Source: a candidate division LCP-89 bacterium B3_LCP (lineage in GTDB: Bacteria; Electryoneota; B3-LCP). From it: a DNA stretch of 64,000 nucleotides. Where the stretch lies: assembly GCA_005223185.1 (NCBI GenBank), contig NJBN01000001.1, positions 124,001 to 188,000 of the forward strand. The letters run 5' to 3'. This document shows, one piece after another, positions 1-64,000 of this stretch; position 1 is the first letter of the stretch, and each line of letters starts with the position of its first letter. Both the position numbers and the translations under genes were made by a program. The notes beneath the pieces were generated by a model. That model saw nothing but the letters and a program-made list of their open reading frames with translations. It was not told the DNA's origin and did not search any database.

Positions 1-645
1 TCGGCAGACAGGATAAGGGTCAAGAAACTTGAAGGTTCAAATATTGAAGCTGGGCGAAAGCTAATAGTTGATGAAGTAGGCGACGATGCGATAGGGCGGA
101 GGACTGCCGTCAAATTGGGCAGACAGGATTATTATCAACATAAATTGGGGGAAAACAGAGACGCTTTAGTTGATTTTAGGGAAAGCCTGGAACGGATTAA
201 GAGTCTATTTGGGGTGGACCTGTTGGAGCAGCTTAATGGATCTAATCAACAACAATTGTTGGTGCGATACATCAAAAGATTGCGGCAATATGGTCAGAAC
301 GAGCTGGAAGGAGAAACAATCGATTCTTTAAAGAGGCTTCTAGAGACAGTTCACCCCTTGCAGGAAGTAATTGAGGAAAAGAAGGATGAGATTTCAGTTC
401 TGGAGAAAAAAGCTTCTGATGACAGAGAACACAGGCCGGTAATAGTGGTCAGGGAAAAGATAAGGGATGAGATTGATGTAACTATTGGAGACCGTACGGA
501 GACCGTGGTCCCCGCTGAGTCGGGCACTGCCATAACAACTTCAGAAGATGGCGGGGTCAGGAAATACGAACTGAAAGCGCCATCAGGGAGAAAAGCCAAG
601 AGGTTTTTTACATCGAAAGCCAGCCAAAAGAAGAAACATAACTGA
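1..645 (+). CDS. FapA-family (DUF342) polymerisation-domain protein, 3' fragment
   Basis: The frame is open from the first base of the window, so this is the C-terminal 214 residues of a longer gene. The first 40 residues alternate hydrophobic and glycine positions like the last coils of the FapA/DUF342 right-handed beta-helix (E-G-S-N-I-E-A-G-R, then V-D-E-V-G). A predicted coiled coil follows, then a final beta segment (V-I-V-V-R-E-K-I) matching the usual DUF342 close. The basic tail K-K-K-H-N is unusual. A full DUF342 protein at 61814-63232 has the same layout. FapA-type proteins are cytoplasmic or membrane-associated and often lie in flagellar or cell-envelope loci, but the exact role here is unknown. 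The TTG at 115 is not the start, because coding-like sequence continues upstream. The family call rests on pattern only. Confidence 0.6.
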   Translation, partial: SADRIRVKKLEGSNIEAGRKLIVDEVGDDAIGRRTAVKLGRQDYYQHKLGENRDALVDFRESLERIKSLFGVDLLEQLNGSNQQQLLVRYIKRLRQYGQNELEGETIDSLKRLLETVHPLQEVIEEKKDEISVLEKKASDDREHRPVIVVREKIRDEIDVTIGDRTETVVPAESGTAITTSEDGGVRKYELKAPSGRKAKRFFTSKASQKKKHN

Positions 646-747
646 CGCTGTATTTGATAAATACCAACAAATTTCGGATCATCTCGTAACAGATATTGAG
701 ACCTGTTTTTTTTAAGGCAACTTTCCTTTTACTGAACAATTGATTTT

Positions 748-789
748 GGTGGACTGCATCCCGCTTGGGCGGGACTTAGTCCACCCTAC
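748..789 (-). repeat. REP-like element (GTAG plus imperfect palindrome)
   Basis: Read on the minus strand, GTAG (786-789) is followed by GGTGGACT, which pairs with AGTCCACC across the element (748-755 with 778-785). An inner stem pairs tcccgc (759-764) with gcggga (769-774). A 5' GTAG foot followed by a palindrome is the hallmark of REP sequences mobilised by RAYT transposases. Similar elements occur in the 31-38 kb region. No RAYT gene is in the window. Confidence 0.5.
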
Positions 790-826
790 AGAGAATAAAC
801 AATAGATGCGGGTTATCCAGTCAAAT

Positions 827-899
827 GGGGGGGTGAGGGCGCTTTCGTGATCCCCGGGGCGGGGTCCTCCACCTCCGCCGTCTAAGCGTTTCCCCCCCC
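827..899. other. GC-rich potential stem-loop
   Basis: Seven G (827-833) face eight C (892-899). Inside them gcgctt (839-844) can pair with aagcgt (884-889), with a CCCCGGGG core further in. It lacks the invariant D-loop, anticodon and T-loop bases of a tRNA, the conserved loop of 4.5S RNA, and the tmRNA ends. It may be a repeat or a structured RNA; no function is assigned. Confidence 0.3.
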
Positions 900-931
900 G
901 TCCAATAATAGATTTTGAGAATTTCCATTAA

Positions 932-953
932 AAAACCCGCCGCAGCGGGTTTT
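932..953 (-). terminator. Rho-independent terminator of the small gene at 980-1183
   Basis: AAAACCCGC (932-940) and GCGGGTTTT (945-953) form a stem with a CGCA loop. On the minus strand the hairpin runs into a T tract directly downstream of the stop codon of the small gene. Confidence 0.7.
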
Positions 954-979
954 AAGACGCATAACTTCCCCAAACACAT

Positions 980-1183
980 CTACACAACCAATCCGAAGCG
1001 TCCTCCTTTATAGCAGACAACCAGTTGATCACCGATAGTTCGGCTGATGCGGAATCCAAGCTTGCGCAAGCGGTTCAGATCTACTTCATTCCTCTTCATG
1101 AGGGTAGCAATTCCATCCAGATTCGATTCGTGGAAGGGAATCCGGTTCTTTAACAGAAGTTGAATTGGTTCGCTTGTGAGCAT
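980..1183 (-). CDS. Small hypothetical protein (67 aa)
   Basis: A short basic protein with a Leu/Ile-rich N-terminal helix (E-P-I-Q-L-L-L-K-N) and a C-terminal strand-like part (Q-L-V-V-C-Y-K-G-G). It is not recognised. Support comes from a Shine-Dalgarno-like GAGG seven bases before the ATG and a good intrinsic terminator just after the stop, so it looks like a transcribed unit. It could be monocistronic or follow the 255-aa gene upstream, which ends 79 bases away. The charge pattern would suit a small binding protein, but no motif shows this. Confidence 0.5.
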   Translation of the reverse strand: MLTSEPIQLLLKNRIPFHESNLDGIATLMKRNEVDLNRLRKLGFRISRTIGDQLVVCYKGGRFGLVV

Positions 1184-1262
1184 TTTAACCTCGTCTAATT
1201 TGGTTGTCCTATCTATTAGACGACCACCGAACCAGAAGGTTGCTCATTAGTTGATAAAAAAA

Positions 1263-2030
1263 TCAGATCGGCTTGCCGCTGCGGTGACCTTTAACGAACT
1301 GAGCCCATTGGATTGCCATTTCGACCTGAGGTGGTTTTCCACTGACTGTGAGGGTGACAGACCCTTGTGTATCTTCCCAGCCACCTGCTGCTACCATTGT
1401 CGCTCTCGCACCGGTTAACAGTTTAAAAGCCTGCAATTCAGTGATTATAGTAGCTCCCATAACTGGCATCAGTCCGGCTTTCTCACCGGTGGAAATGCCG
1501 ATTCTGTCAAGTCCCATGGTATATGTTGCTTCTGGAACGGAGGGGATTAGTTTTTCCAAGCCTATGGGCATTAGCAGAGTGGAACCACGGGCTCTTATAA
1601 TGCCCAGTGATTTCCCCATAGTTCCTCCGGAACGGGAAGCAAGAAGTACTCCCACGAGGCCATCCGAATCAACTGCGTTACCGCCCTTGATCAACACATC
1701 TTCGCGACCGAATTCCTCGATTATTTCATAGGGATCTGCCTTAATCCTCTCCCCGCGCTGTAGGATGACCGCTTCTAACCTGTCATCTTCGGCTGTTACG
1801 TCCAATTCACCTCTGCGAATAATCCCCGCAGAAAACTTCACCGGATCGACTTCTTCACCCAACAGGCGGGACGCTACAAATGAATTGGTAGTTCCTAAAC
1901 TAATAACTATAGTTCCCTCTTCGAGAGCTCTGCGCACGGCAGGATGCGTTGCCACAGCTTCCGCAATGAGCATTTTAGACTGGTTAGGTGTCAGAGTCAG
2001 CAAGCCCAGCGTTTTTGGTTCGGTATCCAT
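1263..2030 (-). CDS. Conserved hypothetical protein, possibly ISOCOT-fold
   Basis: 255 aa, soluble, no signal peptide or membrane segment. A glycine/threonine loop near residues 41-50 (V-I-S-L-G-T-T-N-S-F) follows a beta strand, and a second loop near 112-118 has I-K-G-G-N-A-V. A G-T-T-N/G-S-G-S-T loop followed by a K-G-G loop recalls the sugar-isomerase/CoA-transferase-like (ISOCOT) fold, as in ribose-5-phosphate isomerase and DeoR effector domains. That is a resemblance, not an identification. A further glycine-rich stretch, S-R-S-G-G-T-M-G-K, may bind phosphate. GGAG lies upstream of the ATG. It sits between two unrelated minus-strand genes, so context gives no role. Confidence 0.6.
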   Translation of the reverse strand: MDTEPKTLGLLTLTPNQSKMLIAEAVATHPAVRRALEEGTIVISLGTTNSFVASRLLGEEVDPVKFSAGIIRRGELDVTAEDDRLEAVILQRGERIKADPYEIIEEFGREDVLIKGGNAVDSDGLVGVLLASRSGGTMGKSLGIIRARGSTLLMPIGLEKLIPSVPEATYTMGLDRIGISTGEKAGLMPVMGATIITELQAFKLLTGARATMVAAGGWEDTQGSVTLTVSGKPPQVEMAIQWAQFVKGHRSGKPI

Positions 2031-2133
2031 AATTCAAGCTCCACAGTCCCGTTTTTACAGTTTCAAAGATGAAACTCTTCGAAAGGTAAATCGGATCCCT
2101 GATAATAGGTATCGGCGAAAGAACAGCAATTTT

Positions 2134-4365
2134 CTACTTTAAGTGTTTCAGCATCTCTTCAATTGTTGATGTGGGAAGACTACACTGATTATTTTTACAC
2201 ACATAAGCAGCCGTCTGCCCATTAATAGCTTCGTAGAGCTTCACAAACGGCGCAATCTGGGTAATTGCACCAGCTTCTTTATTGCAGGGGCGCTGGATCA
2301 CGACCAGGTTAGGTTGGTACTGGTTGTTTATCGCCTGGATCATAGCGGTAGTGGAATGATCCTCCCTATCACCTGCAATGATCACTTCATAAGTGGGACC
2401 TTGGGCGAAAATCAATCCATTCAGCATGTGCGTGAAATGGGCCGGAGCACTCTTTATTTGCGCTGAAAATGCCTGCAACATTTGATCTGCCTTTTCTTCC
2501 AATTCAGGATTTGCCGTGATGTGTGATAGTTTCAGAAGGTTCAACAGGGATACTGAATTACCAGAAGGGACGGCGCCGTCGTATATTTCCCTGGTGCGCA
2601 TAAGCAGTCGTTCGGCATCATTGGGAGTGAAGTAGAATCCACCTTTATCATCGTCCCAGAAGTGGGTGATCTGGTATTCAGTAAGGCTTAAGGCGCGTTC
2701 AAGATAGCCCACTCTGAAGGTTGTTTCATAGAGTTCAATCAAGCCCCAGGTCAGAAATGCGTAATCATCGATGTTGCCAGATATGCCGGCTTCACCTTTC
2801 CTGTATCGGTGCAGCAGTCCACCACTCGGTAAAGTCATCTCTTTTAAGACAAAATCGGCAGCTCGCTGTGCCGCAGATGTGTAATCGGGGTCATCCAGAA
2901 TGCGCCCTGCTAAACTTAAGGCAGCAATCATCAGACCATTCCAATCAGTCAGAATTTTATCATCTTTCTGGGGATGGATTCTGTCACCACGGACTGTAAA
3001 AAGAGCCGTTCTGGCATTTTGCAGGCGAATTCTAAGATCACTTATATGGATTTCTTGCTCATCCGCAATCTGTTCAAGGGACTTGGTTAAATGGAGGATA
3101 TTGTTGTTCTTTCCACCGGTGGATTCATCAGTGAAGTTGCCATTTTCATTAATCCTGTACGCTGAAGCGAACAGTTCAGCTTCAGTTGGCCCCAGTATTT
3201 CCTTGATCTCATGTATTGTCCAGAGATAGAACTTACCTTCTTCGCCTTCACTATCGGCATCTTCTGCTGAGAAGAAACCGCCATCAGGAGAGGTCATATC
3301 GCGCAGTACATAGGTAAGAATTTCTTCCGCTGTTTCTCTGTATGTATCCTTACCGGTAGCCTGATAGGTTTCCAGATAGGCAATTGTTAAAAGCGCCTGG
3401 TCGTAAAGCATTTTTTCAAAGTGGGGCAACAGCCATTGCGGGTCTGTGGAATAGCGGTGGAAGCCATAACCTAAATGATCGAAAATGCCTCCCATGCGCA
3501 TTTGTGTCAGGGTCTCTTCCACCATGTGCAGTGCTCTTTCGTTTTTATCACGTTTCCAGATGCGCAGAAGGAATAAGAGATTATGCGGTGTGGGAAACTT
3601 CGGTGCGTTGCCGAAACCGCCACTGGTTTCATCGAAGGTCTTCTGAAAATAATCATAAGCTTCATCAATTGTCGATGCAGACAGAGAACCTGCATTTAGC
3701 TTAACCTCAAGCCCATTCATGCTACTTAAAGCCGTTGTGATGCGATCTGCCGTATCCTCTATATCCTGCTTGCGGTTTTTCCAGGCATTTGAGATTTGTG
3801 GTATCAATTCCATCATACCGATGCGACCGTAACGCGAATGTTTGGGGAAATACGTGCCGGAGAAGAAGGGCTTTTTATCAGGCGTCATAATGATGGTTAA
3901 GGGCCAACCACCGCTGCCGTTCATTATCTGACAGACGCTCATATAAATGTTGTCAATATCCGGTCGCTCCTCCCTGTCAACCTTGATATTTACAAACGCT
4001 TCATTCATGAGACCAGCCACCCCTTCATCTTCGAAGGATTCATGTTCCATAACATGACACCAGTGACAGGTGGAATATCCAATAGATAGAAAGATGGGTT
4101 TATCCTCATTTCGGGCTTTAGCGAACGCTTCTTCTCCCCAGGGAAACCAATTAACGGGATTATCGGCGTGCTGCAGCAGATAGGGGCTGTTTTCGGAAGC
4201 TAAGTGGCTCAGTGTCCTGCTTCCGGGGTCGTCGTTAGAATTCATAGCTGAAAAATCGTTATGGTTATTGGATTGATTTATATCGGAACTAACTGCCACC
4301 TGATTCAGGAGAAGCATAACGGGCAACAGAAGGAGATGTATAATAAGCTGTTTCACGGTTTCCAA
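2134..4365 (-). CDS. YyaL/SPATA20-family thioredoxin-domain protein (DUF255)
   Basis: 743 aa. A hydrophobic N-terminus (residues 8-20, L/I/V/P-rich) looks like a signal peptide. It is followed by the DUF255 thioredoxin-like domain with the family signature [12 protein letters not shown] and a C-H-W-C active-site motif at 100-103, then the [10 protein letters not shown] stretch. The rest is an alpha/alpha-barrel-like region (roughly 230-740) with glycoside-hydrolase-like W-F and G-G-F-Y segments. Length and layout are normal for the family. Its biochemical function is poorly known, and a redox or sugar-modifying role has been suggested for members. The first start is a TTG (4365); a GTG at 4356 is an alternative. 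The exported form is inferred from the N-terminus. Confidence 0.85.
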
Positions 4366-4519
4366 TAGTCAGCCGATCTGGTATTTATTGTAGGGATCTT
4401 TCCTATGAGTTACGGAGAAAAGGCTCAAAATAATTGAATGAGGTGTTAATTTTCCGAGGTGAGAGGTATGTAGAGGGTGTGGATTACCACTAAAGGATGG
4501 TTGCCACAGCTTTCTTTAG

Positions 4520-4735
4520 CTAAAAGATTTTGTTCATATCGAAAAAGTAGAAATCCGGCATACAGTACTGGCATCCCTGAAAGCGGGGGATGTGTTCTGA
4601 TTCACACATACGCTTGACGGTATCCAGAGTGTATATTTTCTTACCGCTTTCCTCCGGGATATCTTCGATATGACATTCGTATCGAGGGTGGGAAAGATCA
4701 TGTATGGTGTTGGTTCTCAAATCTGTGAGATACAT
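4520..4735 (-). CDS. Small Cys/His-containing hypothetical protein (71 aa)
   Basis: An acidic small protein with Cys at several positions and a C-Q-Y-C pair near the C-terminus, plus H-P-R-Y-E-C-H near residue 20, so a metal site is possible. It is not recognised. It has its own consensus-like promoter (TTGACC-N17-TATATT at 4768-4796), which supports expression as a single gene. No clear hairpin follows the stop. Confidence 0.55.
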   Translation of the reverse strand: MYLTDLRTNTIHDLSHPRYECHIEDIPEESGKKIYTLDTVKRMCESEHIPRFQGCQYCMPDFYFFDMNKIF

Positions 4736-4767
4736 AATGTCTCCATAGACTTAGCGTTTCGTTTCTA

Positions 4768-4796
4768 AATATAACAAATAATGAGTTTCGGGTCAA
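4768..4796 (-). promoter_or_regulatory. Sigma-70-type promoter for the 71-aa gene
   Basis: On the minus strand TTGACC (4796-4791), a 17-base spacer and TATATT (4773-4768) precede the gene starting at 4735, leaving a leader of about 25-30 bases. Confidence 0.6.
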
Positions 4797-4938
4797 TGAC
4801 TAACGACAGATATCATGGTATCTGCTCATATTATAAGAAAAGCGTGATGATGCGCCGGATCACAGCAACGGTGAGATAATTTTCGTTCATTATATTATAT
4901 TGAAAATATTTTAGTTTTTCTTAAGATTGTGGGAGAGC

Positions 4939-5901
4939 ATGAAGGTCACATTTTGGGGAGTGCGGGGATCGCTGCCCAGCCCCCTAAGTCCCTCTGAAAT
5001 GCGTGACAGACAGAAGGAGCTGTTAGCTGCTATCAGGCAGGGTGGAATTCCTACTGCGCGAAATGAGGACAGATTTCTGGATGACGTCTCTGAATCGGCC
5101 GTATTGGTGGGAGGCAACACTTCCTGCGTGGAGGTGAGCTGTGGGGATGATAGGTTGATATTTGATGCAGGCAGCGGTATCAGGTTGTTGGGATGCCGCT
5201 TGATGGAAAATGCCTTCGGGCAAGGCGAAGGATTAGCGCGCATTTTCCTGTCGCATACGCATTGGGATCATATTCAAGGATTGCCATTTTTTGATCCTTT
5301 ATACGTACACGGGAACAGGATCGAGATTTATTCAGGTTTTACCAACATTTCTGATCGCTTGGAACAACAGCAGCGCAGGGAATATTTTCCCATACCGCTT
5401 CATGATCTGAAAGCGGATATTTCCTTTCATACAATAGTTCCGGAAATTCCCTTAGATTTCGCCGATATCAGTGATCAGACGCATCATTTGCGGGTTATTG
5501 TCCATGAACTGCAGCACCCCGGCGGCGCTTTTGGGTACCGAGTGGAATGCGAGACTGGGTGTGTTGTGTACGCCACAGATTCGGATTTCACCAGCAACGA
5601 TATTGAGGATATTAAGGACAACCTGGATTTCTTCAAAGACGCTGACGTGCTGATCTTTGATTCCCATTTCTCCTTTAAGGAATCCATTTTCCGCAGCGAA
5701 TGGGGGCATGCATCGGCTGCACTGGGAACCAGATTGGCGGCGTTGGCGAAGGTGAAGAAGCTGGTATTATTTCATCATTCACCTGAATACACTGACCGTA
5801 TGCTTAAAGAGCTGTTACATGAAGCGCAGATGCACAAATCAGGACCGTTTCCGCACCAGATCATTTTGGCACGGGAAGGTCTAGTACTAAATTCCTTTTA
5901 A
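4939..5901 (+). CDS. Metallo-beta-lactamase-fold hydrolase
   Basis: 320 aa from the ATG at 4939. GGGAG precedes it and the family N-terminus M-K-V-T-F-W-G-V-R-G-S begins there; an upstream TTG at 4927 only adds W-E-S. The zinc-binding motif H-T-H-W-D-H is at 106-111, preceded by G-G-N-T-S-C and D-A-G-S-G. A later D-S-D (about 214) and S-H-F-S / F-H-H-S segments supply the remaining ligands. This W-G-V-R-G-S subgroup includes PhnP-like and class II cyclic-nucleotide phosphodiesterase-like enzymes, so a phosphodiester substrate is likely but unproven. A 60-residue insertion between the N-terminal strand and G-G-N-T-S-C makes it slightly long. It appears to be a single gene. Confidence 0.85.
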   Translation: MKVTFWGVRGSLPSPLSPSEMRDRQKELLAAIRQGGIPTARNEDRFLDDVSESAVLVGGNTSCVEVSCGDDRLIFDAGSGIRLLGCRLMENAFGQGEGLARIFLSHTHWDHIQGLPFFDPLYVHGNRIEIYSGFTNISDRLEQQQRREYFPIPLHDLKADISFHTIVPEIPLDFADISDQTHHLRVIVHELQHPGGAFGYRVECETGCVVYATDSDFTSNDIEDIKDNLDFFKDADVLIFDSHFSFKESIFRSEWGHASAALGTRLAALAKVKKLVLFHHSPEYTDRMLKELLHEAQMHKSGPFPHQIILAREGLVLNSF

Positions 5902-5965
5902 TTCTCTCACGGGATATGTATTTCGGGTTATAAAGGTCGAATTTTTTTGGAATTTTATAAACTAC

Positions 5966-5994
5966 TTGACTTTCGGCGATAAAATTGTTAACTT
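5966..5994 (+). promoter_or_regulatory. Promoter of the Cys-tetrad protein gene
   Basis: TTGACT (5966-5971), a 17-base spacer ending TTGT, then TAACTT (5989-5994) followed by AT. The same arrangement with the same -10 is found upstream of the exported C25-like gene (42423-42451). Transcription would start near 6001-6006, at the beginning of the structured leader. Confidence 0.55.
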
Positions 5995-6005
5995 ATATAC
6001 ATTAA

Positions 6006-6184
6006 TATGGGGAGTCGGGGCGCATATCTCCTAATCAGGAGGAATAATAATAAGAAAGCTGTTCTAAGAGCTTCGAGAAGTCATTACACGATTAGGTTCT
6101 CCAAATGGTTAACTGGTATAAAGCAATGACCCATCGAGTTTACTTTAGAACAGCCGCAATCTATCGCCTTGATCGGGGACTCCC
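6006..6184 (+). ncRNA. Structured 5' leader RNA, candidate cis-regulatory element
   Basis: Three nested helices can form. P1 pairs GGGAGTC (6010-6016) with GACTCCC (6178-6184), which abuts the ATG at 6185. P2 pairs GCTGTTCTAA (6058-6067) with TTAGAACAGC (6145-6154). P3 pairs GTCATT (6080-6085) with AATGAC (6125-6130). A local hairpin CTCCT/AGGAG lies at 6028-6041. P1 would hide the bases just before the start codon, where a GGGG is the only Shine-Dalgarno-like run. This is the layout of a translational switch or thermosensor. It matches no riboswitch class I know. Confidence 0.5.
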
Positions 6185-7195
6185 ATGTTAAAAACGTTAA
6201 GAATTTTTACAATCTGTTGTTTCGCTATCGGGATCTTAGCGGGATTCTACCTCATTCCATCAGATGACGTTAACAGTGAACCTGAAGATTCGCCACTGTT
6301 CGCTGTCTCACTGGAAAACACTACCAATTATATTTCCGGAAAGGGTGGAACCGGTAGTTCACCTGATGGTTCTTCCGGAGGAATGACACCGTTGGTCACT
6401 TGCGAAGTAACTTGCGGCCCTACCTGTGCTCAGACCACCTGCGGAACAACGTGTGTCGAAACCTGCGAGTTCACCTGCTCAAATACCTGCGAACAAGCAA
6501 CGTGTAACTCAACGTGTTTGGCCACTTGCCAGACGACCTGTTCCAACACCTGTTCGCAGCCGACGTGCGAGAGCACCTGTGTCGTAACCTGTTCATATAC
6601 CTGCGAAGACCCCATCACGTTGATGTCATTCGGAGTAGGCACCAGCGGTAGCGATATAGTGGTATACTGGACTACCGGCAGTGAGGTTGACAACTACAGA
6701 TTCATAGTCTGGAAATCCCTCAACCCGGATAACGGATTTTACGCTATCGAAGAAGTGCTGAGTGCTGGTAACGGTGTAACCACGACTTCATATGAGTTTA
6801 CGGATAATGCTGTCCAACCCGGTATTACCTACTACTATAAACTGTCGGACATAAGCATTTACGGTTATGAGACCATGCATGCGACGGTCGCGTCCGCCAC
6901 GACGGGCATCGCAATTGAATATTGTCTGGTTGATAATTTCCCGAATCCGTTTAATCCGGTTACTACCATACGCTTTTATCTTCCCGAGACTTCACAAACT
7001 GAACTTACAATCCATGATATGAGAGGAAGGTTGGTAAACACTCTCGTTAATGGCGTAGTTAGCGGCGGTGTCATGCATGAAGTCATCTGGAACGCAACTG
7101 ACGACAGGGGAACTTTTCTACCGAGTGGGATGTATATTTACAGACTGACCGCTGGTGATCAAAGCGCCAGCGGTAAAATGGTCTTTATGAAGTGA
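6185..7195 (+). CDS. Exported Cys-tetrad repeat protein with FnIII-like and C-terminal sorting domains
   Basis: 336 aa. Residues 7-25 form a hydrophobic export signal, followed by a linker rich in Gly/Ser. Residues 72-140 are a repeat of tetrads with 17 Cys, every one preceded by Thr. The spacing is C-x3-C with an extra residue at three points, giving a 21-residue superperiod of five Cys. Residues about 145-240 resemble a fibronectin III domain (V-V-Y-W-T-T-G-S-E-V-D, then Y-Y-Y-K-L). Residues about 255-336 are a type IX-like sorting/FlgD-like domain (N-F-P-N-P-F-N-P, then S-G-M-Y-I-Y-R-L, ending K-M-V-F-M-K). It should be delivered to the cell surface. It has its own promoter, a structured leader and a strong terminator. 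The function of the Cys array is unknown; a rigid disulfide-stacked solenoid is a reasonable guess. Confidence 0.85.
   Translation: MLKTLRIFTICCFAIGILAGFYLIPSDDVNSEPEDSPLFAVSLENTTNYISGKGGTGSSPDGSSGGMTPLVTCEVTCGPTCAQTTCGTTCVETCEFTCSNTCEQATCNSTCLATCQTTCSNTCSQPTCESTCVVTCSYTCEDPITLMSFGVGTSGSDIVVYWTTGSEVDNYRFIVWKSLNPDNGFYAIEEVLSAGNGVTTTSYEFTDNAVQPGITYYYKLSDISIYGYETMHATVASATTGIAIEYCLVDNFPNPFNPVTTIRFYLPETSQTELTIHDMRGRLVNTLVNGVVSGGVMHEVIWNATDDRGTFLPSGMYIYRLTAGDQSASGKMVFMK
6398..6604 (+). repeat. Thr-Cys tetrad repeat array (in CDS)
   Basis: This encodes residues 72-140 with Thr-Cys repeated 17 times at 4-residue (sometimes 5-residue) spacing. The DNA is not a simple tandem repeat: codons and x residues vary, so the pattern is kept at protein level. 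Confidence 0.9.
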
Positions 7196-7234
7196 TCAAC
7201 TGGTCATAAACGGAAGCTCCTGAAGAATGCTGCG

Positions 7235-7267
7235 ACCATTATCCGGGGCGCCGGATAATGGTTTTTT
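7235..7267 (+). terminator. Rho-independent terminator of the Cys-tetrad gene
   Basis: ACCATTATCCGG (7235-7246), loop GGCG, then CCGGATAATGGT (7251-7262): a perfect 12-bp stem followed by a T run. It separates the Cys-tetrad gene from the C25 protease gene. Confidence 0.9.
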
Positions 7268-7297
7268 ATGTCCAAATTACCGTAGTTGAGGCGAAAC

Positions 7298-10200
7298 ATG
7301 CGAGGAAAACAGAATTTCAAAGCGATATATCATGTGATAGTTATCATCGGGTTGTTGTTGTCAGGATCTTCCCCCGTTTGGGGAGTGCCTGCGCCTCCGG
7401 GGATAACCTTAATATCATGTGACAGAGCCGGTGCAGTCGTAGAAATGCAGCTGCCTGAATATCAGATAACCGAATTAGACATGGTAGAAGGCATTTTCAA
7501 TGACGTTTCGATATTTGGCTGGGGAAGACTGGCTGAAGAGGGGAAACCAATGGTTCCACAGGCTGGTTTTCTGTTAGCAATTCCACCTGGTGCCAATACC
7601 AGTATCAATATTGAAGAGGTGCAATCGCAGACTATCGCGCTGGACAATCCACTGCCCGCACCTGGTTGGGAGACGGACGTCTTCATGAAGAACCATGTTG
7701 AGAAGCATTCTCCAATTGCTTCGACTTATAGTACGGGCAGCCCCTTTCCCCAATCCTGGGTGAGTATTGGGGAAGCAGCCTGGTTTCGCGGCTATCACGT
7801 AGTGCCGGTACGCGTAACACCGATTCGCGCTATTCCCAGTTCGGGTGAAGCCTTGGTAGCGGATAAAATCAGGTTCCGTGTTAATTTCAGTGGTGGCAGA
7901 GAGGGAGCGTATATCCATGATCCCTACGGTGAGACTACTGCGCAGAGTTCAATCCTGAATTTCACTCAGGCACGTAACTGGCAAGAGAGAACGCCGCCGA
8001 CTTCTACAGGAACGCAGGACAGTTATGGTGATTACAAGATACTGGTCGATCATGACGGTATGTACAGTATCACCTATTTTGACCTCGATCAAGCAGGAAT
8101 AACACCGGAGAGTATTGACCCCCAGACCATAAAAATCAGCGTTCAAGGTGAAGAGATACCAATCTGGATAGGAGGAAACGTCTGGGATGGCAGTTTCGAT
8201 CCGGATGATTATATACTGTTTTACGGCACTTTCGCGAGGGGGACCTATACTTATGAGTATCTATATCAGCATGAAAACGTATATTGGCTCGATTGGGGCG
8301 GATTAAATGGAGCGCGTATCGCGGATGAAAGCAGCGTGCCGATTGGTACGGAGGTCTCTTCGTTCAAAGCCAGAACACGGACGGAAGTGGATACGCTCTA
8401 TGAGATATTCGGTGACGTCCCTGAAGAGGAGGATGTGGACCACTGGATGTGGCTGAATTTGGACGCCACCTTCTACCCCCAATATTCTCATCTGCTGAAT
8501 TTGCCGGGGTTGGTTGTGTTGACTAACAAAAGTTACGATCTCATATCTTCGTTTCGGGGTTATACCATTGTTCAAGATCACAACGTCACCGTCGATTGGA
8601 ATAATTATCCGGCAATTGAGGCAACCTGGAGTTGGCAGGATTCTATCATAGTTTTCGGGTCTGTACCTGGGACTTACATAGGTGACGGTTCGCCTGCTAA
8701 TCCCAATGAATTGGTTTTTACAGCAACACCGGGTGAATTTAATTCATTCTACTTAGACTGGATCGAGATAGGTTACTGGCGGGGATATGGAGCGATTAAT
8801 GATACGCTGCTATTTCAGAAGCCGGAGGATTTTGCAGCTCAAACCGTCCGGTACAGGATCGGTGGCTTGAGTGATCCGGCGAATACGGAAGTGTGGAATC
8901 TGACCACTAATAAGAGAATAGTAAACCCAGATATTTTGGGGGATACTCTTAGTTTTGCCAATTATTCAACAGATGAAACCTACTATTTTGCGGCTGGACC
9001 CAGTAGTTGGATGACACCCCAGATAATAGAAGATGTACAGTCTGATTGGAGCAGCAGTAGTCATGGCGCTGATTACCTGATAATCACTCATGAGGATTTT
9101 TATGCTACCATGGAGGAATTTGCTGGTCACTACAATGACGCAGGAATGAGGGCGGAGCTCATAAAGGTTGGTGATCTTTATGACGAATTCACGTACGGTT
9201 TAAAATCGCCGGAGGCTATTTTTAGTTTAGTTCAGCATGCTTACTACAATTACCAATCACCGGCAGTATCCTATGTGCTTTTAGTTGGTGATGCATCATG
9301 GGATTACAAGGGCAACAATGCGAATTCGTACACAGATTTCGTCCCGACGCACTCCTTCCCAACTTACAAATGGGGTGAAACTGCTTCAGACAACTGGTAC
9401 GTTTCAGTGACTGGAAACGATCCTGTTCCTGATTGCGCTATAGGACGTTTCCCTGTGAATAATATTGACGAAGTTCAAGTTCTGGTCGATAAGACATCCG
9501 TTTACGCTGAGAGCGCACCACCGGGGTACTGGCGTTCGCGCATAATCTTCTCAAATGGTGCGAACGAACTAAGCGATGCTCTGGTCTTTGACTCGACGGT
9601 GGAAACTCTCTTGGACACCACTAATTTTCCTGAATGGTATGATCCTCCGCGCGTATATTCATTGCCATCGCCAGGTTATGAAGAATTCCAAGGGGATAGT
9701 ACCGACCTGATGGCGGAGATCGATCTGGGCGCGGCTATGGTAAATTACATTGGGCACGCCGGCAACGAGATGTGGTACACGTTGAGTGTGGACAACATTT
9801 CTCAGTTGGAGAACGGGGATAGGCTGCCCTTTGTAGTGTCGTTTTCCTGCTATACCGGTATCTTTTCGAATACTACCGGTATGGGTGAAACCTTCATCTT
9901 GAAACCGGAAGGGGGCGCGATAGCTTATTGGTCGAACGGAGCGATCGGATTTACGAATACAAATACATACATCAACCAATTCCTCTTTAGTAACCTGTAC
10001 AGTGATTACCCATCAAACCCTTACACATTTGGAAAGGCGACCACGGACGCTAAGCTGGATTTCTGGGCGCAGTGGTTGGGTGATCCTCATGACGTCATCC
10101 GCACCTTTGTCCTGCTTGGTGATCCCGGGTTGACATATCTCTGGGAGGATCCCAGTCCAGCGGATACTATTGGCAATGTGGATCCGGAGATAATATTTTA

Positions 10201-10846
10201 CGTGCCTGGATCTCCGCATTTCAGTTCAGGTGATTACATAGACAACCCGGTTGAATTCGGTTGCAGTATTTATGATCCTGATGGATTGGAATTGTCATCC
10301 TTACAGATGGAGCTGACACACTTAGTAGATGGAGCCGGAAATCCTGTCGATACTTCCTGGCAATGGATCTGGGAACCCGGTTCATCTGCACCGCCTGATT
10401 TCACCTTTGAATTGCCGGATTCCTTGGGTGACAGCCTGAGGATAGACTATAGCAATCTGTTGGGAGATGGTGAATGGTCATTCGATATGCAGATCGCCGA
10501 TTATTTTCTAAATGGTCCACAAACACTTAGTACAACATTTAGAACTGCAGGCGGCGAGTTGGTGATAGAGAACCCGTTAAATTACCCCAATCCCTTTACC
10601 AATGAGACCAGCATCACGTTCAATCTATCGCAAGATGCGGATGTTACCGTTAAAATTTACACTGTAGCGGGGAAATTGGTACGCGTGTTGGACGTCCCGG
10701 AAGTTGTCGGTTTTAACATTCACGAGTTTGATGGGCGGGATCACCAGGGTGATCCACTGTCAAATGGAACCTACCTTTATAAGATCATAGCCAACCAGGG
10801 CGATAAGAAGGTGGAAACCGTGGAGAAAATGGTGAAGATCAGGTAG
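7298..10846 (+). CDS. Gingipain-family (C25) cysteine protease with C-terminal sorting domain
   Basis: 1182 aa from the ATG at 7298, which has GAGGCG just upstream; the TTG at 7286 lies within that site. A signal peptide (about residues 8-28) leads into a propeptide-like beta-rich region. The C25 caspase-like domain spans roughly 590-960. His in Y-I-G-H-A-G (residue 820) and Cys in S-F-S-C-Y-T-G (residue 851) form the expected catalytic pair, 31 residues apart. Residues about 970-1085 are beta-sandwich-like. The C-terminal 90 residues carry N-Y-P-N-P-F and N-G-T-Y-L-Y-K-I and end K-M-V-K-I-R, a sorting signal as in PorU/gingipains. It may be a secreted protease or the PorU-like sortase that processes the other sorting-domain proteins here; PorU itself is usually about this long but lacks a sorting tail. 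Active by residue content. Confidence 0.88.
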   Translation: MRGKQNFKAIYHVIVIIGLLLSGSSPVWGVPAPPGITLISCDRAGAVVEMQLPEYQITELDMVEGIFNDVSIFGWGRLAEEGKPMVPQAGFLLAIPPGANTSINIEEVQSQTIALDNPLPAPGWETDVFMKNHVEKHSPIASTYSTGSPFPQSWVSIGEAAWFRGYHVVPVRVTPIRAIPSSGEALVADKIRFRVNFSGGREGAYIHDPYGETTAQSSILNFTQARNWQERTPPTSTGTQDSYGDYKILVDHDGMYSITYFDLDQAGITPESIDPQTIKISVQGEEIPIWIGGNVWDGSFDPDDYILFYGTFARGTYTYEYLYQHENVYWLDWGGLNGARIADESSVPIGTEVSSFKARTRTEVDTLYEIFGDVPEEEDVDHWMWLNLDATFYPQYSHLLNLPGLVVLTNKSYDLISSFRGYTIVQDHNVTVDWNNYPAIEATWSWQDSIIVFGSVPGTYIGDGSPANPNELVFTATPGEFNSFYLDWIEIGYWRGYGAINDTLLFQKPEDFAAQTVRYRIGGLSDPANTEVWNLTTNKRIVNPDILGDTLSFANYSTDETYYFAAGPSSWMTPQIIEDVQSDWSSSSHGADYLIITHEDFYATMEEFAGHYNDAGMRAELIKVGDLYDEFTYGLKSPEAIFSLVQHAYYNYQSPAVSYVLLVGDASWDYKGNNANSYTDFVPTHSFPTYKWGETASDNWYVSVTGNDPVPDCAIGRFPVNNIDEVQVLVDKTSVYAESAPPGYWRSRIIFSNGANELSDALVFDSTVETLLDTTNFPEWYDPPRVYSLPSPGYEEFQGDSTDLMAEIDLGAAMVNYIGHAGNEMWYTLSVDNISQLENGDRLPFVVSFSCYTGIFSNTTGMGETFILKPEGGAIAYWSNGAIGFTNTNTYINQFLFSNLYSDYPSNPYTFGKATTDAKLDFWAQWLGDPHDVIRTFVLLGDPGLTYLWEDPSPADTIGNVDPEIIFYVPGSPHFSSGDYIDNPVEFGCSIYDPDGLELSSLQMELTHLVDGAGNPVDTSWQWIWEPGSSAPPDFTFELPDSLGDSLRIDYSNLLGDGEWSFDMQIADYFLNGPQTLSTTFRTAGGELVIENPLNYPNPFTNETSITFNLSQDADVTVKIYTVAGKLVRVLDVPEVVGFNIHEFDGRDHQGDPLSNGTYLYKIIANQGDKKVETVEKMVKIR

Positions 10847-10881
10847 GCAGTGGTTTGCTGGTTTTAAATTAAAAAAAGTCC

Positions 10882-10907
10882 AATCCCCGTAGTTGCGGGG
10901 ATTTTTT
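10882..10907 (+). terminator. Rho-independent terminator of the C25 protease gene
   Basis: AATCCCCG (10882-10889), loop TAGTTG, CGGGGATT (10896-10903), then a T run to 10907. Confidence 0.88.
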
Positions 10908-11070
10908 ATTAATACAGTTAGGTTCATGCTTATATTGATGATTGTACTTTATGCGAGCAGTAGGCGTAATATACTTAATTCTGAAGTCCTCATCTGTCGG
11001 TTTGAGAAGAGCGGTGAGAATGGTCATTATCTTTAGAGAGGCTCACCGGCTTAAAACAGGCAAAAATATC

Positions 11071-11099
11071 TTGACATCCAATGAAAAATATAATATTAT
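11071..11099 (+). promoter_or_regulatory. Consensus sigma-70 promoter of the TPR-TolQRA operon
   Basis: TTGACA (11071-11076), a 17-base spacer, TATTAT (11094-11099). An overlapping TATAAT at 11089 is too close to the -35. Predicted start of transcription is near 11106. Confidence 0.75.
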
Positions 11100-11105
11100 T
11101 TACCA

Positions 11106-11277
11106 ATCAAATTAAATGGAAAATGTCTTAGGGGGAGATAAGGCTTCTTTTAAGGAGCGATCTAAGACCTGCCGCTGCATAATCACGCGGCGAAAACCAG
11201 GGGGTTCCACCAAATCAATCTGCCTCCTATTCTCCTCGATTCCTTAATAATAACATCCAACATCGATCAGGCGAGAC
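11106..11277 (+). promoter_or_regulatory. Structured leader of the TPR-TolQRA operon
   Basis: Short helices can form: GTCTTAG (11125-11131) with CTAAGAC (11162-11168), enclosing GCTTC (11143-11147) with GGAGC (11154-11158), then GCCGC (11171-11175) with GCGGC (11187-11191). A pyrimidine-rich CCTCC...CTCCTC stretch lies at 11223-11237. No known riboswitch consensus is seen. The role may be simple mRNA stability. Confidence 0.35.
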
Positions 11278-13476
11278 ATGCGCCCAGACGTCCTTACTGC
11301 AAAGCGACCTCTTTACATCCATATTAGCCTTATGGTTATTCTGTACTTAATCGTTATCCCCGGATTGGGACAATCACGGGATTTCGATGAGCTAAGTACG
11401 CTGTATTTCACTGATCGCAGTGTAGAGTATGCTAATGAGCTTTTATTAAAGGAAGAGTATCTGGAAATTCTGTACGAGTCGGTGGTAAAGGAGTTTAAGA
11501 AACGCAGAGTCGAGGATTCGGCACCTTTGCAAATTACCAGCACTCTGGGTAAGGTCGAACCAGCACATTTCGATCTGAATAATCCCGAAATCGCTTCAGC
11601 AGGTATAGCACAACGATATCAACTCTGGGTCGATTTTGAAGAGAGGGAATTTCAGCGTCGTTTTCAGAATATCTTAGGCTTACGAAATACCATCATTGAA
11701 CAGGCTACCCCAGCACAGAAGCACAGGATGTTTCGTCACGAGCTGGAGATATCGCTGAAATATTATGCTGATGAGGATTGGGATATCGCCAGTCTGCTTT
11801 TCGATCGTCTATTATCTGATTATCATTATGATGAGATGGATGATATTCTGTTTTATCAGAGCCAGGTTAGAATCCAACAGGGACATTTGGACGCGGGGCT
11901 CTCATATTTAATGCAGTTATTGGAAGGGAATCCGGAGAGCGAATACAGAGCTAAGGCATACGATCAGGCTACTGAAATATTACAGCGATTTAGTGAAGAC
12001 TGGGATATGTTGATTCTTTACCGGGCTTATTTAAAAGAGGGCGTTCCGGGAGAACCTCTAGAGATGGGGGGGATTCACTTAAGAGCGGCTCGGGCAGAAG
12101 TCAATATGGGTCATTTCCAATCTGCGGTAACTATGCTGGAGAGGGTTGATACACAAAGCCCGTATTACTTGGCTTCACGCTATTTCTTAGCTGATTGCCT
12201 GACAGCAATGGAAGAATGGGCGCTTTCGGTTGACGTGCTCACTGAGATGGTCAACCTGAAGCAGAAGAACCTATCCTACGACCGCTGGCGAATGCTGATT
12301 GACGAAGCCAAGATAAAATTAGCGTATATCTACTACGAATCAGGTGATTACGAGACAGCTTCGGATCTCTTTAAGCAGGTCAAGCGCAGTTCCCCGTTTT
12401 ATGACAGAGTATTGATGGGTAATGCCTGGATAGCCTACAAGCTTGACAATTATGAGATGTCCATCGAAAAGGCAGAAGAGTTACTTAATACTTACCCCCT
12501 TTCAACCGAAATATACGAAGCGGGTTCGTTGGCAGGTTATTGCTGCGAGCAAACTGGCAGTAAAAATACTGCGATGGAGCATTTTTACGAGGTGTTAGAG
12601 GCTGGCGTAGGTCAGGGGAAGTTGAAAACATTTCAGAAGGAGAGAAGGCGCATTGCAAATGCTTTCGCTCAGTTAAATGCAGTCGAAGAAGAAGTATTCT
12701 CCTCCGGTGATGAGGTCGCGTTCAGTGAATATAAACGAGCTCGCAACCAGCTCCTTCTCTGCCAGAGAAGGGTAGGATTGGCGGAGTTGCTGGAAGTAAA
12801 TGCATCCATGAGAGCGCTTGTTGAAGAGCGGGTGATTTTGGACAGGCTCTTAGCTGAAAAGGACAGCTTAGAGGACGTGGTCATATCCGCGGATGATGCT
12901 GGTTTAATCGCTAATCTGCTGGCTCTGGAAGATAGAATTTTCACCATCATGGATGACATAAAAAACGCCGGGAATAAAGGTATAAAAGCGACACCGCTTT
13001 ATTATCGTGAATCTCAAATCGGGTATATAAACTTAGTAGCCGACACATTATCTTCCAGGGTTGAATCAGAGATAGAGACTCTGGTAGCACATATAAATTC
13101 AGCGGAAGATATGTATCAGACCGCCTTGACCAGCGGGAAAGCGGAAGATTGTCTGCAGTACGGATTGCAGTTAGATCATCTAAATGGAATGTTGAGCAAG
13201 AGTTATTACAATCATACATTATCAGAAACATCTCATCGTCCTGTACTTAAAACCAGGGTCGATCGCTGGAGTGATTTCAGTTTCAATCGTTATGCCATGG
13301 GTGGCATGGAATTCGATGAGTTGGAAAGCATGTACGAACGATTAAAGCAGGTCGAAGGTTACCTACTCACTTTGGATGAGATGGTGGACGTAAGGGATAC
13401 CGGGGCTCAGTCGGGAAACATGGTGCCAACGTCCACAGGAGAAAACTCGGAAACGGGCGGAAATGAGACAGAATAA
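11278..13476 (+). CDS. Exported TPR-repeat protein of a Glt/Agl-like operon
   Basis: 732 aa. A hydrophobic stretch at about residues 14-31 ending G-L-G-Q looks like a signal peptide. Most of the protein is alpha-helical tetratricopeptide repeats, for example the Y-Y-E-S-G-D-Y-E-T-A-S-D-L-F pattern around 355 and A-W-I-A-Y-K-L-D-N-Y further on, with a coiled-coil region around 510-600. It begins the operon and overlaps the next gene by 14 bases. TPR proteins of this kind in myxobacteria (AglT/GltE and AgmU/GltD class) are periplasmic scaffolds linked to a TolQR-like motor. The equivalence is inferred from operon content, not direct sequence identity. Confidence 0.75.
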   Translation: MRPDVLTAKRPLYIHISLMVILYLIVIPGLGQSRDFDELSTLYFTDRSVEYANELLLKEEYLEILYESVVKEFKKRRVEDSAPLQITSTLGKVEPAHFDLNNPEIASAGIAQRYQLWVDFEEREFQRRFQNILGLRNTIIEQATPAQKHRMFRHELEISLKYYADEDWDIASLLFDRLLSDYHYDEMDDILFYQSQVRIQQGHLDAGLSYLMQLLEGNPESEYRAKAYDQATEILQRFSEDWDMLILYRAYLKEGVPGEPLEMGGIHLRAARAEVNMGHFQSAVTMLERVDTQSPYYLASRYFLADCLTAMEEWALSVDVLTEMVNLKQKNLSYDRWRMLIDEAKIKLAYIYYESGDYETASDLFKQVKRSSPFYDRVLMGNAWIAYKLDNYEMSIEKAEELLNTYPLSTEIYEAGSLAGYCCEQTGSKNTAMEHFYEVLEAGVGQGKLKTFQKERRRIANAFAQLNAVEEEVFSSGDEVAFSEYKRARNQLLLCQRRVGLAELLEVNASMRALVEERVILDRLLAEKDSLEDVVISADDAGLIANLLALEDRIFTIMDDIKNAGNKGIKATPLYYRESQIGYINLVADTLSSRVESEIETLVAHINSAEDMYQTALTSGKAEDCLQYGLQLDHLNGMLSKSYYNHTLSETSHRPVLKTRVDRWSDFSFNRYAMGGMEFDELESMYERLKQVEGYLLTLDEMVDVRDTGAQSGNMVPTSTGENSETGGNETE

Positions 13477-16400
13477 GCAAGTGAGATTGGAACGTAAAAA
13501 AACAAGTTACTTCCTGTACCTTCTGTTAGCAGCAGGTATGTTGGTAATGTTAATGCTCATTCCATCATCCAAAGTATCGGCGGCGGGCGATAGCGGTACC
13601 ACTGATGATCTGCTGCGACAATGGCATAAATTCAAGTCGGAGTGTGCTGATACGGGTCGCGTAGCTGAATTCATGCAGGAAGGTGAGAGAATCATAAAAC
13701 GTCTGCAAGAGCTGGAAGATTTGCGGAGAAGTTCCAAGCAGGCTGCCGGGGAGAATTTTTATCAACGTATTGCCAAACTGCAGGAAAGATTTAAATATCT
13801 TCTATTCCAGATAGAGATGGCGCGCCTTTCCGTTTTACCACCACAGGAAATAGAGATAATGCAAGCGCGTTACTTAAATGAGCGCGATAATCTGTTGAAG
13901 GATATCAAAGCTCTGGAAGACTCAATTATAGTGCGAGGGGAACTCTTTTTAGAATCTTATAAGCAGCAGATAGCTTTAAAGCATCAGCAGAGCAAACAGG
14001 AGATGATCGTAGATTTCATCTACAGGCTAGCTGAGATCTATTACGGGCGAGCTGAAGAGGATTTTTACGCAACTAATGATGTTAAAATCTTCAAACCGGC
14101 TCTGGAGAAATATCAGCGAATAATAGATGAATTTCCTGCTTCGGAATATGTCGATGATGCCCTGTACAATATCGCCTACGTAAAGAATAGTTCGCAGTTG
14201 CCGGATGATCAAGTGGAGGCGATCACTCTCTATAAAACTTTAATTGAGAAGTACCAGAATTCACCGTTTGTCGCCGAATCATACTGGCGCGTGGCAGAGC
14301 ACTATTTTTATCAGAGACCTCCCCAGACGCATGAAGCTATCGCCAATTACTCTCAATTGTTGGAGTATCCCCAAACAAGCTGGTACGCTCGAAGCCTCTA
14401 TAAAATCGGCTGGTGCCATTTCTTAGATGGTGATTATCCTTCTGCCATTGAACATTTCACATTAACGGTGGAATCCAGCTTAGACCAAGCGACAGAACCA
14501 GCAGACGTCATTTTTGCCAGCATGAAGGATGAAGCGACACAGTACATCAGTGTGTGCTTTGCCCAAGATCAAAGTGAATGGGAAGGTTCCGGCGTTGACG
14601 CTGCTTTGACCTTTGTCACTGCAAATTCCCTCCGCCGGGAAACCTACGGGAAGCGTATAATAGAGTATTTAGGCGATATTTATCAGTATCAGGTTGGGAA
14701 TTATCCTCTGGCTATCGAAGCTTATGAAGCGTATTTAGATCTATACCCGTATGACAGTAAATCACCGTGGGTGCAAGAGAGGATAATAAACTGTTATGCG
14801 ATCAATTTAAGGGATTTTGGGCAGGCGTATAACGAGAAAGATCGGCTGTTCGCGACATACCGCGCCGGTACAGATTGGGATCAAGCAAATCCGGATGAAC
14901 AGCTACGTGCCGATGCTGACGTAATAATCGAAAAATACTATTTTCAGAATATCAATGAGAGCATTGGCCGCGCTTTAGATACCCAGGACAACGTTTTGTT
15001 GACGAGTTCAGTGGGCATGTCCCGTAATTACCTGGAGGCTTTCCCTCAGGGTCCCAATGCTTACACGGTGAACTATAACTTAGCGATCATCTTAGATCAG
15101 CATTTGACGAACAACAACAGCGCTTACACGGAGTATTTGAAGGTAGCGCAAACTTATCCGGACGACAAGCATCGCAAAGAGGCGGCTGTCAATGCGGTAG
15201 TGGTAGCTCAGAGGATGGTTAGTGCAGAGGGTGAGAAACCGATAGAGGAGCTACAGGGTGCTGAACTCTCAGAGGCTGAAGTAAAGTACGTTGGTGCTGT
15301 TGACAATTATCTCGACCTTTTCCCGGGCGGCGAAGAAGCCGAGCTGTTTTTGCTCAATGCAGGTTCCGTCTATTACAATCATGGCGATTACGCCAATTCA
15401 CGCATCTATTACGACAGGCTGCTAACAGATTTCCCCGAAGGAGAACGGCGGGCGGATGCTTACCGCTACGTGATGAACGGCTATTTCTCTGAAGGGGAAT
15501 ATGGGGATGCTGAACGCATTGCCAAGGAAATCCAAATCGCTGGATTTGACTCAAGCCTGGTTGCCACAGCAAAAACGAGGCAGGCTGAATCAGTTTTCTT
15601 AAGCGCACAGGGACTGAAGTCAGGTGGCGACGTATTGGCAGCAGCAGAGGAATATAAACGCGCTGCTTTAGAGACACCGGGATATGGACAAGCTGATAAA
15701 GCTCTGTTTGAATCCGGTTTGGCTTACCAACAGGCGGATGCTTATTCCGAAGCGAATGAGGTGTATCTCCTCTTAGTGGAAAACTATCCGGAATCTGGAT
15801 TAGCCGATAAGGCTCTATATAATGTGGGGTACAACTGCCAGAGCGAGATGAACGACCAACAGACCGCTGCGCGGACGTTCGAGAAATTGTCGAGCCAGTA
15901 CCCTGAATCAAAATTGGCGCAGGACGCTTTGCGCAATGCCAGCATTAATTACGTAGAGGCTGAAGATTGGACCAGCGCCATTCGCGTGAACAGAACCTAT
16001 GTCTCCGTATATCCAGCGGCTGCAGATGCCAGTGTCTATCTGTTCGATAACGCAGGACTCTTCCTGAAAATGGGGGATGAGGAATCTGCCGGTGCGGTAT
16101 ATGATGCCTATGCCAACAAGTACCCGAACGATCCCCGCGCAGTTCGTGCTCGCTGGGAACGCGGACAATACCTAAAAGACCAGGGGAACACTGCGGAAGC
16201 TTTAGGTCAGTTCACTCTGGGAATCGAAACCCATCGGTCATTAGTTGCCAGTGGAGGTGAGGGTGAAGAAACTTACGCTTCCAGGTGCCTTTCCGAAGTG
16301 ATAAATTCTGAGTTTGAAGTATATCAGGCGATAGAATTTTCGCCGGCCTCGGCAATCGAAAGGCAGAAAGAGCTTAAGTTAGCCAAACGCGAAAATCTAT

Positions 16401-18148
16401 TAGCGCTCTGCGAAGAGATGAACAGCCTGGCGAAAGATGAGATGTTTGAAGGTTTGTACACAGTTGGTAAGGTAGAAGAGGAACTTTCCTTAGCATTTTC
16501 AGAGCAGGCGCTTCCCGATAAGGGGCGTGCTGAAGAGGGGATCTTAACCAGAGAGACTGCCAACCAGGACGCGATCGAAATATCAGGACGTGCCATAGAA
16601 GCATTTATCAAAGCTGCAGAAGATATCGATCTGGCGATAGTGGTGTTGAAAACTAAAAAAGCTGAATTAGAAGAGCATAAATCTGGGTTATCTACCTGGG
16701 TATCAGCTGCCCAGAAAGCGGATTCGATACCACAACCGACGCTCCCCGATTCAACGGCGATGCTGGCATCTATCGACCGCAGTTTAGAAGGAATACTCTC
16801 AGCCACTGAAGGCGGATCGGATTGGGGGCGAAGAGCGCGTGAAAAGGTGGCGGAATTAGCTACGCGAAATGCCGAGATCAAGTTCTCAACAGTCAGGGCA
16901 TTCTTAGACCTTCCTGATGTAGGAAAGACGGAAGATTTGCGCATGCTTTACCGGTCCGGCGTGTTGTCTGAATTTGCATCTCCGCGCGGTGCAGGCGTAA
17001 TTCAACTCTATCGTGATGCCGTGAATTATTCAGTTTACAGCGAAAATGCGGGTGAATGGACAACGAAAGCAATTGATGGTGTTGGGCAGGTTTTCGAGGT
17101 ACTTAATGCAGAGTATAGCGCTCTTAATGAACGTGCTCTAAATGCCTATTCACAAAATTACATAACTTATCAGGATTTATTAGGACAGGGTGAAGGCGCT
17201 ACCACTTCTAAAGGATTGGAAGCGGCTGATATAGCGGAACGGTTGGTGTTGTATTCTGATTATTCCTATGAATTTGCCATAGGTGCGTTGACAACTCAAG
17301 ACAAGCAGCTTTTAGTGGCTTCAGAAGGCGAGGAAATTCCCGCAGAGATAATTTCTCGCTATACAGCGGCAGCAATAGAAGAGATGTTTCTGACCAACGA
17401 ACGGTATTTGGGTTTGGTTGCCGAAGCTGTTGAATCAAAGATTGCCGCTGAAGAGCTGGAGGAAGAATCTGTATTGTGGGAAGATGCAGTGATGACTTTT
17501 GAAGACTGCGCTTATAATTTCGGAGAACATCAGGGAGAGCTGCTTAACTTAGCGATGGAATTTAATCAGATACACGGTAATGACCGTACCATGGCATTAC
17601 GGATCGGCTGGGCTCTGGTAGATCTTGACCGGGAAGCGAATTTGTCACTGCTTGCTGATTACGGCACTGAGATGTGGATTAAATCGGACGCGGAATTTGT
17701 GGTCAATCAGGAGTTCACACTGGGATGGGAGGCATTGGAATTTGATACAGACGGTTGGAGTTCACCATTGACCACTACTTATGTTGGTGAAGCCGATAGC
17801 GAGCTTGAAGGCTGTGATTTCTTATGGGCGGCGACAGAATATGACAGCTTAGTGTGCGACAGCCTCTATTTGCGCAGGGATTTTGAAGTAGAGAATGAAC
17901 CAGTCGCCGGTGATCTATGGATCAGTGTGGATGGTGGTTATGCATTGCTGATAAATGGTGAATACGTCGGTGCAGCGGAGACCGGTGAAGGTTGGAGTGA
18001 AATAGCGCATTATGACGTTTCTCAGGTGCTGGTAAAGGGACCGAATGCCGTGACAGTTATGGCAGTTGATCCTGATTCAACGAGCGGTGGGGTTGCATTA
18101 TCTTTACGCTACAAGGTACTTCCCACAAAACCGTCAGGAGGACCTTGA
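13463..18148 (+). CDS. Very large periplasmic TPR-repeat protein
   Basis: 1561 aa. The N-terminus has a basic start, a hydrophobic helix at about 15-35 and an S-A-A-G cleavage-like site. Many TPR/Sel1-like helical pairs run from about 190 to 970 (Y-P-E-S-G-L-A-D-K-A-L-Y-N-V-G-Y is typical; D-A-L-Y-N-I-A-Y also occurs). A mainly helical region follows to about 1400, and the C-terminal 130 residues look like a beta-rich carbohydrate-binding type domain (D-L-W-I-S-V-D-G-G-Y-A-L-L-I-N-G-E). The start overlaps the end of the previous gene, indicating translational coupling. It may bridge the inner-membrane motor to the outer membrane or peptidoglycan, like AgmU/GltD. TPR content is clear; the exact role is inferred. 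Confidence 0.78.
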   Translation: MRQNKQVRLERKKTSYFLYLLLAAGMLVMLMLIPSSKVSAAGDSGTTDDLLRQWHKFKSECADTGRVAEFMQEGERIIKRLQELEDLRRSSKQAAGENFYQRIAKLQERFKYLLFQIEMARLSVLPPQEIEIMQARYLNERDNLLKDIKALEDSIIVRGELFLESYKQQIALKHQQSKQEMIVDFIYRLAEIYYGRAEEDFYATNDVKIFKPALEKYQRIIDEFPASEYVDDALYNIAYVKNSSQLPDDQVEAITLYKTLIEKYQNSPFVAESYWRVAEHYFYQRPPQTHEAIANYSQLLEYPQTSWYARSLYKIGWCHFLDGDYPSAIEHFTLTVESSLDQATEPADVIFASMKDEATQYISVCFAQDQSEWEGSGVDAALTFVTANSLRRETYGKRIIEYLGDIYQYQVGNYPLAIEAYEAYLDLYPYDSKSPWVQERIINCYAINLRDFGQAYNEKDRLFATYRAGTDWDQANPDEQLRADADVIIEKYYFQNINESIGRALDTQDNVLLTSSVGMSRNYLEAFPQGPNAYTVNYNLAIILDQHLTNNNSAYTEYLKVAQTYPDDKHRKEAAVNAVVVAQRMVSAEGEKPIEELQGAELSEAEVKYVGAVDNYLDLFPGGEEAELFLLNAGSVYYNHGDYANSRIYYDRLLTDFPEGERRADAYRYVMNGYFSEGEYGDAERIAKEIQIAGFDSSLVATAKTRQAESVFLSAQGLKSGGDVLAAAEEYKRAALETPGYGQADKALFESGLAYQQADAYSEANEVYLLLVENYPESGLADKALYNVGYNCQSEMNDQQTAARTFEKLSSQYPESKLAQDALRNASINYVEAEDWTSAIRVNRTYVSVYPAAADASVYLFDNAGLFLKMGDEESAGAVYDAYANKYPNDPRAVRARWERGQYLKDQGNTAEALGQFTLGIETHRSLVASGGEGEETYASRCLSEVINSEFEVYQAIEFSPASAIERQKELKLAKRENLLALCEEMNSLAKDEMFEGLYTVGKVEEELSLAFSEQALPDKGRAEEGILTRETANQDAIEISGRAIEAFIKAAEDIDLAIVVLKTKKAELEEHKSGLSTWVSAAQKADSIPQPTLPDSTAMLASIDRSLEGILSATEGGSDWGRRAREKVAELATRNAEIKFSTVRAFLDLPDVGKTEDLRMLYRSGVLSEFASPRGAGVIQLYRDAVNYSVYSENAGEWTTKAIDGVGQVFEVLNAEYSALNERALNAYSQNYITYQDLLGQGEGATTSKGLEAADIAERLVLYSDYSYEFAIGALTTQDKQLLVASEGEEIPAEIISRYTAAAIEEMFLTNERYLGLVAEAVESKIAAEELEEESVLWEDAVMTFEDCAYNFGEHQGELLNLAMEFNQIHGNDRTMALRIGWALVDLDREANLSLLADYGTEMWIKSDAEFVVNQEFTLGWEALEFDTDGWSSPLTTTYVGEADSELEGCDFLWAATEYDSLVCDSLYLRRDFEVENEPVAGDLWISVDGGYALLINGEYVGAAETGEGWSEIAHYDVSQVLVKGPNAVTVMAVDPDSTSGGVALSLRYKVLPTKPSGGP

Positions 18149-18151
18149 TAC

Positions 18152-18550
18152 ATGTTCATACCTATGAAAAACTTGACAGATTGCAAATATTCCTGGTATT
18201 TAGTCTTAATTGCGGTTCTTTGCCTAACTGCCTATCCAGCTTTTGCTCAAGAAGCGGTGGATAATCAGGAGGTAACAGAACCGGTACCGCTGGAAGATTC
18301 AGCCGATTACTGGGACTGGGAAGAGGGAGAATTAATCGAGCTGGATGCGGTGCAAATCGAAGGTGAAATTGCTCAGCCCAATGTGACTATTACAGTCTCC
18401 CGTCAAGAACCGATGTTCCGTCAGATCGGTCTTGAGCGAACTCCGGTGGAGGGATTGATAGATCTGGACATCAGGGAGCAAGGTATTAAGGCTTTGGAAG
18501 TAGTTAGAATTGAGAACTGGGGCGAGATACTTGACCGTCCCCGTGAGTAG
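18152..18550 (+). CDS. Small exported protein of the TPR-TolQRA operon
   Basis: 132 aa. A signal peptide (hydrophobic 16-30, cut after A-F-A) precedes an acidic domain. AGGAGG lies ten bases upstream of the ATG at 18152; a second ATG at 18164 is possible. The mature part has many Glu/Asp and a strand-rich middle (V-Q-I-E-G-E-I, then V-T-I-T-V). It is not recognised. Small periplasmic proteins at this position between TPR proteins and the TolQ-like channel are a feature of such operons, so it may be an accessory subunit of the periplasmic complex. Confidence 0.7.
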   Translation: MFIPMKNLTDCKYSWYLVLIAVLCLTAYPAFAQEAVDNQEVTEPVPLEDSADYWDWEEGELIELDAVQIEGEIAQPNVTITVSRQEPMFRQIGLERTPVEGLIDLDIREQGIKALEVVRIENWGEILDRPRE

Positions 18551-18576
18551 TACGAACATCTGAAAAGGGAACCGGA

Positions 18577-18948
18577 ATGCACAAACTGGCGCGTTACGAG
18601 GTCGATAAGCGGAAACAGAAGCTGATCGATTACCTGGAAGATGAAGAGCTGTTTGAGGAGATACTTGACACCTTCAAGCCTCGCGAACTGGTTGAAATAC
18701 AGGTAATATTCTGGAATTATGTAATTGATTACTCCTACGTAACCGGTGAGAACTTTTCTCGTCATAACATTACTGAGCGCATGGAGTCAACAGCGAATTA
18801 TCAATACCGAGTAGGCTGTAACGAACGTATCGACTACTGTCGGGGAAACATCTGTATAAACACACATCCGAACTGTGCCGGGGATAAATTGAAAGCACAG
18901 ATAATAACTTTGCGCGAAATATTACTTGAACTAAAAAAATCGCAATAA
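18577..18948 (+). CDS. Hypothetical Cys-containing protein of the TPR-TolQRA operon
   Basis: 123 aa, no signal peptide, strongly charged N-terminus. Four Cys in the second half (C-x6-C-x4-C-x6-C, with a His in the last gap) could bind zinc or an iron-sulfur cluster. It is not recognised. It is in the same direction as its neighbours, 26 bases after one gene and 13 bases before the TolQ-like gene, so it is probably cotranscribed. A cytoplasmic partner of the motor complex is possible. Confidence 0.65.
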   Translation: MHKLARYEVDKRKQKLIDYLEDEELFEEILDTFKPRELVEIQVIFWNYVIDYSYVTGENFSRHNITERMESTANYQYRVGCNERIDYCRGNICINTHPNCAGDKLKAQIITLREILLELKKSQ

Positions 18949-18961
18949 TGAGGGTCCTACG

Positions 18962-19603
18962 ATGCAAGAGTTCTTTCACTCGTTCAACCCGGAAGTAAGC
19001 GGCTACATCTTCATGTGGGTCATCCTGATCATGTTTGTAGTCATGATAGCCATTGCATTAGAACGGGCATTTTATATCATAGTTCGTTCCAACGTCAATG
19101 CGCCGCGTTTCATGGCTGAAATCCGCAAACTGGTGATCAACGGTGATTTCAAGAAGGCTATGAATTTGAGTAAAGCCGCAGGGTCAAAGGCATTACCAGA
19201 AGTCACACTTGCCGCATTAGCGGAAGCTGACAAGAAGGAATTTGTCGATTACCGGGCAATTCAGAATGCTGTGGATGAGGCGACTCTGGAGATTATTCCC
19301 AAGCTGACAACGCGAACCGGCTACCTGGCTATGATTGCTAACATAGCCACATTGACGGGTCTTTTAGGAACGATCTTCGGTCTCATCAAGGCGTTTACCG
19401 CCGTGTCAATGGCTGGCGCTGAAGCATCCACTAACCTGGCGGCTGGTATTTCGATCGCCATGATCACCACATACTTCGGGTTGCTTACGGCAATACCATC
19501 AATTGTCGTCTATACGGTGATCAACACCAAAACAACCAAAATCATCGACGATATCGATGAACATTCGGTGAAATTGATTCACCTCCTGACCGGGAGCAAA
19601 TAA
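18962..19603 (+). CDS. MotA/TolQ/ExbB proton channel family protein
   Basis: 213 aa. It has the family layout: an N-terminal membrane helix (about 14-36), a cytoplasmic helical stretch, then two membrane helices (about 118-145 and 158-182). The conserved T-L-T-G-L-L-G-T-I-F-G-L-I-K-A-F lies in the second. In Tol, Ton and Agl systems this subunit forms a pentamer that carries protons with ExbD-type partners. GAGG precedes the ATG. The two ExbD-type genes and a TonB-like gene follow immediately, so it probably powers force transfer to the periplasmic TPR proteins. Confidence 0.92.
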   Translation: MQEFFHSFNPEVSGYIFMWVILIMFVVMIAIALERAFYIIVRSNVNAPRFMAEIRKLVINGDFKKAMNLSKAAGSKALPEVTLAALAEADKKEFVDYRAIQNAVDEATLEIIPKLTTRTGYLAMIANIATLTGLLGTIFGLIKAFTAVSMAGAEASTNLAAGISIAMITTYFGLLTAIPSIVVYTVINTKTTKIIDDIDEHSVKLIHLLTGSK

Positions 19604-19604
19604 G

Positions 19605-20207
19605 ATGGCGTTTCGACCGTCGCTGAAAAAAAAGCGTCAGTTTGAGGAGGCAGAGGCAAACGTCACTCCGGTGATGAACCTGATGTGCGTCCTGATCCCG
19701 ATGTTGCTGACAACTGCGAAATTTGTGGATTTGGCATTACTGGAATACAACCCGCCGGTGCTTCAGGAAACGGATGCATCCGTAGATGATAACCGGGGTG
19801 AAGGTGGTGTCTCCACAGAATTGTTGGAACTGCGCGTGAACGTTGCTTATGACGGCCTTGAGGTATCCATCTTCAATGTAATTGAAGGAGAAAACTTCAC
19901 GATCATACCCTTGGATTATGACGGTGCGTATGATTTCAGGGTGTTTCGCGACAGGCTGGTGGAGATTAAAGAGCGGATTGTCGGTCCGGCGATTTCAGAG
20001 TCAGAACTGCTGAATGATGAGACAGGAAAACTGGAAATAGTCAACGTTTATAAGTACACAGACGCAGAACAGATCCGCATCTCTGCTGAGGGTGATGTTC
20101 CACTGCAGACTATCATACAGGTGTTGGATTACAGTCGTGAATACAAGAATTTAGACGGTTATTTCCAACCTCTGTTTCCATCACCAGCATTGGGACAGTT
20201 CCAATAA
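19605..20207 (+). CDS. ExbD/TolR family protein lacking the proton-carrying Asp
   Basis: 200 aa. A basic N-terminus precedes a single membrane helix (about 20-42) and a periplasmic ExbD-like domain containing an extended insert. Where ExbD/TolR proteins normally have the essential membrane Asp, this one has Asn25 (T-P-V-M-N-L-M-C-V-L). Its paralogue encoded next has Asp26 at the aligned place. It starts one base after the stop of the TolQ-like gene. It resembles the AglS/AglQ pairing of Myxococcus, where two TolR-like subunits act with one TolQ-like subunit, and probably acts as a structural partner rather than a proton carrier. Confidence 0.85.
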   Translation: MAFRPSLKKKRQFEEAEANVTPVMNLMCVLIPMLLTTAKFVDLALLEYNPPVLQETDASVDDNRGEGGVSTELLELRVNVAYDGLEVSIFNVIEGENFTIIPLDYDGAYDFRVFRDRLVEIKERIVGPAISESELLNDETGKLEIVNVYKYTDAEQIRISAEGDVPLQTIIQVLDYSREYKNLDGYFQPLFPSPALGQFQ

Positions 20208-20222
20208 ACGCTTGAGGTATCC

Positions 20223-20726
20223 ATGGCATTCCCACCATCAAAAGGTAAAAAACATCTATGCCGAGGTGATTTGAAGCTACGCATAACGTCGCTCATGGAC
20301 GTTATGACGTTAGTGCTTCTCTTCCTGCTGAAAACCTATTCCGTTTCCGGCCCTTTGATGAAACCGGCTGAGGGCGTTGAACTTCCAAGTTCAACGGTTA
20401 CTCAGGAACCAGTTAAGGTATTGGGTTTGATTATCACACCTGATGGTCTGTTCGAGGATGCTGCTGCAGGGGAGCGGCGGATGATCGAAGGGATTGATGT
20501 ACTCAATGATGACACCGTGCTCCAGTTGACCAATCTATCGACATATCTGAGTAATGTTCAGGAAAGGAATCGCTATTTAGGGCGAGAGGAGAAGCGCGTC
20601 CTCACCATACAGGGTGACAAATCGATTCCTTATCGCTGGGTTCTCAAGGTGATAGACACATGCTCCGGAGCAGGGTTCGAAAAGATAGACTTCGTAGTTT
20701 ACAAGGAATCCAAGTATCGAGGTTGA
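20223..20726 (+). CDS. ExbD/TolR family protein with conserved Asp
   Basis: 167 aa. A short cytoplasmic N-terminus precedes one membrane helix (about 19-43) with the typical S-L-M-D-V-M-T-L-V sequence. Asp26 is the predicted proton-binding residue. The periplasmic part ends with the ExbD-like I-Q-G-D-K-S-I-P-Y-R-W-V strand-helix unit. GAGG lies upstream of the ATG. With the two preceding genes it would form the motor. Confidence 0.88.
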   Translation: MAFPPSKGKKHLCRGDLKLRITSLMDVMTLVLLFLLKTYSVSGPLMKPAEGVELPSSTVTQEPVKVLGLIITPDGLFEDAAAGERRMIEGIDVLNDDTVLQLTNLSTYLSNVQERNRYLGREEKRVLTIQGDKSIPYRWVLKVIDTCSGAGFEKIDFVVYKESKYRG

Positions 20727-20727
20727 T

Positions 20728-21720
20728 GTGACCGGCTATACAACCTTCCCGAAGGAGTTCCAGAGGAGCTTGTTCGGCGAAATTGACAAATCATTTCTGG
20801 TTATTTTCTTAATAACTCTGGTAGTTCACGTATCCATTATCGGTTATTTGCAGGGAGTTGAATGGGCGCAGATGACTGAGGAGGAGGTGGGACGCTACCT
20901 GGAGGCTATCTACAGGGTTTCACCGGCTACGATAGAACGGGAAACTCGGATGGGTCCCACAGTAACCACCACAGGAGCTGAGGAGGAGGTCGCCGAAATT
21001 GTCGAAGAGGAAGTTCCGGTGGAACCTGAAGCTCCGACCAAGACTGCCAAGCGGCGAGGGTCGAGAGCAGAGCTTGCTCAAGCCAAAGCTTCACTGAGGG
21101 AATCTGCTCGCAACGTAGGTATCTTCCGTTTAGCTGGCGCTTCAGGAGGCCGCGCAGGAGCTACCGGTTCCGGTGTGGCTCGCGGTCTGAAGACTGGCGG
21201 CGGTTTAGGTGGCGTGGAGATGGGCAAAATAGCCGGAATAGCTACAGGCTCTGATGCTGATAAGGTGGAGAAAGCTCGAGGCGGGCAGCGCATCACAGAG
21301 GGTACAGGCGGCATTGACGTCACCCAATTGACAGAAGCCCAGATAGATGAACTCTTAGCTGCATCGACTGTTGAGATAGCTGCGCTTCCGGAAGTTGAAG
21401 GATTGGCGGCAAAGAACGTCAATCGTTCCGGTTCCTCCATCAGAACCATAGCCGATAACAACCAGCACCTTGTTAAGGCGTGCTATAATCGTTATAAACG
21501 CAAGGACATAAATCTTAAAGGTAAGGTTATTGTCGAATGGAGTATTCTGCCCAGCGGAAAGGTGGACAAAGTCAGGATCGTTTCATCGGAATGGACAAAG
21601 GCGAATTTAGGACGCCGCGTGGAAAAATGTCTGAAGGATGTGGTCATCACCTGGTTATTTGATCCGATTCCGGCTGAAGCCGGAAAGGTGCGAGCCAGGC
21701 AGACTTACATCTTCGATTGA
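20728..21720 (+). CDS. AgmX/PglI C-terminal domain (TonB-like) protein
   Basis: 330 aa from a GTG that directly follows the stop of the previous gene, with GAGG five bases upstream. A membrane helix at about 22-42 is followed by a Pro/Glu/Val-rich stretch, a long Gly/Ala/Ser-rich linker, and a C-terminal TonB-like domain (about 240-330) with the AgmX/PglI features: N-Q-H-L-V-K-A-C-Y-N-R-Y, then G-K-V-I-V-E-W-S-I and two Cys that may pair. In myxobacteria such a protein (AgmX/GltJ) links the motor to the cell surface. It is the last gene before a strong terminator. Confidence 0.85.
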   Translation: MTGYTTFPKEFQRSLFGEIDKSFLVIFLITLVVHVSIIGYLQGVEWAQMTEEEVGRYLEAIYRVSPATIERETRMGPTVTTTGAEEEVAEIVEEEVPVEPEAPTKTAKRRGSRAELAQAKASLRESARNVGIFRLAGASGGRAGATGSGVARGLKTGGGLGGVEMGKIAGIATGSDADKVEKARGGQRITEGTGGIDVTQLTEAQIDELLAASTVEIAALPEVEGLAAKNVNRSGSSIRTIADNNQHLVKACYNRYKRKDINLKGKVIVEWSILPSGKVDKVRIVSSEWTKANLGRRVEKCLKDVVITWLFDPIPAEAGKVRARQTYIFD

Positions 21721-21743
21721 CCTTAATTATTGCATGAAAATAG

Positions 21744-21773
21744 AAAAGCAGGGCTGACGTCCTGCTTTTTTTT
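21744..21773 (+). terminator. Rho-independent terminator of the TPR-TolQRA operon
   Basis: AAAAGCAGG (21744-21752), loop GCTGACGT, CCTGCTTTT (21761-21769), with the T run continuing to 21773. On the other strand the tail is less T-rich, so it may only partly serve the converging minus-strand genes. Confidence 0.88.
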
Positions 21774-21792
21774 GTGTCGTTATATGGGTTTG

Positions 21793-22959
21793 TCAGTTCT
21801 GTTCAGATGAGTAACTTTCGACATAGCCAAGGTATTTACCAAGTGTATCTGCGATGATGCTGTGACCCAATTTGTTTGGATGAGCATCAATGCTTGGCGG
21901 ATATATCACAGTGGAGTCAATGGCGGCTTGAAATACGGGAAGGAGATCAATGAAATTAATATGATGTACATCGAAGTGGTTCTTCACCTGAGAATTGATG
22001 GCAGCTTCGTTCGAGATGATATATTTTATGGTGCGTGCATGTTTTAGTTCCGGTCTTTTTAATAGATGGTGTGTAAATACACTCTCTTTGGTAGGAATTA
22101 GTAGAACGATGAATCCGATGTTCTTATCGATGCAGAGCTGGTTCATTTCTTGGAACATTTGAAGACTTATACGTAAACCCTCAGAAATTGCCGGGACACT
22201 TTGGTCAATAAATTGAATCTGCCAGGGGGGTGCAAAAGCGGTTTTAATGCCGCTTTTGGGATTCTTTAGAACGGTTATCTCATCTGCTTCACCTAACAAG
22301 GATTTTACAGTTGCATAAATGGTGTTTGTCAGTAACTCGCGAAGTAAACGGTACAGGATACTGCGATTTAATAGCAGTTTTCTAATCTCAACCAAAAAAG
22401 CGGACCGACCGACGTTGAGATCGGGATATGACCAGATGCTGTCCTGGTAAAATTCTTCGCTAAGGAGATGATTCCAGTACTCATATTTCGATGCCATAAG
22501 GAAGGCATCCTGCAGATCATTACCATAGTAGAAACCTGCCACGACAGTTGACGGATTCAGTGTAAAGGCTTTTTCTTTCAGGAGGTGGAAGTACTGTATG
22601 GGACCGTAACCTCCAAGTCCTAAGTTATATACTCTTTCCTGCAGCAACTTCTCCAGTAATACAGGCCAGGTGTTATCCTTAAGGACATTGGCGCCGTAGG
22701 TTTGCGAATCACCTATTGTGACGATGTCAACGCTATCGGGTACCGATTCATTGCGATAACCCCAGTCATCATGTCCTGCTGAAAACGGCTCGATACGCCA
22801 CCTGATCACATCGTCCGCGATGAGTTTTGGTTCCAGGTAATCCACTGGATTAAGAAAAGCCTGCAGGATAAGTTCACCTATCAGAAGACAGATCAACAGT
22901 GATGCGATCAGGAGAAGGCTGTTTAGAGCGTATTTTCTTAGCTTGAGGGGAAAATTCAT
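21793..22959 (-). CDS. Membrane-anchored SGNH/GDSL-type hydrolase, copy 1
   Basis: 388 aa from the ATG at 22959; a GTG at 22977 would add six residues. One membrane helix (about 12-35) anchors it. The SGNH fold shows the nucleophile motif I-G-D-S-Q-T-Y-G (Ser85), the N-L-G-L-G-G-Y-G oxyanion block and a C-terminal D-A-H-P-N (Asp358/His360) pair. Such proteins act as acyl-transferases or esterases on extracellular sugars or cell-wall polymers. It is a tandem paralogue of the next gene upstream and ends an operon-like row. Substrate unknown. Confidence 0.82.
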   Translation of the reverse strand: MNFPLKLRKYALNSLLLIASLLICLLIGELILQAFLNPVDYLEPKLIADDVIRWRIEPFSAGHDDWGYRNESVPDSVDIVTIGDSQTYGANVLKDNTWPVLLEKLLQERVYNLGLGGYGPIQYFHLLKEKAFTLNPSTVVAGFYYGNDLQDAFLMASKYEYWNHLLSEEFYQDSIWSYPDLNVGRSAFLVEIRKLLLNRSILYRLLRELLTNTIYATVKSLLGEADEITVLKNPKSGIKTAFAPPWQIQFIDQSVPAISEGLRISLQMFQEMNQLCIDKNIGFIVLLIPTKESVFTHHLLKRPELKHARTIKYIISNEAAINSQVKNHFDVHHINFIDLLPVFQAAIDSTVIYPPSIDAHPNKLGHSIIADTLGKYLGYVESYSSEQN

Positions 22960-23001
22960 GGACAGGTATGAATACACTGTGGTTGTTTTATCAGGATCAA
23001 C

Positions 23002-24162
23002 TCATCGTTGAGCTAAATGGTCATGTATCGTTCTGGCAATGACTTCATAACCATTCCTGTTTGGATGACCATCGCTGTTTGAGGGATAGATGCGTTTCTT
23101 GCCAATAGTCTTTTGAAGTGGTTCTAAGAGGTCAACGAAATCTATGCTATTCTGAATGAAGTATTTCTTAATAATTTTATTTATGGAGCGCTCATTGAGA
23201 ATTAATTTGTCAACCACTTCAGACTGTTTAAATTTTTTGTTATTAAAGATATAGTCGGTGTACACGCTCTCTTTCGTTGGTATCAGTGCAACGACGAGAG
23301 ATATTTTCCATTCAGTACAAAACTCGTTCATCCTGGTGAATAGATCAAGGCTTATTCTCAACCCTTCAGTTGTGCGGTAATCGTCAAGGTTTAACACGGC
23401 TAATCTCTTCGCAGGTGTGAATGCTGTGTGAATGATGCTGTTGGGATCGTCGAGCATGACTATGTCTTGTCCACTCTTACGAAACAATTTCATCTCTAAA
23501 TATCTAAGCTTTTCTGCCATGGTAAAAGTGAATAATCTGTAGAGTATGCTTTTGTTTGCCAACCATTTTCGAACTGGCGCTAAGAATACAGATTGACCGT
23601 CGGTCATGGAGTCATCTGGTTTAAAGTCTTTCCCGATATACTCCGGATCGGCTAAATGTGCCCAATATTCATAATTGTAAACCATTGAATAAGCCTCGCG
23701 GATGTCGTTGCCGTAGTACAGTCCTACTACTATTGTAGATGGGTTTAGTGTAACCGCTAAATTTTCCAGGAGATATGAATATTGTACCGGACCGTAACCG
23801 CCTAATGCCAAATTATATACATTCTTATTAGTTATTCTCTGGAGAAATGCTGGCCACGAGTTATGGGCTGAGGCATTACTTCCGAAGGTTTGCGAATCTC
23901 CCAGGGTGACGATATCGGCGCTATCTGGTACAGACTCATTGCGGTAGCCCCAGGCATCATATCCTGCCGAATATGGTTCAATATGCCATTTTATCACCTC
24001 ATCTTGAATGAGTCTTGGCGCGAGGTAATCCACTGGATTGAGAAAAATCCTGATGAAGAACTCTCCCAATATTATGCAGATTAACAGGGAAACTAACAGG
24101 AGTAAGCTGTTTATGGCGATTTTTTTCAATTTGGCAGGTTTTGTGAAGAAACGAGCGCTCAA
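23002..24162 (-). CDS. Membrane-anchored SGNH/GDSL-type hydrolase, copy 2
   Basis: 386 aa, apparently from a TTG start with no clear ribosome site. It shares membrane anchor, G-D-S-Q-T-F-G nucleophile, N-L-A-L-G-G-Y-G block and D-G-H-P-N end with copy 1, which begins 43 bases further on. The two diverge in the middle, so the duplication is not recent. Both copies start their mature part with the same I-x-P-Y/F-S-A-G-H/Y-D-x-W-G-Y-R-N-E-S pattern. They may act together on an envelope polymer. Confidence 0.82.
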   Translation of the reverse strand: MSARFFTKPAKLKKIAINSLLLLVSLLICIILGEFFIRIFLNPVDYLAPRLIQDEVIKWHIEPYSAGYDAWGYRNESVPDSADIVTLGDSQTFGSNASAHNSWPAFLQRITNKNVYNLALGGYGPVQYSYLLENLAVTLNPSTIVVGLYYGNDIREAYSMVYNYEYWAHLADPEYIGKDFKPDDSMTDGQSVFLAPVRKWLANKSILYRLFTFTMAEKLRYLEMKLFRKSGQDIVMLDDPNSIIHTAFTPAKRLAVLNLDDYRTTEGLRISLDLFTRMNEFCTEWKISLVVALIPTKESVYTDYIFNNKKFKQSEVVDKLILNERSINKIIKKYFIQNSIDFVDLLEPLQKTIGKKRIYPSNSDGHPNRNGYEVIARTIHDHLAQR

Positions 24163-24187
24163 TTAATCGAATAATTAAATTCAGGTA

Positions 24188-24469
24188 TCATTTCAGCTTT
24201 CCCTCCCGTTTCAGGGACACCCAGCCATCTTTACCTATGATGATATGGTCGAAGATTTTGATACCCATAACTTTACCAGCTTCAATCAGTAGATTGGTGA
24301 TAGTCAGGTCATCTTCTGAGGTGTCCGGGTCACCGGAAGGGTAGTTGTGTGCCAGGATAACGGCTGCTGCTGAAAATTCCACTGCCAGTAGTTCGTGGTT
24401 CTTTAGCACAGCAGGACCATGGACTATAAGTTTCTCGCGCGGTTTGAATTCATTCCAGTTTTATGTCAT
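24188..24469 (-). pseudogene. radC: radC pseudogene (internal deletion and early stop)
   Basis: The frame has an ATG (24467-24469) that overlaps the metG stop, then one codon, then TAA (24461-24463). It resumes with residues matching the RadC N-terminus (W-N-E-F-K-P-R-E-K-L, L-K-N-H-E-L-L-A) and jumps directly to the RadC JAB-domain core (A-A-V-I-L-A-H-N-Y-P-S-G-D, D-H-I-I-I-G). About 130 residues of a usual 220-residue RadC are missing. The JAB motif also reads H-N-Y instead of H-N-H, losing a metal ligand. A GTG at 24407-24409 could make a 73-aa product, but it would lack most of the fold. The ATGA overlap shows radC was once cotranslated after metG. Confidence 0.75.
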
Positions 24470-26343
24470 GAGATCACAGAACCGGGGGTAGTTTCATCAT
24501 CCGGTACGATGATAACCGGCTTGCCATTATCATCTGCTGCCAATAGCATACCGTTTGATTCTATGCCTCGTATTTTCGCCGGTTTCAGGTTGGTTACAAT
24601 GACCACCGATTTGCCGATTAAGGTTTCAGGTTGATAATGTTCAGCGATGCCGGCGACCAGTTGGCGTTTTTCGTCGCCAAGATCAACCTCCAGAATGAGT
24701 AGCTTATCGGATTTAGGCGCCGGTGAAGCGCTCAGGATTTTGGCAATTTGAATCTTGGTTTTACGGAAATCATCTATACTGACCAGGTTATCAACCGATT
24801 TAATATCAGGAGTTTCAGGCACTTTGGGTATCTCCAGCTTAATCCTGGGGAAAAGGGCGGCTTTCTCAGGGATGGCGTAACCATCCGGAAGGCTCATGGC
24901 GACGGTATCTTCAGGTATATTGAGCGGGTCTTCGATGCCTAACGTTCTCAGTATCTCACCCATTTTATCCGGCATAATGGGCCATAAGCTATATGCGGCA
25001 GTTGCCAGGTCTTCCAGAGCTATGCGCAGGTTGTAGCGCGTTCCTTCCGGGTCGGTTTTACCGGTTTTCCAGGGAGCAGTGTCTTCAACGAATTTGTTGA
25101 TCCCGCGAACGTACGCCATATGAATGTTCAGTGCAGAATTTAATTCAAATTCATCTATATGTAATCTTGCCGATGCAAGAAAAGGCCTAGCGATATCAAT
25201 TCCGCGTTTCTCTTTACCATTCTCGTTGGACTCTCTCGACGGAATTTTACCTTCACAGTACGTATGAACTAACTTCAGCAGACGGCTGTAGAGGTTACCC
25301 AGATCGTTGGCTAATTCGCTGTTGTAGCGTTTGACCAGAGCTTCTTCTGAGAATGAGGCGTCCTGCCCCAATGACATTTCCCTGCAGAGGAAGAAGCGGA
25401 ATGCATCCGCACCGTACTTATCCACCATTGCTAACGGCTCCACCACGTTACCAAGCGACTTGGACATTTTAACCTGGTTAAAAAGCCACCATCCGGTAGC
25501 GAAAATGGTTTCTGGAAGTTCCAGGTCCGCGGCTTTAAGCATGGTGGGCCAGTAAACGCAGTGCGTGGTTAGAATATCCTTTCCGATTAAGTGAACTGAA
25601 GCGGGCCACCAATCTTCTCCTCTGGATTGCGGTGCCGTATAGTAATTGAAGAGAGCGTCAAACCAGACGTAGACTACGAACTTGTCATTGAACGGGAGAG
25701 GTATTCCCCAGGAGAGGCGTTCTACAGGTCGGGATATGCAGAGGTCGCCTAAAGGTTGGTTTAAAAAACCCAGGATTTCATTGCGGCGCGTTTCCGGCAG
25801 AATGAAGCGGGGATTTTGCTTAATATGATTTATCAGCCAATCCTGATATTTCCCCATGCGGAAGAAATAGTTTTTTTCTGTTAAGCGTGTAACTTCCCGT
25901 CCACATGAGGGGCAATTCCCTTGAGAAATGTCCTTTTCCGTCCAGAAGCGCTCTTCGGGTACACAGTACCAGCCTTCGTATTCATCCTCATATATTTCGC
26001 CAGCATCCCAGAGGCGCTGGAGGATTTCCTGAACCCGAACGCTATGACGTTCTTCGGTAGTGCGTATGAAGTCGTCATTGCCGATATTCAGTTTTTCCCA
26101 AACGTTCTTATAACGCTGCACCATTAAATCGCAATGTGCCAGTGGAGTTCTGCCCGCCTCGGCTGCGGCTTCAGCGACTTTCTGTCCGTGTTCGTCGGTT
26201 CCTGTGAGAAAGAAAGTATCGTCACCGAAAAGCCTGTGATAACGTGCGAAGACGTCAGCTATGACGCTGCTGTAGGCGTGCCCTAAGTGCGGCTCCGCGT
26301 TGACATAGTATATGGGAGTGGTGATGTAGAATTTTCCAGACAT
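24466..26343 (-). CDS. metG: Methionyl-tRNA synthetase
   Basis: 625 aa. Charges tRNA-Met with methionine in the cytoplasm. The class I signature H-L-G-H (19-22) and K-M-S-K-S (292-296) are present, with a Cys pair C-P-S-C and a more distant Cys for the zinc knuckle. The C-terminal 100 residues are the EMAP/Trbp111-like tRNA-binding OB fold (K-I-L-S-A-S-P-A-P-K-S-D-K-L, N-L-K-P-A-K-I-R-G-I-E-S). Its stop TGA overlaps the ATG of the radC remnant. It follows ricT in the envC-holB-ricT-metG row, an order partly shared with Bacillus (holB-yaaT and metS). Confidence 0.98.
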   Translation of the reverse strand: MSGKFYITTPIYYVNAEPHLGHAYSSVIADVFARYHRLFGDDTFFLTGTDEHGQKVAEAAAEAGRTPLAHCDLMVQRYKNVWEKLNIGNDDFIRTTEERHSVRVQEILQRLWDAGEIYEDEYEGWYCVPEERFWTEKDISQGNCPSCGREVTRLTEKNYFFRMGKYQDWLINHIKQNPRFILPETRRNEILGFLNQPLGDLCISRPVERLSWGIPLPFNDKFVVYVWFDALFNYYTAPQSRGEDWWPASVHLIGKDILTTHCVYWPTMLKAADLELPETIFATGWWLFNQVKMSKSLGNVVEPLAMVDKYGADAFRFFLCREMSLGQDASFSEEALVKRYNSELANDLGNLYSRLLKLVHTYCEGKIPSRESNENGKEKRGIDIARPFLASARLHIDEFELNSALNIHMAYVRGINKFVEDTAPWKTGKTDPEGTRYNLRIALEDLATAAYSLWPIMPDKMGEILRTLGIEDPLNIPEDTVAMSLPDGYAIPEKAALFPRIKLEIPKVPETPDIKSVDNLVSIDDFRKTKIQIAKILSASPAPKSDKLLILEVDLGDEKRQLVAGIAEHYQPETLIGKSVVIVTNLKPAKIRGIESNGMLLAADDNGKPVIIVPDDETTPGSVIS

Positions 26344-26378
26344 GATATTTATTTATACATATTAGTGCTAATACCGAC

Positions 26379-27533
26379 TTATGACTTTGGCTTATGATTC
26401 TGCCTATTACTGTCGTTTTTGTGATTATTCCGACGATTATGCTGATGTTTTGATTGATGAGAATAGGAAGCTTTTCCCTTCGGTTTGGATGCCTGATGCC
26501 TATCCTGGTGGTAGCGTTTTTTGACCTGTTTTGCTTTTATCGCGCCTTTCGCATCGGTGCAGGAATCATTTTCATTATCTGATATGATGCCATTAATTTC
26601 ATTGGGTGATTCAGGTTGCTGGCTTGGCGCTTCTTGAGGTTTAAAATCCGGAGAAAGCAGTTTTTCATACGTCGGCAGATCGACTTTCTCAACGTCTCCG
26701 TTATCATAACGCAAGGATATAAATCGGTTGAAGACATCCAGCTTCTCAATCGTCGCGGGACCTTTTCCCGTCATTATTTTAGTATCCCATCTGGGTAACT
26801 CCTCTAAAGCATCAATATATTCGTCCAGTTCGTGCTTCAGACAGCATTTTAACCTGCCACAACAACCTGAAATCTTGTTGGGGTTAAGGGGGAGATTTTG
26901 ATCCTTAGCCATCTGAGTGGTTATGGGGCAGAATTCAACGATAAAAGCGGCGCAGCAGAGACTCTGACCGCAGGGCCCCAGCCCACCAAAACGGCGTGTT
27001 TCATCGCGGGCTCCGATCTGCTTCAACTCTATCCTGGTGCGGAAGGTGGCGGCAAGGTCCTTAACTAATTGGCGGAAATCAATACGTCCATCTGCGGTGA
27101 AGAAAAAGGTTAATTTTCTCCCGTCGAATTGGTATTCGACATCCACCAACTTCATTTCTAAACCGTGATTTTCTATTTTCTCCTTGCACGTAATTTTGGC
27201 ATCATTCTCTTTTTGACGGTATTCCTCAAGTGTTTTCACATCCTTTGGAGTGGCTCGCCGCAGGACTTCATATTCTACTTCCGGTTGGTATTCTGGCAAA
27301 CGATCCAGTAGGTGAACGATGCGTCCCAGGTCCTCTCCTTTGTCAACCCTGACTACTGCAAGATCTCCCATTTTTAAGGGGAATTCCATGGGATTGCTGA
27401 AGAGCTGACGCCGGTTTCCCTTAAATTCGATGCCAATAATAGGCAGAATATTTTCTGCTTCTTTGGGAAATACACGGGGAGATTTGCTATCATCCGTAGC
27501 TGCCGGTTGCGTATTTGGATCTGTATTTTCCAT
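26379..27533 (-). CDS. ricT: PSP1/RicT (YaaT)-family protein
   Basis: 384 aa. The PSP1 domain covers about 30-250, with eight Cys in the usual places (188, 193, 194, 202, 224, 225, 230, 231). Bacillus RicT uses such Cys with RicA and RicF to hold iron-sulfur clusters and promote RNA processing and phosphorelay. The tail from about 300 on is a long low-complexity stretch rich in Lys, His, Asn and Gln, absent from short homologues and likely RNA-binding or disordered. The holB-ricT adjacency supports the call. Confidence 0.9.
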   Translation of the reverse strand: MENTDPNTQPAATDDSKSPRVFPKEAENILPIIGIEFKGNRRQLFSNPMEFPLKMGDLAVVRVDKGEDLGRIVHLLDRLPEYQPEVEYEVLRRATPKDVKTLEEYRQKENDAKITCKEKIENHGLEMKLVDVEYQFDGRKLTFFFTADGRIDFRQLVKDLAATFRTRIELKQIGARDETRRFGGLGPCGQSLCCAAFIVEFCPITTQMAKDQNLPLNPNKISGCCGRLKCCLKHELDEYIDALEELPRWDTKIMTGKGPATIEKLDVFNRFISLRYDNGDVEKVDLPTYEKLLSPDFKPQEAPSQQPESPNEINGIISDNENDSCTDAKGAIKAKQVKKRYHQDRHQASKPKGKASYSHQSKHQHNRRNNHKNDSNRQNHKPKS

Positions 27534-27568
27534 TGGTGAAATCTATTGTTTTTTAAACTTAAGTTTAG

Positions 27569-28702
27569 TTAAGCCGGTTTTTTACGGTAAACTGCGCTGT
27601 ACAGTCTGCGAGCCAGCACTAATAATGTCAATGGCGCCAGGGTATTTCCCTGCAAGCTGCGTCGCGCTTCTTCAACGTGTTTTACGGCCAGAATAAAATC
27701 TGCATCTGGGCAGTTCTTCACGAATTTCTGCAGTAATTCAATGTGTTCGGTATGGATTACCTTCGGATTGTCTTCAACGTCTGCGGTTTTAATCAGGAGA
27801 GCATCTCGGAACCAGGCGCTTATTACTTCAAGTATAAATAACCGTCCCGATAGATCTTCCTTCTCCCATTTATCCACCCAGGAATTCATCTCAAGCGGAT
27901 TTCTGCTTAAGGCATGTCTGATGATATTAATAGCTAAGTCAAGTAATGCGTTAGTCTTATCCATGTTTTCGAAGAAATCTATTGCGCGGGATAGATTCCC
28001 GTTAGCCAGATGAGATATTCGGTTAACTTCCGATGGGTCCTGCAGGCCGCGTTTACCCAATTCTGCCTGGATGGTTTCATCAGACAGGTTCGAGAATTCC
28101 ACCAGGTGGCATCTGGACTGCAGGGTGGGAAGAATATCTTCCGGGGATTCGGCTGTGAGTACAAGTATGAAATCTGGAGGAGGTTCTTCCAGCAATTTCA
28201 GTAATGCATTTGCAGCTTCTTCCTTTAGTTTTCCTGCGTGATCAATCAACGCCAACCGGGGTTTATCTTCAAAAGACCGTTTAGCTGCCCATTGAAGCAA
28301 TGATCTGATTTGACCGATCAATATGAACTGAGCGCCGCTGTATTCTACTTTTCGGTAGGGATCCTCAGCTTTTTTCTTAAGTATTTCAGGATAACGTTGG
28401 GTGCCTTCATTGCTTAGTTCCCCCGAATCAGAAGCAACTAAGGCTTTAGCAGGCAGGGGAATCTGGTAGCTGAAGTGCGGATGTTCCAACGTCGCAAATT
28501 GCAGGCAGGAAGCGCAATTACCGCACGGTCCTTCCTTTCCCATTTCACAGTTAAGCCAGCGTGCTAATTCGATGGCTGCGTAGGATTTTCCAACCCCCGC
28601 TGGTCCCCAAAAGAGAAGCGCGTGAGGCAAGCGATGACCTGTTACCATCGATTCTATGATGCGCAGGGCTTTTTTTTGATTTATAATATTCGTCAGAGGC
28701 AT
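27569..28702 (-). CDS. holB: DNA polymerase III delta' subunit
   Basis: 377 aa. Part of the clamp loader that puts the sliding clamp on DNA. The P-loop G-P-A-G-V-G-K-S is at 33-40 and a four-Cys zinc module (Cys52, 60, 63, 66) follows, as in DnaX/HolB proteins. The S-R-C motif (L-Q-S-R-C-H) supplies the arginine finger. A 30-residue insert after the zinc module makes it slightly long. It is followed 35 bases later by ricT. Confidence 0.92.
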   Translation of the reverse strand: MPLTNIINQKKALRIIESMVTGHRLPHALLFWGPAGVGKSYAAIELARWLNCEMGKEGPCGNCASCLQFATLEHPHFSYQIPLPAKALVASDSGELSNEGTQRYPEILKKKAEDPYRKVEYSGAQFILIGQIRSLLQWAAKRSFEDKPRLALIDHAGKLKEEAANALLKLLEEPPPDFILVLTAESPEDILPTLQSRCHLVEFSNLSDETIQAELGKRGLQDPSEVNRISHLANGNLSRAIDFFENMDKTNALLDLAINIIRHALSRNPLEMNSWVDKWEKEDLSGRLFILEVISAWFRDALLIKTADVEDNPKVIHTEHIELLQKFVKNCPDADFILAVKHVEEARRSLQGNTLAPLTLLVLARRLYSAVYRKKPA

Positions 28703-28720
28703 GTTTAATAGATGATTTAT

Positions 28721-30001
28721 TTACTTACGGATCAACCAGGATTGGGGGTCCTGTTTTTCACGTTTCGCCCAGATTTCGAAATGAAGGCGAGGCCCTTGCA
28801 AAGAGCCCGTTTGACCAACACGACCTATCACTTCACCGGCATCGATAACCTGCCCTTCTCGAACCAGTATCTGTCCCATGTGGGCGTAAACGGTGTAGTA
28901 ACCTTCGCTATGATCTACGATGACAGTATTGCCGTAACCACGTAACCAGGTAATGCGGGTAACCTGCCCGGTTCCCACAGTGTGAACCGGAGTGCCTTCC
29001 CCTGCTTCGATTTCAATACCGGGATTTTCCGTGATGGTGGCAAGTGTCTGGTGGCGCTGCGGTCCGAATTTTGATACCACTTTTCCTATAGCAGGCCAGT
29101 TCAGTCTGCCTTTCAGTTGTGCGAAAGGAACGTCGGGTGCCCAGGTGCGTTCAGGCAAAATCGGCAGAGTTTCACGCCTAGTCTCCAGGTCCCTGATCAT
29201 ATTTTCAACTCGTTCTGCCGCCAGTTTCTTTTCAGCTAACTGTCTGCGCAGAAGATCCTGATCCTGCCGTATCTGAGCAAGCAATGACTCTCTCTCTTTG
29301 CGGCGTTCAGCCAAGTTCTCAGTTTCAGTTGATTCATCCCGGATCAGTTTTTCCTTGAACTGGGCGGTCTTCCGGTAGTCATGGAGCTGCTCGCTTTTTC
29401 GGATTTTGGAGTCTTCCAGAGTCCTGCTGATCTTAGAAAGCTGCTGGTTTTTCTGGTCCAAGCGTTGCAGGTTTTTGCGATCAGCTTCAGTGATTCTTTG
29501 CAGGTATTCCTGGCGAGTCAGCATTTGCACAAGTGAACGGGAAGTGAGTATGGCTTGTAAAACGTCCCGCCTGAGATATTTATATGCATATACCGCTCTT
29601 TTTGTCACAATGGATGCCAGGGAATCCCGCTCTACGGAAATCTTCGCCGAATCACTACGGGTAAGTTCAATTTTCACCTGCAGATTACTGATATCCGCCA
29701 GAATTTTCTTCAAAGAATGCTGAGTACGAATGAGCTCTCTTTCTAATGTGTTTACCAGGCTGCGCCGCAGCGAGATTTCGCGGTCGTAATTTTCCAGTTC
29801 CGACAGGAGGTCCTTTTCCCGTGTTTGGCTTTCCTTGATGCGCTTTTCATACTGCTCAATTTCATCCCTGATGCGTTGAAGTTGTTCACTTGCCTGTTGA
29901 ACCTCATCCTGCGGTACCTCACCACCTGATAAACCGGGCAGGAGTAACACCAGGCAGGTAACGAACAATCGAGAGAAAAACTTGCAACATCGGGTTTTCA
30001 A
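28721..30001 (-). CDS. EnvC-like murein hydrolase activator with degenerate LytM domain
   Basis: 426 aa from a TTG start. A signal peptide (about 10-26) precedes a long coiled coil (about 30-260) and a C-terminal LytM/M23 fold (about 300-426). Active M23 enzymes have H-x3-D and H-x-H zinc ligands. Here the first site reads N-P-G-I-E-I-E and the second P-R-L-H-F-E, so at least three ligands are lost. The ending is like that of E. coli EnvC, which activates amidases instead of cutting murein. It begins the minus-strand row envC-holB-ricT-metG. A TCGACA-N18-TATAAT promoter lies upstream. Confidence 0.85.
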   Translation of the reverse strand: MKTRCCKFFSRLFVTCLVLLLPGLSGGEVPQDEVQQASEQLQRIRDEIEQYEKRIKESQTREKDLLSELENYDREISLRRSLVNTLERELIRTQHSLKKILADISNLQVKIELTRSDSAKISVERDSLASIVTKRAVYAYKYLRRDVLQAILTSRSLVQMLTRQEYLQRITEADRKNLQRLDQKNQQLSKISRTLEDSKIRKSEQLHDYRKTAQFKEKLIRDESTETENLAERRKERESLLAQIRQDQDLLRRQLAEKKLAAERVENMIRDLETRRETLPILPERTWAPDVPFAQLKGRLNWPAIGKVVSKFGPQRHQTLATITENPGIEIEAGEGTPVHTVGTGQVTRITWLRGYGNTVIVDHSEGYYTVYAHMGQILVREGQVIDAGEVIGRVGQTGSLQGPRLHFEIWAKREKQDPQSWLIRK

Positions 30002-30027
30002 AGCCGCGTCTTTTAGTATTTTACTGG

Positions 30028-30057
30028 ATTATATTAAAGTATGAACAATTATGTCGA
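30028..30057 (-). promoter_or_regulatory. Possible promoter of the envC-holB-ricT-metG row
   Basis: On the minus strand TCGACA (30057-30052), an 18-base spacer and TATAAT (30033-30028) precede the envC-like gene. Confidence 0.4.
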
Positions 30058-30256
30058 AATGCAAGTGAAAAAAGCGCTTCTCCTATTTTTACCAGTGTTT
30101 CAAGTAGTCCCTATGTAAAGGGGATGCATCTGATGAAATTCCAATCAGTTATAAGGAATCTTGAAGTTGGTATTGAAGGATCATTCACTTAGTGGGGAGA
30201 AAAATGTTCCACTTGTGAAAAAAATGCTACATGGTTCATTCGAGGTGGATTTTTTG

Positions 30257-30285
30257 TTGACATTTATCAATATAGCGCTTATATT
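30257..30285 (+). promoter_or_regulatory. Consensus promoter of the GNAT gene
   Basis: TTGACA (30257-30262), 17-base spacer, TATATT (30280-30285); a purine-rich AGAGGAG follows at 30314-30320. Confidence 0.75.
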
Positions 30286-30332
30286 ATTAGTAATTTGCCA
30301 TAACAACAGTTAAAGAGGAGTTGAGACCTACA

Positions 30333-30944
30333 ATGGGTGCTTCGGATAGCAATCCCCAGTACTTTTGTCCTCTGCGGGACGAGTTCATTAACATTATTGA
30401 AGCTGACCTGCTGGTGGTGAGCAGAACGGCGAAAAGTGATCTGCCCACTCCCGGTGATCAGGTAGCTCAGGCGAATATGACCATTCGCCGAGCATTTGAT
30501 GATGAAGGGGAAGATGTTAAGGAAATCTGCCGTTATTTCTGGAATGAGACTGAATTTCACTGTTTTGGAATGGTCTTCGATGTAGATGAGTGTGTGAACG
30601 TTTTAGCGGTTGTGGATGGAGAAATCGCTGGTCTCCTATCCTATAAGAAAATGAATGATACGTTCTGCCTGGTTGTATTAAACGTTTATCCTGAGTACCA
30701 GGGACAGGGAGTCGCCCGCAGACTTCTGCAGGAGGTAATGGAGCAGGCACTTAAGCAGGGATGTAAAAAGATTCAAATCGCCACATCCAACGATGATCTA
30801 CCGGCGTTGTGTCTGTACCAGAAGATGGGGTTTCATCTTGCCGAGCTGATACCGAACATAGTTGCTGAACACCACGGCGAAGTTATAAATGGATTTGCGG
30901 GGATACCGGTACGCGATGAGATCAGGATGGAGAGGGAGTTGTAG
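30333..30944 (+). CDS. GNAT-family N-acetyltransferase
   Basis: 203 aa from the ATG at 30333; a TTG at 30321 abuts the ribosome site and is unlikely. The acetyl-CoA-binding GNAT fold covers about 48-190. The central strand L-V-V-L-N-V-Y-P-E-Y is followed by the pyrophosphate loop Q-G-Q-G-V-A-R-R-L-L, then A-L-C-L-Y-Q-K-M-G-F. The N-terminal 47 residues are not typical. Single gene with its own promoter, convergent with the 31109 gene. Substrate unknown. Confidence 0.85.
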   Translation: MGASDSNPQYFCPLRDEFINIIEADLLVVSRTAKSDLPTPGDQVAQANMTIRRAFDDEGEDVKEICRYFWNETEFHCFGMVFDVDECVNVLAVVDGEIAGLLSYKKMNDTFCLVVLNVYPEYQGQGVARRLLQEVMEQALKQGCKKIQIATSNDDLPALCLYQKMGFHLAELIPNIVAEHHGEVINGFAGIPVRDEIRMEREL

Positions 30945-30982
30945 AAGGTTAATCCAAGTGTTTCAAGGTATTGTAGAAATCA

Positions 30983-31008
30983 GGACAGACACACAGGTCT
31001 GCCCCTAC
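30983..31008 (-). repeat. REP-like element between convergent genes
   Basis: On the minus strand GTAG (31008-31005) precedes GGGCAGAC, which pairs with GTCTGTCC across a six-base loop (one G-U pair). A second, unlinked small palindrome, TCCGTC/GACGGA, is at 31031-31046. Confidence 0.5.
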
Positions 31009-31066
31009 TTTTGAGAGGCATCAGATCGCATCCGTCGGCTGACGGACAGGACCTGACGCAACGTAT

Positions 31067-31099
31067 AAAAAAAGGGCGCATACACAAGTGCGCCTCTAC
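31067..31099 (-). terminator. Terminator of the beta-propeller gene, built from a REP-like palindrome
   Basis: On the minus strand GTAG (31099-31096) is followed by the stem GGCGCA/TGCGCC (31094-31089 with 31080-31075) and then seven T (complement of 31067-31073). It lies ten bases after the stop codon of the 31109 gene. Confidence 0.7.
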
Positions 31100-31108
31100 A
31101 ATTGAGTT

Positions 31109-32584
31109 CTATTTCATCAACACCATCTTCCCAGTCCCTGTGAAATCACCGGCGGTCAGGCGGTAGATGTAGATGCCGGATGGTAAACCGGTGCCGTTGA
31201 AGGTGATTTGGTGGGTGCCGGGGGTGTATCTTTTGGGCGTTTCACGAAACGCCCCTACATTGCGGCCGTTAATATCAAACACATCCAGCTTCACTAAACT
31301 GGCAACTGGAAGGTCAAAGTTGATTGTGGTAATGGGGTTGAAGGGGTTGGGGTGAGCGCCTATCAGCATGAACTTTCCAGGAGTTTCCCGCTCCAATGCA
31401 GAACTTTCGACCGAAGTTCCCTCACTTTCAAGCCGGACTAAGTAAACACTGGTTGAGCCACCGGCGTAAGACCATTTTTCACCAGCAATGATATACCCGC
31501 CATCAACGGTCTGCTGAACACAGTGACCATATTCATTATAGCTGAAGTCACCTATGGTTTGACTCCACTGTTCAACACCTGAATCGTCGGTCTTGATCAG
31601 ATAGACGTCGTGTTCAATCCCAGTGCCGAATGAAATTGATCTACCAGCAACGATATAACCACCATCTGTGGTCTGTTGAACGCTTCGTCCCTCATCAGTA
31701 GAGTTCCCCCCGAAGGTTTGATTCCAATCTTGATTTCCCAATGCATCGGTCTTAATTAACCAGACATCAGAAGAGATACCAATGGCAAAGGAATCAGTCC
31801 ATCCCGTTATGATGTACCCGCCATCACTGGTTTGCTTAACGCTTCTACCTGTATCCTCATCGTCTCCACCGAAGGTTTGACTCCATAGTTCTGCGCCTGA
31901 AGCGTCGGTCTTAATCAAGAAAACATCCCAATCACCTGCCCCAGAAGATTCTGTGTATCCCGCGATAATATACCCACCGTCGCTGGTCTGCTGAACGCTA
32001 TAGGCCTTATCTTGCTCGTCTCCGCCGAAAGTTTGACTCCATAGCTCTATACCTGACGCATCGGTCTTTATTAGATAGACATTATAATAATCAGGACCAA
32101 AAGAAAGGGTCCACCCAGTGATGATATACCCGCCATCCGACGTCTGTTGAACACAGTAGCCATAATCATTTTGGCTTCCACCGAAGGTTCGACTCCACTC
32201 TTCATTGCCTGACGCGTCGGTCTTAATCAAATAGACGTCATTATTACCAGCGCCATATGTAGAGGTATATCCCGTGATGATGTAACCGCCGTCGCTAGTC
32301 TGATTAACGCTGTAGCCATAATCATGCTCGCTTCCGCCGAAGGTTTGATACCATAGCTGGTTACCGGAATCGTCCGTCTTGATTAAATATACGTCTTGCC
32401 AGCCAGCGCCAAAGGATTTCGTATTTCCTGCGATAATGTATCCATCATCACTGGTCTGCTGTACACAATAACCATAATCATCCCAACCTCCTCCGAAGGT
32501 TTGTTCCCAGAGGATGTCGGGTTGGGCAAAACTGATAGTGGATAGGATCAGGATAGAAATGATTGACATTGATAGAGTTTTCAT
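31109..32584 (-). CDS. Secreted seven-bladed beta-propeller-like protein with sorting domain
   Basis: 491 aa. After a signal peptide (hydrophobic 6-20, S-F-A-Q) come seven repeats of about 51 residues of the type W-x-Q-T-F-G-G, then D-G-G-Y-I-I-A-G, then V-Y-L-I-K-T-D. This predicts one seven-bladed propeller. The C-terminal sorting domain (N-P-F-N-P at about 410, S-G-I-Y-I-Y-R-L, ending K-M-V-L-M-K) has a REP-like cassette (31235-31258) encoding V-G-A-F-R-E-T-P-K in its middle loop. AAGGAG is upstream of the ATG. It has its own promoter and terminator. Likely cell-surface; ligand unknown. Confidence 0.87.
   Translation of the reverse strand: MKTLSMSIISILILSTISFAQPDILWEQTFGGGWDDYGYCVQQTSDDGYIIAGNTKSFGAGWQDVYLIKTDDSGNQLWYQTFGGSEHDYGYSVNQTSDGGYIITGYTSTYGAGNNDVYLIKTDASGNEEWSRTFGGSQNDYGYCVQQTSDGGYIITGWTLSFGPDYYNVYLIKTDASGIELWSQTFGGDEQDKAYSVQQTSDGGYIIAGYTESSGAGDWDVFLIKTDASGAELWSQTFGGDDEDTGRSVKQTSDGGYIITGWTDSFAIGISSDVWLIKTDALGNQDWNQTFGGNSTDEGRSVQQTTDGGYIVAGRSISFGTGIEHDVYLIKTDDSGVEQWSQTIGDFSYNEYGHCVQQTVDGGYIIAGEKWSYAGGSTSVYLVRLESEGTSVESSALERETPGKFMLIGAHPNPFNPITTINFDLPVASLVKLDVFDINGRNVGAFRETPKRYTPGTHQITFNGTGLPSGIYIYRLTAGDFTGTGKMVLMK
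31235..31258 (-). repeat. REP-like cassette inside the sorting domain of the 31109 gene
   Basis: On the minus strand GTAG (31258-31255) precedes GGGCGTTT with its complement AAACGCCC (8-bp stem, loop CGTG). The segment is translated in frame. The 32714 gene has the same cassette at the same place. Confidence 0.75.
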
Positions 32585-32615
32585 CTGGTTATCTCCTTAG
32601 GTGTGGCTAGTATCC

Positions 32616-32645
32616 ATAATATAAGAGGAATTTGATAGGAGTCAA
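32616..32645 (-). promoter_or_regulatory. Promoter of the beta-propeller gene
   Basis: TTGACT (32645-32640) on the minus strand, then TATATT (32623-32618, 16-base spacer) or TATTAT (32621-32616, 18-base spacer). Confidence 0.5.
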
Positions 32646-32660
32646 GGGGAAATGGATAAA

Positions 32661-32683
32661 GGCGACATATATGCCGCCTCTAC
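32661..32683 (-). repeat. REP-like element after the Kelch gene
   Basis: On the minus strand GTAG (32683-32680) is followed by AGGCGGCAT, an AT centre and ATGTCGCC. The T tract after it is short, so it is a weak terminator at best. Confidence 0.45.
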
Positions 32684-32713
32684 CAAATCGATAGTTTTCA
32701 CAAACCTTGGAAC

Positions 32714-34015
32714 CTATTTCATCAACACCATCTTCTCAATCCCTGTAAAATCACCTGCAGTGAGGCGGTAGATGTAGATACCGGAGGGCAGACCCGTGCC
32801 GTCGAAGGTGATCTGGTGGGTGCCGGGGGTGTAACTTTTGGGCGTTTCACGAAACGCCCCTACATTGCGTCCGTTTATATCAAACACATCCAGTTTCACT
32901 AAACTCGCAACTGGAAGGTCAAAGTTGATTGTGGTAATGGGATTGAATGGGTTGGGGAAGTTCTGGGATAGTTGAGAGCGAAAAGGGCTTACAATATCTG
33001 CCACCGGTTCCTGGATACCCAGATAATCCCCTCCGCCGAATGTCCAGGTCTGATTGTCATTATTTCCATCTAACCACCCACCGAACATAACGATATAACT
33101 TGATCCACCTACGTCGGTTTCACACATCCGATGTCGAGCTCTCAACCCAGGAGTCACCGAATTTGAATCGAGAGACCAGGCATTTTCACTGACATTATAC
33201 ACCCATGTATCTTCATAAAAACCACTTAAATATTCTCCACCAAAAAGGATCACCTGGTCGTCCCCCAAGTAGGACATTGCATGAGTTCGTCTTTGATGGG
33301 GAATTGGTTCAATTGGCTGCATATTCGTCCAGGTATTTGTAATTTTATCATAGAGCCAGGTATCGTTAATGTATCCACCACTTTCCTTAAGACCACCGAA
33401 AATTAGAGCCTGCTCTGTGCCTAACCGGGCGATCCCATGATAATGCCGCGCCTCCGGATTAACACCCACAGGTGTAACTTCGGTCCAAGTATTCTGGCTC
33501 AGATCGTATATCCAGGAATCGCCGAGATACCCAGAATTATTGGCGCCGCCATGCACGAACACCTGATCATCGCCGATATAACACATTACATGGGAGTATC
33601 GAACAGGTGGTGAACCCGATGATGGTATCATATAGGTCCAAGAATTGGTACTCAAGGTATAGAGCCAGGTATCGCCAATGGGGCCTTGGAGAAACTCGTA
33701 GCCGGCAAATAACAACACCTGATCACCGCCGATATAAGCCATATCGTGATCGCGAAGCGGAGCAGGGACAGTTCCTTCAGGATCCATGTTAGTCCAGGTG
33801 TTATCACTCAGATCATATAACCAGGTTTCGTTGTTGTAGGCTCCACTAATCTCACCACTGAACATCAGTACCTGATCTTCACCGATATAAGCCATGGCGT
33901 GACCCCACCGCTCTATAGGTAAGGGTTCCGGTGGGAATACCTGGGTCCAGTCGTCAGCGCAATATACCCCGGTGGCTACCATTATTGAAATTAATATTGT
34001 GATTGGAACTTTCAT
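32714..34015 (-). CDS. Secreted Kelch-repeat protein with sorting domain
   Basis: 433 aa. A signal peptide (hydrophobic 5-18, Y-C-A) precedes about six Kelch-like repeats, each with a G-D-D-Q-V-x-x-x-G-G type strand and an N-T-W-T motif (W-L-Y-D-L, then W-T-N-M). This predicts a beta-propeller. The sorting domain starts at N-F-P-N-P-F-N-P (about 357) and ends K-M-V-L-M-K; a REP-like cassette (32840-32863) lies in it. It starts 39 bases after the stop of the gene upstream, with GGAG before the ATG, so it may share the upstream transcript. Surface adhesin or binding role is likely but unproven. Confidence 0.87.
   Translation of the reverse strand: MKVPITILISIMVATGVYCADDWTQVFPPEPLPIERWGHAMAYIGEDQVLMFSGEISGAYNNETWLYDLSDNTWTNMDPEGTVPAPLRDHDMAYIGGDQVLLFAGYEFLQGPIGDTWLYTLSTNSWTYMIPSSGSPPVRYSHVMCYIGDDQVFVHGGANNSGYLGDSWIYDLSQNTWTEVTPVGVNPEARHYHGIARLGTEQALIFGGLKESGGYINDTWLYDKITNTWTNMQPIEPIPHQRRTHAMSYLGDDQVILFGGEYLSGFYEDTWVYNVSENAWSLDSNSVTPGLRARHRMCETDVGGSSYIVMFGGWLDGNNDNQTWTFGGGDYLGIQEPVADIVSPFRSQLSQNFPNPFNPITTINFDLPVASLVKLDVFDINGRNVGAFRETPKSYTPGTHQITFDGTGLPSGIYIYRLTAGDFTGIEKMVLMK
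32740..32826. repeat. 87-nt exact match to 34081-34167 (3' end of next gene)
   Basis: The segments at 32740-32826 and 34081-34167 are identical base for base. Both encode the end of the sorting domain and stop at the edge of the REP-bearing loop. Beyond that edge the two genes differ at once, suggesting gene conversion. Confidence 0.85.
32840..32863 (-). repeat. REP-like cassette inside the sorting domain of the 32714 gene
   Basis: GTAG (32863-32860) and GGGCGTTT/AAACGCCC, the same cassette as at 31235-31258, translated in the same frame. Confidence 0.75.
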
Positions 34016-34054
34016 AGTTCACTTCTCCATGGGTTATTTATCAAGGTGAATTTA

Positions 34055-35641
34055 TTATTTCATCAACACCATTTTCCTAGTCCCTGTAAAATCACCTGCA
34101 GTGAGGCGGTAGATGTAGATACCGGAGGGCAGACCCGTGCCGTCGAAGGTGATCTGGTGGGTGCCGGCAGAGTAGAATCCCGTAGTCGGGATCGCCCCTG
34201 ACCCCGACAAGGGCGAGGCATGCCTCGCCCCTACAAGAACCGCACAGCCGGAGATATCAAACACATCCAATTTCACCGGACCCGCGACCGGTAGATCGAA
34301 ACTGATAGTGGTTGTGGGATTGAAGGGATTGGGGAAACAGGAAGGCAACGCCCATTCATTAAGCAAGTATTCCTCTCGTGGATCAACAGCCGTTCCTTGA
34401 TGATAATAGTAACATCCCATATCCGCTCTCGTGCCATCCGGATCATCGTACATGGGGTCGGGATCTCCGGTATCTATACAAGGCGAATTTCCCTGCAGAT
34501 GATAATCACCCTGCGAGAAATTTACAAATGAAGGGTTATCGTCAATATTGCCTGTGCCAGACCAGCCGTCTTGACAATCAGAGTAGGTCATAGTAACAGT
34601 GGCACCAAAAACTTCGACCACTTGTTCCGGAGTATTTCCCCAGATAATGCAATTGACTAATACAGGGTTAGCGTTATCACTGTAAAGTCCACCACCTGTC
34701 GCAGCCTCATTGGCGACGATGGTAATTTTATTCATGATAAAACTAGTAGATTGGATACAGACGCCACCACCCCACATGGCAGCGAAATTCCCGCTGATTT
34801 CGTTCAACTCGAATAAGTTGGGAGATGATAGAAGGAATACTCCGCCACCGTGACCATTATTAGCAAAATTTCCGCTAATGATATTTTCACTAATGAATGG
34901 ATGGGTCCCAGAGTGGCATAAAATCCCACCTCCACTCGTGCCGGCGACATTTCCCTGAATCGTATTTCCGCTGATGTTGGGGCTGGAATTATTGGTAAGA
35001 TAGATCCCTGCACCGTCATTAGCAGAATTATCACTGATCGTGTTGTCGCTAATGGTGGGATTGGAAAGGGTCTCGCAGTAGATACCGCCGCCGTCATTTT
35101 CAGCATGATTTCCGTTTATCATATTACAATTTATAACGGGGCTGGAGTAATCCATACAAGCAATTCCACCTCCTTTATAGTATGCATGACAGGCATCGAT
35201 CAAACAATTTTGAATCGTGGGACTTGATTGACTGCAGTAAATCGCGCCACCGTATGCGTCCAGATAGTCTTCAACCGTTTGACCGTGTGTTAAATGGCAG
35301 TATTCCAATGTGCATGAGGAGGAAGCGTTTATGAAGTGAAGGCTGTTCCAGTTTACACCGGGAGTATATTCGTCGAAAAGAATTGAATCAGTCTCCGTTC
35401 CAGCAGCTATCAGCGTGGCATTATTGTCAACGATGAATCTGTAGAATTCCAGGAACAAAACTTTTACACCAGGATCGATAACTAATGTCTCCCCAGGCGG
35501 TACTCGTATTTCTCCATCAACCAGCACCGTATCTACCGACCAAGTTCCGGACACATCTCCTGAAACGTAGATCACATCAGCATATGAAAGAACAGCTTTT
35601 GCGATGATCAGGTAAATTACTAATGGAAGTAGCCTTTTCAT
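34055..35641 (-). CDS. Secreted right-handed beta-helix protein with sorting domain
   Basis: 528 aa. A signal peptide (about 3-20) precedes a parallel beta-helix (about 95-370) with coils of the N-x-I-S-G-N-x-A pattern (G-G-G-I-x-C, I-S-D-N-T-I, I-S-G-N), as in pectate-lyase-like and NosD-like proteins. No clear catalytic triad of acidic residues is seen, so it may be a binding protein. The sorting domain (N-P-F-N-P at about 440) carries two opposed REP-like cassettes in its loop, making this the longest loop of the five paralogues. Own consensus promoter; GGAGG before the ATG. Confidence 0.86.
   Translation of the reverse strand: MKRLLPLVIYLIIAKAVLSYADVIYVSGDVSGTWSVDTVLVDGEIRVPPGETLVIDPGVKVLFLEFYRFIVDNNATLIAAGTETDSILFDEYTPGVNWNSLHFINASSSCTLEYCHLTHGQTVEDYLDAYGGAIYCSQSSPTIQNCLIDACHAYYKGGGIACMDYSSPVINCNMINGNHAENDGGGIYCETLSNPTISDNTISDNSANDGAGIYLTNNSSPNISGNTIQGNVAGTSGGGILCHSGTHPFISENIISGNFANNGHGGGVFLLSSPNLFELNEISGNFAAMWGGGVCIQSTSFIMNKITIVANEAATGGGLYSDNANPVLVNCIIWGNTPEQVVEVFGATVTMTYSDCQDGWSGTGNIDDNPSFVNFSQGDYHLQGNSPCIDTGDPDPMYDDPDGTRADMGCYYYHQGTAVDPREEYLLNEWALPSCFPNPFNPTTTISFDLPVAGPVKLDVFDISGCAVLVGARHASPLSGSGAIPTTGFYSAGTHQITFDGTGLPSGIYIYRLTAGDFTGTRKMVLMK
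34182..34234. repeat. Pair of opposed REP-like cassettes inside the 34055 gene
   Basis: On the plus strand GTAG (34182-34185) with stem GTCGGG/CCCGAC (34185-34190 with 34203-34208). Then a perfect 20-base palindrome (34211-34230) followed by CTAC (34231-34234), which is GTAG on the minus strand. The head-to-head arrangement is like a BIME. The translation stays open. Confidence 0.75.
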
Positions 35642-35679
35642 TGTAACCTCCGTGTATATTTCGTATTGCCATTTTAGGA

Positions 35680-35708
35680 AATATAAAGAAATTTTGCGAC
35701 AATGTCAA
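35680..35708 (-). promoter_or_regulatory. Consensus promoter of the beta-helix gene
   Basis: TTGACA (35708-35703), 17-base spacer, TATATT (35685-35680) on the minus strand. Confidence 0.75.
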
Positions 35709-35727
35709 GCAGAGATATAACAATGAG

Positions 35728-35754
35728 AAAAATAGGCGAACTCGTTGGTTCGCC
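35728..35754 (-). terminator. Terminator of the sialidase-like gene
   Basis: Stem GGCGAAC/GTTCGCC (35754-35748 with 35741-35735) followed on the minus strand by TATTTTT. It is like the GTAG palindromes but lacks GTAG. Confidence 0.65.
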
Positions 35755-35787
35755 CATTTCATGTAATCTTTAAGCTGGTATTGGCGC

Positions 35788-38160
35788 TTATTTCATCAAC
35801 ACCATCTTACCTGTCCCGGTGAAATCACCGGCGGTCAAGCGGTAGATGTAGATACCGGACGGTAGACCGGTGCCGTTGAAGGTGATTTGGTGGGAGCCGG
35901 CAGAGTAGAATCCCGTAGTCGGAGTCGCCCCTGACCCCGACAAGTTAACCTTGCGCCCATTTATATCAAACACATCCAATTTCACCAGGCTTGCGACTGG
36001 TAACACGAAGTTGATGGCTGTGGTGGGGTTGAAGGGGTTGGGGTGAGCTGTGATATGAATCGATTCCATCTTCTGATGTTCTGAAGGGTTCGTTTCCACA
36101 AAAATGTAATTATCGCTGACCGGCCACTCTCCAGAAACATACTGATTCTCGCCAGATTCTATCTTTTCAAAATAGAAATTATCGAAAGCATAGACTGAAT
36201 CAGGGCAAAGTCCTGCGAAGATGTTATAAGAGTACACACCATCAGGCGCCCAGGAAGGGATAACCTGTGTTTTTGAAGTACTTACGAAATGCACGTTTGG
36301 GCCGATGCTGACATTGTATAACGGTCCTAACAATGGAGAGGTCTGTTGGCCGTTGGTTTTAGTTATCGTACTCCAGAAATCGAAGCTGTACGGTACAGCA
36401 GTACTGTTATCAGCCACGACTTGGAATTCCAAAACGCCACCCTCTGGCGGAATTTGTATTGTTGTGGTGTCCGGAATAACTTCCAATGTCAATGGCGCAT
36501 CGACACAGTATAAGGTGACATAAAGTTCCTGTGGTGTGTTCAGCGTGTAAGGTGCCATGATGGCTAGGGTATCGATATAGATTCCCTGCCCTGGCCAGGT
36601 TCCCCCGACAGAGATCATAACAGTGTCTATACCACCGGGATCTACAAAGCCTTGTTCGGGTTCCAGGAAGAGCCATTCTATATTTTCGTTGATGTACCAG
36701 GTCATGGTTGTATCGCCCTGATTCGATAGAACGAGGGGTTGTGGCGGTGGGATAGGATCCTGGTTGGGCGTCCAGACGAAAATGGGGATGGTATAACTGG
36801 TAAAAAGATGTGCTGTTGGAATCGCCCATCCGAAATAGCTATGGCCGGAAATGGTTCCTGTGTTAGAGCAGAAAGCACCGCCCCACCGGGGATTGATCCC
36901 GTCTTCAATGCATGCACTTGACCAGTTTGCGTACTCAGAAATATAACCTTCATAGATGATGCTGAATTCCCAGGCGCTGGTGGAGGACAAATTGAAATGA
37001 TTGTTGCGCATTGTTACATATCTTGTGATTTCTCCCCAGTATGACCTGTAGTGAAGCAGGATTGAGAAGAGGCCATCATCATTCGCCGCACAAGATGGAT
37101 ATACAAAACTGGTAGAGCCCCAGTTAAATTCGTACTCACTACTCCAGGTAACTCCACCATCATCGCTGTAAACATATCTCAGCTTGTCAGTTTCGATGGC
37201 CATTTTATTATAGGTGGCTAAAATATAATCCCCATACATACTGACAATACCGCCAGCATGATACCAGGTAGATAGTTCAGATGAGACAACCTGGGAGCTC
37301 CAGGGCCCGGATCCGAACGGTCCTTCTGATGTGGCAATCCGCACATTATCGAAATCTACGAGGCAGATAAAGATCATATCGTTACCGGGGCAATACGTGA
37401 TCCCATTGCCGGTATACATACTAAACGGGTGTGAATAGTCATGCGCTACAGTTGCCTCACCTGTCCAAGTTAAGCCGCTGTCCATACTGACTTTAAATTT
37501 TATATAATGCTCATCTGATTGTCCCATAGACCAGGCAGCATACAGATAAACACTTGATCCAGTGAAGTTGACTTCATCCGAAGTGAGTGATCCGTAATCG
37601 ATGTGCTCAGTGAACTCGTGAACAGTAGTAAATCCCGAATTTAAAGGATTACTGGGCTGGAACCAGAAGGCTTCCAAAGCGTATTCGCCTGAGCCCTCAA
37701 TGATATATAGAACATGGCAGCGGTCGTTCGATGAGATGAGTTCTATATCCTGAGCGAGAATCGCATAATCTTGGTTGAAAATGATTTGGACACATTGCCA
37801 GGGATCAGTTGATGGGTCGCCAGTGCTTTTATACACCTTCACATATTCGTGTGTGTATCCCAGTTCAGGGTTTGCTGTGACTACAGCGTAATAATCATCG
37901 TTTTCGCCACGTGATACAAAAGGATATTTGGAATTGTCATCGATGCTGGTGTAATCATCAAGTTCACCTGGCTGTTTGTTAACAACGATAGCCTGCACTC
38001 CGAATTCGCTGGAGTGATCATGTGGGTTCTCTGTCGAATTCATTATGTCGGTCGCTGCTTTTGTCTTTCTGTTCTTGTGTGGTTCATCTGCTAGCAGCGT
38101 AATTGGCATAAAAAAAATGATACAGTAAACTACTATTACCGATTTAGTTATAGCATGCAT
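35788..38160 (-). CDS. Secreted sialidase/BNR-like beta-propeller protein with sorting domain
   Basis: 790 aa from the ATG at 38160, which has AAGGAG six bases upstream and begins a signal peptide (V-I-V-V-Y-C-I-I-F-F); an ATG at 38175 would add five residues before it. About 60-430 is a propeller with Asp-box-like S-D-D-G-G-V-T-W and M-D-S-G-L-T-W, as in BNR/sialidases. Beta-sandwich regions follow (about 470-690). The sorting domain (N-P-F-N-P at about 700) contains one REP-like cassette. The gene starts 28 bases after the stop of the C25-like gene, probably in one transcript. Confidence 0.83.
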   Translation of the reverse strand: MHAITKSVIVVYCIIFFMPITLLADEPHKNRKTKAATDIMNSTENPHDHSSEFGVQAIVVNKQPGELDDYTSIDDNSKYPFVSRGENDDYYAVVTANPELGYTHEYVKVYKSTGDPSTDPWQCVQIIFNQDYAILAQDIELISSNDRCHVLYIIEGSGEYALEAFWFQPSNPLNSGFTTVHEFTEHIDYGSLTSDEVNFTGSSVYLYAAWSMGQSDEHYIKFKVSMDSGLTWTGEATVAHDYSHPFSMYTGNGITYCPGNDMIFICLVDFDNVRIATSEGPFGSGPWSSQVVSSELSTWYHAGGIVSMYGDYILATYNKMAIETDKLRYVYSDDGGVTWSSEYEFNWGSTSFVYPSCAANDDGLFSILLHYRSYWGEITRYVTMRNNHFNLSSTSAWEFSIIYEGYISEYANWSSACIEDGINPRWGGAFCSNTGTISGHSYFGWAIPTAHLFTSYTIPIFVWTPNQDPIPPPQPLVLSNQGDTTMTWYINENIEWLFLEPEQGFVDPGGIDTVMISVGGTWPGQGIYIDTLAIMAPYTLNTPQELYVTLYCVDAPLTLEVIPDTTTIQIPPEGGVLEFQVVADNSTAVPYSFDFWSTITKTNGQQTSPLLGPLYNVSIGPNVHFVSTSKTQVIPSWAPDGVYSYNIFAGLCPDSVYAFDNFYFEKIESGENQYVSGEWPVSDNYIFVETNPSEHQKMESIHITAHPNPFNPTTAINFVLPVASLVKLDVFDINGRKVNLSGSGATPTTGFYSAGSHQITFNGTGLPSGIYIYRLTAGDFTGTGKMVLMK
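35915..35941 (+). repeat. REP-like cassette inside the 35788 gene
   Basis: GTAG (35915-35918) with stem GTCGG/CCGAC (35918-35922 with 35937-35941). Nearly the same sequence as the first cassette of the 34055 gene, with a 2-base change, and in the same loop. Confidence 0.7.
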
Positions 38161-38188
38161 GATAAACTCCTTCATATATTCATTTTGT

Positions 38189-41100
38189 TCACTTCATCAA
38201 CACCATCTTACCGGTCCATGTGAAATCACCAGCGGTCAAGCGGTAGATGTAGATACCGGACGGTAGATCGGTGCCATCGAAGGTTATCTGGTGGGTGCCG
38301 GGGTTGTAGGGGCGGGTTTCGCCTTCGGCGTCCCAGCGGGACAAACCCGCCCCTACATTACGCCCGTTGATATCGAATACGTCCAGTTTTACCAAACTGG
38401 CAGAAGGCAGATCGAAACTGATGGTAGTGGTGGGGTTGAAGGGGTTGGGGTGGGTACTCAGTATCCTGAAATCTTCTGGTTGAGGAGGTGATGCGGAAAG
38501 GATTTCGCCATCGAATTCTTCACCTGTATTGAGCCACAGGGATACAGCATCTCCCGCGCCTGAACTCAATTTCGAGAAGTCGAAGCTATCGCTGTCCCAT
38601 ATAACGTCAGGGTAGGAACCGACATAGGCGTTATACAGGTAATCACCTGATGGCGCTAAAGCAGGCACGGATTGAGAGCGGTCTCGGTCAACGGACGTCC
38701 CAGCGCTTAAAGTGATGGTAACCGGTCCCAGAACCGGTCCGTAGGGAGATCCGTTGGGTAGGGTAATGTCACACCAGATGCCCAATGTCTGCGGTGAAGG
38801 TTCGTTGTTATCGACAGCGATGTTGAAATCGAAAGTGCCGCCGGACGTCGGAATCTGAATGGGTGTCCCGTAGGGGATCAGAGTAACGTTCACATCCGGT
38901 ACAGTTATGCCGTAATCGATGTCTGTAGTGAATTTAAGGGCGACACCGGCGGATAAAGTAGCTGAACCGGGCGTGTAGTGGTTGGCATAAGTAACCTTGA
39001 CGCCGTCCGACTGCTGCCAGTTTTCAATACCTATGGTGCAGTAGTTTTCATCCGCGTCGTAGTTCTGGAACTGATAATATTGGAAGATGATCTCACCGTC
39101 TCTGGTAGAGGTGGGATAGTAAGCTGGATCGTTCAGGATAACCTGAAACCAATTGTACCCGTAGCCGTCCAGGGTGCGGGCGTTCTTCCATTCTACGATG
39201 ACGCGATAGTTCATGAAGTCGTAGAAATAGTGCACCGAGCCGTTGCTGAGTATGAGATCGTCCCAGAAAGGAGCTATCATGGCAGGAGGTCCTAACGCTC
39301 CGGGGATGTTCCAGTTGCGGAAACTGATGTAGCTCTGGCTGCTACCCATGGATATCCAGCCGTTGGAACAGACTGTGATCTGGTTATAATCCTGTCCGTA
39401 GTACCGGAAGGTGAAGGGGAGATTCTGCAAAACGGAACAGTCGTCTTCATAGCCGTAGTCGGGGAGGCTCAGAGTTATCTGTCCGGGAACGGAGGAAATT
39501 TCCATCCAGTCATAAACCGGCGCTTGTTGGTACATGACGTCACGCGAATCGAAACAGCGGTAACCGTAGGCATCGGGACCTGCAGGATCTGCATCGGTGA
39601 TCTCTCCAACCAGGAAACTCACAATTAACGTATCGCAGTAAACGTCTGACGATACGATTAATTCCAGAGGCACCGTCCATCCGGGCGGGCAATTTTCGGC
39701 AGCTTCAAGAGTGAAAGGATCCCCGCTGTTTTCCGAGGAAGCTCCGGGCGTAATCTGACCCCAAGCACCATTGCCATCTGTAACCGTCAGCTTTTCATCC
39801 GGTGACGTTAAAGTGCCGATGCAATTAGACATGGTGACTCCACCGGAATTCAACAGAGTGATGGTAACGTCAGCGGTTTCGCCGGGTTGGATGATTCCGG
39901 ATGGGTTCTGGATGGCGTATTGATTCGCTTCTGCCAGAGGTGCAACCACAGGGAGATTGATCAAGTTTTCCCATGAACCCTGATCGCAGGCGGTTGTCAG
40001 GGAAACCTGAATGATGCGACTGTGAGGTGCTTCTTCCGAGAGAACTAAATTAAAGTCATCGTTCAACTGTGAAGTAGCGCCGGGAGAGGCGTCAGGGCCG
40101 TTCAGGGAGCTTTGGGTAATGACGAGATAAGGATCGGAAGAGTTTACCGTGCCGGTAACATTGGTGGCAGTCTGACTGGAACCGGTATTGGTCAATGTTG
40201 CCACCAGTTCAATGGTTTCTCCCGGGTTGACCAGAGCATCTCCGTTGCCGGACGATTCACCGGACATATCATCATCGATTACATATTGTTCCAGCCCCAG
40301 AGCAACAGCCTGCTGATTGATGGTCAGAGAGCCCTGGTAGGTATCCAGATTGTGACCTGTTACGGTTACTGTGTATGTTCCCTCCAGAGCATCCTCCAGA
40401 TCCAGCAGCAGGTCGCCGGATACGTCAGTCCAGCCGGTTATCTGCACGTTGTTGGCGCTGCTGTAAACGCAGACAAGTGCACCTTTCACTGGCAGATCAT
40501 GAGATTCAATGTTAATGGCAAAAGAATTGATGCCAAGAGGCAGAGTAGTCTCATGGGTAACCACGAGAGGTGAGGGAATTCCCGTCCACATTTCCAGACC
40601 GGGGTCGCCCAGGATGGTGTATATGTGGAAATAACATTCGACTGAGGAATTTGTGCTGCCTGATCCCTGGTTGTTGGGCATGCCGAAGTACAGTTCCATC
40701 AAGCCACGCAGGACTGCTGAACCAAAATTGCCGATACCTTCGGAGAAGATGCCCTGGTAGATACCACCATCTATGCAGTTGTTCCATCGTGTATGTGTGT
40801 AGAGGGAAGTGGGACCTACGAATCCCACTGCACCTTTGGGATTGGTTGTCGATCCATAGCGTATCCAGCCCTCACCGAAACAGGGATCACTGGAAGTGCT
40901 GGTGAAGTTGCCTCCACCGCAGACTATAGAGGTGATGATGGGTAGTTTCCAGCCGTTATAGAGGCTGGATATGTTGCTGGTGGTATAATATGGCGGCGTC
41001 CAGCATGAATAGGAACCGTAGCCGCGGTAGTTTACGAAGGTAACTCCATCGTTTATTTCATTATTGATATAGGGATAACCGCTGGAGTAGGGAGGATAGG

Positions 41101-42337
41101 ATATTTCCACGATTTCCACATAGCCGTCTTCGTACATGAGATCGCGGCAGCGTTCTTTGACGTTCTTGCAGGAGAGTGAGCCGTTGTAGTCGTAAACCAT
41201 CAGACCCCGCGTGAACCAATCTGTATTCTGAGTGTAAGGATCAGATTCATATCCTTTTATCTTGGAACAGATTACCGCCAGATCGTTACTGGAATCCACG
41301 GACAATCTTCCTACTAACATGTCGGGAAAGTAATCGGTGCCTTCCAGCAGGACGTAGGGGAGATCGCTTGCATTACCAGAACCACTGTAGGTATTGGTGG
41401 GCATGCCGTAGTCGTTGTCACCCACTAAAATCAGGTAATCAGGGGGCACGGGCCAGGTATTGTATATGTTCTGGATGTAGGATTTTATCTGGTAAGCGGA
41501 AGTTCCGGTTTCGTTGGTGTTCTTAACCGTGCAGGGGAATCCTTTCTCTCGCTTCCATTCCACCAGCATGGTTTCCAGGGAGCTCTGTAGGTTTGGCGGA
41601 GTGATGAAGAGGTATCCTCCCAGAACTTCCCCTTCATCCAGACCATTGTCCGGTGGATTCATCACTATTCGCTTCACCAATTGAGAAAACAGACGTGACT
41701 TATTGCTGCGAGGTCTCAGGATGGGATTCTCAGCGACACCATCGAAACGAATCTGAAGGGTAAGGCTGCGGTATACTCGCAGTTTATCCCTGGCGGGGTT
41801 GTATTGAATTGGGCGAAGCTCTAACCGTCCAATGCGGTAGTCTCGCAGGATAACGGGGCGGTCAAGATGTACTGGCGAATCGGGAAACCAGCGATCATCC
41901 TGGTACGAAGATTCATCGAACACCAGCGGTGAATCTACCGGTCCTTCCGGCGATTCGATTCTGCCTTCCTGCAAAGGAGGTGGAGTGTAACCGGATATTT
42001 CAATATAGTCCGATTCTGTGATCTCCCAGTTCCATCCTTTCTGTTCCGGGAGTAGCACCAGTTTTCTTAACACCGGTATTTCCGGTTGTCCAAGTTCTCC
42101 GAAGAGACCGGAACCGTCGAAACTAAGCTGCTTATACAAGCGATTCCCCACGGTAATTGTCTCCGATTCAAAGCCGGGGAAGGTTAGTTGCAGACGGATT
42201 CCCGAAGCATCGTTTGATATTACATTGCAAGTGGGTGAGGTTCCGTTAGCGCCAGAAGGGAACCATTCGCTCTGTCCTGATTGCGGCAGCAATAACAGGA
42301 GAGATGCGATGATCGACAGTAGTGCATGCTTTTTCAT
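38189..42337 (-). CDS. Gingipain-like (C25) protein lacking the catalytic His, with sorting domain
   Basis: 1382 aa from the ATG at 42337. GAGGGC precedes it and a signal peptide (hydrophobic 5-20, S-G-Q-S) follows; an upstream ATG (42511) adds 58 residues without such support. The C25 domain covers about 239-560. Catalytic Cys473 is kept in T-S-I-V-C-G-G-G-N, but the residue 33 before it, where the catalytic His should be, is Tyr440 (Y-R-G-Y-G-S-Y). About 600-980 are Ig-like/CARDB-like domains, then a beta-sandwich and the sorting domain (N-P-F-N-P at about 1300) with the longest single REP-like cassette. It may be an inactive protease or a structural surface protein. Own promoter of the TAACTT type. 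Confidence 0.85.
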   Translation of the reverse strand: MKKHALLSIIASLLLLLPQSGQSEWFPSGANGTSPTCNVISNDASGIRLQLTFPGFESETITVGNRLYKQLSFDGSGLFGELGQPEIPVLRKLVLLPEQKGWNWEITESDYIEISGYTPPPLQEGRIESPEGPVDSPLVFDESSYQDDRWFPDSPVHLDRPVILRDYRIGRLELRPIQYNPARDKLRVYRSLTLQIRFDGVAENPILRPRSNKSRLFSQLVKRIVMNPPDNGLDEGEVLGGYLFITPPNLQSSLETMLVEWKREKGFPCTVKNTNETGTSAYQIKSYIQNIYNTWPVPPDYLILVGDNDYGMPTNTYSGSGNASDLPYVLLEGTDYFPDMLVGRLSVDSSNDLAVICSKIKGYESDPYTQNTDWFTRGLMVYDYNGSLSCKNVKERCRDLMYEDGYVEIVEISYPPYSSGYPYINNEINDGVTFVNYRGYGSYSCWTPPYYTTSNISSLYNGWKLPIITSIVCGGGNFTSTSSDPCFGEGWIRYGSTTNPKGAVGFVGPTSLYTHTRWNNCIDGGIYQGIFSEGIGNFGSAVLRGLMELYFGMPNNQGSGSTNSSVECYFHIYTILGDPGLEMWTGIPSPLVVTHETTLPLGINSFAINIESHDLPVKGALVCVYSSANNVQITGWTDVSGDLLLDLEDALEGTYTVTVTGHNLDTYQGSLTINQQAVALGLEQYVIDDDMSGESSGNGDALVNPGETIELVATLTNTGSSQTATNVTGTVNSSDPYLVITQSSLNGPDASPGATSQLNDDFNLVLSEEAPHSRIIQVSLTTACDQGSWENLINLPVVAPLAEANQYAIQNPSGIIQPGETADVTITLLNSGGVTMSNCIGTLTSPDEKLTVTDGNGAWGQITPGASSENSGDPFTLEAAENCPPGWTVPLELIVSSDVYCDTLIVSFLVGEITDADPAGPDAYGYRCFDSRDVMYQQAPVYDWMEISSVPGQITLSLPDYGYEDDCSVLQNLPFTFRYYGQDYNQITVCSNGWISMGSSQSYISFRNWNIPGALGPPAMIAPFWDDLILSNGSVHYFYDFMNYRVIVEWKNARTLDGYGYNWFQVILNDPAYYPTSTRDGEIIFQYYQFQNYDADENYCTIGIENWQQSDGVKVTYANHYTPGSATLSAGVALKFTTDIDYGITVPDVNVTLIPYGTPIQIPTSGGTFDFNIAVDNNEPSPQTLGIWCDITLPNGSPYGPVLGPVTITLSAGTSVDRDRSQSVPALAPSGDYLYNAYVGSYPDVIWDSDSFDFSKLSSGAGDAVSLWLNTGEEFDGEILSASPPQPEDFRILSTHPNPFNPTTTISFDLPSASLVKLDVFDINGRNVGAGLSRWDAEGETRPYNPGTHQITFDGTDLPSGIYIYRLTAGDFTWTGKMVLMK
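38306..38356. repeat. Double-ended REP-like cassette inside the 38189 gene
   Basis: GTAG (38306-38309), GGGCGGGTTT (38310-38319), an inner hairpin region, AAACCCGCCC (38343-38352), then CTAC (38353-38356). The 51 bases (17 codons) are translated through. Confidence 0.8.
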
Positions 42338-42422
42338 ATATGCCCTCGTCTTGGATTCAGACCAATTGAAATTTTTCTCCTCTGAGCGAGCCGGATTAGA
42401 GAAGAGAACCAGCGAACATAAT

Positions 42423-42451
42423 AAGTTAACAAATAACAACCTTAATGTCAA
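42423..42451 (-). promoter_or_regulatory. Promoter of the C25-like gene (shared TAACTT type)
   Basis: TTGACA (42451-42446), 17-base spacer ending TTTGT, TAACTT (42428-42423), then AT on the minus strand. It matches the promoter at 5966-5994 in spacing, -10 and the TTGT before it. Confidence 0.6.
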
Positions 42452-42566
42452 GGGATTAATTATTTTACCCGAAATATTATTTTTGATACTTTTTCCCCTT
42501 CGTAGAGTCAAAGTGAATATTGTAATCGTACAGGTAATTTACCCCTCATTAAAAAAACGAAAATGT

Positions 42567-42595
42567 TTGCTTGCATGTGTAAAATGGTTTATATT
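42567..42595 (+). promoter_or_regulatory. Possible promoter of the sensor kinase gene
   Basis: TTGCTT (42567-42572), 17-base spacer, TATATT (42590-42595). The -35 is weak. Confidence 0.35.
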
Positions 42596-42735
42596 GCCTT
42601 GAAGAAAAAAGCAACAAGTCCTCGATCCTTTTATATTAATCATCACTGGAGATCCAGTTATTTAAGCACTGAAGATTCATGAACGATTAAGTAGGTCAAG
42701 GAATGTAAGAAAAAAGCTGAAGTAGTTGTGGAAGA

Positions 42736-43983
42736 ATGATTAAAGCGGGCAGCCCTCAAGTTGAGGAAAGAAAAGTAAATGATGATGAATTGATCGCTCT
42801 GGTGGAAGCGTTTCAGTCGTTCAACCGCAATACAGCAGTATTGAACCAGGCATATCATAAGCTGGAAGGTGCAGCGGATGATTTAGCCAAAGAACTCGAG
42901 GAGACCAATACCAAACTTCAGCAGAAGAATACTGAATTAGACAGAGTGAACCGCTACCTTGAGGATATTTTAGGTTCAATAGGTTCAGGTGTTATCGCTG
43001 CTGATTTAGAAGGACGAGTGACCATTTTCAATCGCACTGCTGAGGAGATGACAGGCTACTCGGCAGAAGAGATTATAGGAAAAAACTATCACGAATTTTT
43101 ATCGGGGGAGTTGAACGAAGAAGCTCCTTTACTGAATACACTAATTAATGGTGTGCCGGTGCAGGGTTTGGAACGTGAGCTGCCGATAAAAGATGGCGGA
43201 ACCCTACCGGTTAAATCATCCTCATCGTGGATCACGTCTTCGGCGGGCGAACAGTTAGGAGTGGTCGAGACCTTTGAGGATATTTCGCATTTACGATCCT
43301 TAGAACGACAAATTCTACAGCAGAAGACTTTAGCCGCCTTAGGAGAAATGGCGGCTCAGGTTGCCCACGAATTACGCAATCCTTTAGCCGGCATAAAGGG
43401 TTTTGCAGGACTTTTAGCTGAAGATCTTTCCAAAGAAAGTTCCGAATTCAGGATGGTGCAACGCATAGTTGAGGGAGTAGATTCTTTAGACCGCATCGCT
43501 ACTAATTTGTTGATATTTACGCAGGATTGTCCTGGGGAATTTAGGCGACAGCCGTTAGAAAAAGTATTCGACCAGGCGATTGAGTTAATTGAAGTGAGCA
43601 CCAAGGGGTCGTTTGAAGTAAGCAGGGACTATCCTGCGGAGAGATGTGAAGCCAAAATTGACAGCGAAAAGATAAAGCAGCTCCTGTTAAATCTCTTACG
43701 GAATTCCAACGAAGCGGCTGAGGGACAAGGAAAGGTTTCTGCGGGGTATAAGTACAATCCCCTGACAAATGAAATCAATCTTTTCGTCCAGGATAGTGGT
43801 CCTGGCGTATCACCCGAGGACCTGGAAAAGATATTCAATCCTTTTTACAGCACCAGATCGCAGGGCACAGGGTTAGGTTTGGCGATAGCCAAAAAGATAG
43901 CTGAGCTGCATCGCGGGAAGATAGAATATTCATCACCGGATGGTGGTGGAGCACAATTCACGGTAACGATTCCGATCATATAG
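42736..43983 (+). CDS. Cytoplasmic PAS-domain sensor histidine kinase (NtrB/FlgS-like)
   Basis: 415 aa without membrane helices. A short coiled coil (about 30-80) precedes a PAS domain (about 80-190; G-V-I-A-A-D-L-E-G-R-V). The HisKA box has the phosphorylated His211 in V-A-H-E-L-R-N-P, and the ATPase domain shows N (L-R-N-S-N-E-A), D-S-G-P-G-V and T-G-L-G-L-A-I-A-K. It probably phosphorylates the sigma-54 activator encoded next, as FlgS/FlrB-type kinases do for flagellar class II genes. GGAAGA is upstream of the ATG. The lack of a sensor loop outside the cell suggests it senses flagellar assembly or a cytoplasmic signal. Confidence 0.88.
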   Translation: MIKAGSPQVEERKVNDDELIALVEAFQSFNRNTAVLNQAYHKLEGAADDLAKELEETNTKLQQKNTELDRVNRYLEDILGSIGSGVIAADLEGRVTIFNRTAEEMTGYSAEEIIGKNYHEFLSGELNEEAPLLNTLINGVPVQGLERELPIKDGGTLPVKSSSSWITSSAGEQLGVVETFEDISHLRSLERQILQQKTLAALGEMAAQVAHELRNPLAGIKGFAGLLAEDLSKESSEFRMVQRIVEGVDSLDRIATNLLIFTQDCPGEFRRQPLEKVFDQAIELIEVSTKGSFEVSRDYPAERCEAKIDSEKIKQLLLNLLRNSNEAAEGQGKVSAGYKYNPLTNEINLFVQDSGPGVSPEDLEKIFNPFYSTRSQGTGLGLAIAKKIAELHRGKIEYSSPDGGGAQFTVTIPII

Positions 43984-44024
43984 ACAACAATTCACAGGGG
44001 ACACCTACTTTCACCGGGGGGTTA

Positions 44025-45407
44025 GTGAGCGCAGCGAATTCCAATTTAAGCATCCTGGTCGTGGACGATGAAGAACTCGTACGCGATTTCCTGGGTGAAG
44101 CTTTAACTCGCCGTTCCTACAACGTAGATCTTGCCGCTGACGGCAAGAAGGCCAAAACTATCTTAAAGAACGAAGCCTTCGATCTCGTTTTAACAGATCT
44201 GAAAATGCCGGGTGTTTCCGGTCTTGATTTGCTACGGTTTGTGAAGGCGCATCATCCGGAAACGCAAGTGATCATGATGACAGCCTACGGCACAATAGAG
44301 AATGCCGTGGAAGCCATGCGCTTGGGCGCCTTCGATTACATTACCAAACCGTTTACTTCTGGTGAGATCGAGCTGATTATTGACAAAGCGTTGGAGCACC
44401 GCCGCCTGGTGAATGAGAACCGTTTCCTACGCAATGAACTATCCAATAAATATCGCTTCAGTTCTATCATCGGTCAGTCCAAACCGATGCAGGAAGTGTT
44501 CGAGATTATGAAGGTGGTAGCACCCAATCATACTACCATAATGGTCGAAGGTGAATCAGGTACCGGCAAGGAGTTAGTGGCGCGAGCGATCCATTACAAT
44601 AGTCTGCGCAGGGACAAACCGTTCGTTAAGATAAATTGCGCGGCACTGCCTGAAGGTCTAATCGAATCGGAGCTATTCGGTCACGAAAAGGGTGCTTATA
44701 CTCACGCATTCACCAGAACTCGCGGTAAGTTTGAGCAAGCTAACGGCGGGACTATACTCTTCGATGAAATAGGTGAGATGGCGCCGGGGCTGCAGGCTAA
44801 ACTCCTGCGAGTTTTGCAGGAGCGTGAATTTGAGCGCATCGGGGGACAGGAAACTATTCAGGTTGATGTGCGGGTGATAGCGACTACCAATAGAAACTTA
44901 GAAGAAGAGGTAAAAAAGGGAAGGTTCCGCAAGGATCTATATTACCGGTTGAATGTAATAAGTATCCATCTTCCGCCACTTTCACGGCGCCGGGAGGATA
45001 TACCTCTGTTGACACATCATTTCTTAAGCCGCTATTGCGAGGAATATAACAAGGGTATAGAAGGAATATCGGAGGAAGCCATTAATTATCTGTGCCGTGC
45101 GGATTGGCCGGGTAACGTGCGGGAATTAGCGAACCGCATAGAACGTGCGGTCGTTTTATGCCGGAACGAACGTGTGGAAATAGGAGATATGCAGATGGGC
45201 GGAAGGTCTTCATCCAGCATGCTTGACGATTATCCTCCCATACCCGGAACGACTCTGCGAAACCTGGAGAAGTGGCTAATTCTAAAAACCCTGAATTCTC
45301 AGCGCAGTAACCGCACCAGGACCGCAAAACTTCTGGATATTTCCATAAGGACTCTTCGGAACAAAATTAAGGAGTACCGTGACGTCGATGGCGAGGAAGT
45401 CATCTGA
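44025..45407 (+). CDS. Sigma-54-dependent response regulator (NtrC/FlgR-like) with altered GAFTGA loop
   Basis: 460 aa from a GTG. The receiver domain (1-125) has phospho-acceptor Asp58 (V-L-T-D-L-K-M-P-G). The AAA+ domain (about 145-370) has Walker A G-E-S-G-T-G-K-E (about 175-182) and L-F-D-E-I-G-E. The sigma-54 contact loop reads G-A-Y-T-H-A (223-228) instead of G-A-F-T-G-A. A Fis-type helix-turn-helix closes the protein (about 415-455). It probably activates the sigma-54 promoter 130 bases downstream, before flgB. The His in the loop is unusual; see findings. Confidence 0.9.
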   Translation: MSAANSNLSILVVDDEELVRDFLGEALTRRSYNVDLAADGKKAKTILKNEAFDLVLTDLKMPGVSGLDLLRFVKAHHPETQVIMMTAYGTIENAVEAMRLGAFDYITKPFTSGEIELIIDKALEHRRLVNENRFLRNELSNKYRFSSIIGQSKPMQEVFEIMKVVAPNHTTIMVEGESGTGKELVARAIHYNSLRRDKPFVKINCAALPEGLIESELFGHEKGAYTHAFTRTRGKFEQANGGTILFDEIGEMAPGLQAKLLRVLQEREFERIGGQETIQVDVRVIATTNRNLEEEVKKGRFRKDLYYRLNVISIHLPPLSRRREDIPLLTHHFLSRYCEEYNKGIEGISEEAINYLCRADWPGNVRELANRIERAVVLCRNERVEIGDMQMGGRSSSSMLDDYPPIPGTTLRNLEKWLILKTLNSQRSNRTRTAKLLDISIRTLRNKIKEYRDVDGEEVI

Positions 45408-45462
45408 TTGCTTAGTGGAATGACACGGGTTATTTTTGCCGTACGTAATGGTTCGGATTTTC

Positions 45463-45487
45463 CCCCCTTTGTGGGGGTTTTGCTTTT
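45463..45487 (+). terminator. Terminator after the regulator gene
   Basis: CCCCC (45463-45467), loop TTTGT, GGGGG (45473-45477), then a T-rich tail to 45487. Short but GC-only stem. It isolates the regulators from the flagellar operon. Confidence 0.6.
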
Positions 45488-45536
45488 TGGGAGATTGATT
45501 TGTGCTTATTAAACAGGAATAACGCCAATTTCAGCG

Positions 45537-45553
45537 TGGCATGAAGATTGCTT
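45537..45553 (+). promoter_or_regulatory. Sigma-54 (-24/-12) promoter of the flagellar operon
   Basis: TGGCATGAAGATTGCTT: GG at 45538-45539 and GC at 45550-45551 with exactly ten bases between, matching TGGCAC-N5-TTGC. It lies 62 bases before the flgB ATG, just after the gene for the sigma-54 activator. Confidence 0.8.
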
Positions 45554-45615
45554 TTCTCAGGTGCGAAACCTCCCTTTTATGCGCATAACAATCAGCTTTG
45601 TAAGAAGAGGAAACC

Positions 45616-46029
45616 ATGCTGAAGGAACTTCTGTTCGGCAGAACCCAGATTCCGCTGTTGACGCGAGGTCTTGATGCATTGCACCTTCGTCAAAAGGCTA
45701 TCGCTAAAAACATAGCCAATGCACAATCATCCGGGTATAAACGTAGCTTAGTTGAGTTTGAAGGGACTTTGCAGAAGGTTATAAAGCAAGATCGGAGAGA
45801 CGTCAGGCGTACTCACCGAAACCACATATTACCTAACAGGAAAGCCGCCAATGTCCGTCCTTTCATGCGCCAGGCGAATAATAGGATTGATGGTTCCGGC
45901 TCGGAAACGGTTGTAGCTGAACGTGAGATGGCGGATTTGGCACAGACACAGATCAAGTACGAAGCGGAAGTCAAATTGACTCGTCATCATTTTGAATTGA
46001 TTAAAATGGCAATCAGAGGTATGGGTTAG
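45616..46029 (+). CDS. flgB: Flagellar basal-body rod protein FlgB
   Basis: 137 aa. Proximal rod subunit. The N-terminal rod motif (A-L-H-L-R-Q-K-A-I-A-K-N-I-A-N) and the C-terminal helix (Y-E-A-E-V-K-L-T-R-H-H-F-E-L-I-K) are the conserved coiled-coil ends. Length is normal. AAGAGG lies before the ATG. First gene of the sigma-54 operon. Confidence 0.92.
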   Translation: MLKELLFGRTQIPLLTRGLDALHLRQKAIAKNIANAQSSGYKRSLVEFEGTLQKVIKQDRRDVRRTHRNHILPNRKAANVRPFMRQANNRIDGSGSETVVAEREMADLAQTQIKYEAEVKLTRHHFELIKMAIRGMG

Positions 46030-46096
46030 AAATGCACAGCTTCCCTGTGCATCAATTCCTTGAAGAGCCAAGAAAAAAGATAAGGATGGGACAATT

Positions 46097-46591
46097 ATGC
46101 CGATAGATGAGCTTTTCTCTTCACTGCAGATATCAGCTTCCGGACTGACATCGAACCGTCGCTGGATGGATGCAATCGCGGAAAACCTGGCAAACGCCAA
46201 AACAACGCGAACAGACCAGGGCGGACCGTACCGACGCAAGGTAACAACATTCCAGGAAGTTCAGAAGAGCTATATGAAACCACGTGAGAACAAGCAGTTA
46301 AGCCTCGATATACGCAGAACACAAAGTGGTCATATAATTTCCGGTCAAAGTCACAGACAACCTGCTACCAGAGGTGAGGTCGAGGCTCAGATTGTGGATG
46401 ACAACGCAGATTTCACCTGGGTTTATGACCCCGATCACCCGGATGCCAATGGAGAGGGATATGTCGCCTATCCCAACGTTGAGGTCGTGCGGGAAATGGT
46501 GGACTTGATAACTGCTTCACGGGCGTACGAAGCCAATGTGACAGCAATGAGTGCAGCGAAAGCGATGCACAAGAAAGCACTCGAGATTTAA
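46097..46591 (+). CDS. flgC: Flagellar basal-body rod protein FlgC
   Basis: 164 aa. Rod subunit. It has the rod N-terminal motif (S-A-S-G-L-T-S-N-R-R-W-M-D-A-I-A-E-N-L-A-N-A) and the C-terminal helix (V-E-V-V-R-E-M-V-D-L-I-T-A-S-R-A-Y-E-A-N). Slightly longer than the usual 135-150 aa. AAGGA precedes the ATG. Confidence 0.95.
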   Translation: MPIDELFSSLQISASGLTSNRRWMDAIAENLANAKTTRTDQGGPYRRKVTTFQEVQKSYMKPRENKQLSLDIRRTQSGHIISGQSHRQPATRGEVEAQIVDDNADFTWVYDPDHPDANGEGYVAYPNVEVVREMVDLITASRAYEANVTAMSAAKAMHKKALEI

Positions 46592-46631
46592 TAGGATGAT
46601 TTAGGATTATATAATCGATGGTGGGGCAACG

Positions 46632-46940
46632 ATGAACATGGATGAAATTAGACGAATTCAGTCAATTTTAGAGCAGCAGATTGCGCCTGGTTCTGCCAAA
46701 AAGCAGGAAGGCGAAGATAAAGTTTCATTTAAAGAGACTCTGGAAACTTTCGCCAATGACGTCAACAGGTTACAGTTAAACGCTGAAGAAGCAACGGAGC
46801 GCTTAATTTCCGGTGACGTCGAAAATATTCATCAGGTCATGGTGGCGATGAACGAAGCGGATTCCAGTTTCCGACTGATGATGGAAGTGCGCAATAAAAT
46901 TATTGAAGCGTATCGAGAAATCATGAAAATGCAGGTTTAA
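46632..46940 (+). CDS. fliE: Flagellar hook-basal body protein FliE
   Basis: 102 aa. Rod-MS ring junction protein. The C-terminal half carries the FliE pattern (L-I-S-G-D-V-E-N-I-H-Q-V-M-V-A-M-N-E-A, then R-N-K-I-I-E-A-Y-R-E-I-M-K-M). Position after flgC is as expected. Confidence 0.93.
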   Translation: MNMDEIRRIQSILEQQIAPGSAKKQEGEDKVSFKETLETFANDVNRLQLNAEEATERLISGDVENIHQVMVAMNEADSSFRLMMEVRNKIIEAYREIMKMQV

Positions 46941-46980
46941 ACCAGCAACGATAATTTAGTTTTAGATAAATTAAGTAGAT

Positions 46981-48570
46981 ATGAATTCAAACTTACGAAC
47001 ACTGCCAGATCAACTAAAAAGCACTTTCGAACGGTTTTCGGCTACCCAAAAAATTACGCTGATCTCTTTATCGGCGGCGACAGTTGCTGTTATTATAATA
47101 CTAATGATCTGGGCAAATCGTCCACAGTACACCATATTATTCTCCAATTTAAGCAGTACGGACGCGGCAAAAATCCGCGATCAATTGCAGGATGAAAAGG
47201 TGAATTACCAGTTACGCGATGGGGGTTCCACCATACTGGTGCCCAAAGACAGGATGTACGATCTGAGATTGCAGTTAGCCTCAGAAGGAGTTCCCAGTCA
47301 GGTTGGTACGGGGTATGAGATATTCGACCGTACCAACTTAGGGATGTCAGATTTCGTTCAGAAGCTGAATTACAAGCGTGCACTGGAAACCGAATTGGCA
47401 CGGACAGTATCAAGTTTGAGTGAAGTGGATCAAGCCAGAGTTCACGTGGTGATGCCCGAACCGGCGTTGTTCCGCGAAGATGAGAAGCAGACCACCGCAT
47501 CAGTAGTGTTGAAGCTAAGAGGGCGTTCCAGGCTGCGTGAAGAGCAGATCAGAGGCATAAACATCCTGGTAGCTCGTTCGGTAGAAGGTCTTGATGCGGA
47601 AAATGTAACGATCTTGGATTCTCACGGAAATCTCTTGTCTGGTTGGGGGTCACCCGATCCAATGCTCGGCTTGACATCGACACAGATGGAGTTACAGCAA
47701 AAGGTCGAATCGCAGTTAGCTTCTAAAACACAGAGTATGTTAGACGGGGTCCTGGGGCCAGGACGTTCCATTGTCAGGATTTCTTCCGAACTTGATTTCC
47801 AGACCATAGAGCGCACCAGTGAAACATACGATCCCGAAAGTTCAGTAGTTCGTTCCGAAGAGCGGACCGAATCGTCATCAAAAGGCACGGGAGCTCCGCA
47901 AACTAAGGAAGAAAACACACTTTCCAATTACGAAATTAATAAGACTGTTGAACGTTTGGTCAATTCCGGCGGGTCAATCTTAAGGCTTTCGGTAGCTGTT
48001 ATGGTTGATGGGATATACAGCCAAGCCGAGGACGGCAGCATGGAATATGCTCCCAGAGCAGACGAGGAGATGACATCGCTGGAGAACATGGTGAAAGGAG
48101 CACTGGGTCTGCGTGAAGATCGAGGTGACGTGTTAGAGATAACTAATATCGCTTTTGATAGGGAGACTTTTACCGATGTAAGCGAAACATGGGCTATGGC
48201 GCAGTATCAAGACTTAGCCATAACGCTTCTGCCCAAAGTGATCTTAGGTGTGGTTTTGTTTATGTTGTTGTTTATGTTGCGCGGGTTTCTCAAAAAGCAG
48301 CATACGATTGCAAAGAACGTCCTTCAAAGAGATCAAACCTTTCTTCCTGAAGGGGAGACGAGAACAGCGCAATTGTTACCGGGGAGAATGGGGGCAGGTT
48401 CAGGCACTGAGAGTAAACCGGCGAAGGTTGAGCTTCCTTCCCTGGATTCTGAAGTATCAGAAGAAGCTCTAACCGCCAAAGCGAGAACCGATCAGATAAT
48501 GGAATTTGCCAAAGAGAAACCGGAAGTAGCCACCCAGTTGCTCAGATCCTGGTTGGTTGAATCAGATTAG
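46981..48570 (+). CDS. fliF: Flagellar MS-ring protein FliF
   Basis: 529 aa. Forms the MS ring. Two membrane helices (about 27-45 and about 415-435) flank the periplasmic ring-building domains (P-Q-Y-T-I-L-F-S-N-L, then L-E-T-E-L-A-R-T-V). A Ser/Gly-rich loop (S-S-V-V-R-S-E-E-R) lies in the middle. The C-terminal cytoplasmic tail (A-T-Q-L-L-R-S-W-L) is the FliG-binding site. Standard length. Confidence 0.96.
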   Translation: MNSNLRTLPDQLKSTFERFSATQKITLISLSAATVAVIIILMIWANRPQYTILFSNLSSTDAAKIRDQLQDEKVNYQLRDGGSTILVPKDRMYDLRLQLASEGVPSQVGTGYEIFDRTNLGMSDFVQKLNYKRALETELARTVSSLSEVDQARVHVVMPEPALFREDEKQTTASVVLKLRGRSRLREEQIRGINILVARSVEGLDAENVTILDSHGNLLSGWGSPDPMLGLTSTQMELQQKVESQLASKTQSMLDGVLGPGRSIVRISSELDFQTIERTSETYDPESSVVRSEERTESSSKGTGAPQTKEENTLSNYEINKTVERLVNSGGSILRLSVAVMVDGIYSQAEDGSMEYAPRADEEMTSLENMVKGALGLREDRGDVLEITNIAFDRETFTDVSETWAMAQYQDLAITLLPKVILGVVLFMLLFMLRGFLKKQHTIAKNVLQRDQTFLPEGETRTAQLLPGRMGAGSGTESKPAKVELPSLDSEVSEEALTAKARTDQIMEFAKEKPEVATQLLRSWLVESD

Positions 48571-48602
48571 ATATTATTATTAACCTAAAGAGATACAAAT
48601 AG

Positions 48603-49622
48603 ATGCCACTTCCCGCAGTAAATACACAAGAGCATGAAACGCTTATAGGATCACAGAAGGTAGCCATAGTTATCCTGGCATTAGGAGCTTCAATAGGCGC
48701 AGAGATTTATAAACTACTTAGTGAAGAGGAAATACAGCATGTAACCCAGCAGATTGCTTTGTTGAAAAATATTCCGTCGGTTACAATTCGTAGAGTCATG
48801 GAAGAATTTCACACAATGATAAAAGCTCAGGAGTACATTACAAACGGAGGAATTGAGTACTCTCGCGAAATTCTTGAAGCTTCTGTTGGCGAACAGAAGG
48901 CTAAGGACATCCTAAGAGATGTGGAGATGTCCATGCAGGTAAAAGGGTTTAACGTTCTGCAGGAAGTTGATCCCAACCAATTGATGGCTTTTCTACAGAA
49001 GGAACATCCACAAACTGTCGCCTTAGTTTTAACTCAATTGAATCCTCTTCAGGCAGCCACCGTATTGATTGATCTTCCCCAGCCAGTTCAAGTGGATGTA
49101 ACGCATCGTCTTTCCAAGATGGAACGGGTTTTTCCTGAAACTATCAAAGCGGTTGAGAGGGTATTGGAATCGCGCATTGATTTTTCCCAGGGGTCTCATC
49201 AGTTGGGCGGAGTAAAATCAGCGGCGGACATACTAAATCTGGTTGGTCAACGACATGAAAAGAATATCATGAATGGGTTAGCTAAGGAAGATCCGGAATT
49301 AGCTACTGAAATAAAGAACCTGATGTTTGTATTTGAAGACGTTATCGCCCTGGATGATCGGTCCGTTCAAAAGGTCCTTAAAGAGGTTGATAATAAGGAT
49401 CTGGCTTTCGCACTGAAAGCAGTTTCAGAGGAATTGAAGGGCAAGATTCTTTCCAACATGTCCAAGCGTGCTTCTGACATTGTCTTGGAAGAATTGAAGT
49501 TTATGGGCCCGGTTCGCTTGCGGGAAGTAGAGGAAGCTCAACAGAAAATCATAGAGATTATAAGGCGTTTGGAAGAGGAAGGACAGATAGTATTGGGTTC
49601 TGCACAGGATCAACTGATCTAA
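48603..49622 (+). CDS. fliG: Flagellar motor switch protein FliG
   Basis: 339 aa. Torque-generating rotor subunit. N-domain (G-S-Q-K-V-A-I-V-I-L-A-L-G), middle E-H-P-Q-T-V-A-L-V-L motif, and C-terminal charged helix region (L-K-E-V-D-N-K-D-L-A-F-A-L-K, then S-N-M-S-K-R-A). Its charged residues would contact the stator. No stator gene is in the operon. Confidence 0.97.
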   Translation: MPLPAVNTQEHETLIGSQKVAIVILALGASIGAEIYKLLSEEEIQHVTQQIALLKNIPSVTIRRVMEEFHTMIKAQEYITNGGIEYSREILEASVGEQKAKDILRDVEMSMQVKGFNVLQEVDPNQLMAFLQKEHPQTVALVLTQLNPLQAATVLIDLPQPVQVDVTHRLSKMERVFPETIKAVERVLESRIDFSQGSHQLGGVKSAADILNLVGQRHEKNIMNGLAKEDPELATEIKNLMFVFEDVIALDDRSVQKVLKEVDNKDLAFALKAVSEELKGKILSNMSKRASDIVLEELKFMGPVRLREVEEAQQKIIEIIRRLEEEGQIVLGSAQDQLI

Positions 49623-49661
49623 TTCGATTAATTGGCATTTATGATTTATTACTGGTAAGTC

Positions 49662-50375
49662 ATGAAGGGTTTGACAAAATCTCCCCAAAAGTGTGAGGGT
49701 CTCCCCCCTACTAAAACACTAAAAACGGGGACGTACAAGCTATTCGAGGGAGCGCAAGAAGCGGTAGTGGTGCGCAACCGCCACCGCGTTTCGAGCCAGG
49801 AGGACACTTTAACGGATTCAGATCTATTGCTTCAACTTGTAGATGGTGGTTGGGAAAAGGCAGAAAAGGCTTATTATGAGGGGTTGGATGAAGGATATAG
49901 TATGGGTTTTACTGTAGGATTGCGTGAAGGGTATGCGAAAGCAGAGAGGACAACAGATTTTTTCAAACAAGCTCTGGATTCAGTGGAAAAAGGACTATTA
50001 CGATTTTATGCCGGTGTGGAACGATGGTCGGTGAAGCTATCAATGACGATTGCGGAAAAAGTTATCGAAAAAGCAGCGCACGAGCATGAAGACATAGTCA
50101 AACAGACCGTCAGAAAAGCGATAGCGGAGACAGCAGATAAAACCAAGATTATTATCAAAGTTAATCCTACTGATCTGGAGATACTAAAAGATTTAAGATC
50201 CGATATCAGCGAATTATCTGAAGGGATAGATCACTTGAAGTTCGAAGTGGATGCCGGCGTTACCCCCGGGAGTTGCAGAGTTGAAACGCCATCGGGCCTG
50301 GTTGATGCAGATTTTACCACTCAGTTAAGTGAGTTACGCAAAGCTTTAATTCTTCACGAAGAAGCCAGAGAATGA
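49662..50375 (+). CDS. fliH: Flagellar assembly protein FliH
   Basis: 237 aa. Regulates the FliI ATPase. A low-similarity N-terminus is followed by the G-x3-G-type helix region (Y-Y-E-G-L-D-E-G-Y-S-M-G-F-T-V-G-L-R-E-G) and the C-terminal V/A-type stalk domain (A-E-K-V-I-E-K-A, then V-T-P-G-S-C-R-V-E). It overlaps fliI by four bases. No clear ribosome site before the ATG. Confidence 0.88.
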   Translation: MKGLTKSPQKCEGLPPTKTLKTGTYKLFEGAQEAVVVRNRHRVSSQEDTLTDSDLLLQLVDGGWEKAEKAYYEGLDEGYSMGFTVGLREGYAKAERTTDFFKQALDSVEKGLLRFYAGVERWSVKLSMTIAEKVIEKAAHEHEDIVKQTVRKAIAETADKTKIIIKVNPTDLEILKDLRSDISELSEGIDHLKFEVDAGVTPGSCRVETPSGLVDADFTTQLSELRKALILHEEARE

Positions 50376-51712
50376 ACGCGAAAGTAGCGATAACAGACGG
50401 GGAAATAGCAGAACGTTACCGACCGTACTTCGATCGGCTGGATGAATGCCGACCGATGGTTCACACAGGTCGAATCAGTGATATAATCGGTGTGGTAGTG
50501 ACGTCAATAGGGCCTTCCGTTGCGGTCGGTGAAGTTTGTCGAATCACATCGCCGGAAGGACAGATTACGCCTGCAGAGGTTGTTGGATTTCGCGGTAATC
50601 GCGTTCTGTTAATGCCCTTGGGCCCGATTGAAGGCATCGCGCCAGGATACCTGGTTACTGCGGAAAGAGAACCGTTTCGAGTGCCTGTTGGAGGGGGATT
50701 ATTAGGGCGAGTTTTAGATGGTTTAGGGCGACCGATAGATGATAAGGGTCCATTGATTGCAGAAGGAACCAGGCCTGCATCCGCGATGCCACCCGCTCCT
50801 TTGGAACGGCAGAGGATAAAAGAGCCGTTGGTGACGGGTATTCGTTCGATAGACGCCCTGCTAACCTGTGGAAAAGGGCAGCGCGTGGGGATATTTTCGG
50901 CAGCGGGCGTGGGGAAATCCATATTATTAGGCATGATTGCCAGAAATACTTCTGCTGAAGTAAACGTAATCGGTCTCATCGGGGAACGGGGCAGGGAAGT
51001 GAGAGAATTCATCGAGAAGGACCTGGGTGAGGAAGGGCTGAAGCGTTCGGTGGTAATAGCGGTAACATCAGACCAACCAGCGCTTATCCGGATAAAGGGT
51101 GCTCATATTGCCACATCCATTGCAGAATATTTCCGCGATCAGGGTATGGATGTGATGCTGCTGATGGATTCGGTAACCAGATTAGCAATGGCTCAGAGGG
51201 AAGTTGGTTTGGCGATAGGTGAACCTCCTACGACGCGTGGATACACGCCATCGGTATTCGCCATGTTACCGAAACTAATGGAGAGAGCAGGTGCCTCCAA
51301 AAAGGGCAGTATCACAGGGATGTACACCATACTGGTTGAAGCGGATGACATGAATGAGCCAGTATCGGATGCCGTCAGGTCAATTTTGGACGGCCATATC
51401 GTACTTTCGCGCAAGTTGGCAGCCAGGAGTCATTATCCTGCGGTAGATGTTCTGGAATCAATCAGCCGCCTGATGACGGACATAATAGATGATAATCATT
51501 TGACAGCAGCGAGGAAAATATTAGAGCACTTAGCAGTCTATCGGGATGCGGAAGATCTGATTAACATCGGAGCGTACGTAGCAGGTTCCAATGCCAAGAT
51601 AGATCTGGCGTTGGAGAAGATGGACGCAATTTGGTCGTTTTTAAGGCAAGATATTTCCCAGAAAGGCGATTTTAATGAGACGTTACAGAGTCTTAGGGAA
51701 CTTGCCGCATGA
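50372..51712 (+). CDS. fliI: Flagellar export ATPase FliI
   Basis: 446 aa. F1-beta-like ATPase of the type III export apparatus. P-loop S-A-A-G-V-G-K-S at 176-183, Walker B L-L-M-D-S-V-T-R-L, and T-R-G-Y-T-P-S. Overlaps fliH and fliJ by ATGA-type overlaps, so the three are translationally coupled. Confidence 0.97.
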   Translation: MNAKVAITDGEIAERYRPYFDRLDECRPMVHTGRISDIIGVVVTSIGPSVAVGEVCRITSPEGQITPAEVVGFRGNRVLLMPLGPIEGIAPGYLVTAEREPFRVPVGGGLLGRVLDGLGRPIDDKGPLIAEGTRPASAMPPAPLERQRIKEPLVTGIRSIDALLTCGKGQRVGIFSAAGVGKSILLGMIARNTSAEVNVIGLIGERGREVREFIEKDLGEEGLKRSVVIAVTSDQPALIRIKGAHIATSIAEYFRDQGMDVMLLMDSVTRLAMAQREVGLAIGEPPTTRGYTPSVFAMLPKLMERAGASKKGSITGMYTILVEADDMNEPVSDAVRSILDGHIVLSRKLAARSHYPAVDVLESISRLMTDIIDDNHLTAARKILEHLAVYRDAEDLINIGAYVAGSNAKIDLALEKMDAIWSFLRQDISQKGDFNETLQSLRELAA

Positions 51713-52188
51713 AGAAATTTATATTTCGCCTTCAGCGTGTTGCTGAGATTCGGAAGAAGAAGGAGAAAGAGTGTCAGCGTGATTTTGCGTTATCCATGGA
51801 TGAATTGAATAGACAGGAAGAGCTATTATCACATGAAGAAGGGGAGTCTGAAAAAAGTCATCAAGGATTACACCGTGCTCTGGAGAAAGGTCATAGTGCA
51901 GGTGAGTTGACTACGCTTGATGGTTGGCGAACCAGGAAACTGAAGATGTTGGATGATCAGATAGAGCGCACGGAAAAACAGCGCCAGGAGGTCGAGGTAA
52001 AACGTAAAGGTTTATTGCAAGCGACTAAGGAGAAAAAAATATTAGAGAAACTGAAAGAACGCCGCAAAGCCGAACATCAAATCTCAGTACAAAGGGAAGA
52101 ACGGTTATTTTTAGATGAGCTGGGATGCAGAAGTAAAAGTTCACCAGAGACTCCTCATATAGAAACTGTAAACGTTGGGAAGGATTAG
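51709..52188 (+). CDS. fliJ: Flagellar export chaperone FliJ
   Basis: 159 aa, almost entirely charged coiled coil (Lys/Glu/Arg). The N-terminus F-I-F-R-L-Q-R-V-A-E-I-R-K-K-K-E-K is the FliJ signature. Starts within the fliI stop. It is the central stalk of the export ATPase. Confidence 0.88.
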   Translation: MKKFIFRLQRVAEIRKKKEKECQRDFALSMDELNRQEELLSHEEGESEKSHQGLHRALEKGHSAGELTTLDGWRTRKLKMLDDQIERTEKQRQEVEVKRKGLLQATKEKKILEKLKERRKAEHQISVQREERLFLDELGCRSKSSPETPHIETVNVGKD

Positions 52189-52230
52189 GATCCTGTACCG
52201 GAAAATAGACATCGCAACAAGGAAATAGCA

Positions 52231-52974
52231 ATGGCAGATGAAAATATTAACGAAATACCTGAAGAAGGAGCGCCAGAAGCGGCGTCCGGAGAGGAAAAAT
52301 CCGGGATTAAACTGCCGATACTATTAGGTGCGATAGGATTGCTATTTGTGCTTTCGATAGCAGGCAACTTCATTTATATGAAAATGACGTACGTCGCTCC
52401 TGAAACTGGTGCGGATGAACTAATAGCCGATGAATCACACACAGGTCATCGCATGGAATTGGGTGATGGTGAAAGTCATGGGGATATGGAACCTGAGGAG
52501 GAAGGTCCCATGATGACCATGGATCTAAGTGAAGAGGCGGATAACGTCGTTCCGGGGATTCAGACGCTTGATGTGGCTCATTCCGATTCAATCACTAAAG
52601 TAGTTGCAGACAGCGTAGCCCGAGAGGACAGCATCAGCACCTTGATTACCAATTTACAGACTGACAAAATTCGGGGTGATTCCCTTTTGGTGATTATGCG
52701 ACAGGAATTAGCTCAGGTGAAAAGTGATTTGGAATCCAAAATTACTAAAATAGATTCTGTGCATTACAAACAATCCTTAAAGCTGGCGAAGATAGTGGAA
52801 AATATGCCTGCGGAAGAGGCAGCGAAGATGCTGGAATCTTTAAATGATGAAATGGTAATACGTATCTTGATGCGTTTGAAGCAGCGTCAAGCTGCCAAGA
52901 TCATGGCTGAGTTTTCGACCTCGAAGTCTGCTCGCTTGAGTGAAGTGATCATGAAGCCAATAATTCAGGGCTAG
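52231..52974 (+). CDS. MotE/FlbB-like protein with MgtE N-domain
   Basis: 247 aa. An acidic cytoplasmic N-terminus, one membrane helix (about 28-48), a His/Glu-rich linker, a coiled coil (about 135-175) and a C-terminal MgtE-N-like domain (M-P-A-E-E-A-A-K-M-L, then M-R-L-K-Q-R-Q-A-A-K-I-M). Such proteins, called MotE or FlbB, sit at this spot (fliJ-x-fliK) in many operons and help place stators or build the collar in spirochaetes. As there is no motAB nearby, the stator it serves is not known. Confidence 0.82.
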   Translation: MADENINEIPEEGAPEAASGEEKSGIKLPILLGAIGLLFVLSIAGNFIYMKMTYVAPETGADELIADESHTGHRMELGDGESHGDMEPEEEGPMMTMDLSEEADNVVPGIQTLDVAHSDSITKVVADSVAREDSISTLITNLQTDKIRGDSLLVIMRQELAQVKSDLESKITKIDSVHYKQSLKLAKIVENMPAEEAAKMLESLNDEMVIRILMRLKQRQAAKIMAEFSTSKSARLSEVIMKPIIQG

Positions 52975-53000
52975 AGATTAACAAATCGGCAATAAGAGAA

Positions 53001-55106
53001 GTGAAAGCCAATCTATTAAAGAACATAATCCTACTGGGTATCACTACCGCGAAAGCAGGTGGCGAATTTCCCAGCCATTCACCCAAGAAGTCTGCTGCGT
53101 CGAAGAATGTATTCAGCTCTCTCTTCCAAAGCGAGAAGAAGGCTGAGTTCTTAAAGGTTGGTAAGCCAGGGAAAAAACCGGCACCTTCAGTCATAACTGA
53201 AGGGCACCGCCTGAAGATGAGTACCCCGGACAGGAAACAGAAGAGCAAAGTATTTGACGCTGCCGGCCAGGATGCACCCTTTAATCCGACTATTCCGGCG
53301 GGCAATCCGTTGCCCAGTTCTGACCAGAAGGCGGGTGTATTTACCCAGCCTGTTATTAGGAAAGGAGACGGAATCAACGAGATTGAAAAAAGTCAGACAA
53401 CCGATATTGCTCAAAATAAAGGGAGAGCGGTTGTAACTGCTCAACTAAAAGGAGATAATGTTGCGGCGAAAGTAACTGAAGGGAATAAAGGGCAATCTGT
53501 TAATGTTGTACAGCATGGCACTGTCAAAACAGCGAGGAATGTAAAGGTAACCAGTGCACATCCGATAAAAAACAGCATTCCAATGAGGACGGAAGAAGGC
53601 GATGGACCGGTACACAAAGCGCCTCAGATTAAGAGTAATGCAGTTCAACACTCTGGTTTCCATACTAATACATCAGGGAAGGGAAATCAAATTACTGAAA
53701 GTAGTAAAGAAACGCCTGTACATGCTGGCAGAGCAGTTCATTCAGTTAGAAATCCGTTAAATACGGTTCATGGAACCGACATGAAGAACGTTGGGAATTT
53801 AGGGAATGATAATGGCGTAAACACTGATATTCATAAAGTTGGCACAAAAAGTACTGACAACAATACAAAGTTTTCATCAATTTCTTCGCAGCAGGTTAAA
53901 TTTAATCCCGGCAGCTTAGCGGCAGAAAGGGTTGGTTCTTTCCAGAGAGAAACTGCCAAACCGGATATGATTAATGAATCGCTCAATAATGTAAAGATAG
54001 ATGGTTCTCGAGGGCATGAACAGGAAAGGACTGAGGATTCTAATCAGATACACGCCAGAAGAATTCCTCAGTCTGTGCACAATGAAAGTTCCGGTTTAAA
54101 TAACCATAACACAAGTGACAGCAACGATCAAACACTACTCCGATCAGCAGGCCGTCTGCAGGAACATAATTATCAACCCGAAGTGCGCTTCGTGAATAAC
54201 ATGCCGCATGAAGTAGCCGATCCAGCGCAAACTTTCGATTTGGATGTTCAGGATGACGGTGAAGGCGAATTTGGAGAGGTTAATAGTAGAATCGCCAGGT
54301 CAGGTCAGACTTCCAACGAGAGCGGAGTGACTGGAGGTATCTCAGGTGGGGGGACCAGCGGTCAGGGAAGTTCTGGCAGGTCAGGCGGGAGTTCTTCGGC
54401 GGGTGGTTCTTCAGCGGGAGGATTTTTTCTGCCCGGAAAACTCAGCAGAGCCGTGACGAAAGGTGAAACAAAGCAGTCGAAAGATGATCATTCTGAGAAG
54501 TCATCAGCGAAACCGACAAAGAAAGTCGGCTCGAACGGGCGAGGTCCATTACGAAGCGGTCAAGTGGATAATCCTGCCATGATTAAAACTCATTCATCGG
54601 TTAATGGCAAAGCAATTAAGACAGGAAATCAGGGTGGTCCCCTGCTGGACCTTGAGGAAAAAGTCGCACAGATCCAGAATCTTAAGCAGATGACGGACAA
54701 GATCAGAGCACAAGCTCAACTTCTGAAGATGGGTGGTGAAACCACTATTGAAGTCAAGCTTCATCCCGTTAAGTTAGGTGCGCTTCGTGTGCGGATCGGC
54801 GTTAATGGTGATGAGATGAACTTAGCATTCTCAGCGGATAAGTCAGAAACAGCGGCGGCATTGCACGAAGTTCGGGGCGAACTTGCAAATATAGTTACCG
54901 AACAGGGATATACCTTGACGAATTGTGAGATCGAAAATCGGCTGCCGCAGCAACGCTGGCAGCAGTACATAAATGACTCACATTCCAAACAGCAGAATGA
55001 CAAACAAGGGTATAGAGAAAATGCAGGGCGTGAAAACCGTGAAGATGAAGAGAACCAGCATCGTCCGCTTCAGTATGGGTATAATACTATGGATTTAGTT
55101 GCATAG
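53001..55106 (+). CDS. fliK: Flagellar hook-length control protein FliK
   Basis: 701 aa from a GTG with only a weak ribosome site. It is long and disordered through most of its length (Lys/Asn/Ser/Gly-rich; a Gly/Ser tract about 442-475), as expected for a molecular ruler. The C-terminal switch domain (about 560-650) matches Flg_hook (E-V-K-L-H-P-V-K-L-G-A-L-R-V). At 701 aa it is long, fitting the long 644-aa hook protein. Position matches flbC/fliK. Confidence 0.85.
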   Translation: MKANLLKNIILLGITTAKAGGEFPSHSPKKSAASKNVFSSLFQSEKKAEFLKVGKPGKKPAPSVITEGHRLKMSTPDRKQKSKVFDAAGQDAPFNPTIPAGNPLPSSDQKAGVFTQPVIRKGDGINEIEKSQTTDIAQNKGRAVVTAQLKGDNVAAKVTEGNKGQSVNVVQHGTVKTARNVKVTSAHPIKNSIPMRTEEGDGPVHKAPQIKSNAVQHSGFHTNTSGKGNQITESSKETPVHAGRAVHSVRNPLNTVHGTDMKNVGNLGNDNGVNTDIHKVGTKSTDNNTKFSSISSQQVKFNPGSLAAERVGSFQRETAKPDMINESLNNVKIDGSRGHEQERTEDSNQIHARRIPQSVHNESSGLNNHNTSDSNDQTLLRSAGRLQEHNYQPEVRFVNNMPHEVADPAQTFDLDVQDDGEGEFGEVNSRIARSGQTSNESGVTGGISGGGTSGQGSSGRSGGSSSAGGSSAGGFFLPGKLSRAVTKGETKQSKDDHSEKSSAKPTKKVGSNGRGPLRSGQVDNPAMIKTHSSVNGKAIKTGNQGGPLLDLEEKVAQIQNLKQMTDKIRAQAQLLKMGGETTIEVKLHPVKLGALRVRIGVNGDEMNLAFSADKSETAAALHEVRGELANIVTEQGYTLTNCEIENRLPQQRWQQYINDSHSKQQNDKQGYRENAGRENREDEENQHRPLQYGYNTMDLVA

Positions 55107-55145
55107 ATGATAATGTTAATTAAACAACATGAAAGGAGGTGAAAG

Positions 55146-55829
55146 GTGAGTACAGGCATAAGCAGCTTGGGCGGAGTCTCTTCCGGTACTGACCAGACGA
55201 GTTCAGGAACTAATAGTGTCCTTGGACAGATGGATTTCCTGGAGTTGCTAATGGTCCAGCTTCAGTACCAGGACCCGCTGAGCCCGATGGACAGCCAGGA
55301 ATTTTCGGCACAACTTGCGCAGTTCAGCCAACTGGAACAGATTACTCAGATGAACGCGAATCTGGAAGCTTCACTGCAGACCAATCTGATACTGGCACAA
55401 TCAGTGAATAACACCATGGTAGCTGGCATGATAGGACAGAATGTGGTAGCATACGGCAACAACACAGAGCTGGTGGATGGCGGAGAGGTTACGCTGAATT
55501 ACAACCTGGCGAGTTCCGCGCAGAACGTCACCATCGAAATCAAGAACGAGAACGGTGCTACGGTTCGCACTATCGAAGTCGATGCGCAATCATCCGGCGA
55601 CCAGCAAGTTGCCTGGGATGGATTGGATGACGATGGGGAAGAGTTAGCAGATGGTATATACACCTTCAGCGTCGATGCTCAGACGAGCAGCGGCTCTTCT
55701 GTTCAGACTACCACGTACACGGTCGGTACCATAACCGGCGTTACTTACGTGGATGGGATGGCTGAATTTCTGGTAGGATCCGTGCAGATTCCATTAGGTG
55801 ACATTTACAAGATATTAGAAGCGTCGTAA
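55146..55829 (+). CDS. flgD: Flagellar hook-capping protein FlgD
   Basis: 227 aa from a GTG preceded by AAAGGAGGTG. The N-terminal cap motif (M-D-F-L-E-L-L-M-V-Q-L-Q-Y-Q-D-P-L) and the FlgD Ig-like domain (W-D-G-L-D-D-D-G, Y-T-F-S-V) are clear. Required for hook assembly. Confidence 0.96.
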   Translation: MSTGISSLGGVSSGTDQTSSGTNSVLGQMDFLELLMVQLQYQDPLSPMDSQEFSAQLAQFSQLEQITQMNANLEASLQTNLILAQSVNNTMVAGMIGQNVVAYGNNTELVDGGEVTLNYNLASSAQNVTIEIKNENGATVRTIEVDAQSSGDQQVAWDGLDDDGEELADGIYTFSVDAQTSSGSSVQTTTYTVGTITGVTYVDGMAEFLVGSVQIPLGDIYKILEAS

Positions 55830-55860
55830 CTAAAAACAATAGCAAAGGAGGTGAGCGGGA

Positions 55861-56241
55861 ATGATTGATCTGCGGAGAATCCAGGGTGCACCGCCCTTAC
55901 AGCAAGAAACGGCGGTCTTGGAGAAGCAGAACCCTAAGGTGGAGCAGCCATTTGCGGAAGTATTAGAGAAAGCAAAGGGGAGCTCCGGGGAATTGAAGTT
56001 CTCCGCACATGCCCTGGAGAGAATGACGCAGCGCGGCATCGGTTTAACGCCGCTGGAATTGGAGAAAGTGCAATCGGCAGTTCAGAAGGCGTCAGATAAG
56101 GGCTCACGTTCGAGTCTGGTTTTGCTGGATGAACGCGCTTTTGTAGTTTCCGTAGCGAACCGCACGGTTATAACCGCTATGGATGGGGACAACATGAAGG
56201 ATCAGATGGTAACTGATATTGACTCGGCAGTAATTATCTGA
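55861..56241 (+). CDS. Flagellar operon protein, TIGR02530 family
   Basis: 126 aa. The family pattern F-S-A-H-A-L-E-R-M-T-Q-R-G-I is present, followed by L-V-L-L-D-E-R-A-F-V-V-S-V. Found between flgD and flgE in many operons; role unknown. AAAGGAGG precedes the ATG. Confidence 0.9.
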   Translation: MIDLRRIQGAPPLQQETAVLEKQNPKVEQPFAEVLEKAKGSSGELKFSAHALERMTQRGIGLTPLELEKVQSAVQKASDKGSRSSLVLLDERAFVVSVANRTVITAMDGDNMKDQMVTDIDSAVII

Positions 56242-56421
56242 TATAAGTATGCAAATTATAACTGACAACATGAAGAGAAAAATCAATCACAGGACAGAAC
56301 GGCTTGAAATGAACCAAGGGCTGGACCTCTTGCTGAGGGGGCCCCGGCGCTGCGGAACGACAGAAGCGGCGCTTGAACACGACCAGCCGGGAGCTGTCCC
56401 TAAATTCAGGAGGAACATATC
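56242..56421 (+). other. Gap before flgE, possible small ORF or structured leader
   Basis: The segment contains GC-rich palindromic bases (GGGGGCCCC) and a 51-codon open frame from an ATG at 56270, whose TGA (56423-56425) overlaps the flgE start. It has no ribosome site of its own, so I do not call it a gene. AGGAGG at 56409-56414 serves flgE. Confidence 0.4.
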
Positions 56422-58356
56422 ATGATGCAATCATTATTCGCCGGTGTATCCGGCATTCAGAATCACCAGACCTGGTTGGATATCATCGGTAATAACATCG
56501 CCAACGTGAATACGATTGGATTCAAGTCCAGCCGGGCATCGTTTGCAGAAGTGCTCTCGCAGACTATAAGCTCTGCGACGGCTCCCCACAGCGGTTACGG
56601 CGGGACGAACCCAATGCAGGTAGGTTTAGGATTGAAACTGATGTCCGTGGATACTCAGTTCAAGCAAGGCACGTTTGAATCCACTGGTAATTACACTGAC
56701 CTTGCTATCCAGGGTGATGGATTCTTCGTCCTTTCTGACGGGAGTCAGAGGTACTTCACGAGGTCCGGTGCTTTCAGCATCGATGCGGAGGGTTACCTGA
56801 CTGCGCAGGGTGGCAGCATGAGAGTGCAGGGTTTCATGGCTGATCAATTAGGCACAATTGCCAACAATATGTCGCCAAGCGACATTCAGATACCGTTTGG
56901 CATGAAAGCCCCTGCGAGCGCTACTACAGAAATCGGATTGTACTGCAACCTTAATGCAGAAGCAACAGATTCCGATGCAACGTTAGTTGCCGCTGGCAGT
57001 ACTGGTGTATCTTCGGTTTCCGGTCAGGCTATCAATGGTGCGGGTGGTACTCATGTTATCACCATTGCTGGAGCAAACGCCACCCAGGGTTCGGGTAATG
57101 GGATTCACAATCCCTTGGTAACCATGGATTTAGACACCACCTTAAGTGAATTTTCCGGTATCGCCGATTATGAGAACTTCACTGTAACTGTTGACGGCGG
57201 CACCGCTGTGGAGATTGATGGCTTGACAGAAAACAGTACTATCCAGAACCTGATCAATGCCATAAACGACCAGGTATCCGGAGTAACGGCATCCTTTAAC
57301 GGTAGTGAAATCGCACTTACCAGAGATTGGTACGGAGCTAACACCAACATCGAGATGTCCGGGGATATTTTTACGGAGATATTTGATGGAGGATCTCCTG
57401 GAGGATCTTGGGCTTATACTGATGGAATCGCATCTTCCTTGGTGGCAACGGACGTCTTTACACCTTCCGGTAGCGGAAGCCCCGTTACCACGGTATTGCA
57501 ATTAGATGCGGACGATTCTACCGGCTTGATCACGAACATCGCCGATATCGGCGGCGGCGGGATCACCTGCTATGCCGCGCCTGATGCAGCTAACCCTCCG
57601 GGTGGTTTAGCATTGGGGACTTTGACCATAGAAACTGCTGATACCACACATGCAGCGTCAATCGTCACCTACGATTCGCTGGGCGGGGAACATGTCCTGA
57701 ACATCAATTTCACAAAAACTGCCGTACCTAACAATTGGGAATGGGAGATCGATGTGGACGAACCCGCGCAGGCAATCAGCGGAAATACCGGTACGGTTAC
57801 CTTCAACGATGACGGATCGCTGGAAGCCTTCAACTATAATGGTGGGGTATTGAGTTTCTCATACAACCCCAATACCGGCGCTGAGTCCGTCGTCAACATT
57901 GATCTGGACCCGGGTACAATCGGAGGGGTAAACGGCATAACTCAGTTTGCCAGCGCCACTACCACAATTGTACAGGATCAGGATGGCTACGGTATGGGTG
58001 ATCTGTCCAACGTTTCCATCGATACCAATGGGACAATTGTGGGATCATTCACCAATGATCAGAACCTCACGCTGGCTCAGATCGTACTGGCTGACTTCCA
58101 CAACCCTCAGGGATTGATGAAGGAAGGCGGCAACCTCTATCGCATAAGTGCGAATACCGGAGATCCGATCTACGGACTTGCCCAGACGAACTTCGGCTCG
58201 ACAGTATTTTCAGGATACGTGGAGATGTCTAATGTGGACCTTTCCAAGTCATTTGCTGACATGATTGTGGCGCAACGCGGCTTTCAGGCGTCGTCGCGCG
58301 TGATAACAACAGCAGATCGTCTCTTGGATGAGGTACTTCGTCTGAAGCGTATGTAA
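56422..58356 (+). CDS. flgE: Flagellar hook protein FlgE
   Basis: 644 aa. Hook subunit. N-terminal rod-type helix (F-A-G-V-S-G-I, N-N-I-A-N-V-N-T-I-G-F-K) and C-terminal helix (V-D-L-S-K-S-F-A-D-M-I-V, Q-A-S-S-R-V). The middle (about 150-500) is a large variable surface region. Longer than the 400-aa E. coli form, as in other non-enteric phyla. Two ATG in a row (56422, 56425) are possible starts. Confidence 0.96.
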   Translation: MMQSLFAGVSGIQNHQTWLDIIGNNIANVNTIGFKSSRASFAEVLSQTISSATAPHSGYGGTNPMQVGLGLKLMSVDTQFKQGTFESTGNYTDLAIQGDGFFVLSDGSQRYFTRSGAFSIDAEGYLTAQGGSMRVQGFMADQLGTIANNMSPSDIQIPFGMKAPASATTEIGLYCNLNAEATDSDATLVAAGSTGVSSVSGQAINGAGGTHVITIAGANATQGSGNGIHNPLVTMDLDTTLSEFSGIADYENFTVTVDGGTAVEIDGLTENSTIQNLINAINDQVSGVTASFNGSEIALTRDWYGANTNIEMSGDIFTEIFDGGSPGGSWAYTDGIASSLVATDVFTPSGSGSPVTTVLQLDADDSTGLITNIADIGGGGITCYAAPDAANPPGGLALGTLTIETADTTHAASIVTYDSLGGEHVLNINFTKTAVPNNWEWEIDVDEPAQAISGNTGTVTFNDDGSLEAFNYNGGVLSFSYNPNTGAESVVNIDLDPGTIGGVNGITQFASATTTIVQDQDGYGMGDLSNVSIDTNGTIVGSFTNDQNLTLAQIVLADFHNPQGLMKEGGNLYRISANTGDPIYGLAQTNFGSTVFSGYVEMSNVDLSKSFADMIVAQRGFQASSRVITTADRLLDEVLRLKRM

Positions 58357-58368
58357 TAGTTAAGAAGT

Positions 58369-58393
58369 CCGGCGGGGGATAGTCCCCCGCCGG
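58369..58393 (+). terminator. Strong hairpin without T tract between flgE and flbD
   Basis: An 11-bp perfect stem CCGGCGGGGGA/TCCCCCGCCGG with loop TAG and no T run, so it probably protects or partly attenuates the upstream mRNA (flgE is needed in large amounts) rather than ending transcription. Confidence 0.55.
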
Positions 58394-58420
58394 GCAGAAT
58401 ATAGCAAATACGGATTGCAG

Positions 58421-58654
58421 ATGGTAGAACTGACGAAATTAAACGGAACCGTCTTGGTGGTCAACAGTGATCTAATCGAATTTGTGGAAGTATTACCGGA
58501 CAGCCTCATCACTTTGACTACAGGAACGAAAATCATGGTTCGTGAGAACGTCTCCGATATAATCATGGGTGTGGTTGAGTTTCGTAAGAGGATTCGCAGA
58601 GAAAGCGATAGCCAATATCGCAGACCGGATGTTGCTTCTGAAGAGAAGAAATAA
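58421..58654 (+). CDS. flbD: FlbD-family flagellar protein
   Basis: 77 aa from the ATG at 58421; a TTG at 58415 would add two residues. The FlbD family core (V-E-L-T-K-L-N-G-T, then V-L-P-D-S-L-I-T-L-T-T-G-T-K, V-x-E) is complete, with an added charged tail of about 20 residues. This is the small spirochaete/Firmicute FlbD, not the Caulobacter regulator. Role unknown. motA and motB, which usually follow, are missing. Confidence 0.9.
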   Translation: MVELTKLNGTVLVVNSDLIEFVEVLPDSLITLTTGTKIMVRENVSDIIMGVVEFRKRIRRESDSQYRRPDVASEEKK

Positions 58655-58774
58655 TCTTCAATTTGCTGCGCTGTTAATAGCTATACGAGAATGACGGATT
58701 TGCCGGTGAGTGGATTGCCGTCTATTTGAAATTGAACATAGTAAAAATGCCAAAACCCAGTTGAGAGGAAAGAG

Positions 58775-59311
58775 ATGAATTTTAAAGCCCTGCTCGGTAA
58801 GCCTATAAATATAGTTATGGTGGTCTTCGCCGTCATTGGAGTAGTTCTGCTGTCCAGAGTGATAGTTCAGACTTTCGTATTCAGTCCACCAGAGCAAGCG
58901 GTAGTTCACGATGGTGAAGCGAGTGTGCATTCTCAAGAGCGCGAAGCGAAAAAAGAAGAAAAGAAGAAGGACAGCCACGGTGGAGGGCAGGGTGAAGGCG
59001 AAGAACCAGAAGAAGGGATTCACATGATCGAGAACCTGGTTGTAAACCCCGCTAATTCAGGCGGCCGCCGTCATCTTATGGTTTCTCTGGGACTGGAATA
59101 CCATGAACTGCATGTGAAAGAGGAGCTTGAGCGGTTGGATCCGCCGATAAGAGATAACCTGATAACTCTGTTAGCCGGTCAGGAGATGGGAGTTCTGGCT
59201 GATATCAAGTATAGAGAGAGGATTCGTAAGTCGCTTTTGAAGGCGATAAATTACTACATTGAAGACGGAAGAGTGGAAAAACTCTATTTCGTCAGGTACG
59301 TTTTCCAGTAG
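58775..59311 (+). CDS. fliL: Flagellar basal body-associated protein FliL
   Basis: 178 aa. One membrane helix (about 12-32), a Lys/Glu-rich periplasmic linker and the FliL domain (N-P-A-N-S-G-G-R-R-H-L-M-V-S, then Y-F-V-R-Y-V-F-Q). Supports stator function. GAGAGG precedes the ATG. Confidence 0.93.
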   Translation: MNFKALLGKPINIVMVVFAVIGVVLLSRVIVQTFVFSPPEQAVVHDGEASVHSQEREAKKEEKKKDSHGGGQGEGEEPEEGIHMIENLVVNPANSGGRRHLMVSLGLEYHELHVKEELERLDPPIRDNLITLLAGQEMGVLADIKYRERIRKSLLKAINYYIEDGRVEKLYFVRYVFQ

Positions 59312-59372
59312 TTAAATTTAAATTCGCTATAATATCAGCCATTAGTTTAAGATTGATTAGGAAGGTGTATAG

Positions 59373-60371
59373 ATGAACAAAATCCTTTCACAGGAAGAGA
59401 TTGAGGCTTTATTATCGAACGTTTCTGAGTCCCAGGACGTGGATATCGATGAAGAGATAGAGAAGGAAGAGAGCAAAGCTTTACAGTTTTATGATTTCAA
59501 GCATCCCGATCGCATCTCCAAGGACCAAATACGTTCGTTGCGCACACTTCATGAGAACTTTTCCCGGTTATTAGCCACATATCTTTCCACTGTTTTACGG
59601 GTTATGGTTGACGTTAACCTGCTATCCATAGATCAGGTTACCTATTCGGAATATACCATGTCTCTATCCACTCCTTCCAGCATATACGTCCTATCCAGTG
59701 AGAACCTTGATGGGAAATTGATAATAGAACTATGCCCAGCGCTACTTCTGTACATGGTAGATCGTCTTTTGGGTGGCACCGGCGACAGCACAACGGAATC
59801 ACGCGAAATAACGGTAATTGAACAGAATGTAGTACGCAACATAATCAACAATTTGATCAAAATATTCAACGAAGTCTGGAGTCAGGCGGTAGATCTGGAT
59901 TGCAAGTATTCTTCCTTTGAGACGGATCCCCAATTTGTGCAAATTGCACGATCTTCAGATATTATTGCGGTGATCTTCGTCGAAGTTCAGATTAAAGGGC
60001 AGAGTTACCAGATGAACATCTGCATACCTTACTACATGTTAGAGCCGATTCTGCCCAAACTTTCCAGTCAAGCAGTTATTGGGTTAACGAAGAAGAGTTC
60101 GGAAAGTGACAGCATAATGCTGAATGTAAACTTATCAGCGACGCAGTTACCTGTTGTTGTGCAACTTGCGAAGGCACGAATAACAATTAAAGATCTATTA
60201 TCATTCAGGCGAAATGATGTCATCAGGTTAGAGACCCGCACTGATGATGAATTGCCGGTGTTCATAAAAGACCGTGCAAAGTACAAAGGGTTGCCTGGGC
60301 GCAAAGGACGCCATCGTGCAGTACAAATTTCGAATATCATCGAACCTTTAGATCAAATTTATCACCAGTAA
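59373..60371 (+). CDS. fliM: Flagellar motor switch protein FliM
   Basis: 332 aa. The CheY-P-binding N-terminal peptide (I-L-S-Q-E-E-I-E-A-L-L) is present, followed by the CheC-like middle domain (L-L-G-G-T-G, then Y-M-L-E-P-I) and the C-terminal SpoA domain. Presence of the N-terminal peptide implies that chemotaxis controls rotation, although no che gene is in the window. Confidence 0.96.
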   Translation: MNKILSQEEIEALLSNVSESQDVDIDEEIEKEESKALQFYDFKHPDRISKDQIRSLRTLHENFSRLLATYLSTVLRVMVDVNLLSIDQVTYSEYTMSLSTPSSIYVLSSENLDGKLIIELCPALLLYMVDRLLGGTGDSTTESREITVIEQNVVRNIINNLIKIFNEVWSQAVDLDCKYSSFETDPQFVQIARSSDIIAVIFVEVQIKGQSYQMNICIPYYMLEPILPKLSSQAVIGLTKKSSESDSIMLNVNLSATQLPVVVQLAKARITIKDLLSFRRNDVIRLETRTDDELPVFIKDRAKYKGLPGRKGRHRAVQISNIIEPLDQIYHQ

Positions 60372-60430
60372 GATAAAATTATAGTTGTAATAGATTGATT
60401 AAAAAGGAGCCACCGGATAAAGGAAGCATC

Positions 60431-61378
60431 ATGACAGTAAATAATTCCCTCGATAACGTGAGAAAGGTTTTAGAGCCGATTCTTGAGAACGTTGCTACTT
60501 CTCTAAGTATGGCTCTGAACCACACAGCAGAAATAGAGCTAGGTGAAATTCATCCCGCTAATATGCAGGAACTGGCGAAGGATTACCCAGATGAAGCAGT
60601 TTGTATGGACGTTGCCTTTGTCGAAGGGTTTTCCGATAAAATTGGCTTTGTATTGGCATCAAAGTGGGCGGGGACCTGGACTGATCTGATGTTGATGGGC
60701 GATGGGAAAGCGGAATTTTCGCCTGATGAACATTTAGATGGGATCGGTGAACTGTTGAACCAGGTCAACGGAGTAATGGTTCAGGGATTTTCCGATTTAG
60801 CGGGTAGTGCCATCAAACTGGATCCGGTAGTGACAGCTTTAGACCAGGTGTCCAACCGCGAAGAACAGTGGGAATCATACTTCCGGATTGACCTGACACT
60901 GGCAGTCGAAGGCTTCGATCAGGGCACTATTACCATGCTGCTTTCGCCTCAATTTGTAGAAGATCTGAGCAGTTTGGCAAAACCCGCGGATGAAATCGTC
61001 CAGATGGAAGATCGTCCTCCACCGGCAGTTCTGGATGATGTTCTGGAATCAGATCAAGCTACGGAAGTGCGCCCGGCGGCATTCGAGGAATTTGGGACTG
61101 ACTTATCGGGTGGATCCGGTCAGAGTATCAATGTTTTAATGGACGTCGAATTGCCGGTAATCATAGAACTGGGACGTACTAACATGTTCATCCGGGACAT
61201 CCTGGAATTATGCCCCGGCACCATCGTGGAATTAAATAAATTGTCCGGGGAACCGGTTGATCTTCTCATCAATGATAAGAAGTTTGCCAGGGGAGAAGTT
61301 GTGGTAATAGATGAGAATTTCGGTATTCGTATCACCGAATTAGTAAAAGTGGAAGACAGAATACAAACACTGAAATGA
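60431..61378 (+). CDS. fliN: Flagellar motor switch protein FliN (FliY-like, with CheC-like N-domain)
   Basis: 315 aa from the ATG at 60431, preceded by AAAGGAAG; an earlier TTG at 60395 lacks such support. The C-terminal 80 residues are the SpoA domain (V-L-M-D-V-E-L-P-V, then R-G-E-V-V-V-I-D-E-N-F-G). The N-terminal 200 residues resemble a CheC/FliY-type phosphatase domain (G-E-L-L-N-Q-V-N-G-V-M). FliN of enterics is about 137 aa, so this is the FliY type. It overlaps fliO by four bases. Confidence 0.88.
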   Translation: MTVNNSLDNVRKVLEPILENVATSLSMALNHTAEIELGEIHPANMQELAKDYPDEAVCMDVAFVEGFSDKIGFVLASKWAGTWTDLMLMGDGKAEFSPDEHLDGIGELLNQVNGVMVQGFSDLAGSAIKLDPVVTALDQVSNREEQWESYFRIDLTLAVEGFDQGTITMLLSPQFVEDLSSLAKPADEIVQMEDRPPPAVLDDVLESDQATEVRPAAFEEFGTDLSGGSGQSINVLMDVELPVIIELGRTNMFIRDILELCPGTIVELNKLSGEPVDLLINDKKFARGEVVVIDENFGIRITELVKVEDRIQTLK

Positions 61379-61782
61379 TAACCTCAGCGCGACATAACGT
61401 ATGCGGGTGTTTTGCAGTAATCACTGTCTTGATCGGCGCTTCCGTTGCTTCTGCGGAGGATGGCGGAGGCACACAAGACCTGTTTGCCTCTTCGCTGAAA
61501 GCTTTAGGTGCATTGGTACTGGTTTTAGCGCTGATCTTCATCGCGGCCTGGCTGGTAAAACGCTATCTGAAGTTTTTACCTCAGGGAGGAATTCGCGGGG
61601 ATGGAATAAAAGTTATAGCAGTTAGAGCGATAGGACCCAAAAGATCGATTCACATTTTGGAAGTAGGAGGCAAGAAATTCCTCGTAGGTTCCACTGAAAG
61701 TTCAGTGAATTTGTTGAAGGAATTCAGTGAAAGCGATAGGGTTGAAGTTCTCCCGGAACGGTCAGATTTCGAAGATAAATAA
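61375..61782 (+). CDS. fliO: Flagellar protein FliO
   Basis: 135 aa. A signal-like start, one membrane helix (about 40-60) and a C-terminal cytoplasmic FliO/FliZ domain (A-V-R-A-I-G-P-K-R-S-I, then V-G-S-T-E-S-S-V). It helps assemble FliP. The ATG overlaps the fliN stop. Confidence 0.88.
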   Translation: MITSARHNVCGCFAVITVLIGASVASAEDGGGTQDLFASSLKALGALVLVLALIFIAAWLVKRYLKFLPQGGIRGDGIKVIAVRAIGPKRSIHILEVGGKKFLVGSTESSVNLLKEFSESDRVEVLPERSDFEDK

Positions 61783-61813
61783 AGTCGTGATTTATTAATA
61801 CCTGGTAAGTTAT

Positions 61814-63232
61814 ATGGCTAAGTACCAATTCAAAGTCGAAGTAAGCCCGACTGAAATGGAGGCGTTTTTAACGATACTACACGCCGGTTCTGGGGACGCG
61901 GAGTCAGTGAGAGATTTTCCTGATTACACTCAAGTAGTGCGACACCTGAAGATATCGGGAGTAACCTGCGGAATTAATCGAGATACTATAGAAAGACTCC
62001 TGCAGCGCCGCAAGTTTGGTGACACAATAATGGTTGCCAAGGGAACGGAGTATGTACCTGGTAAAGACGGCTTTATAAAATATCATTTCCACGTTGGAGA
62101 GGAGTGGGAAATAGACCCGGCGAATGTTGACTGTATGAACCTCTTACTCAAAAGTGATGACAATCAAGTACAGAAGGGCGATCTGTTAGCGCTACACGTT
62201 CCACCCGAAAAAGGTCATGATGGAATCACGGTTACCGGGAAGAAAATAAAAGCCGTTGCTGGAAAGGCAGTTTACTTGATGGGCGGTACAAACACTTATT
62301 TTACTGATAGCAACCGGCGAGAGTTACGTTCATCGGTTAGTGGCGTCGTTTCCATCAAGGCTGGAGCAGTGCATGTTGATGGAACGCGTCTTTTGGAAGG
62401 TGATCTTGTGAATGGCTCAGAAGATATTGATTTTCCGGGTCATGTAATAGTATTAGGAAACGTGGAAGACGGGTTGAAAATTCATGCTGGTGGAAGAATT
62501 GAAATACACGGGAATGCAGGTGACGTCCAATTGGAATCTGGCGGTGATATTATCATCAAAGGCACATTTATCGGTAGAGGCAAGGGCGAGGCTAAGGCAG
62601 CAGGTGACATTCAAGTTAAGCAGGTGGTAAACCAATCGGTTACGGCATTGGGGTCCGTACAGATTGTCAATGAGTGTGAAAATGCCCAAATCAGCGCTGC
62701 GGAGAGTATTCAGATGGGTTACTACGGCAGCAAGGTAATCGGTAGTACATTAGAGGCTAAGTGGAATATAGCTGTCAATATTGTTGGTGGCAAAGAACTT
62801 CCCAGCAGTGCCTTGCACCTTAATCAGTGTACCAATGTCAATGATTTCTGCGTTTCCATAAATGATGAAATAGATAAGTGTCAGAAAGAATTGGATAACA
62901 TTGAAACTGAAACTAAAGAAACACAGATGGAACTCTCTCAAAAACACAGAAGAAACAAAGAATTAATATATAAAATGAGGGATCTTCAGGAAAAACAGCG
63001 GGAATTAACCGATAAGTTAAATGGACACAATCTGGTATTGAAAACACTCCAGGGGAAGTGTAAAAAACTGGGTGATCCGGGGGTAATTAACGTTCTCACC
63101 AAAGTTCGTAAAGGGACGAAAATTTCGATCGATGGGGCTGATAAGACTTTGGAAAAAACGGTTAAAGACACAGTTATAAGGAATATAAACGGTCAAATCA
63201 ATACCATGACGAAAGAATATTCTCTTGTCTGA
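61814..63232 (+). CDS. FapA-family (DUF342) polymerisation-domain protein
   Basis: 472 aa, cytoplasmic. An N-terminal beta-rich domain (to about 170), a right-handed beta-helix (about 170-330; G-H-V-I-V-L-G-N-V-E-D-G, then I-H-A-G-G-R-I-E-I-H-G), a coiled coil (about 350-420) and a short C-terminal tail match the FapA/DUF342 family. A homologue at the left edge of the window shares the tail. Between fliO and fliP such a gene is uncommon but known in Gram-negative flagellar loci, where it is thought to bind membranes or organise polar assembly. Actual function unknown. Confidence 0.85.
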   Translation: MAKYQFKVEVSPTEMEAFLTILHAGSGDAESVRDFPDYTQVVRHLKISGVTCGINRDTIERLLQRRKFGDTIMVAKGTEYVPGKDGFIKYHFHVGEEWEIDPANVDCMNLLLKSDDNQVQKGDLLALHVPPEKGHDGITVTGKKIKAVAGKAVYLMGGTNTYFTDSNRRELRSSVSGVVSIKAGAVHVDGTRLLEGDLVNGSEDIDFPGHVIVLGNVEDGLKIHAGGRIEIHGNAGDVQLESGGDIIIKGTFIGRGKGEAKAAGDIQVKQVVNQSVTALGSVQIVNECENAQISAAESIQMGYYGSKVIGSTLEAKWNIAVNIVGGKELPSSALHLNQCTNVNDFCVSINDEIDKCQKELDNIETETKETQMELSQKHRRNKELIYKMRDLQEKQRELTDKLNGHNLVLKTLQGKCKKLGDPGVINVLTKVRKGTKISIDGADKTLEKTVKDTVIRNINGQINTMTKEYSLV

Positions 63233-63293
63233 TAATATGGAATAATTATTTCCTACTTAGGTATAGCACAGAGAAAATCTAAATGGATCAAGT

Positions 63294-64000
63294 GTGAAGA
63301 GATTGAAGTTATTAACCTGTTTTGCCGCCATAGTAGCGGTAATTTTTTCACTTCCAGAAACTTCTGGGGCACAAGCTCCTCTGCCTAAAATTATCATAGG
63401 TGTTGATCAGGTATCAAGTCCGGAAGACCTTGCGGTTACCCTGCAGATTCTCCTAATGTTGACGGTTCTCACGCTGGCACCTTCGATATTGGTGATGATG
63501 ACTTCATTTACGAGGATTGTGATAGTCATCCATTTCCTGCGTCAGGCAATGGCTACACAATCCGTACCACCGAACCAGATTGTAGTAGGTTTGGCACTAT
63601 TTTTGACTTTTTATATCATGAGTCCAACATTCAACCGGATATATGAGGAAAGCTGGCAGCCATTGCAGGCACAGGAGATCACTACGCAGGACGCGTTGAC
63701 TAAAGCGGGCGACCAGTTAAAGTTATTTATGTTGGCTCAGACAAGGGAAAAAGATCTGGCGCTATTCGTGAGAATTGCGGATCTGGACAAACCGCAAAGT
63801 GCTCAAGAACTGCCATTGAGTGTGGTTATTCCCGGCTTCATCATAAGTGAACTGCGAATCGGGTTTCAGATCGGGTTTCTTCTTTATTTGCCGTTTTTGA
63901 TAATAGATATGGTTATAGCATCAGTGCTGATGTCCATGGGAATGCTGATGTTACCACCGGTGATGATCAGTCTTCCCTTTAAGCTTCTTCTGTTCGTCCT
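63294..64000 (+). CDS. fliP: Flagellar export protein FliP (3' truncated by window)
   Basis: First 235 residues of FliP, from a GTG at 63294. A signal peptide (about 5-30) is followed by L-Q-I-L-L-M-L-T-V-L-T-L-A-P-S-I-L and further membrane helices. Q-S-V-P-P-N-Q and F-I-I-S-E-L-R-I-G-F-Q are family signatures. Core export gate protein; fliQ-fliR-flhB-flhA would be expected beyond the edge. The weak ribosome site makes the exact start uncertain. Confidence 0.93.
   Translation, partial: MKRLKLLTCFAAIVAVIFSLPETSGAQAPLPKIIIGVDQVSSPEDLAVTLQILLMLTVLTLAPSILVMMTSFTRIVIVIHFLRQAMATQSVPPNQIVVGLALFLTFYIMSPTFNRIYEESWQPLQAQEITTQDALTKAGDQLKLFMLAQTREKDLALFVRIADLDKPQSAQELPLSVVIPGFIISELRIGFQIGFLLYLPFLIIDMVIASVLMSMGMLMLPPVMISLPFKLLLFV

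Follow-up and report, generated by a model that had tools for sequence, protein, structure and literature searches.

The gene at positions 6185-7195 of the stretch of DNA analysed here (64,000 nucleotides from the candidate division LCP-89 bacterium B3_LCP, hereafter the window) encodes a protein with 17 Thr-Cys (TC) dipeptides in one regular array. It is best explained, with a probability that we put at roughly one half, as a Sec- and T9SS-exported member of a wider family that would display this array at the cell surface as a compact, Cys-stiffened thiol module. The features of the locus are listed below (aa, amino acid positions in the 336-residue protein).

4927..5901, + strand: metallo-beta-lactamase-fold protein, upstream neighbour
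5966..5994, + strand: promoter-like element TTGACT-N17-TAACTT (TAnnTT), its form conserved upstream of all five orthologues
6185..7195, + strand: TC-array protein, 336 aa, open frame, with orthologues in genomes G002-G005 at 56-63% identity
6185..6277, + strand: signal-peptide/anchor-like N-terminus, aa 1-31, MLKTLRIFTICCFAIGILAGFYLIPSDDVNS, by sequence inspection (helix 2-22 in an AlphaFold2 model)
6290..6313, + strand: SPLFxxSL motif, aa 36-43, SPLFAVSL, common to TC-array proteins of other phyla
6398..6604, + strand: Thr-Cys array, aa 72-140, 17 TC dipeptides in three 21-residue units and two tetrads
6611..6904, + strand: domain between array and tail, aa 143-240, fibronectin-III-like by inspection only
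6938..7192, + strand: T9SS type A / FlgD-Ig-like C-terminal sorting domain, aa 252-336, by curated profiles
7234..7263, + strand: intrinsic terminator separating the TC gene from the PorU-like gene
7286..10846, + strand: PorU-family (peptidase C25) T9SS sortase-like gene (PF01364, E 8e-80)

Repeat unit and conservation of the array

The first-pass annotation of this DNA had placed 17 Cys, each preceded by Thr, at nucleotides 6398-6604, and both the coordinates and the count were exact on the translation: the array Cys lie at aa 73-140 and 17 of 17 follow a Thr. The recurrence of Cys every four, sometimes five, residues and the superperiod of 21 residues were likewise borne out. Successive Cys are 4,4,5,4,4,4,4,5,4,4,4,4,5,4,4,4 residues apart (13 spacings of four and three of five), the 21-residue unit can be written TC[E]xTC[AG][NP]TCxQ[TP]TCxxTCVx, and 21 was also the best repeat lag for the non-TC residues of the array (z 3.0 in the window, z 6.1 in the G005 orthologue). 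When the array's own residues were shuffled 100,000 times, at most 12 TC dipeptides were obtained. Across three units from each of the five orthologues, unit position 12 is Gln in 15 of 15 cases and position 20 is Val in 14 of 15. The whole protein contains 20 Cys, the three outside the array being at aa 11 and 12, in the signal-type N-terminus, and at aa 247, near the C-terminal domain. A recent DNA duplication or a microsatellite was rejected as the origin of the array, since at a lag of 63 nt only 11 of 30 comparisons between repeated residues agree at the third codon position, and no 63-nt tandem array was detected. The units are old at the DNA level, and their synonymous positions show no repetition.

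Whole-genome searches yielded orthologues from four further genera of the host's family (G002-G005). The 17 Thr, the 17 Cys and the exact spacing are kept in all five proteins, so that the odd number of array Cys pointed out at first pass holds in each of them; the Cys spacing, whose loss in homologues would have spoken against the first-pass proposal, is identical in G002-G005. Across the five orthologues, identity is 61% over the remaining 35 positions of the array, and 55-56% of codon comparisons at the conserved Thr and Cys show a difference. Because Thr and Cys are kept at 100% against 61% elsewhere, with their codons differing to this extent, the comparison indicates that purifying selection is acting on the Thr as well as on the Cys. 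A survey of 39 genomes from the phylum located the array pattern in five of the six genomes of the host's family and nowhere else. Since the sixth (G001) has no array, the array is apparently not essential. Genome G003 also contains a second, divergent TC-array gene (L028 1-782, G003:C179) with some Ser-Cys pairs; its neighbourhood differs, and the gene is cut by the contig end.

Genomic context and predicted surface display

The TC gene looks like its own transcription unit, because a promoter-like element and a downstream hairpin accompany it at all five loci, the hairpin being terminator-like in the window and having counterparts after each of the four orthologous genes. The support for the element is comparative, and a generic consensus scan did not list it. 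From the element to the start codon there are 219 nt in the window versus 108-128 nt in the orthologues. The 5' leader (6009-6184, + strand) has a strong predicted fold (-58.8 kcal/mol, z -3.4; arms GGGGAGTC...GACTCCC), is single-copy in the window and was not seen in the orthologues, and a search of positions 5800-7400 gave no Rfam match; it may represent a recent insertion or act as a cis-regulatory RNA. The metallo-beta-lactamase-fold upstream neighbour is the same in G002 and G004 and different in G005. A PADLOC search returned no match. Directly downstream of the TC gene, the PorU-family gene is found in all five genomes; in the window it scores 307 bits with NF033707, below the cut-off of 420.

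The C-terminal domain of the TC protein scored above the cut-offs of three profiles, TIGR04183 (37.6 bits, cut-off 23), PF13860 (29.6, cut-off 27) and PF18962 (27.3, cut-off 27), and in the PDB it weakly matches the C-terminal domain of PorU (6za2, E 8e-5). The domain at aa 143-240 had no Pfam match and is common to many T9SS cargo proteins of the same genome, which match the query over about aa 140-336. About 150 matches to the query were obtained in its own genome, nearly all to the tail, and a plasmid search matched the C-terminal half and the T9SS tail only. The N-terminus is hydrophobic, as judged by inspection only. The surface display predicted at first pass thus gains support, and a surface location is by inference well supported, because the signal-type N-terminus, the sorting domain above its cut-offs and the adjacent PorU-family gene in 5/5 genomes point the same way. 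In its N-terminal signal-like segment, C-terminal sorting domain and adjacent PorU-family gene the protein resembles T9SS type A cargo (TIGR04183 / PF18962 / PF13860), whereas no described cargo domain that was found includes the TC array or the SPLF motif, and TC-family members elsewhere use other C-termini.

Elsewhere in the window (31109-42511, - strand), five adjacent T9SS cargo genes have near-identical C-terminal-domain DNA (for example, 96% over 112 nt), and the tail of the gene at 34055-35641 contains an extra stretch, VGARHASPLSGSGAIPTTGFYSAG. This cluster suggests gene conversion together with an inserted repeat element.

Array proteins in other lineages

A species collection was scanned for five consecutive TCxx tetrads, and microsatellite frames were removed by repeat diversity. 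Most matches, and nearly all of those on viral contigs, turned out to be microsatellite frames that overlap longer ORFs, and these were dropped. After this filter, true array proteins were retained from Bacillota (L052 and L091), Clostridiales (L067), Coriobacteriia (L095) and a Theionarchaeon (L059), the last with eight array genes. L335 is a complete version of the Coriobacteriia protein L095, and L361 is a second Coriobacteriia member. The first-pass suggestion that T-C-x-x repeat proteins with sorting tails be sought in related phyla led to array proteins, but with other C-termini: S-layer homology (SLH) in L067 and L091, CWB2 in L095/L335, and no recognised domain in L052 or in the archaeal proteins tested. 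While the Bacillota and Coriobacteriia members resemble S-layer homology and CWB2 proteins in carrying such C-termini, these domains only anchor; the TC array and SPLF motif lie N-terminal to them as extra elements. Apart from the member itself, searches among the relatives of the Bacillota member returned only weak matches, most of them interrupted or of low complexity, and searches among the relatives of the Theionarchaeon returned no array match. Two matches among the relatives of the Coriobacteriia member (G242 and G197) had no TC-array ORF and were discarded, leaving L361 as the sole true addition.

The array proteins of Bacillota, Coriobacteriia and the Theionarchaeon have in common a post-signal motif, [ST]PL[FY]xx[SR][LMV], whose core [ST]PL[FY] lies at aa 29-54, directly after the signal-like segment, in 16 of 16 proteins measured. 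The core occurs in one of 274 background signal-like ORFs. Among 3,549 distinct ORFs the full motif was confined to 22 sequences, all TC-rich, some of which duplicate a gene in shortened form; this set is not independent, the loci having been collected for their arrays and the motif having first been noticed in them. Cys is preceded by Thr or Ser at 42/42 positions in L052, 25/26 in L335, 27/28 in L361 and 24/25 in L067, the archaeal arrays being somewhat less strict. Array length ranges from about 6 to at least 42 T/S-Cys dipeptides, and the superperiod is 21 in the window's family, 12/18 in L067/L091 and 4/20/24 in the Coriobacteriia protein L361. Because the superperiods differ between lineages, the dipeptide and the SPLF motif, rather than one coil length, appear to be the constant parts.

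No entry covering the array was found in Pfam, NCBIfam or the PDB, and no described Thr-Cys tetrad surface family was found in the open-licence literature. The TC-array proteins thus seem to form an undescribed family, defined by the SPLF motif and T/S-Cys arrays on varied anchors. The case for homology across phyla consists of a short motif and an array of low complexity, and the members may instead have converged.

Two further observations were made in these loci. On the minus strand of a phage contig (L192, IMG/VR 3300027759_002344), a 358-residue ORF, tail-like by inspection, carries TTYQTCYNTCYNTCYDTCYQTCYTTCYDTC; it has a separate SCNPY repeat and no SPLF motif. Adjoining the Bacillota array gene, L091:1944-2606 (- strand) encodes a lipoprotein-like product with a C-terminal zinc-finger-like stretch, CDACRGLGYELG...CAKCNGMG, which matches DnaJ_CXXCXGXG at E 3e-4, below the cut-off.

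Fold and cysteine chemistry

The narrow beta-solenoid proposed at first pass agrees with the regularity of the array, which has a coil-length period of 21 residues with ladder positions; the unit-phased Gln and Val are what stacked coils would show, which is suggestive only. Structure prediction, named at first pass as a check, did not establish this fold. When the full protein was modelled by itself, AlphaFold2 placed strands in the array at a mean pLDDT of 39; the array modelled together with four distant relatives came out helical, at a pLDDT of 48. The two models are contradictory and of low confidence, and they neither confirm nor refute a solenoid. The differing superperiods would be odd if one coil geometry were essential.

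The first-pass comparison with Thr-Cys antifreeze helices found no sequence support. The insect antifreeze beta-helix of the Tenebrio type is built of 12-residue TCTxSxxCxxAx coils; the TC array resembles it in its regular Thr and Cys and in a possible stacked coil, but has no TxT faces, and its 21-residue unit holds five TC. Neither the 12-residue repeat nor a match to a solved antifreeze structure was found, and a PDB search with the window array returned no chain at E<=1. A PDB match obtained with a cross-lineage profile, the 28-residue peptide LF1 (7yrv, E 0.36), was taken as chance.

Disulfides in the array are plausible outside the cell. However, disulfide stabilisation is not a safe assumption, because no VKOR-type disulfide machinery was found in the 39 genomes of the phylum and the Cys number of exported proteins in the window is often odd, as are the 17 Cys of the array.

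Proposed role of the array

In the reading that we prefer, the protein would be exported by Sec and T9SS, and its array would be displayed on the cell surface through the C-terminal sorting domain. Throughout the family, (T/S)-Cys dipeptides at mostly 3-6-residue spacing would be carried by whatever surface anchor the host possesses. The array would form a compact repeat rod, in this lineage most likely a 21-residue stacked coil, with its Thr and Cys on opposite sides, and would be stiffened by Cys chemistry, either disulfides or metal-thiolate bonds, giving a robust thiol-bearing surface module. The function is placed in the array itself because the members share no other function-bearing domain. 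A broader and decidedly tentative reading is that of a cross-domain surface family in which the SPLF motif, acting like a leader, directs a shared chemistry or folding on the T/S-Cys dipeptides, so that a chemically stabilised rod of tunable length could be built on any anchor (T9SS tail, SLH, CWB2 or none recognised). That one motif and one dipeptide are kept while all else changes suggests that the members have a step in common at the outer surface, be it folding, modification or binding. A module so sharply defined, recurring on different anchors in distant lineages including an archaeon, could turn out to be a novel protein rod, a surface array of metal thiolates or a new class of modified peptide.

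Alternative explanations

Free thiols on the surface of an anaerobe might bind soft metals or clusters, which would make the array a metal-thiolate domain whose capacity scales with its length. The wide variation in array length with the dipeptide kept, the invariant odd Cys number and the lack of VKOR in the phylum all agree with this, but the CxxxC spacing is not a classic metal motif, Thr would not be needed as a ligand, and no metal-related neighbour gene was seen, and we regard this explanation as unlikely. A disordered linker of low complexity, whose many Thr and Cys would have no specific role, is a very improbable reading of the array: the composition is of low complexity and the AlphaFold2 confidence is low, yet in five genera the 34 Thr/Cys positions and their exact spacing are fully conserved while codons change, and Gln is invariant at unit position 12. 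Another chemistry that could act on the array is YcaO azol(in)e formation at the T/S-Cys pairs, or lanthionine formation. The strict dipeptide of the array, a hydroxyl residue followed by Cys, resembles the substrates of bis-heterocycle formation of the microcin B17 type; no enzyme of either kind was noticed among the neighbour genes, and we give the idea hardly any weight.

The array protein could also be a RiPP-like precursor, in which a maturase would read the SPLF motif as a leader and link Cys to Thr or another neighbour by radical-SAM thioethers, before or around export. A conserved motif ahead of a Cys/Thr-rich core resembles a leader-core layout, and Cys-Thr thioethers have been reported in SCIFF peptides (PMC8326336). 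Two radical SAM/SPASM maturases adjoin one Theionarchaeon TC gene, their best NCBIfam match being CefB (NF038107) at 128 and 116 bits, but these scores are far below the cut-off of 600 bits and maturase neighbours were found at this one Theionarchaeon locus only. The array weakly matches TIGR04117, a Cys-x-x-x radical SAM target, with 15.5 bits (9.6 bits for the whole protein) against a cut-off of 50, and the best score in its own genome for the partner maturase, TIGR04115, was 60.8 bits against a cut-off of 350. TIGR04117 targets and the Cys-every-fifth RiPPs of CefB systems share with the array a regular Cys spacing of about 4-5; they are small peptides, whereas the TC proteins are signal-bearing and mostly surface-anchored. 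No maturase was present among the genes inspected near L052, L067, L091 and L095 or in the window, and none of the 39 genomes of the phylum has a CefB maturase above the cut-off. Radical-SAM maturation was set aside for this lineage: at E<=1e-12, none of G002-G005, four of the five TC-bearing genomes, yielded a radical SAM/SPASM match of the CefB type, and the CefB-like enzyme tested from the window's own genome (G000, L176) has no counterpart in the phylum. For the array proteins overall, such a precursor seems distinctly improbable.

Some radical SAM loci were recorded as observations in their own right. The window's genome contains two further maturase-like loci, G000:C7:387257-388702 (L176) and G000:C4 at about 22.5-26 kb (L177), one beside a 186-aa ORF and the other containing three consecutive radical SAM genes; they may be unrelated RiPP clusters. 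Between the two radical SAM maturases that adjoin the Theionarchaeon array gene lies a 263-aa ORF (L327 1784-2572, + strand) with no Pfam or NCBIfam match.
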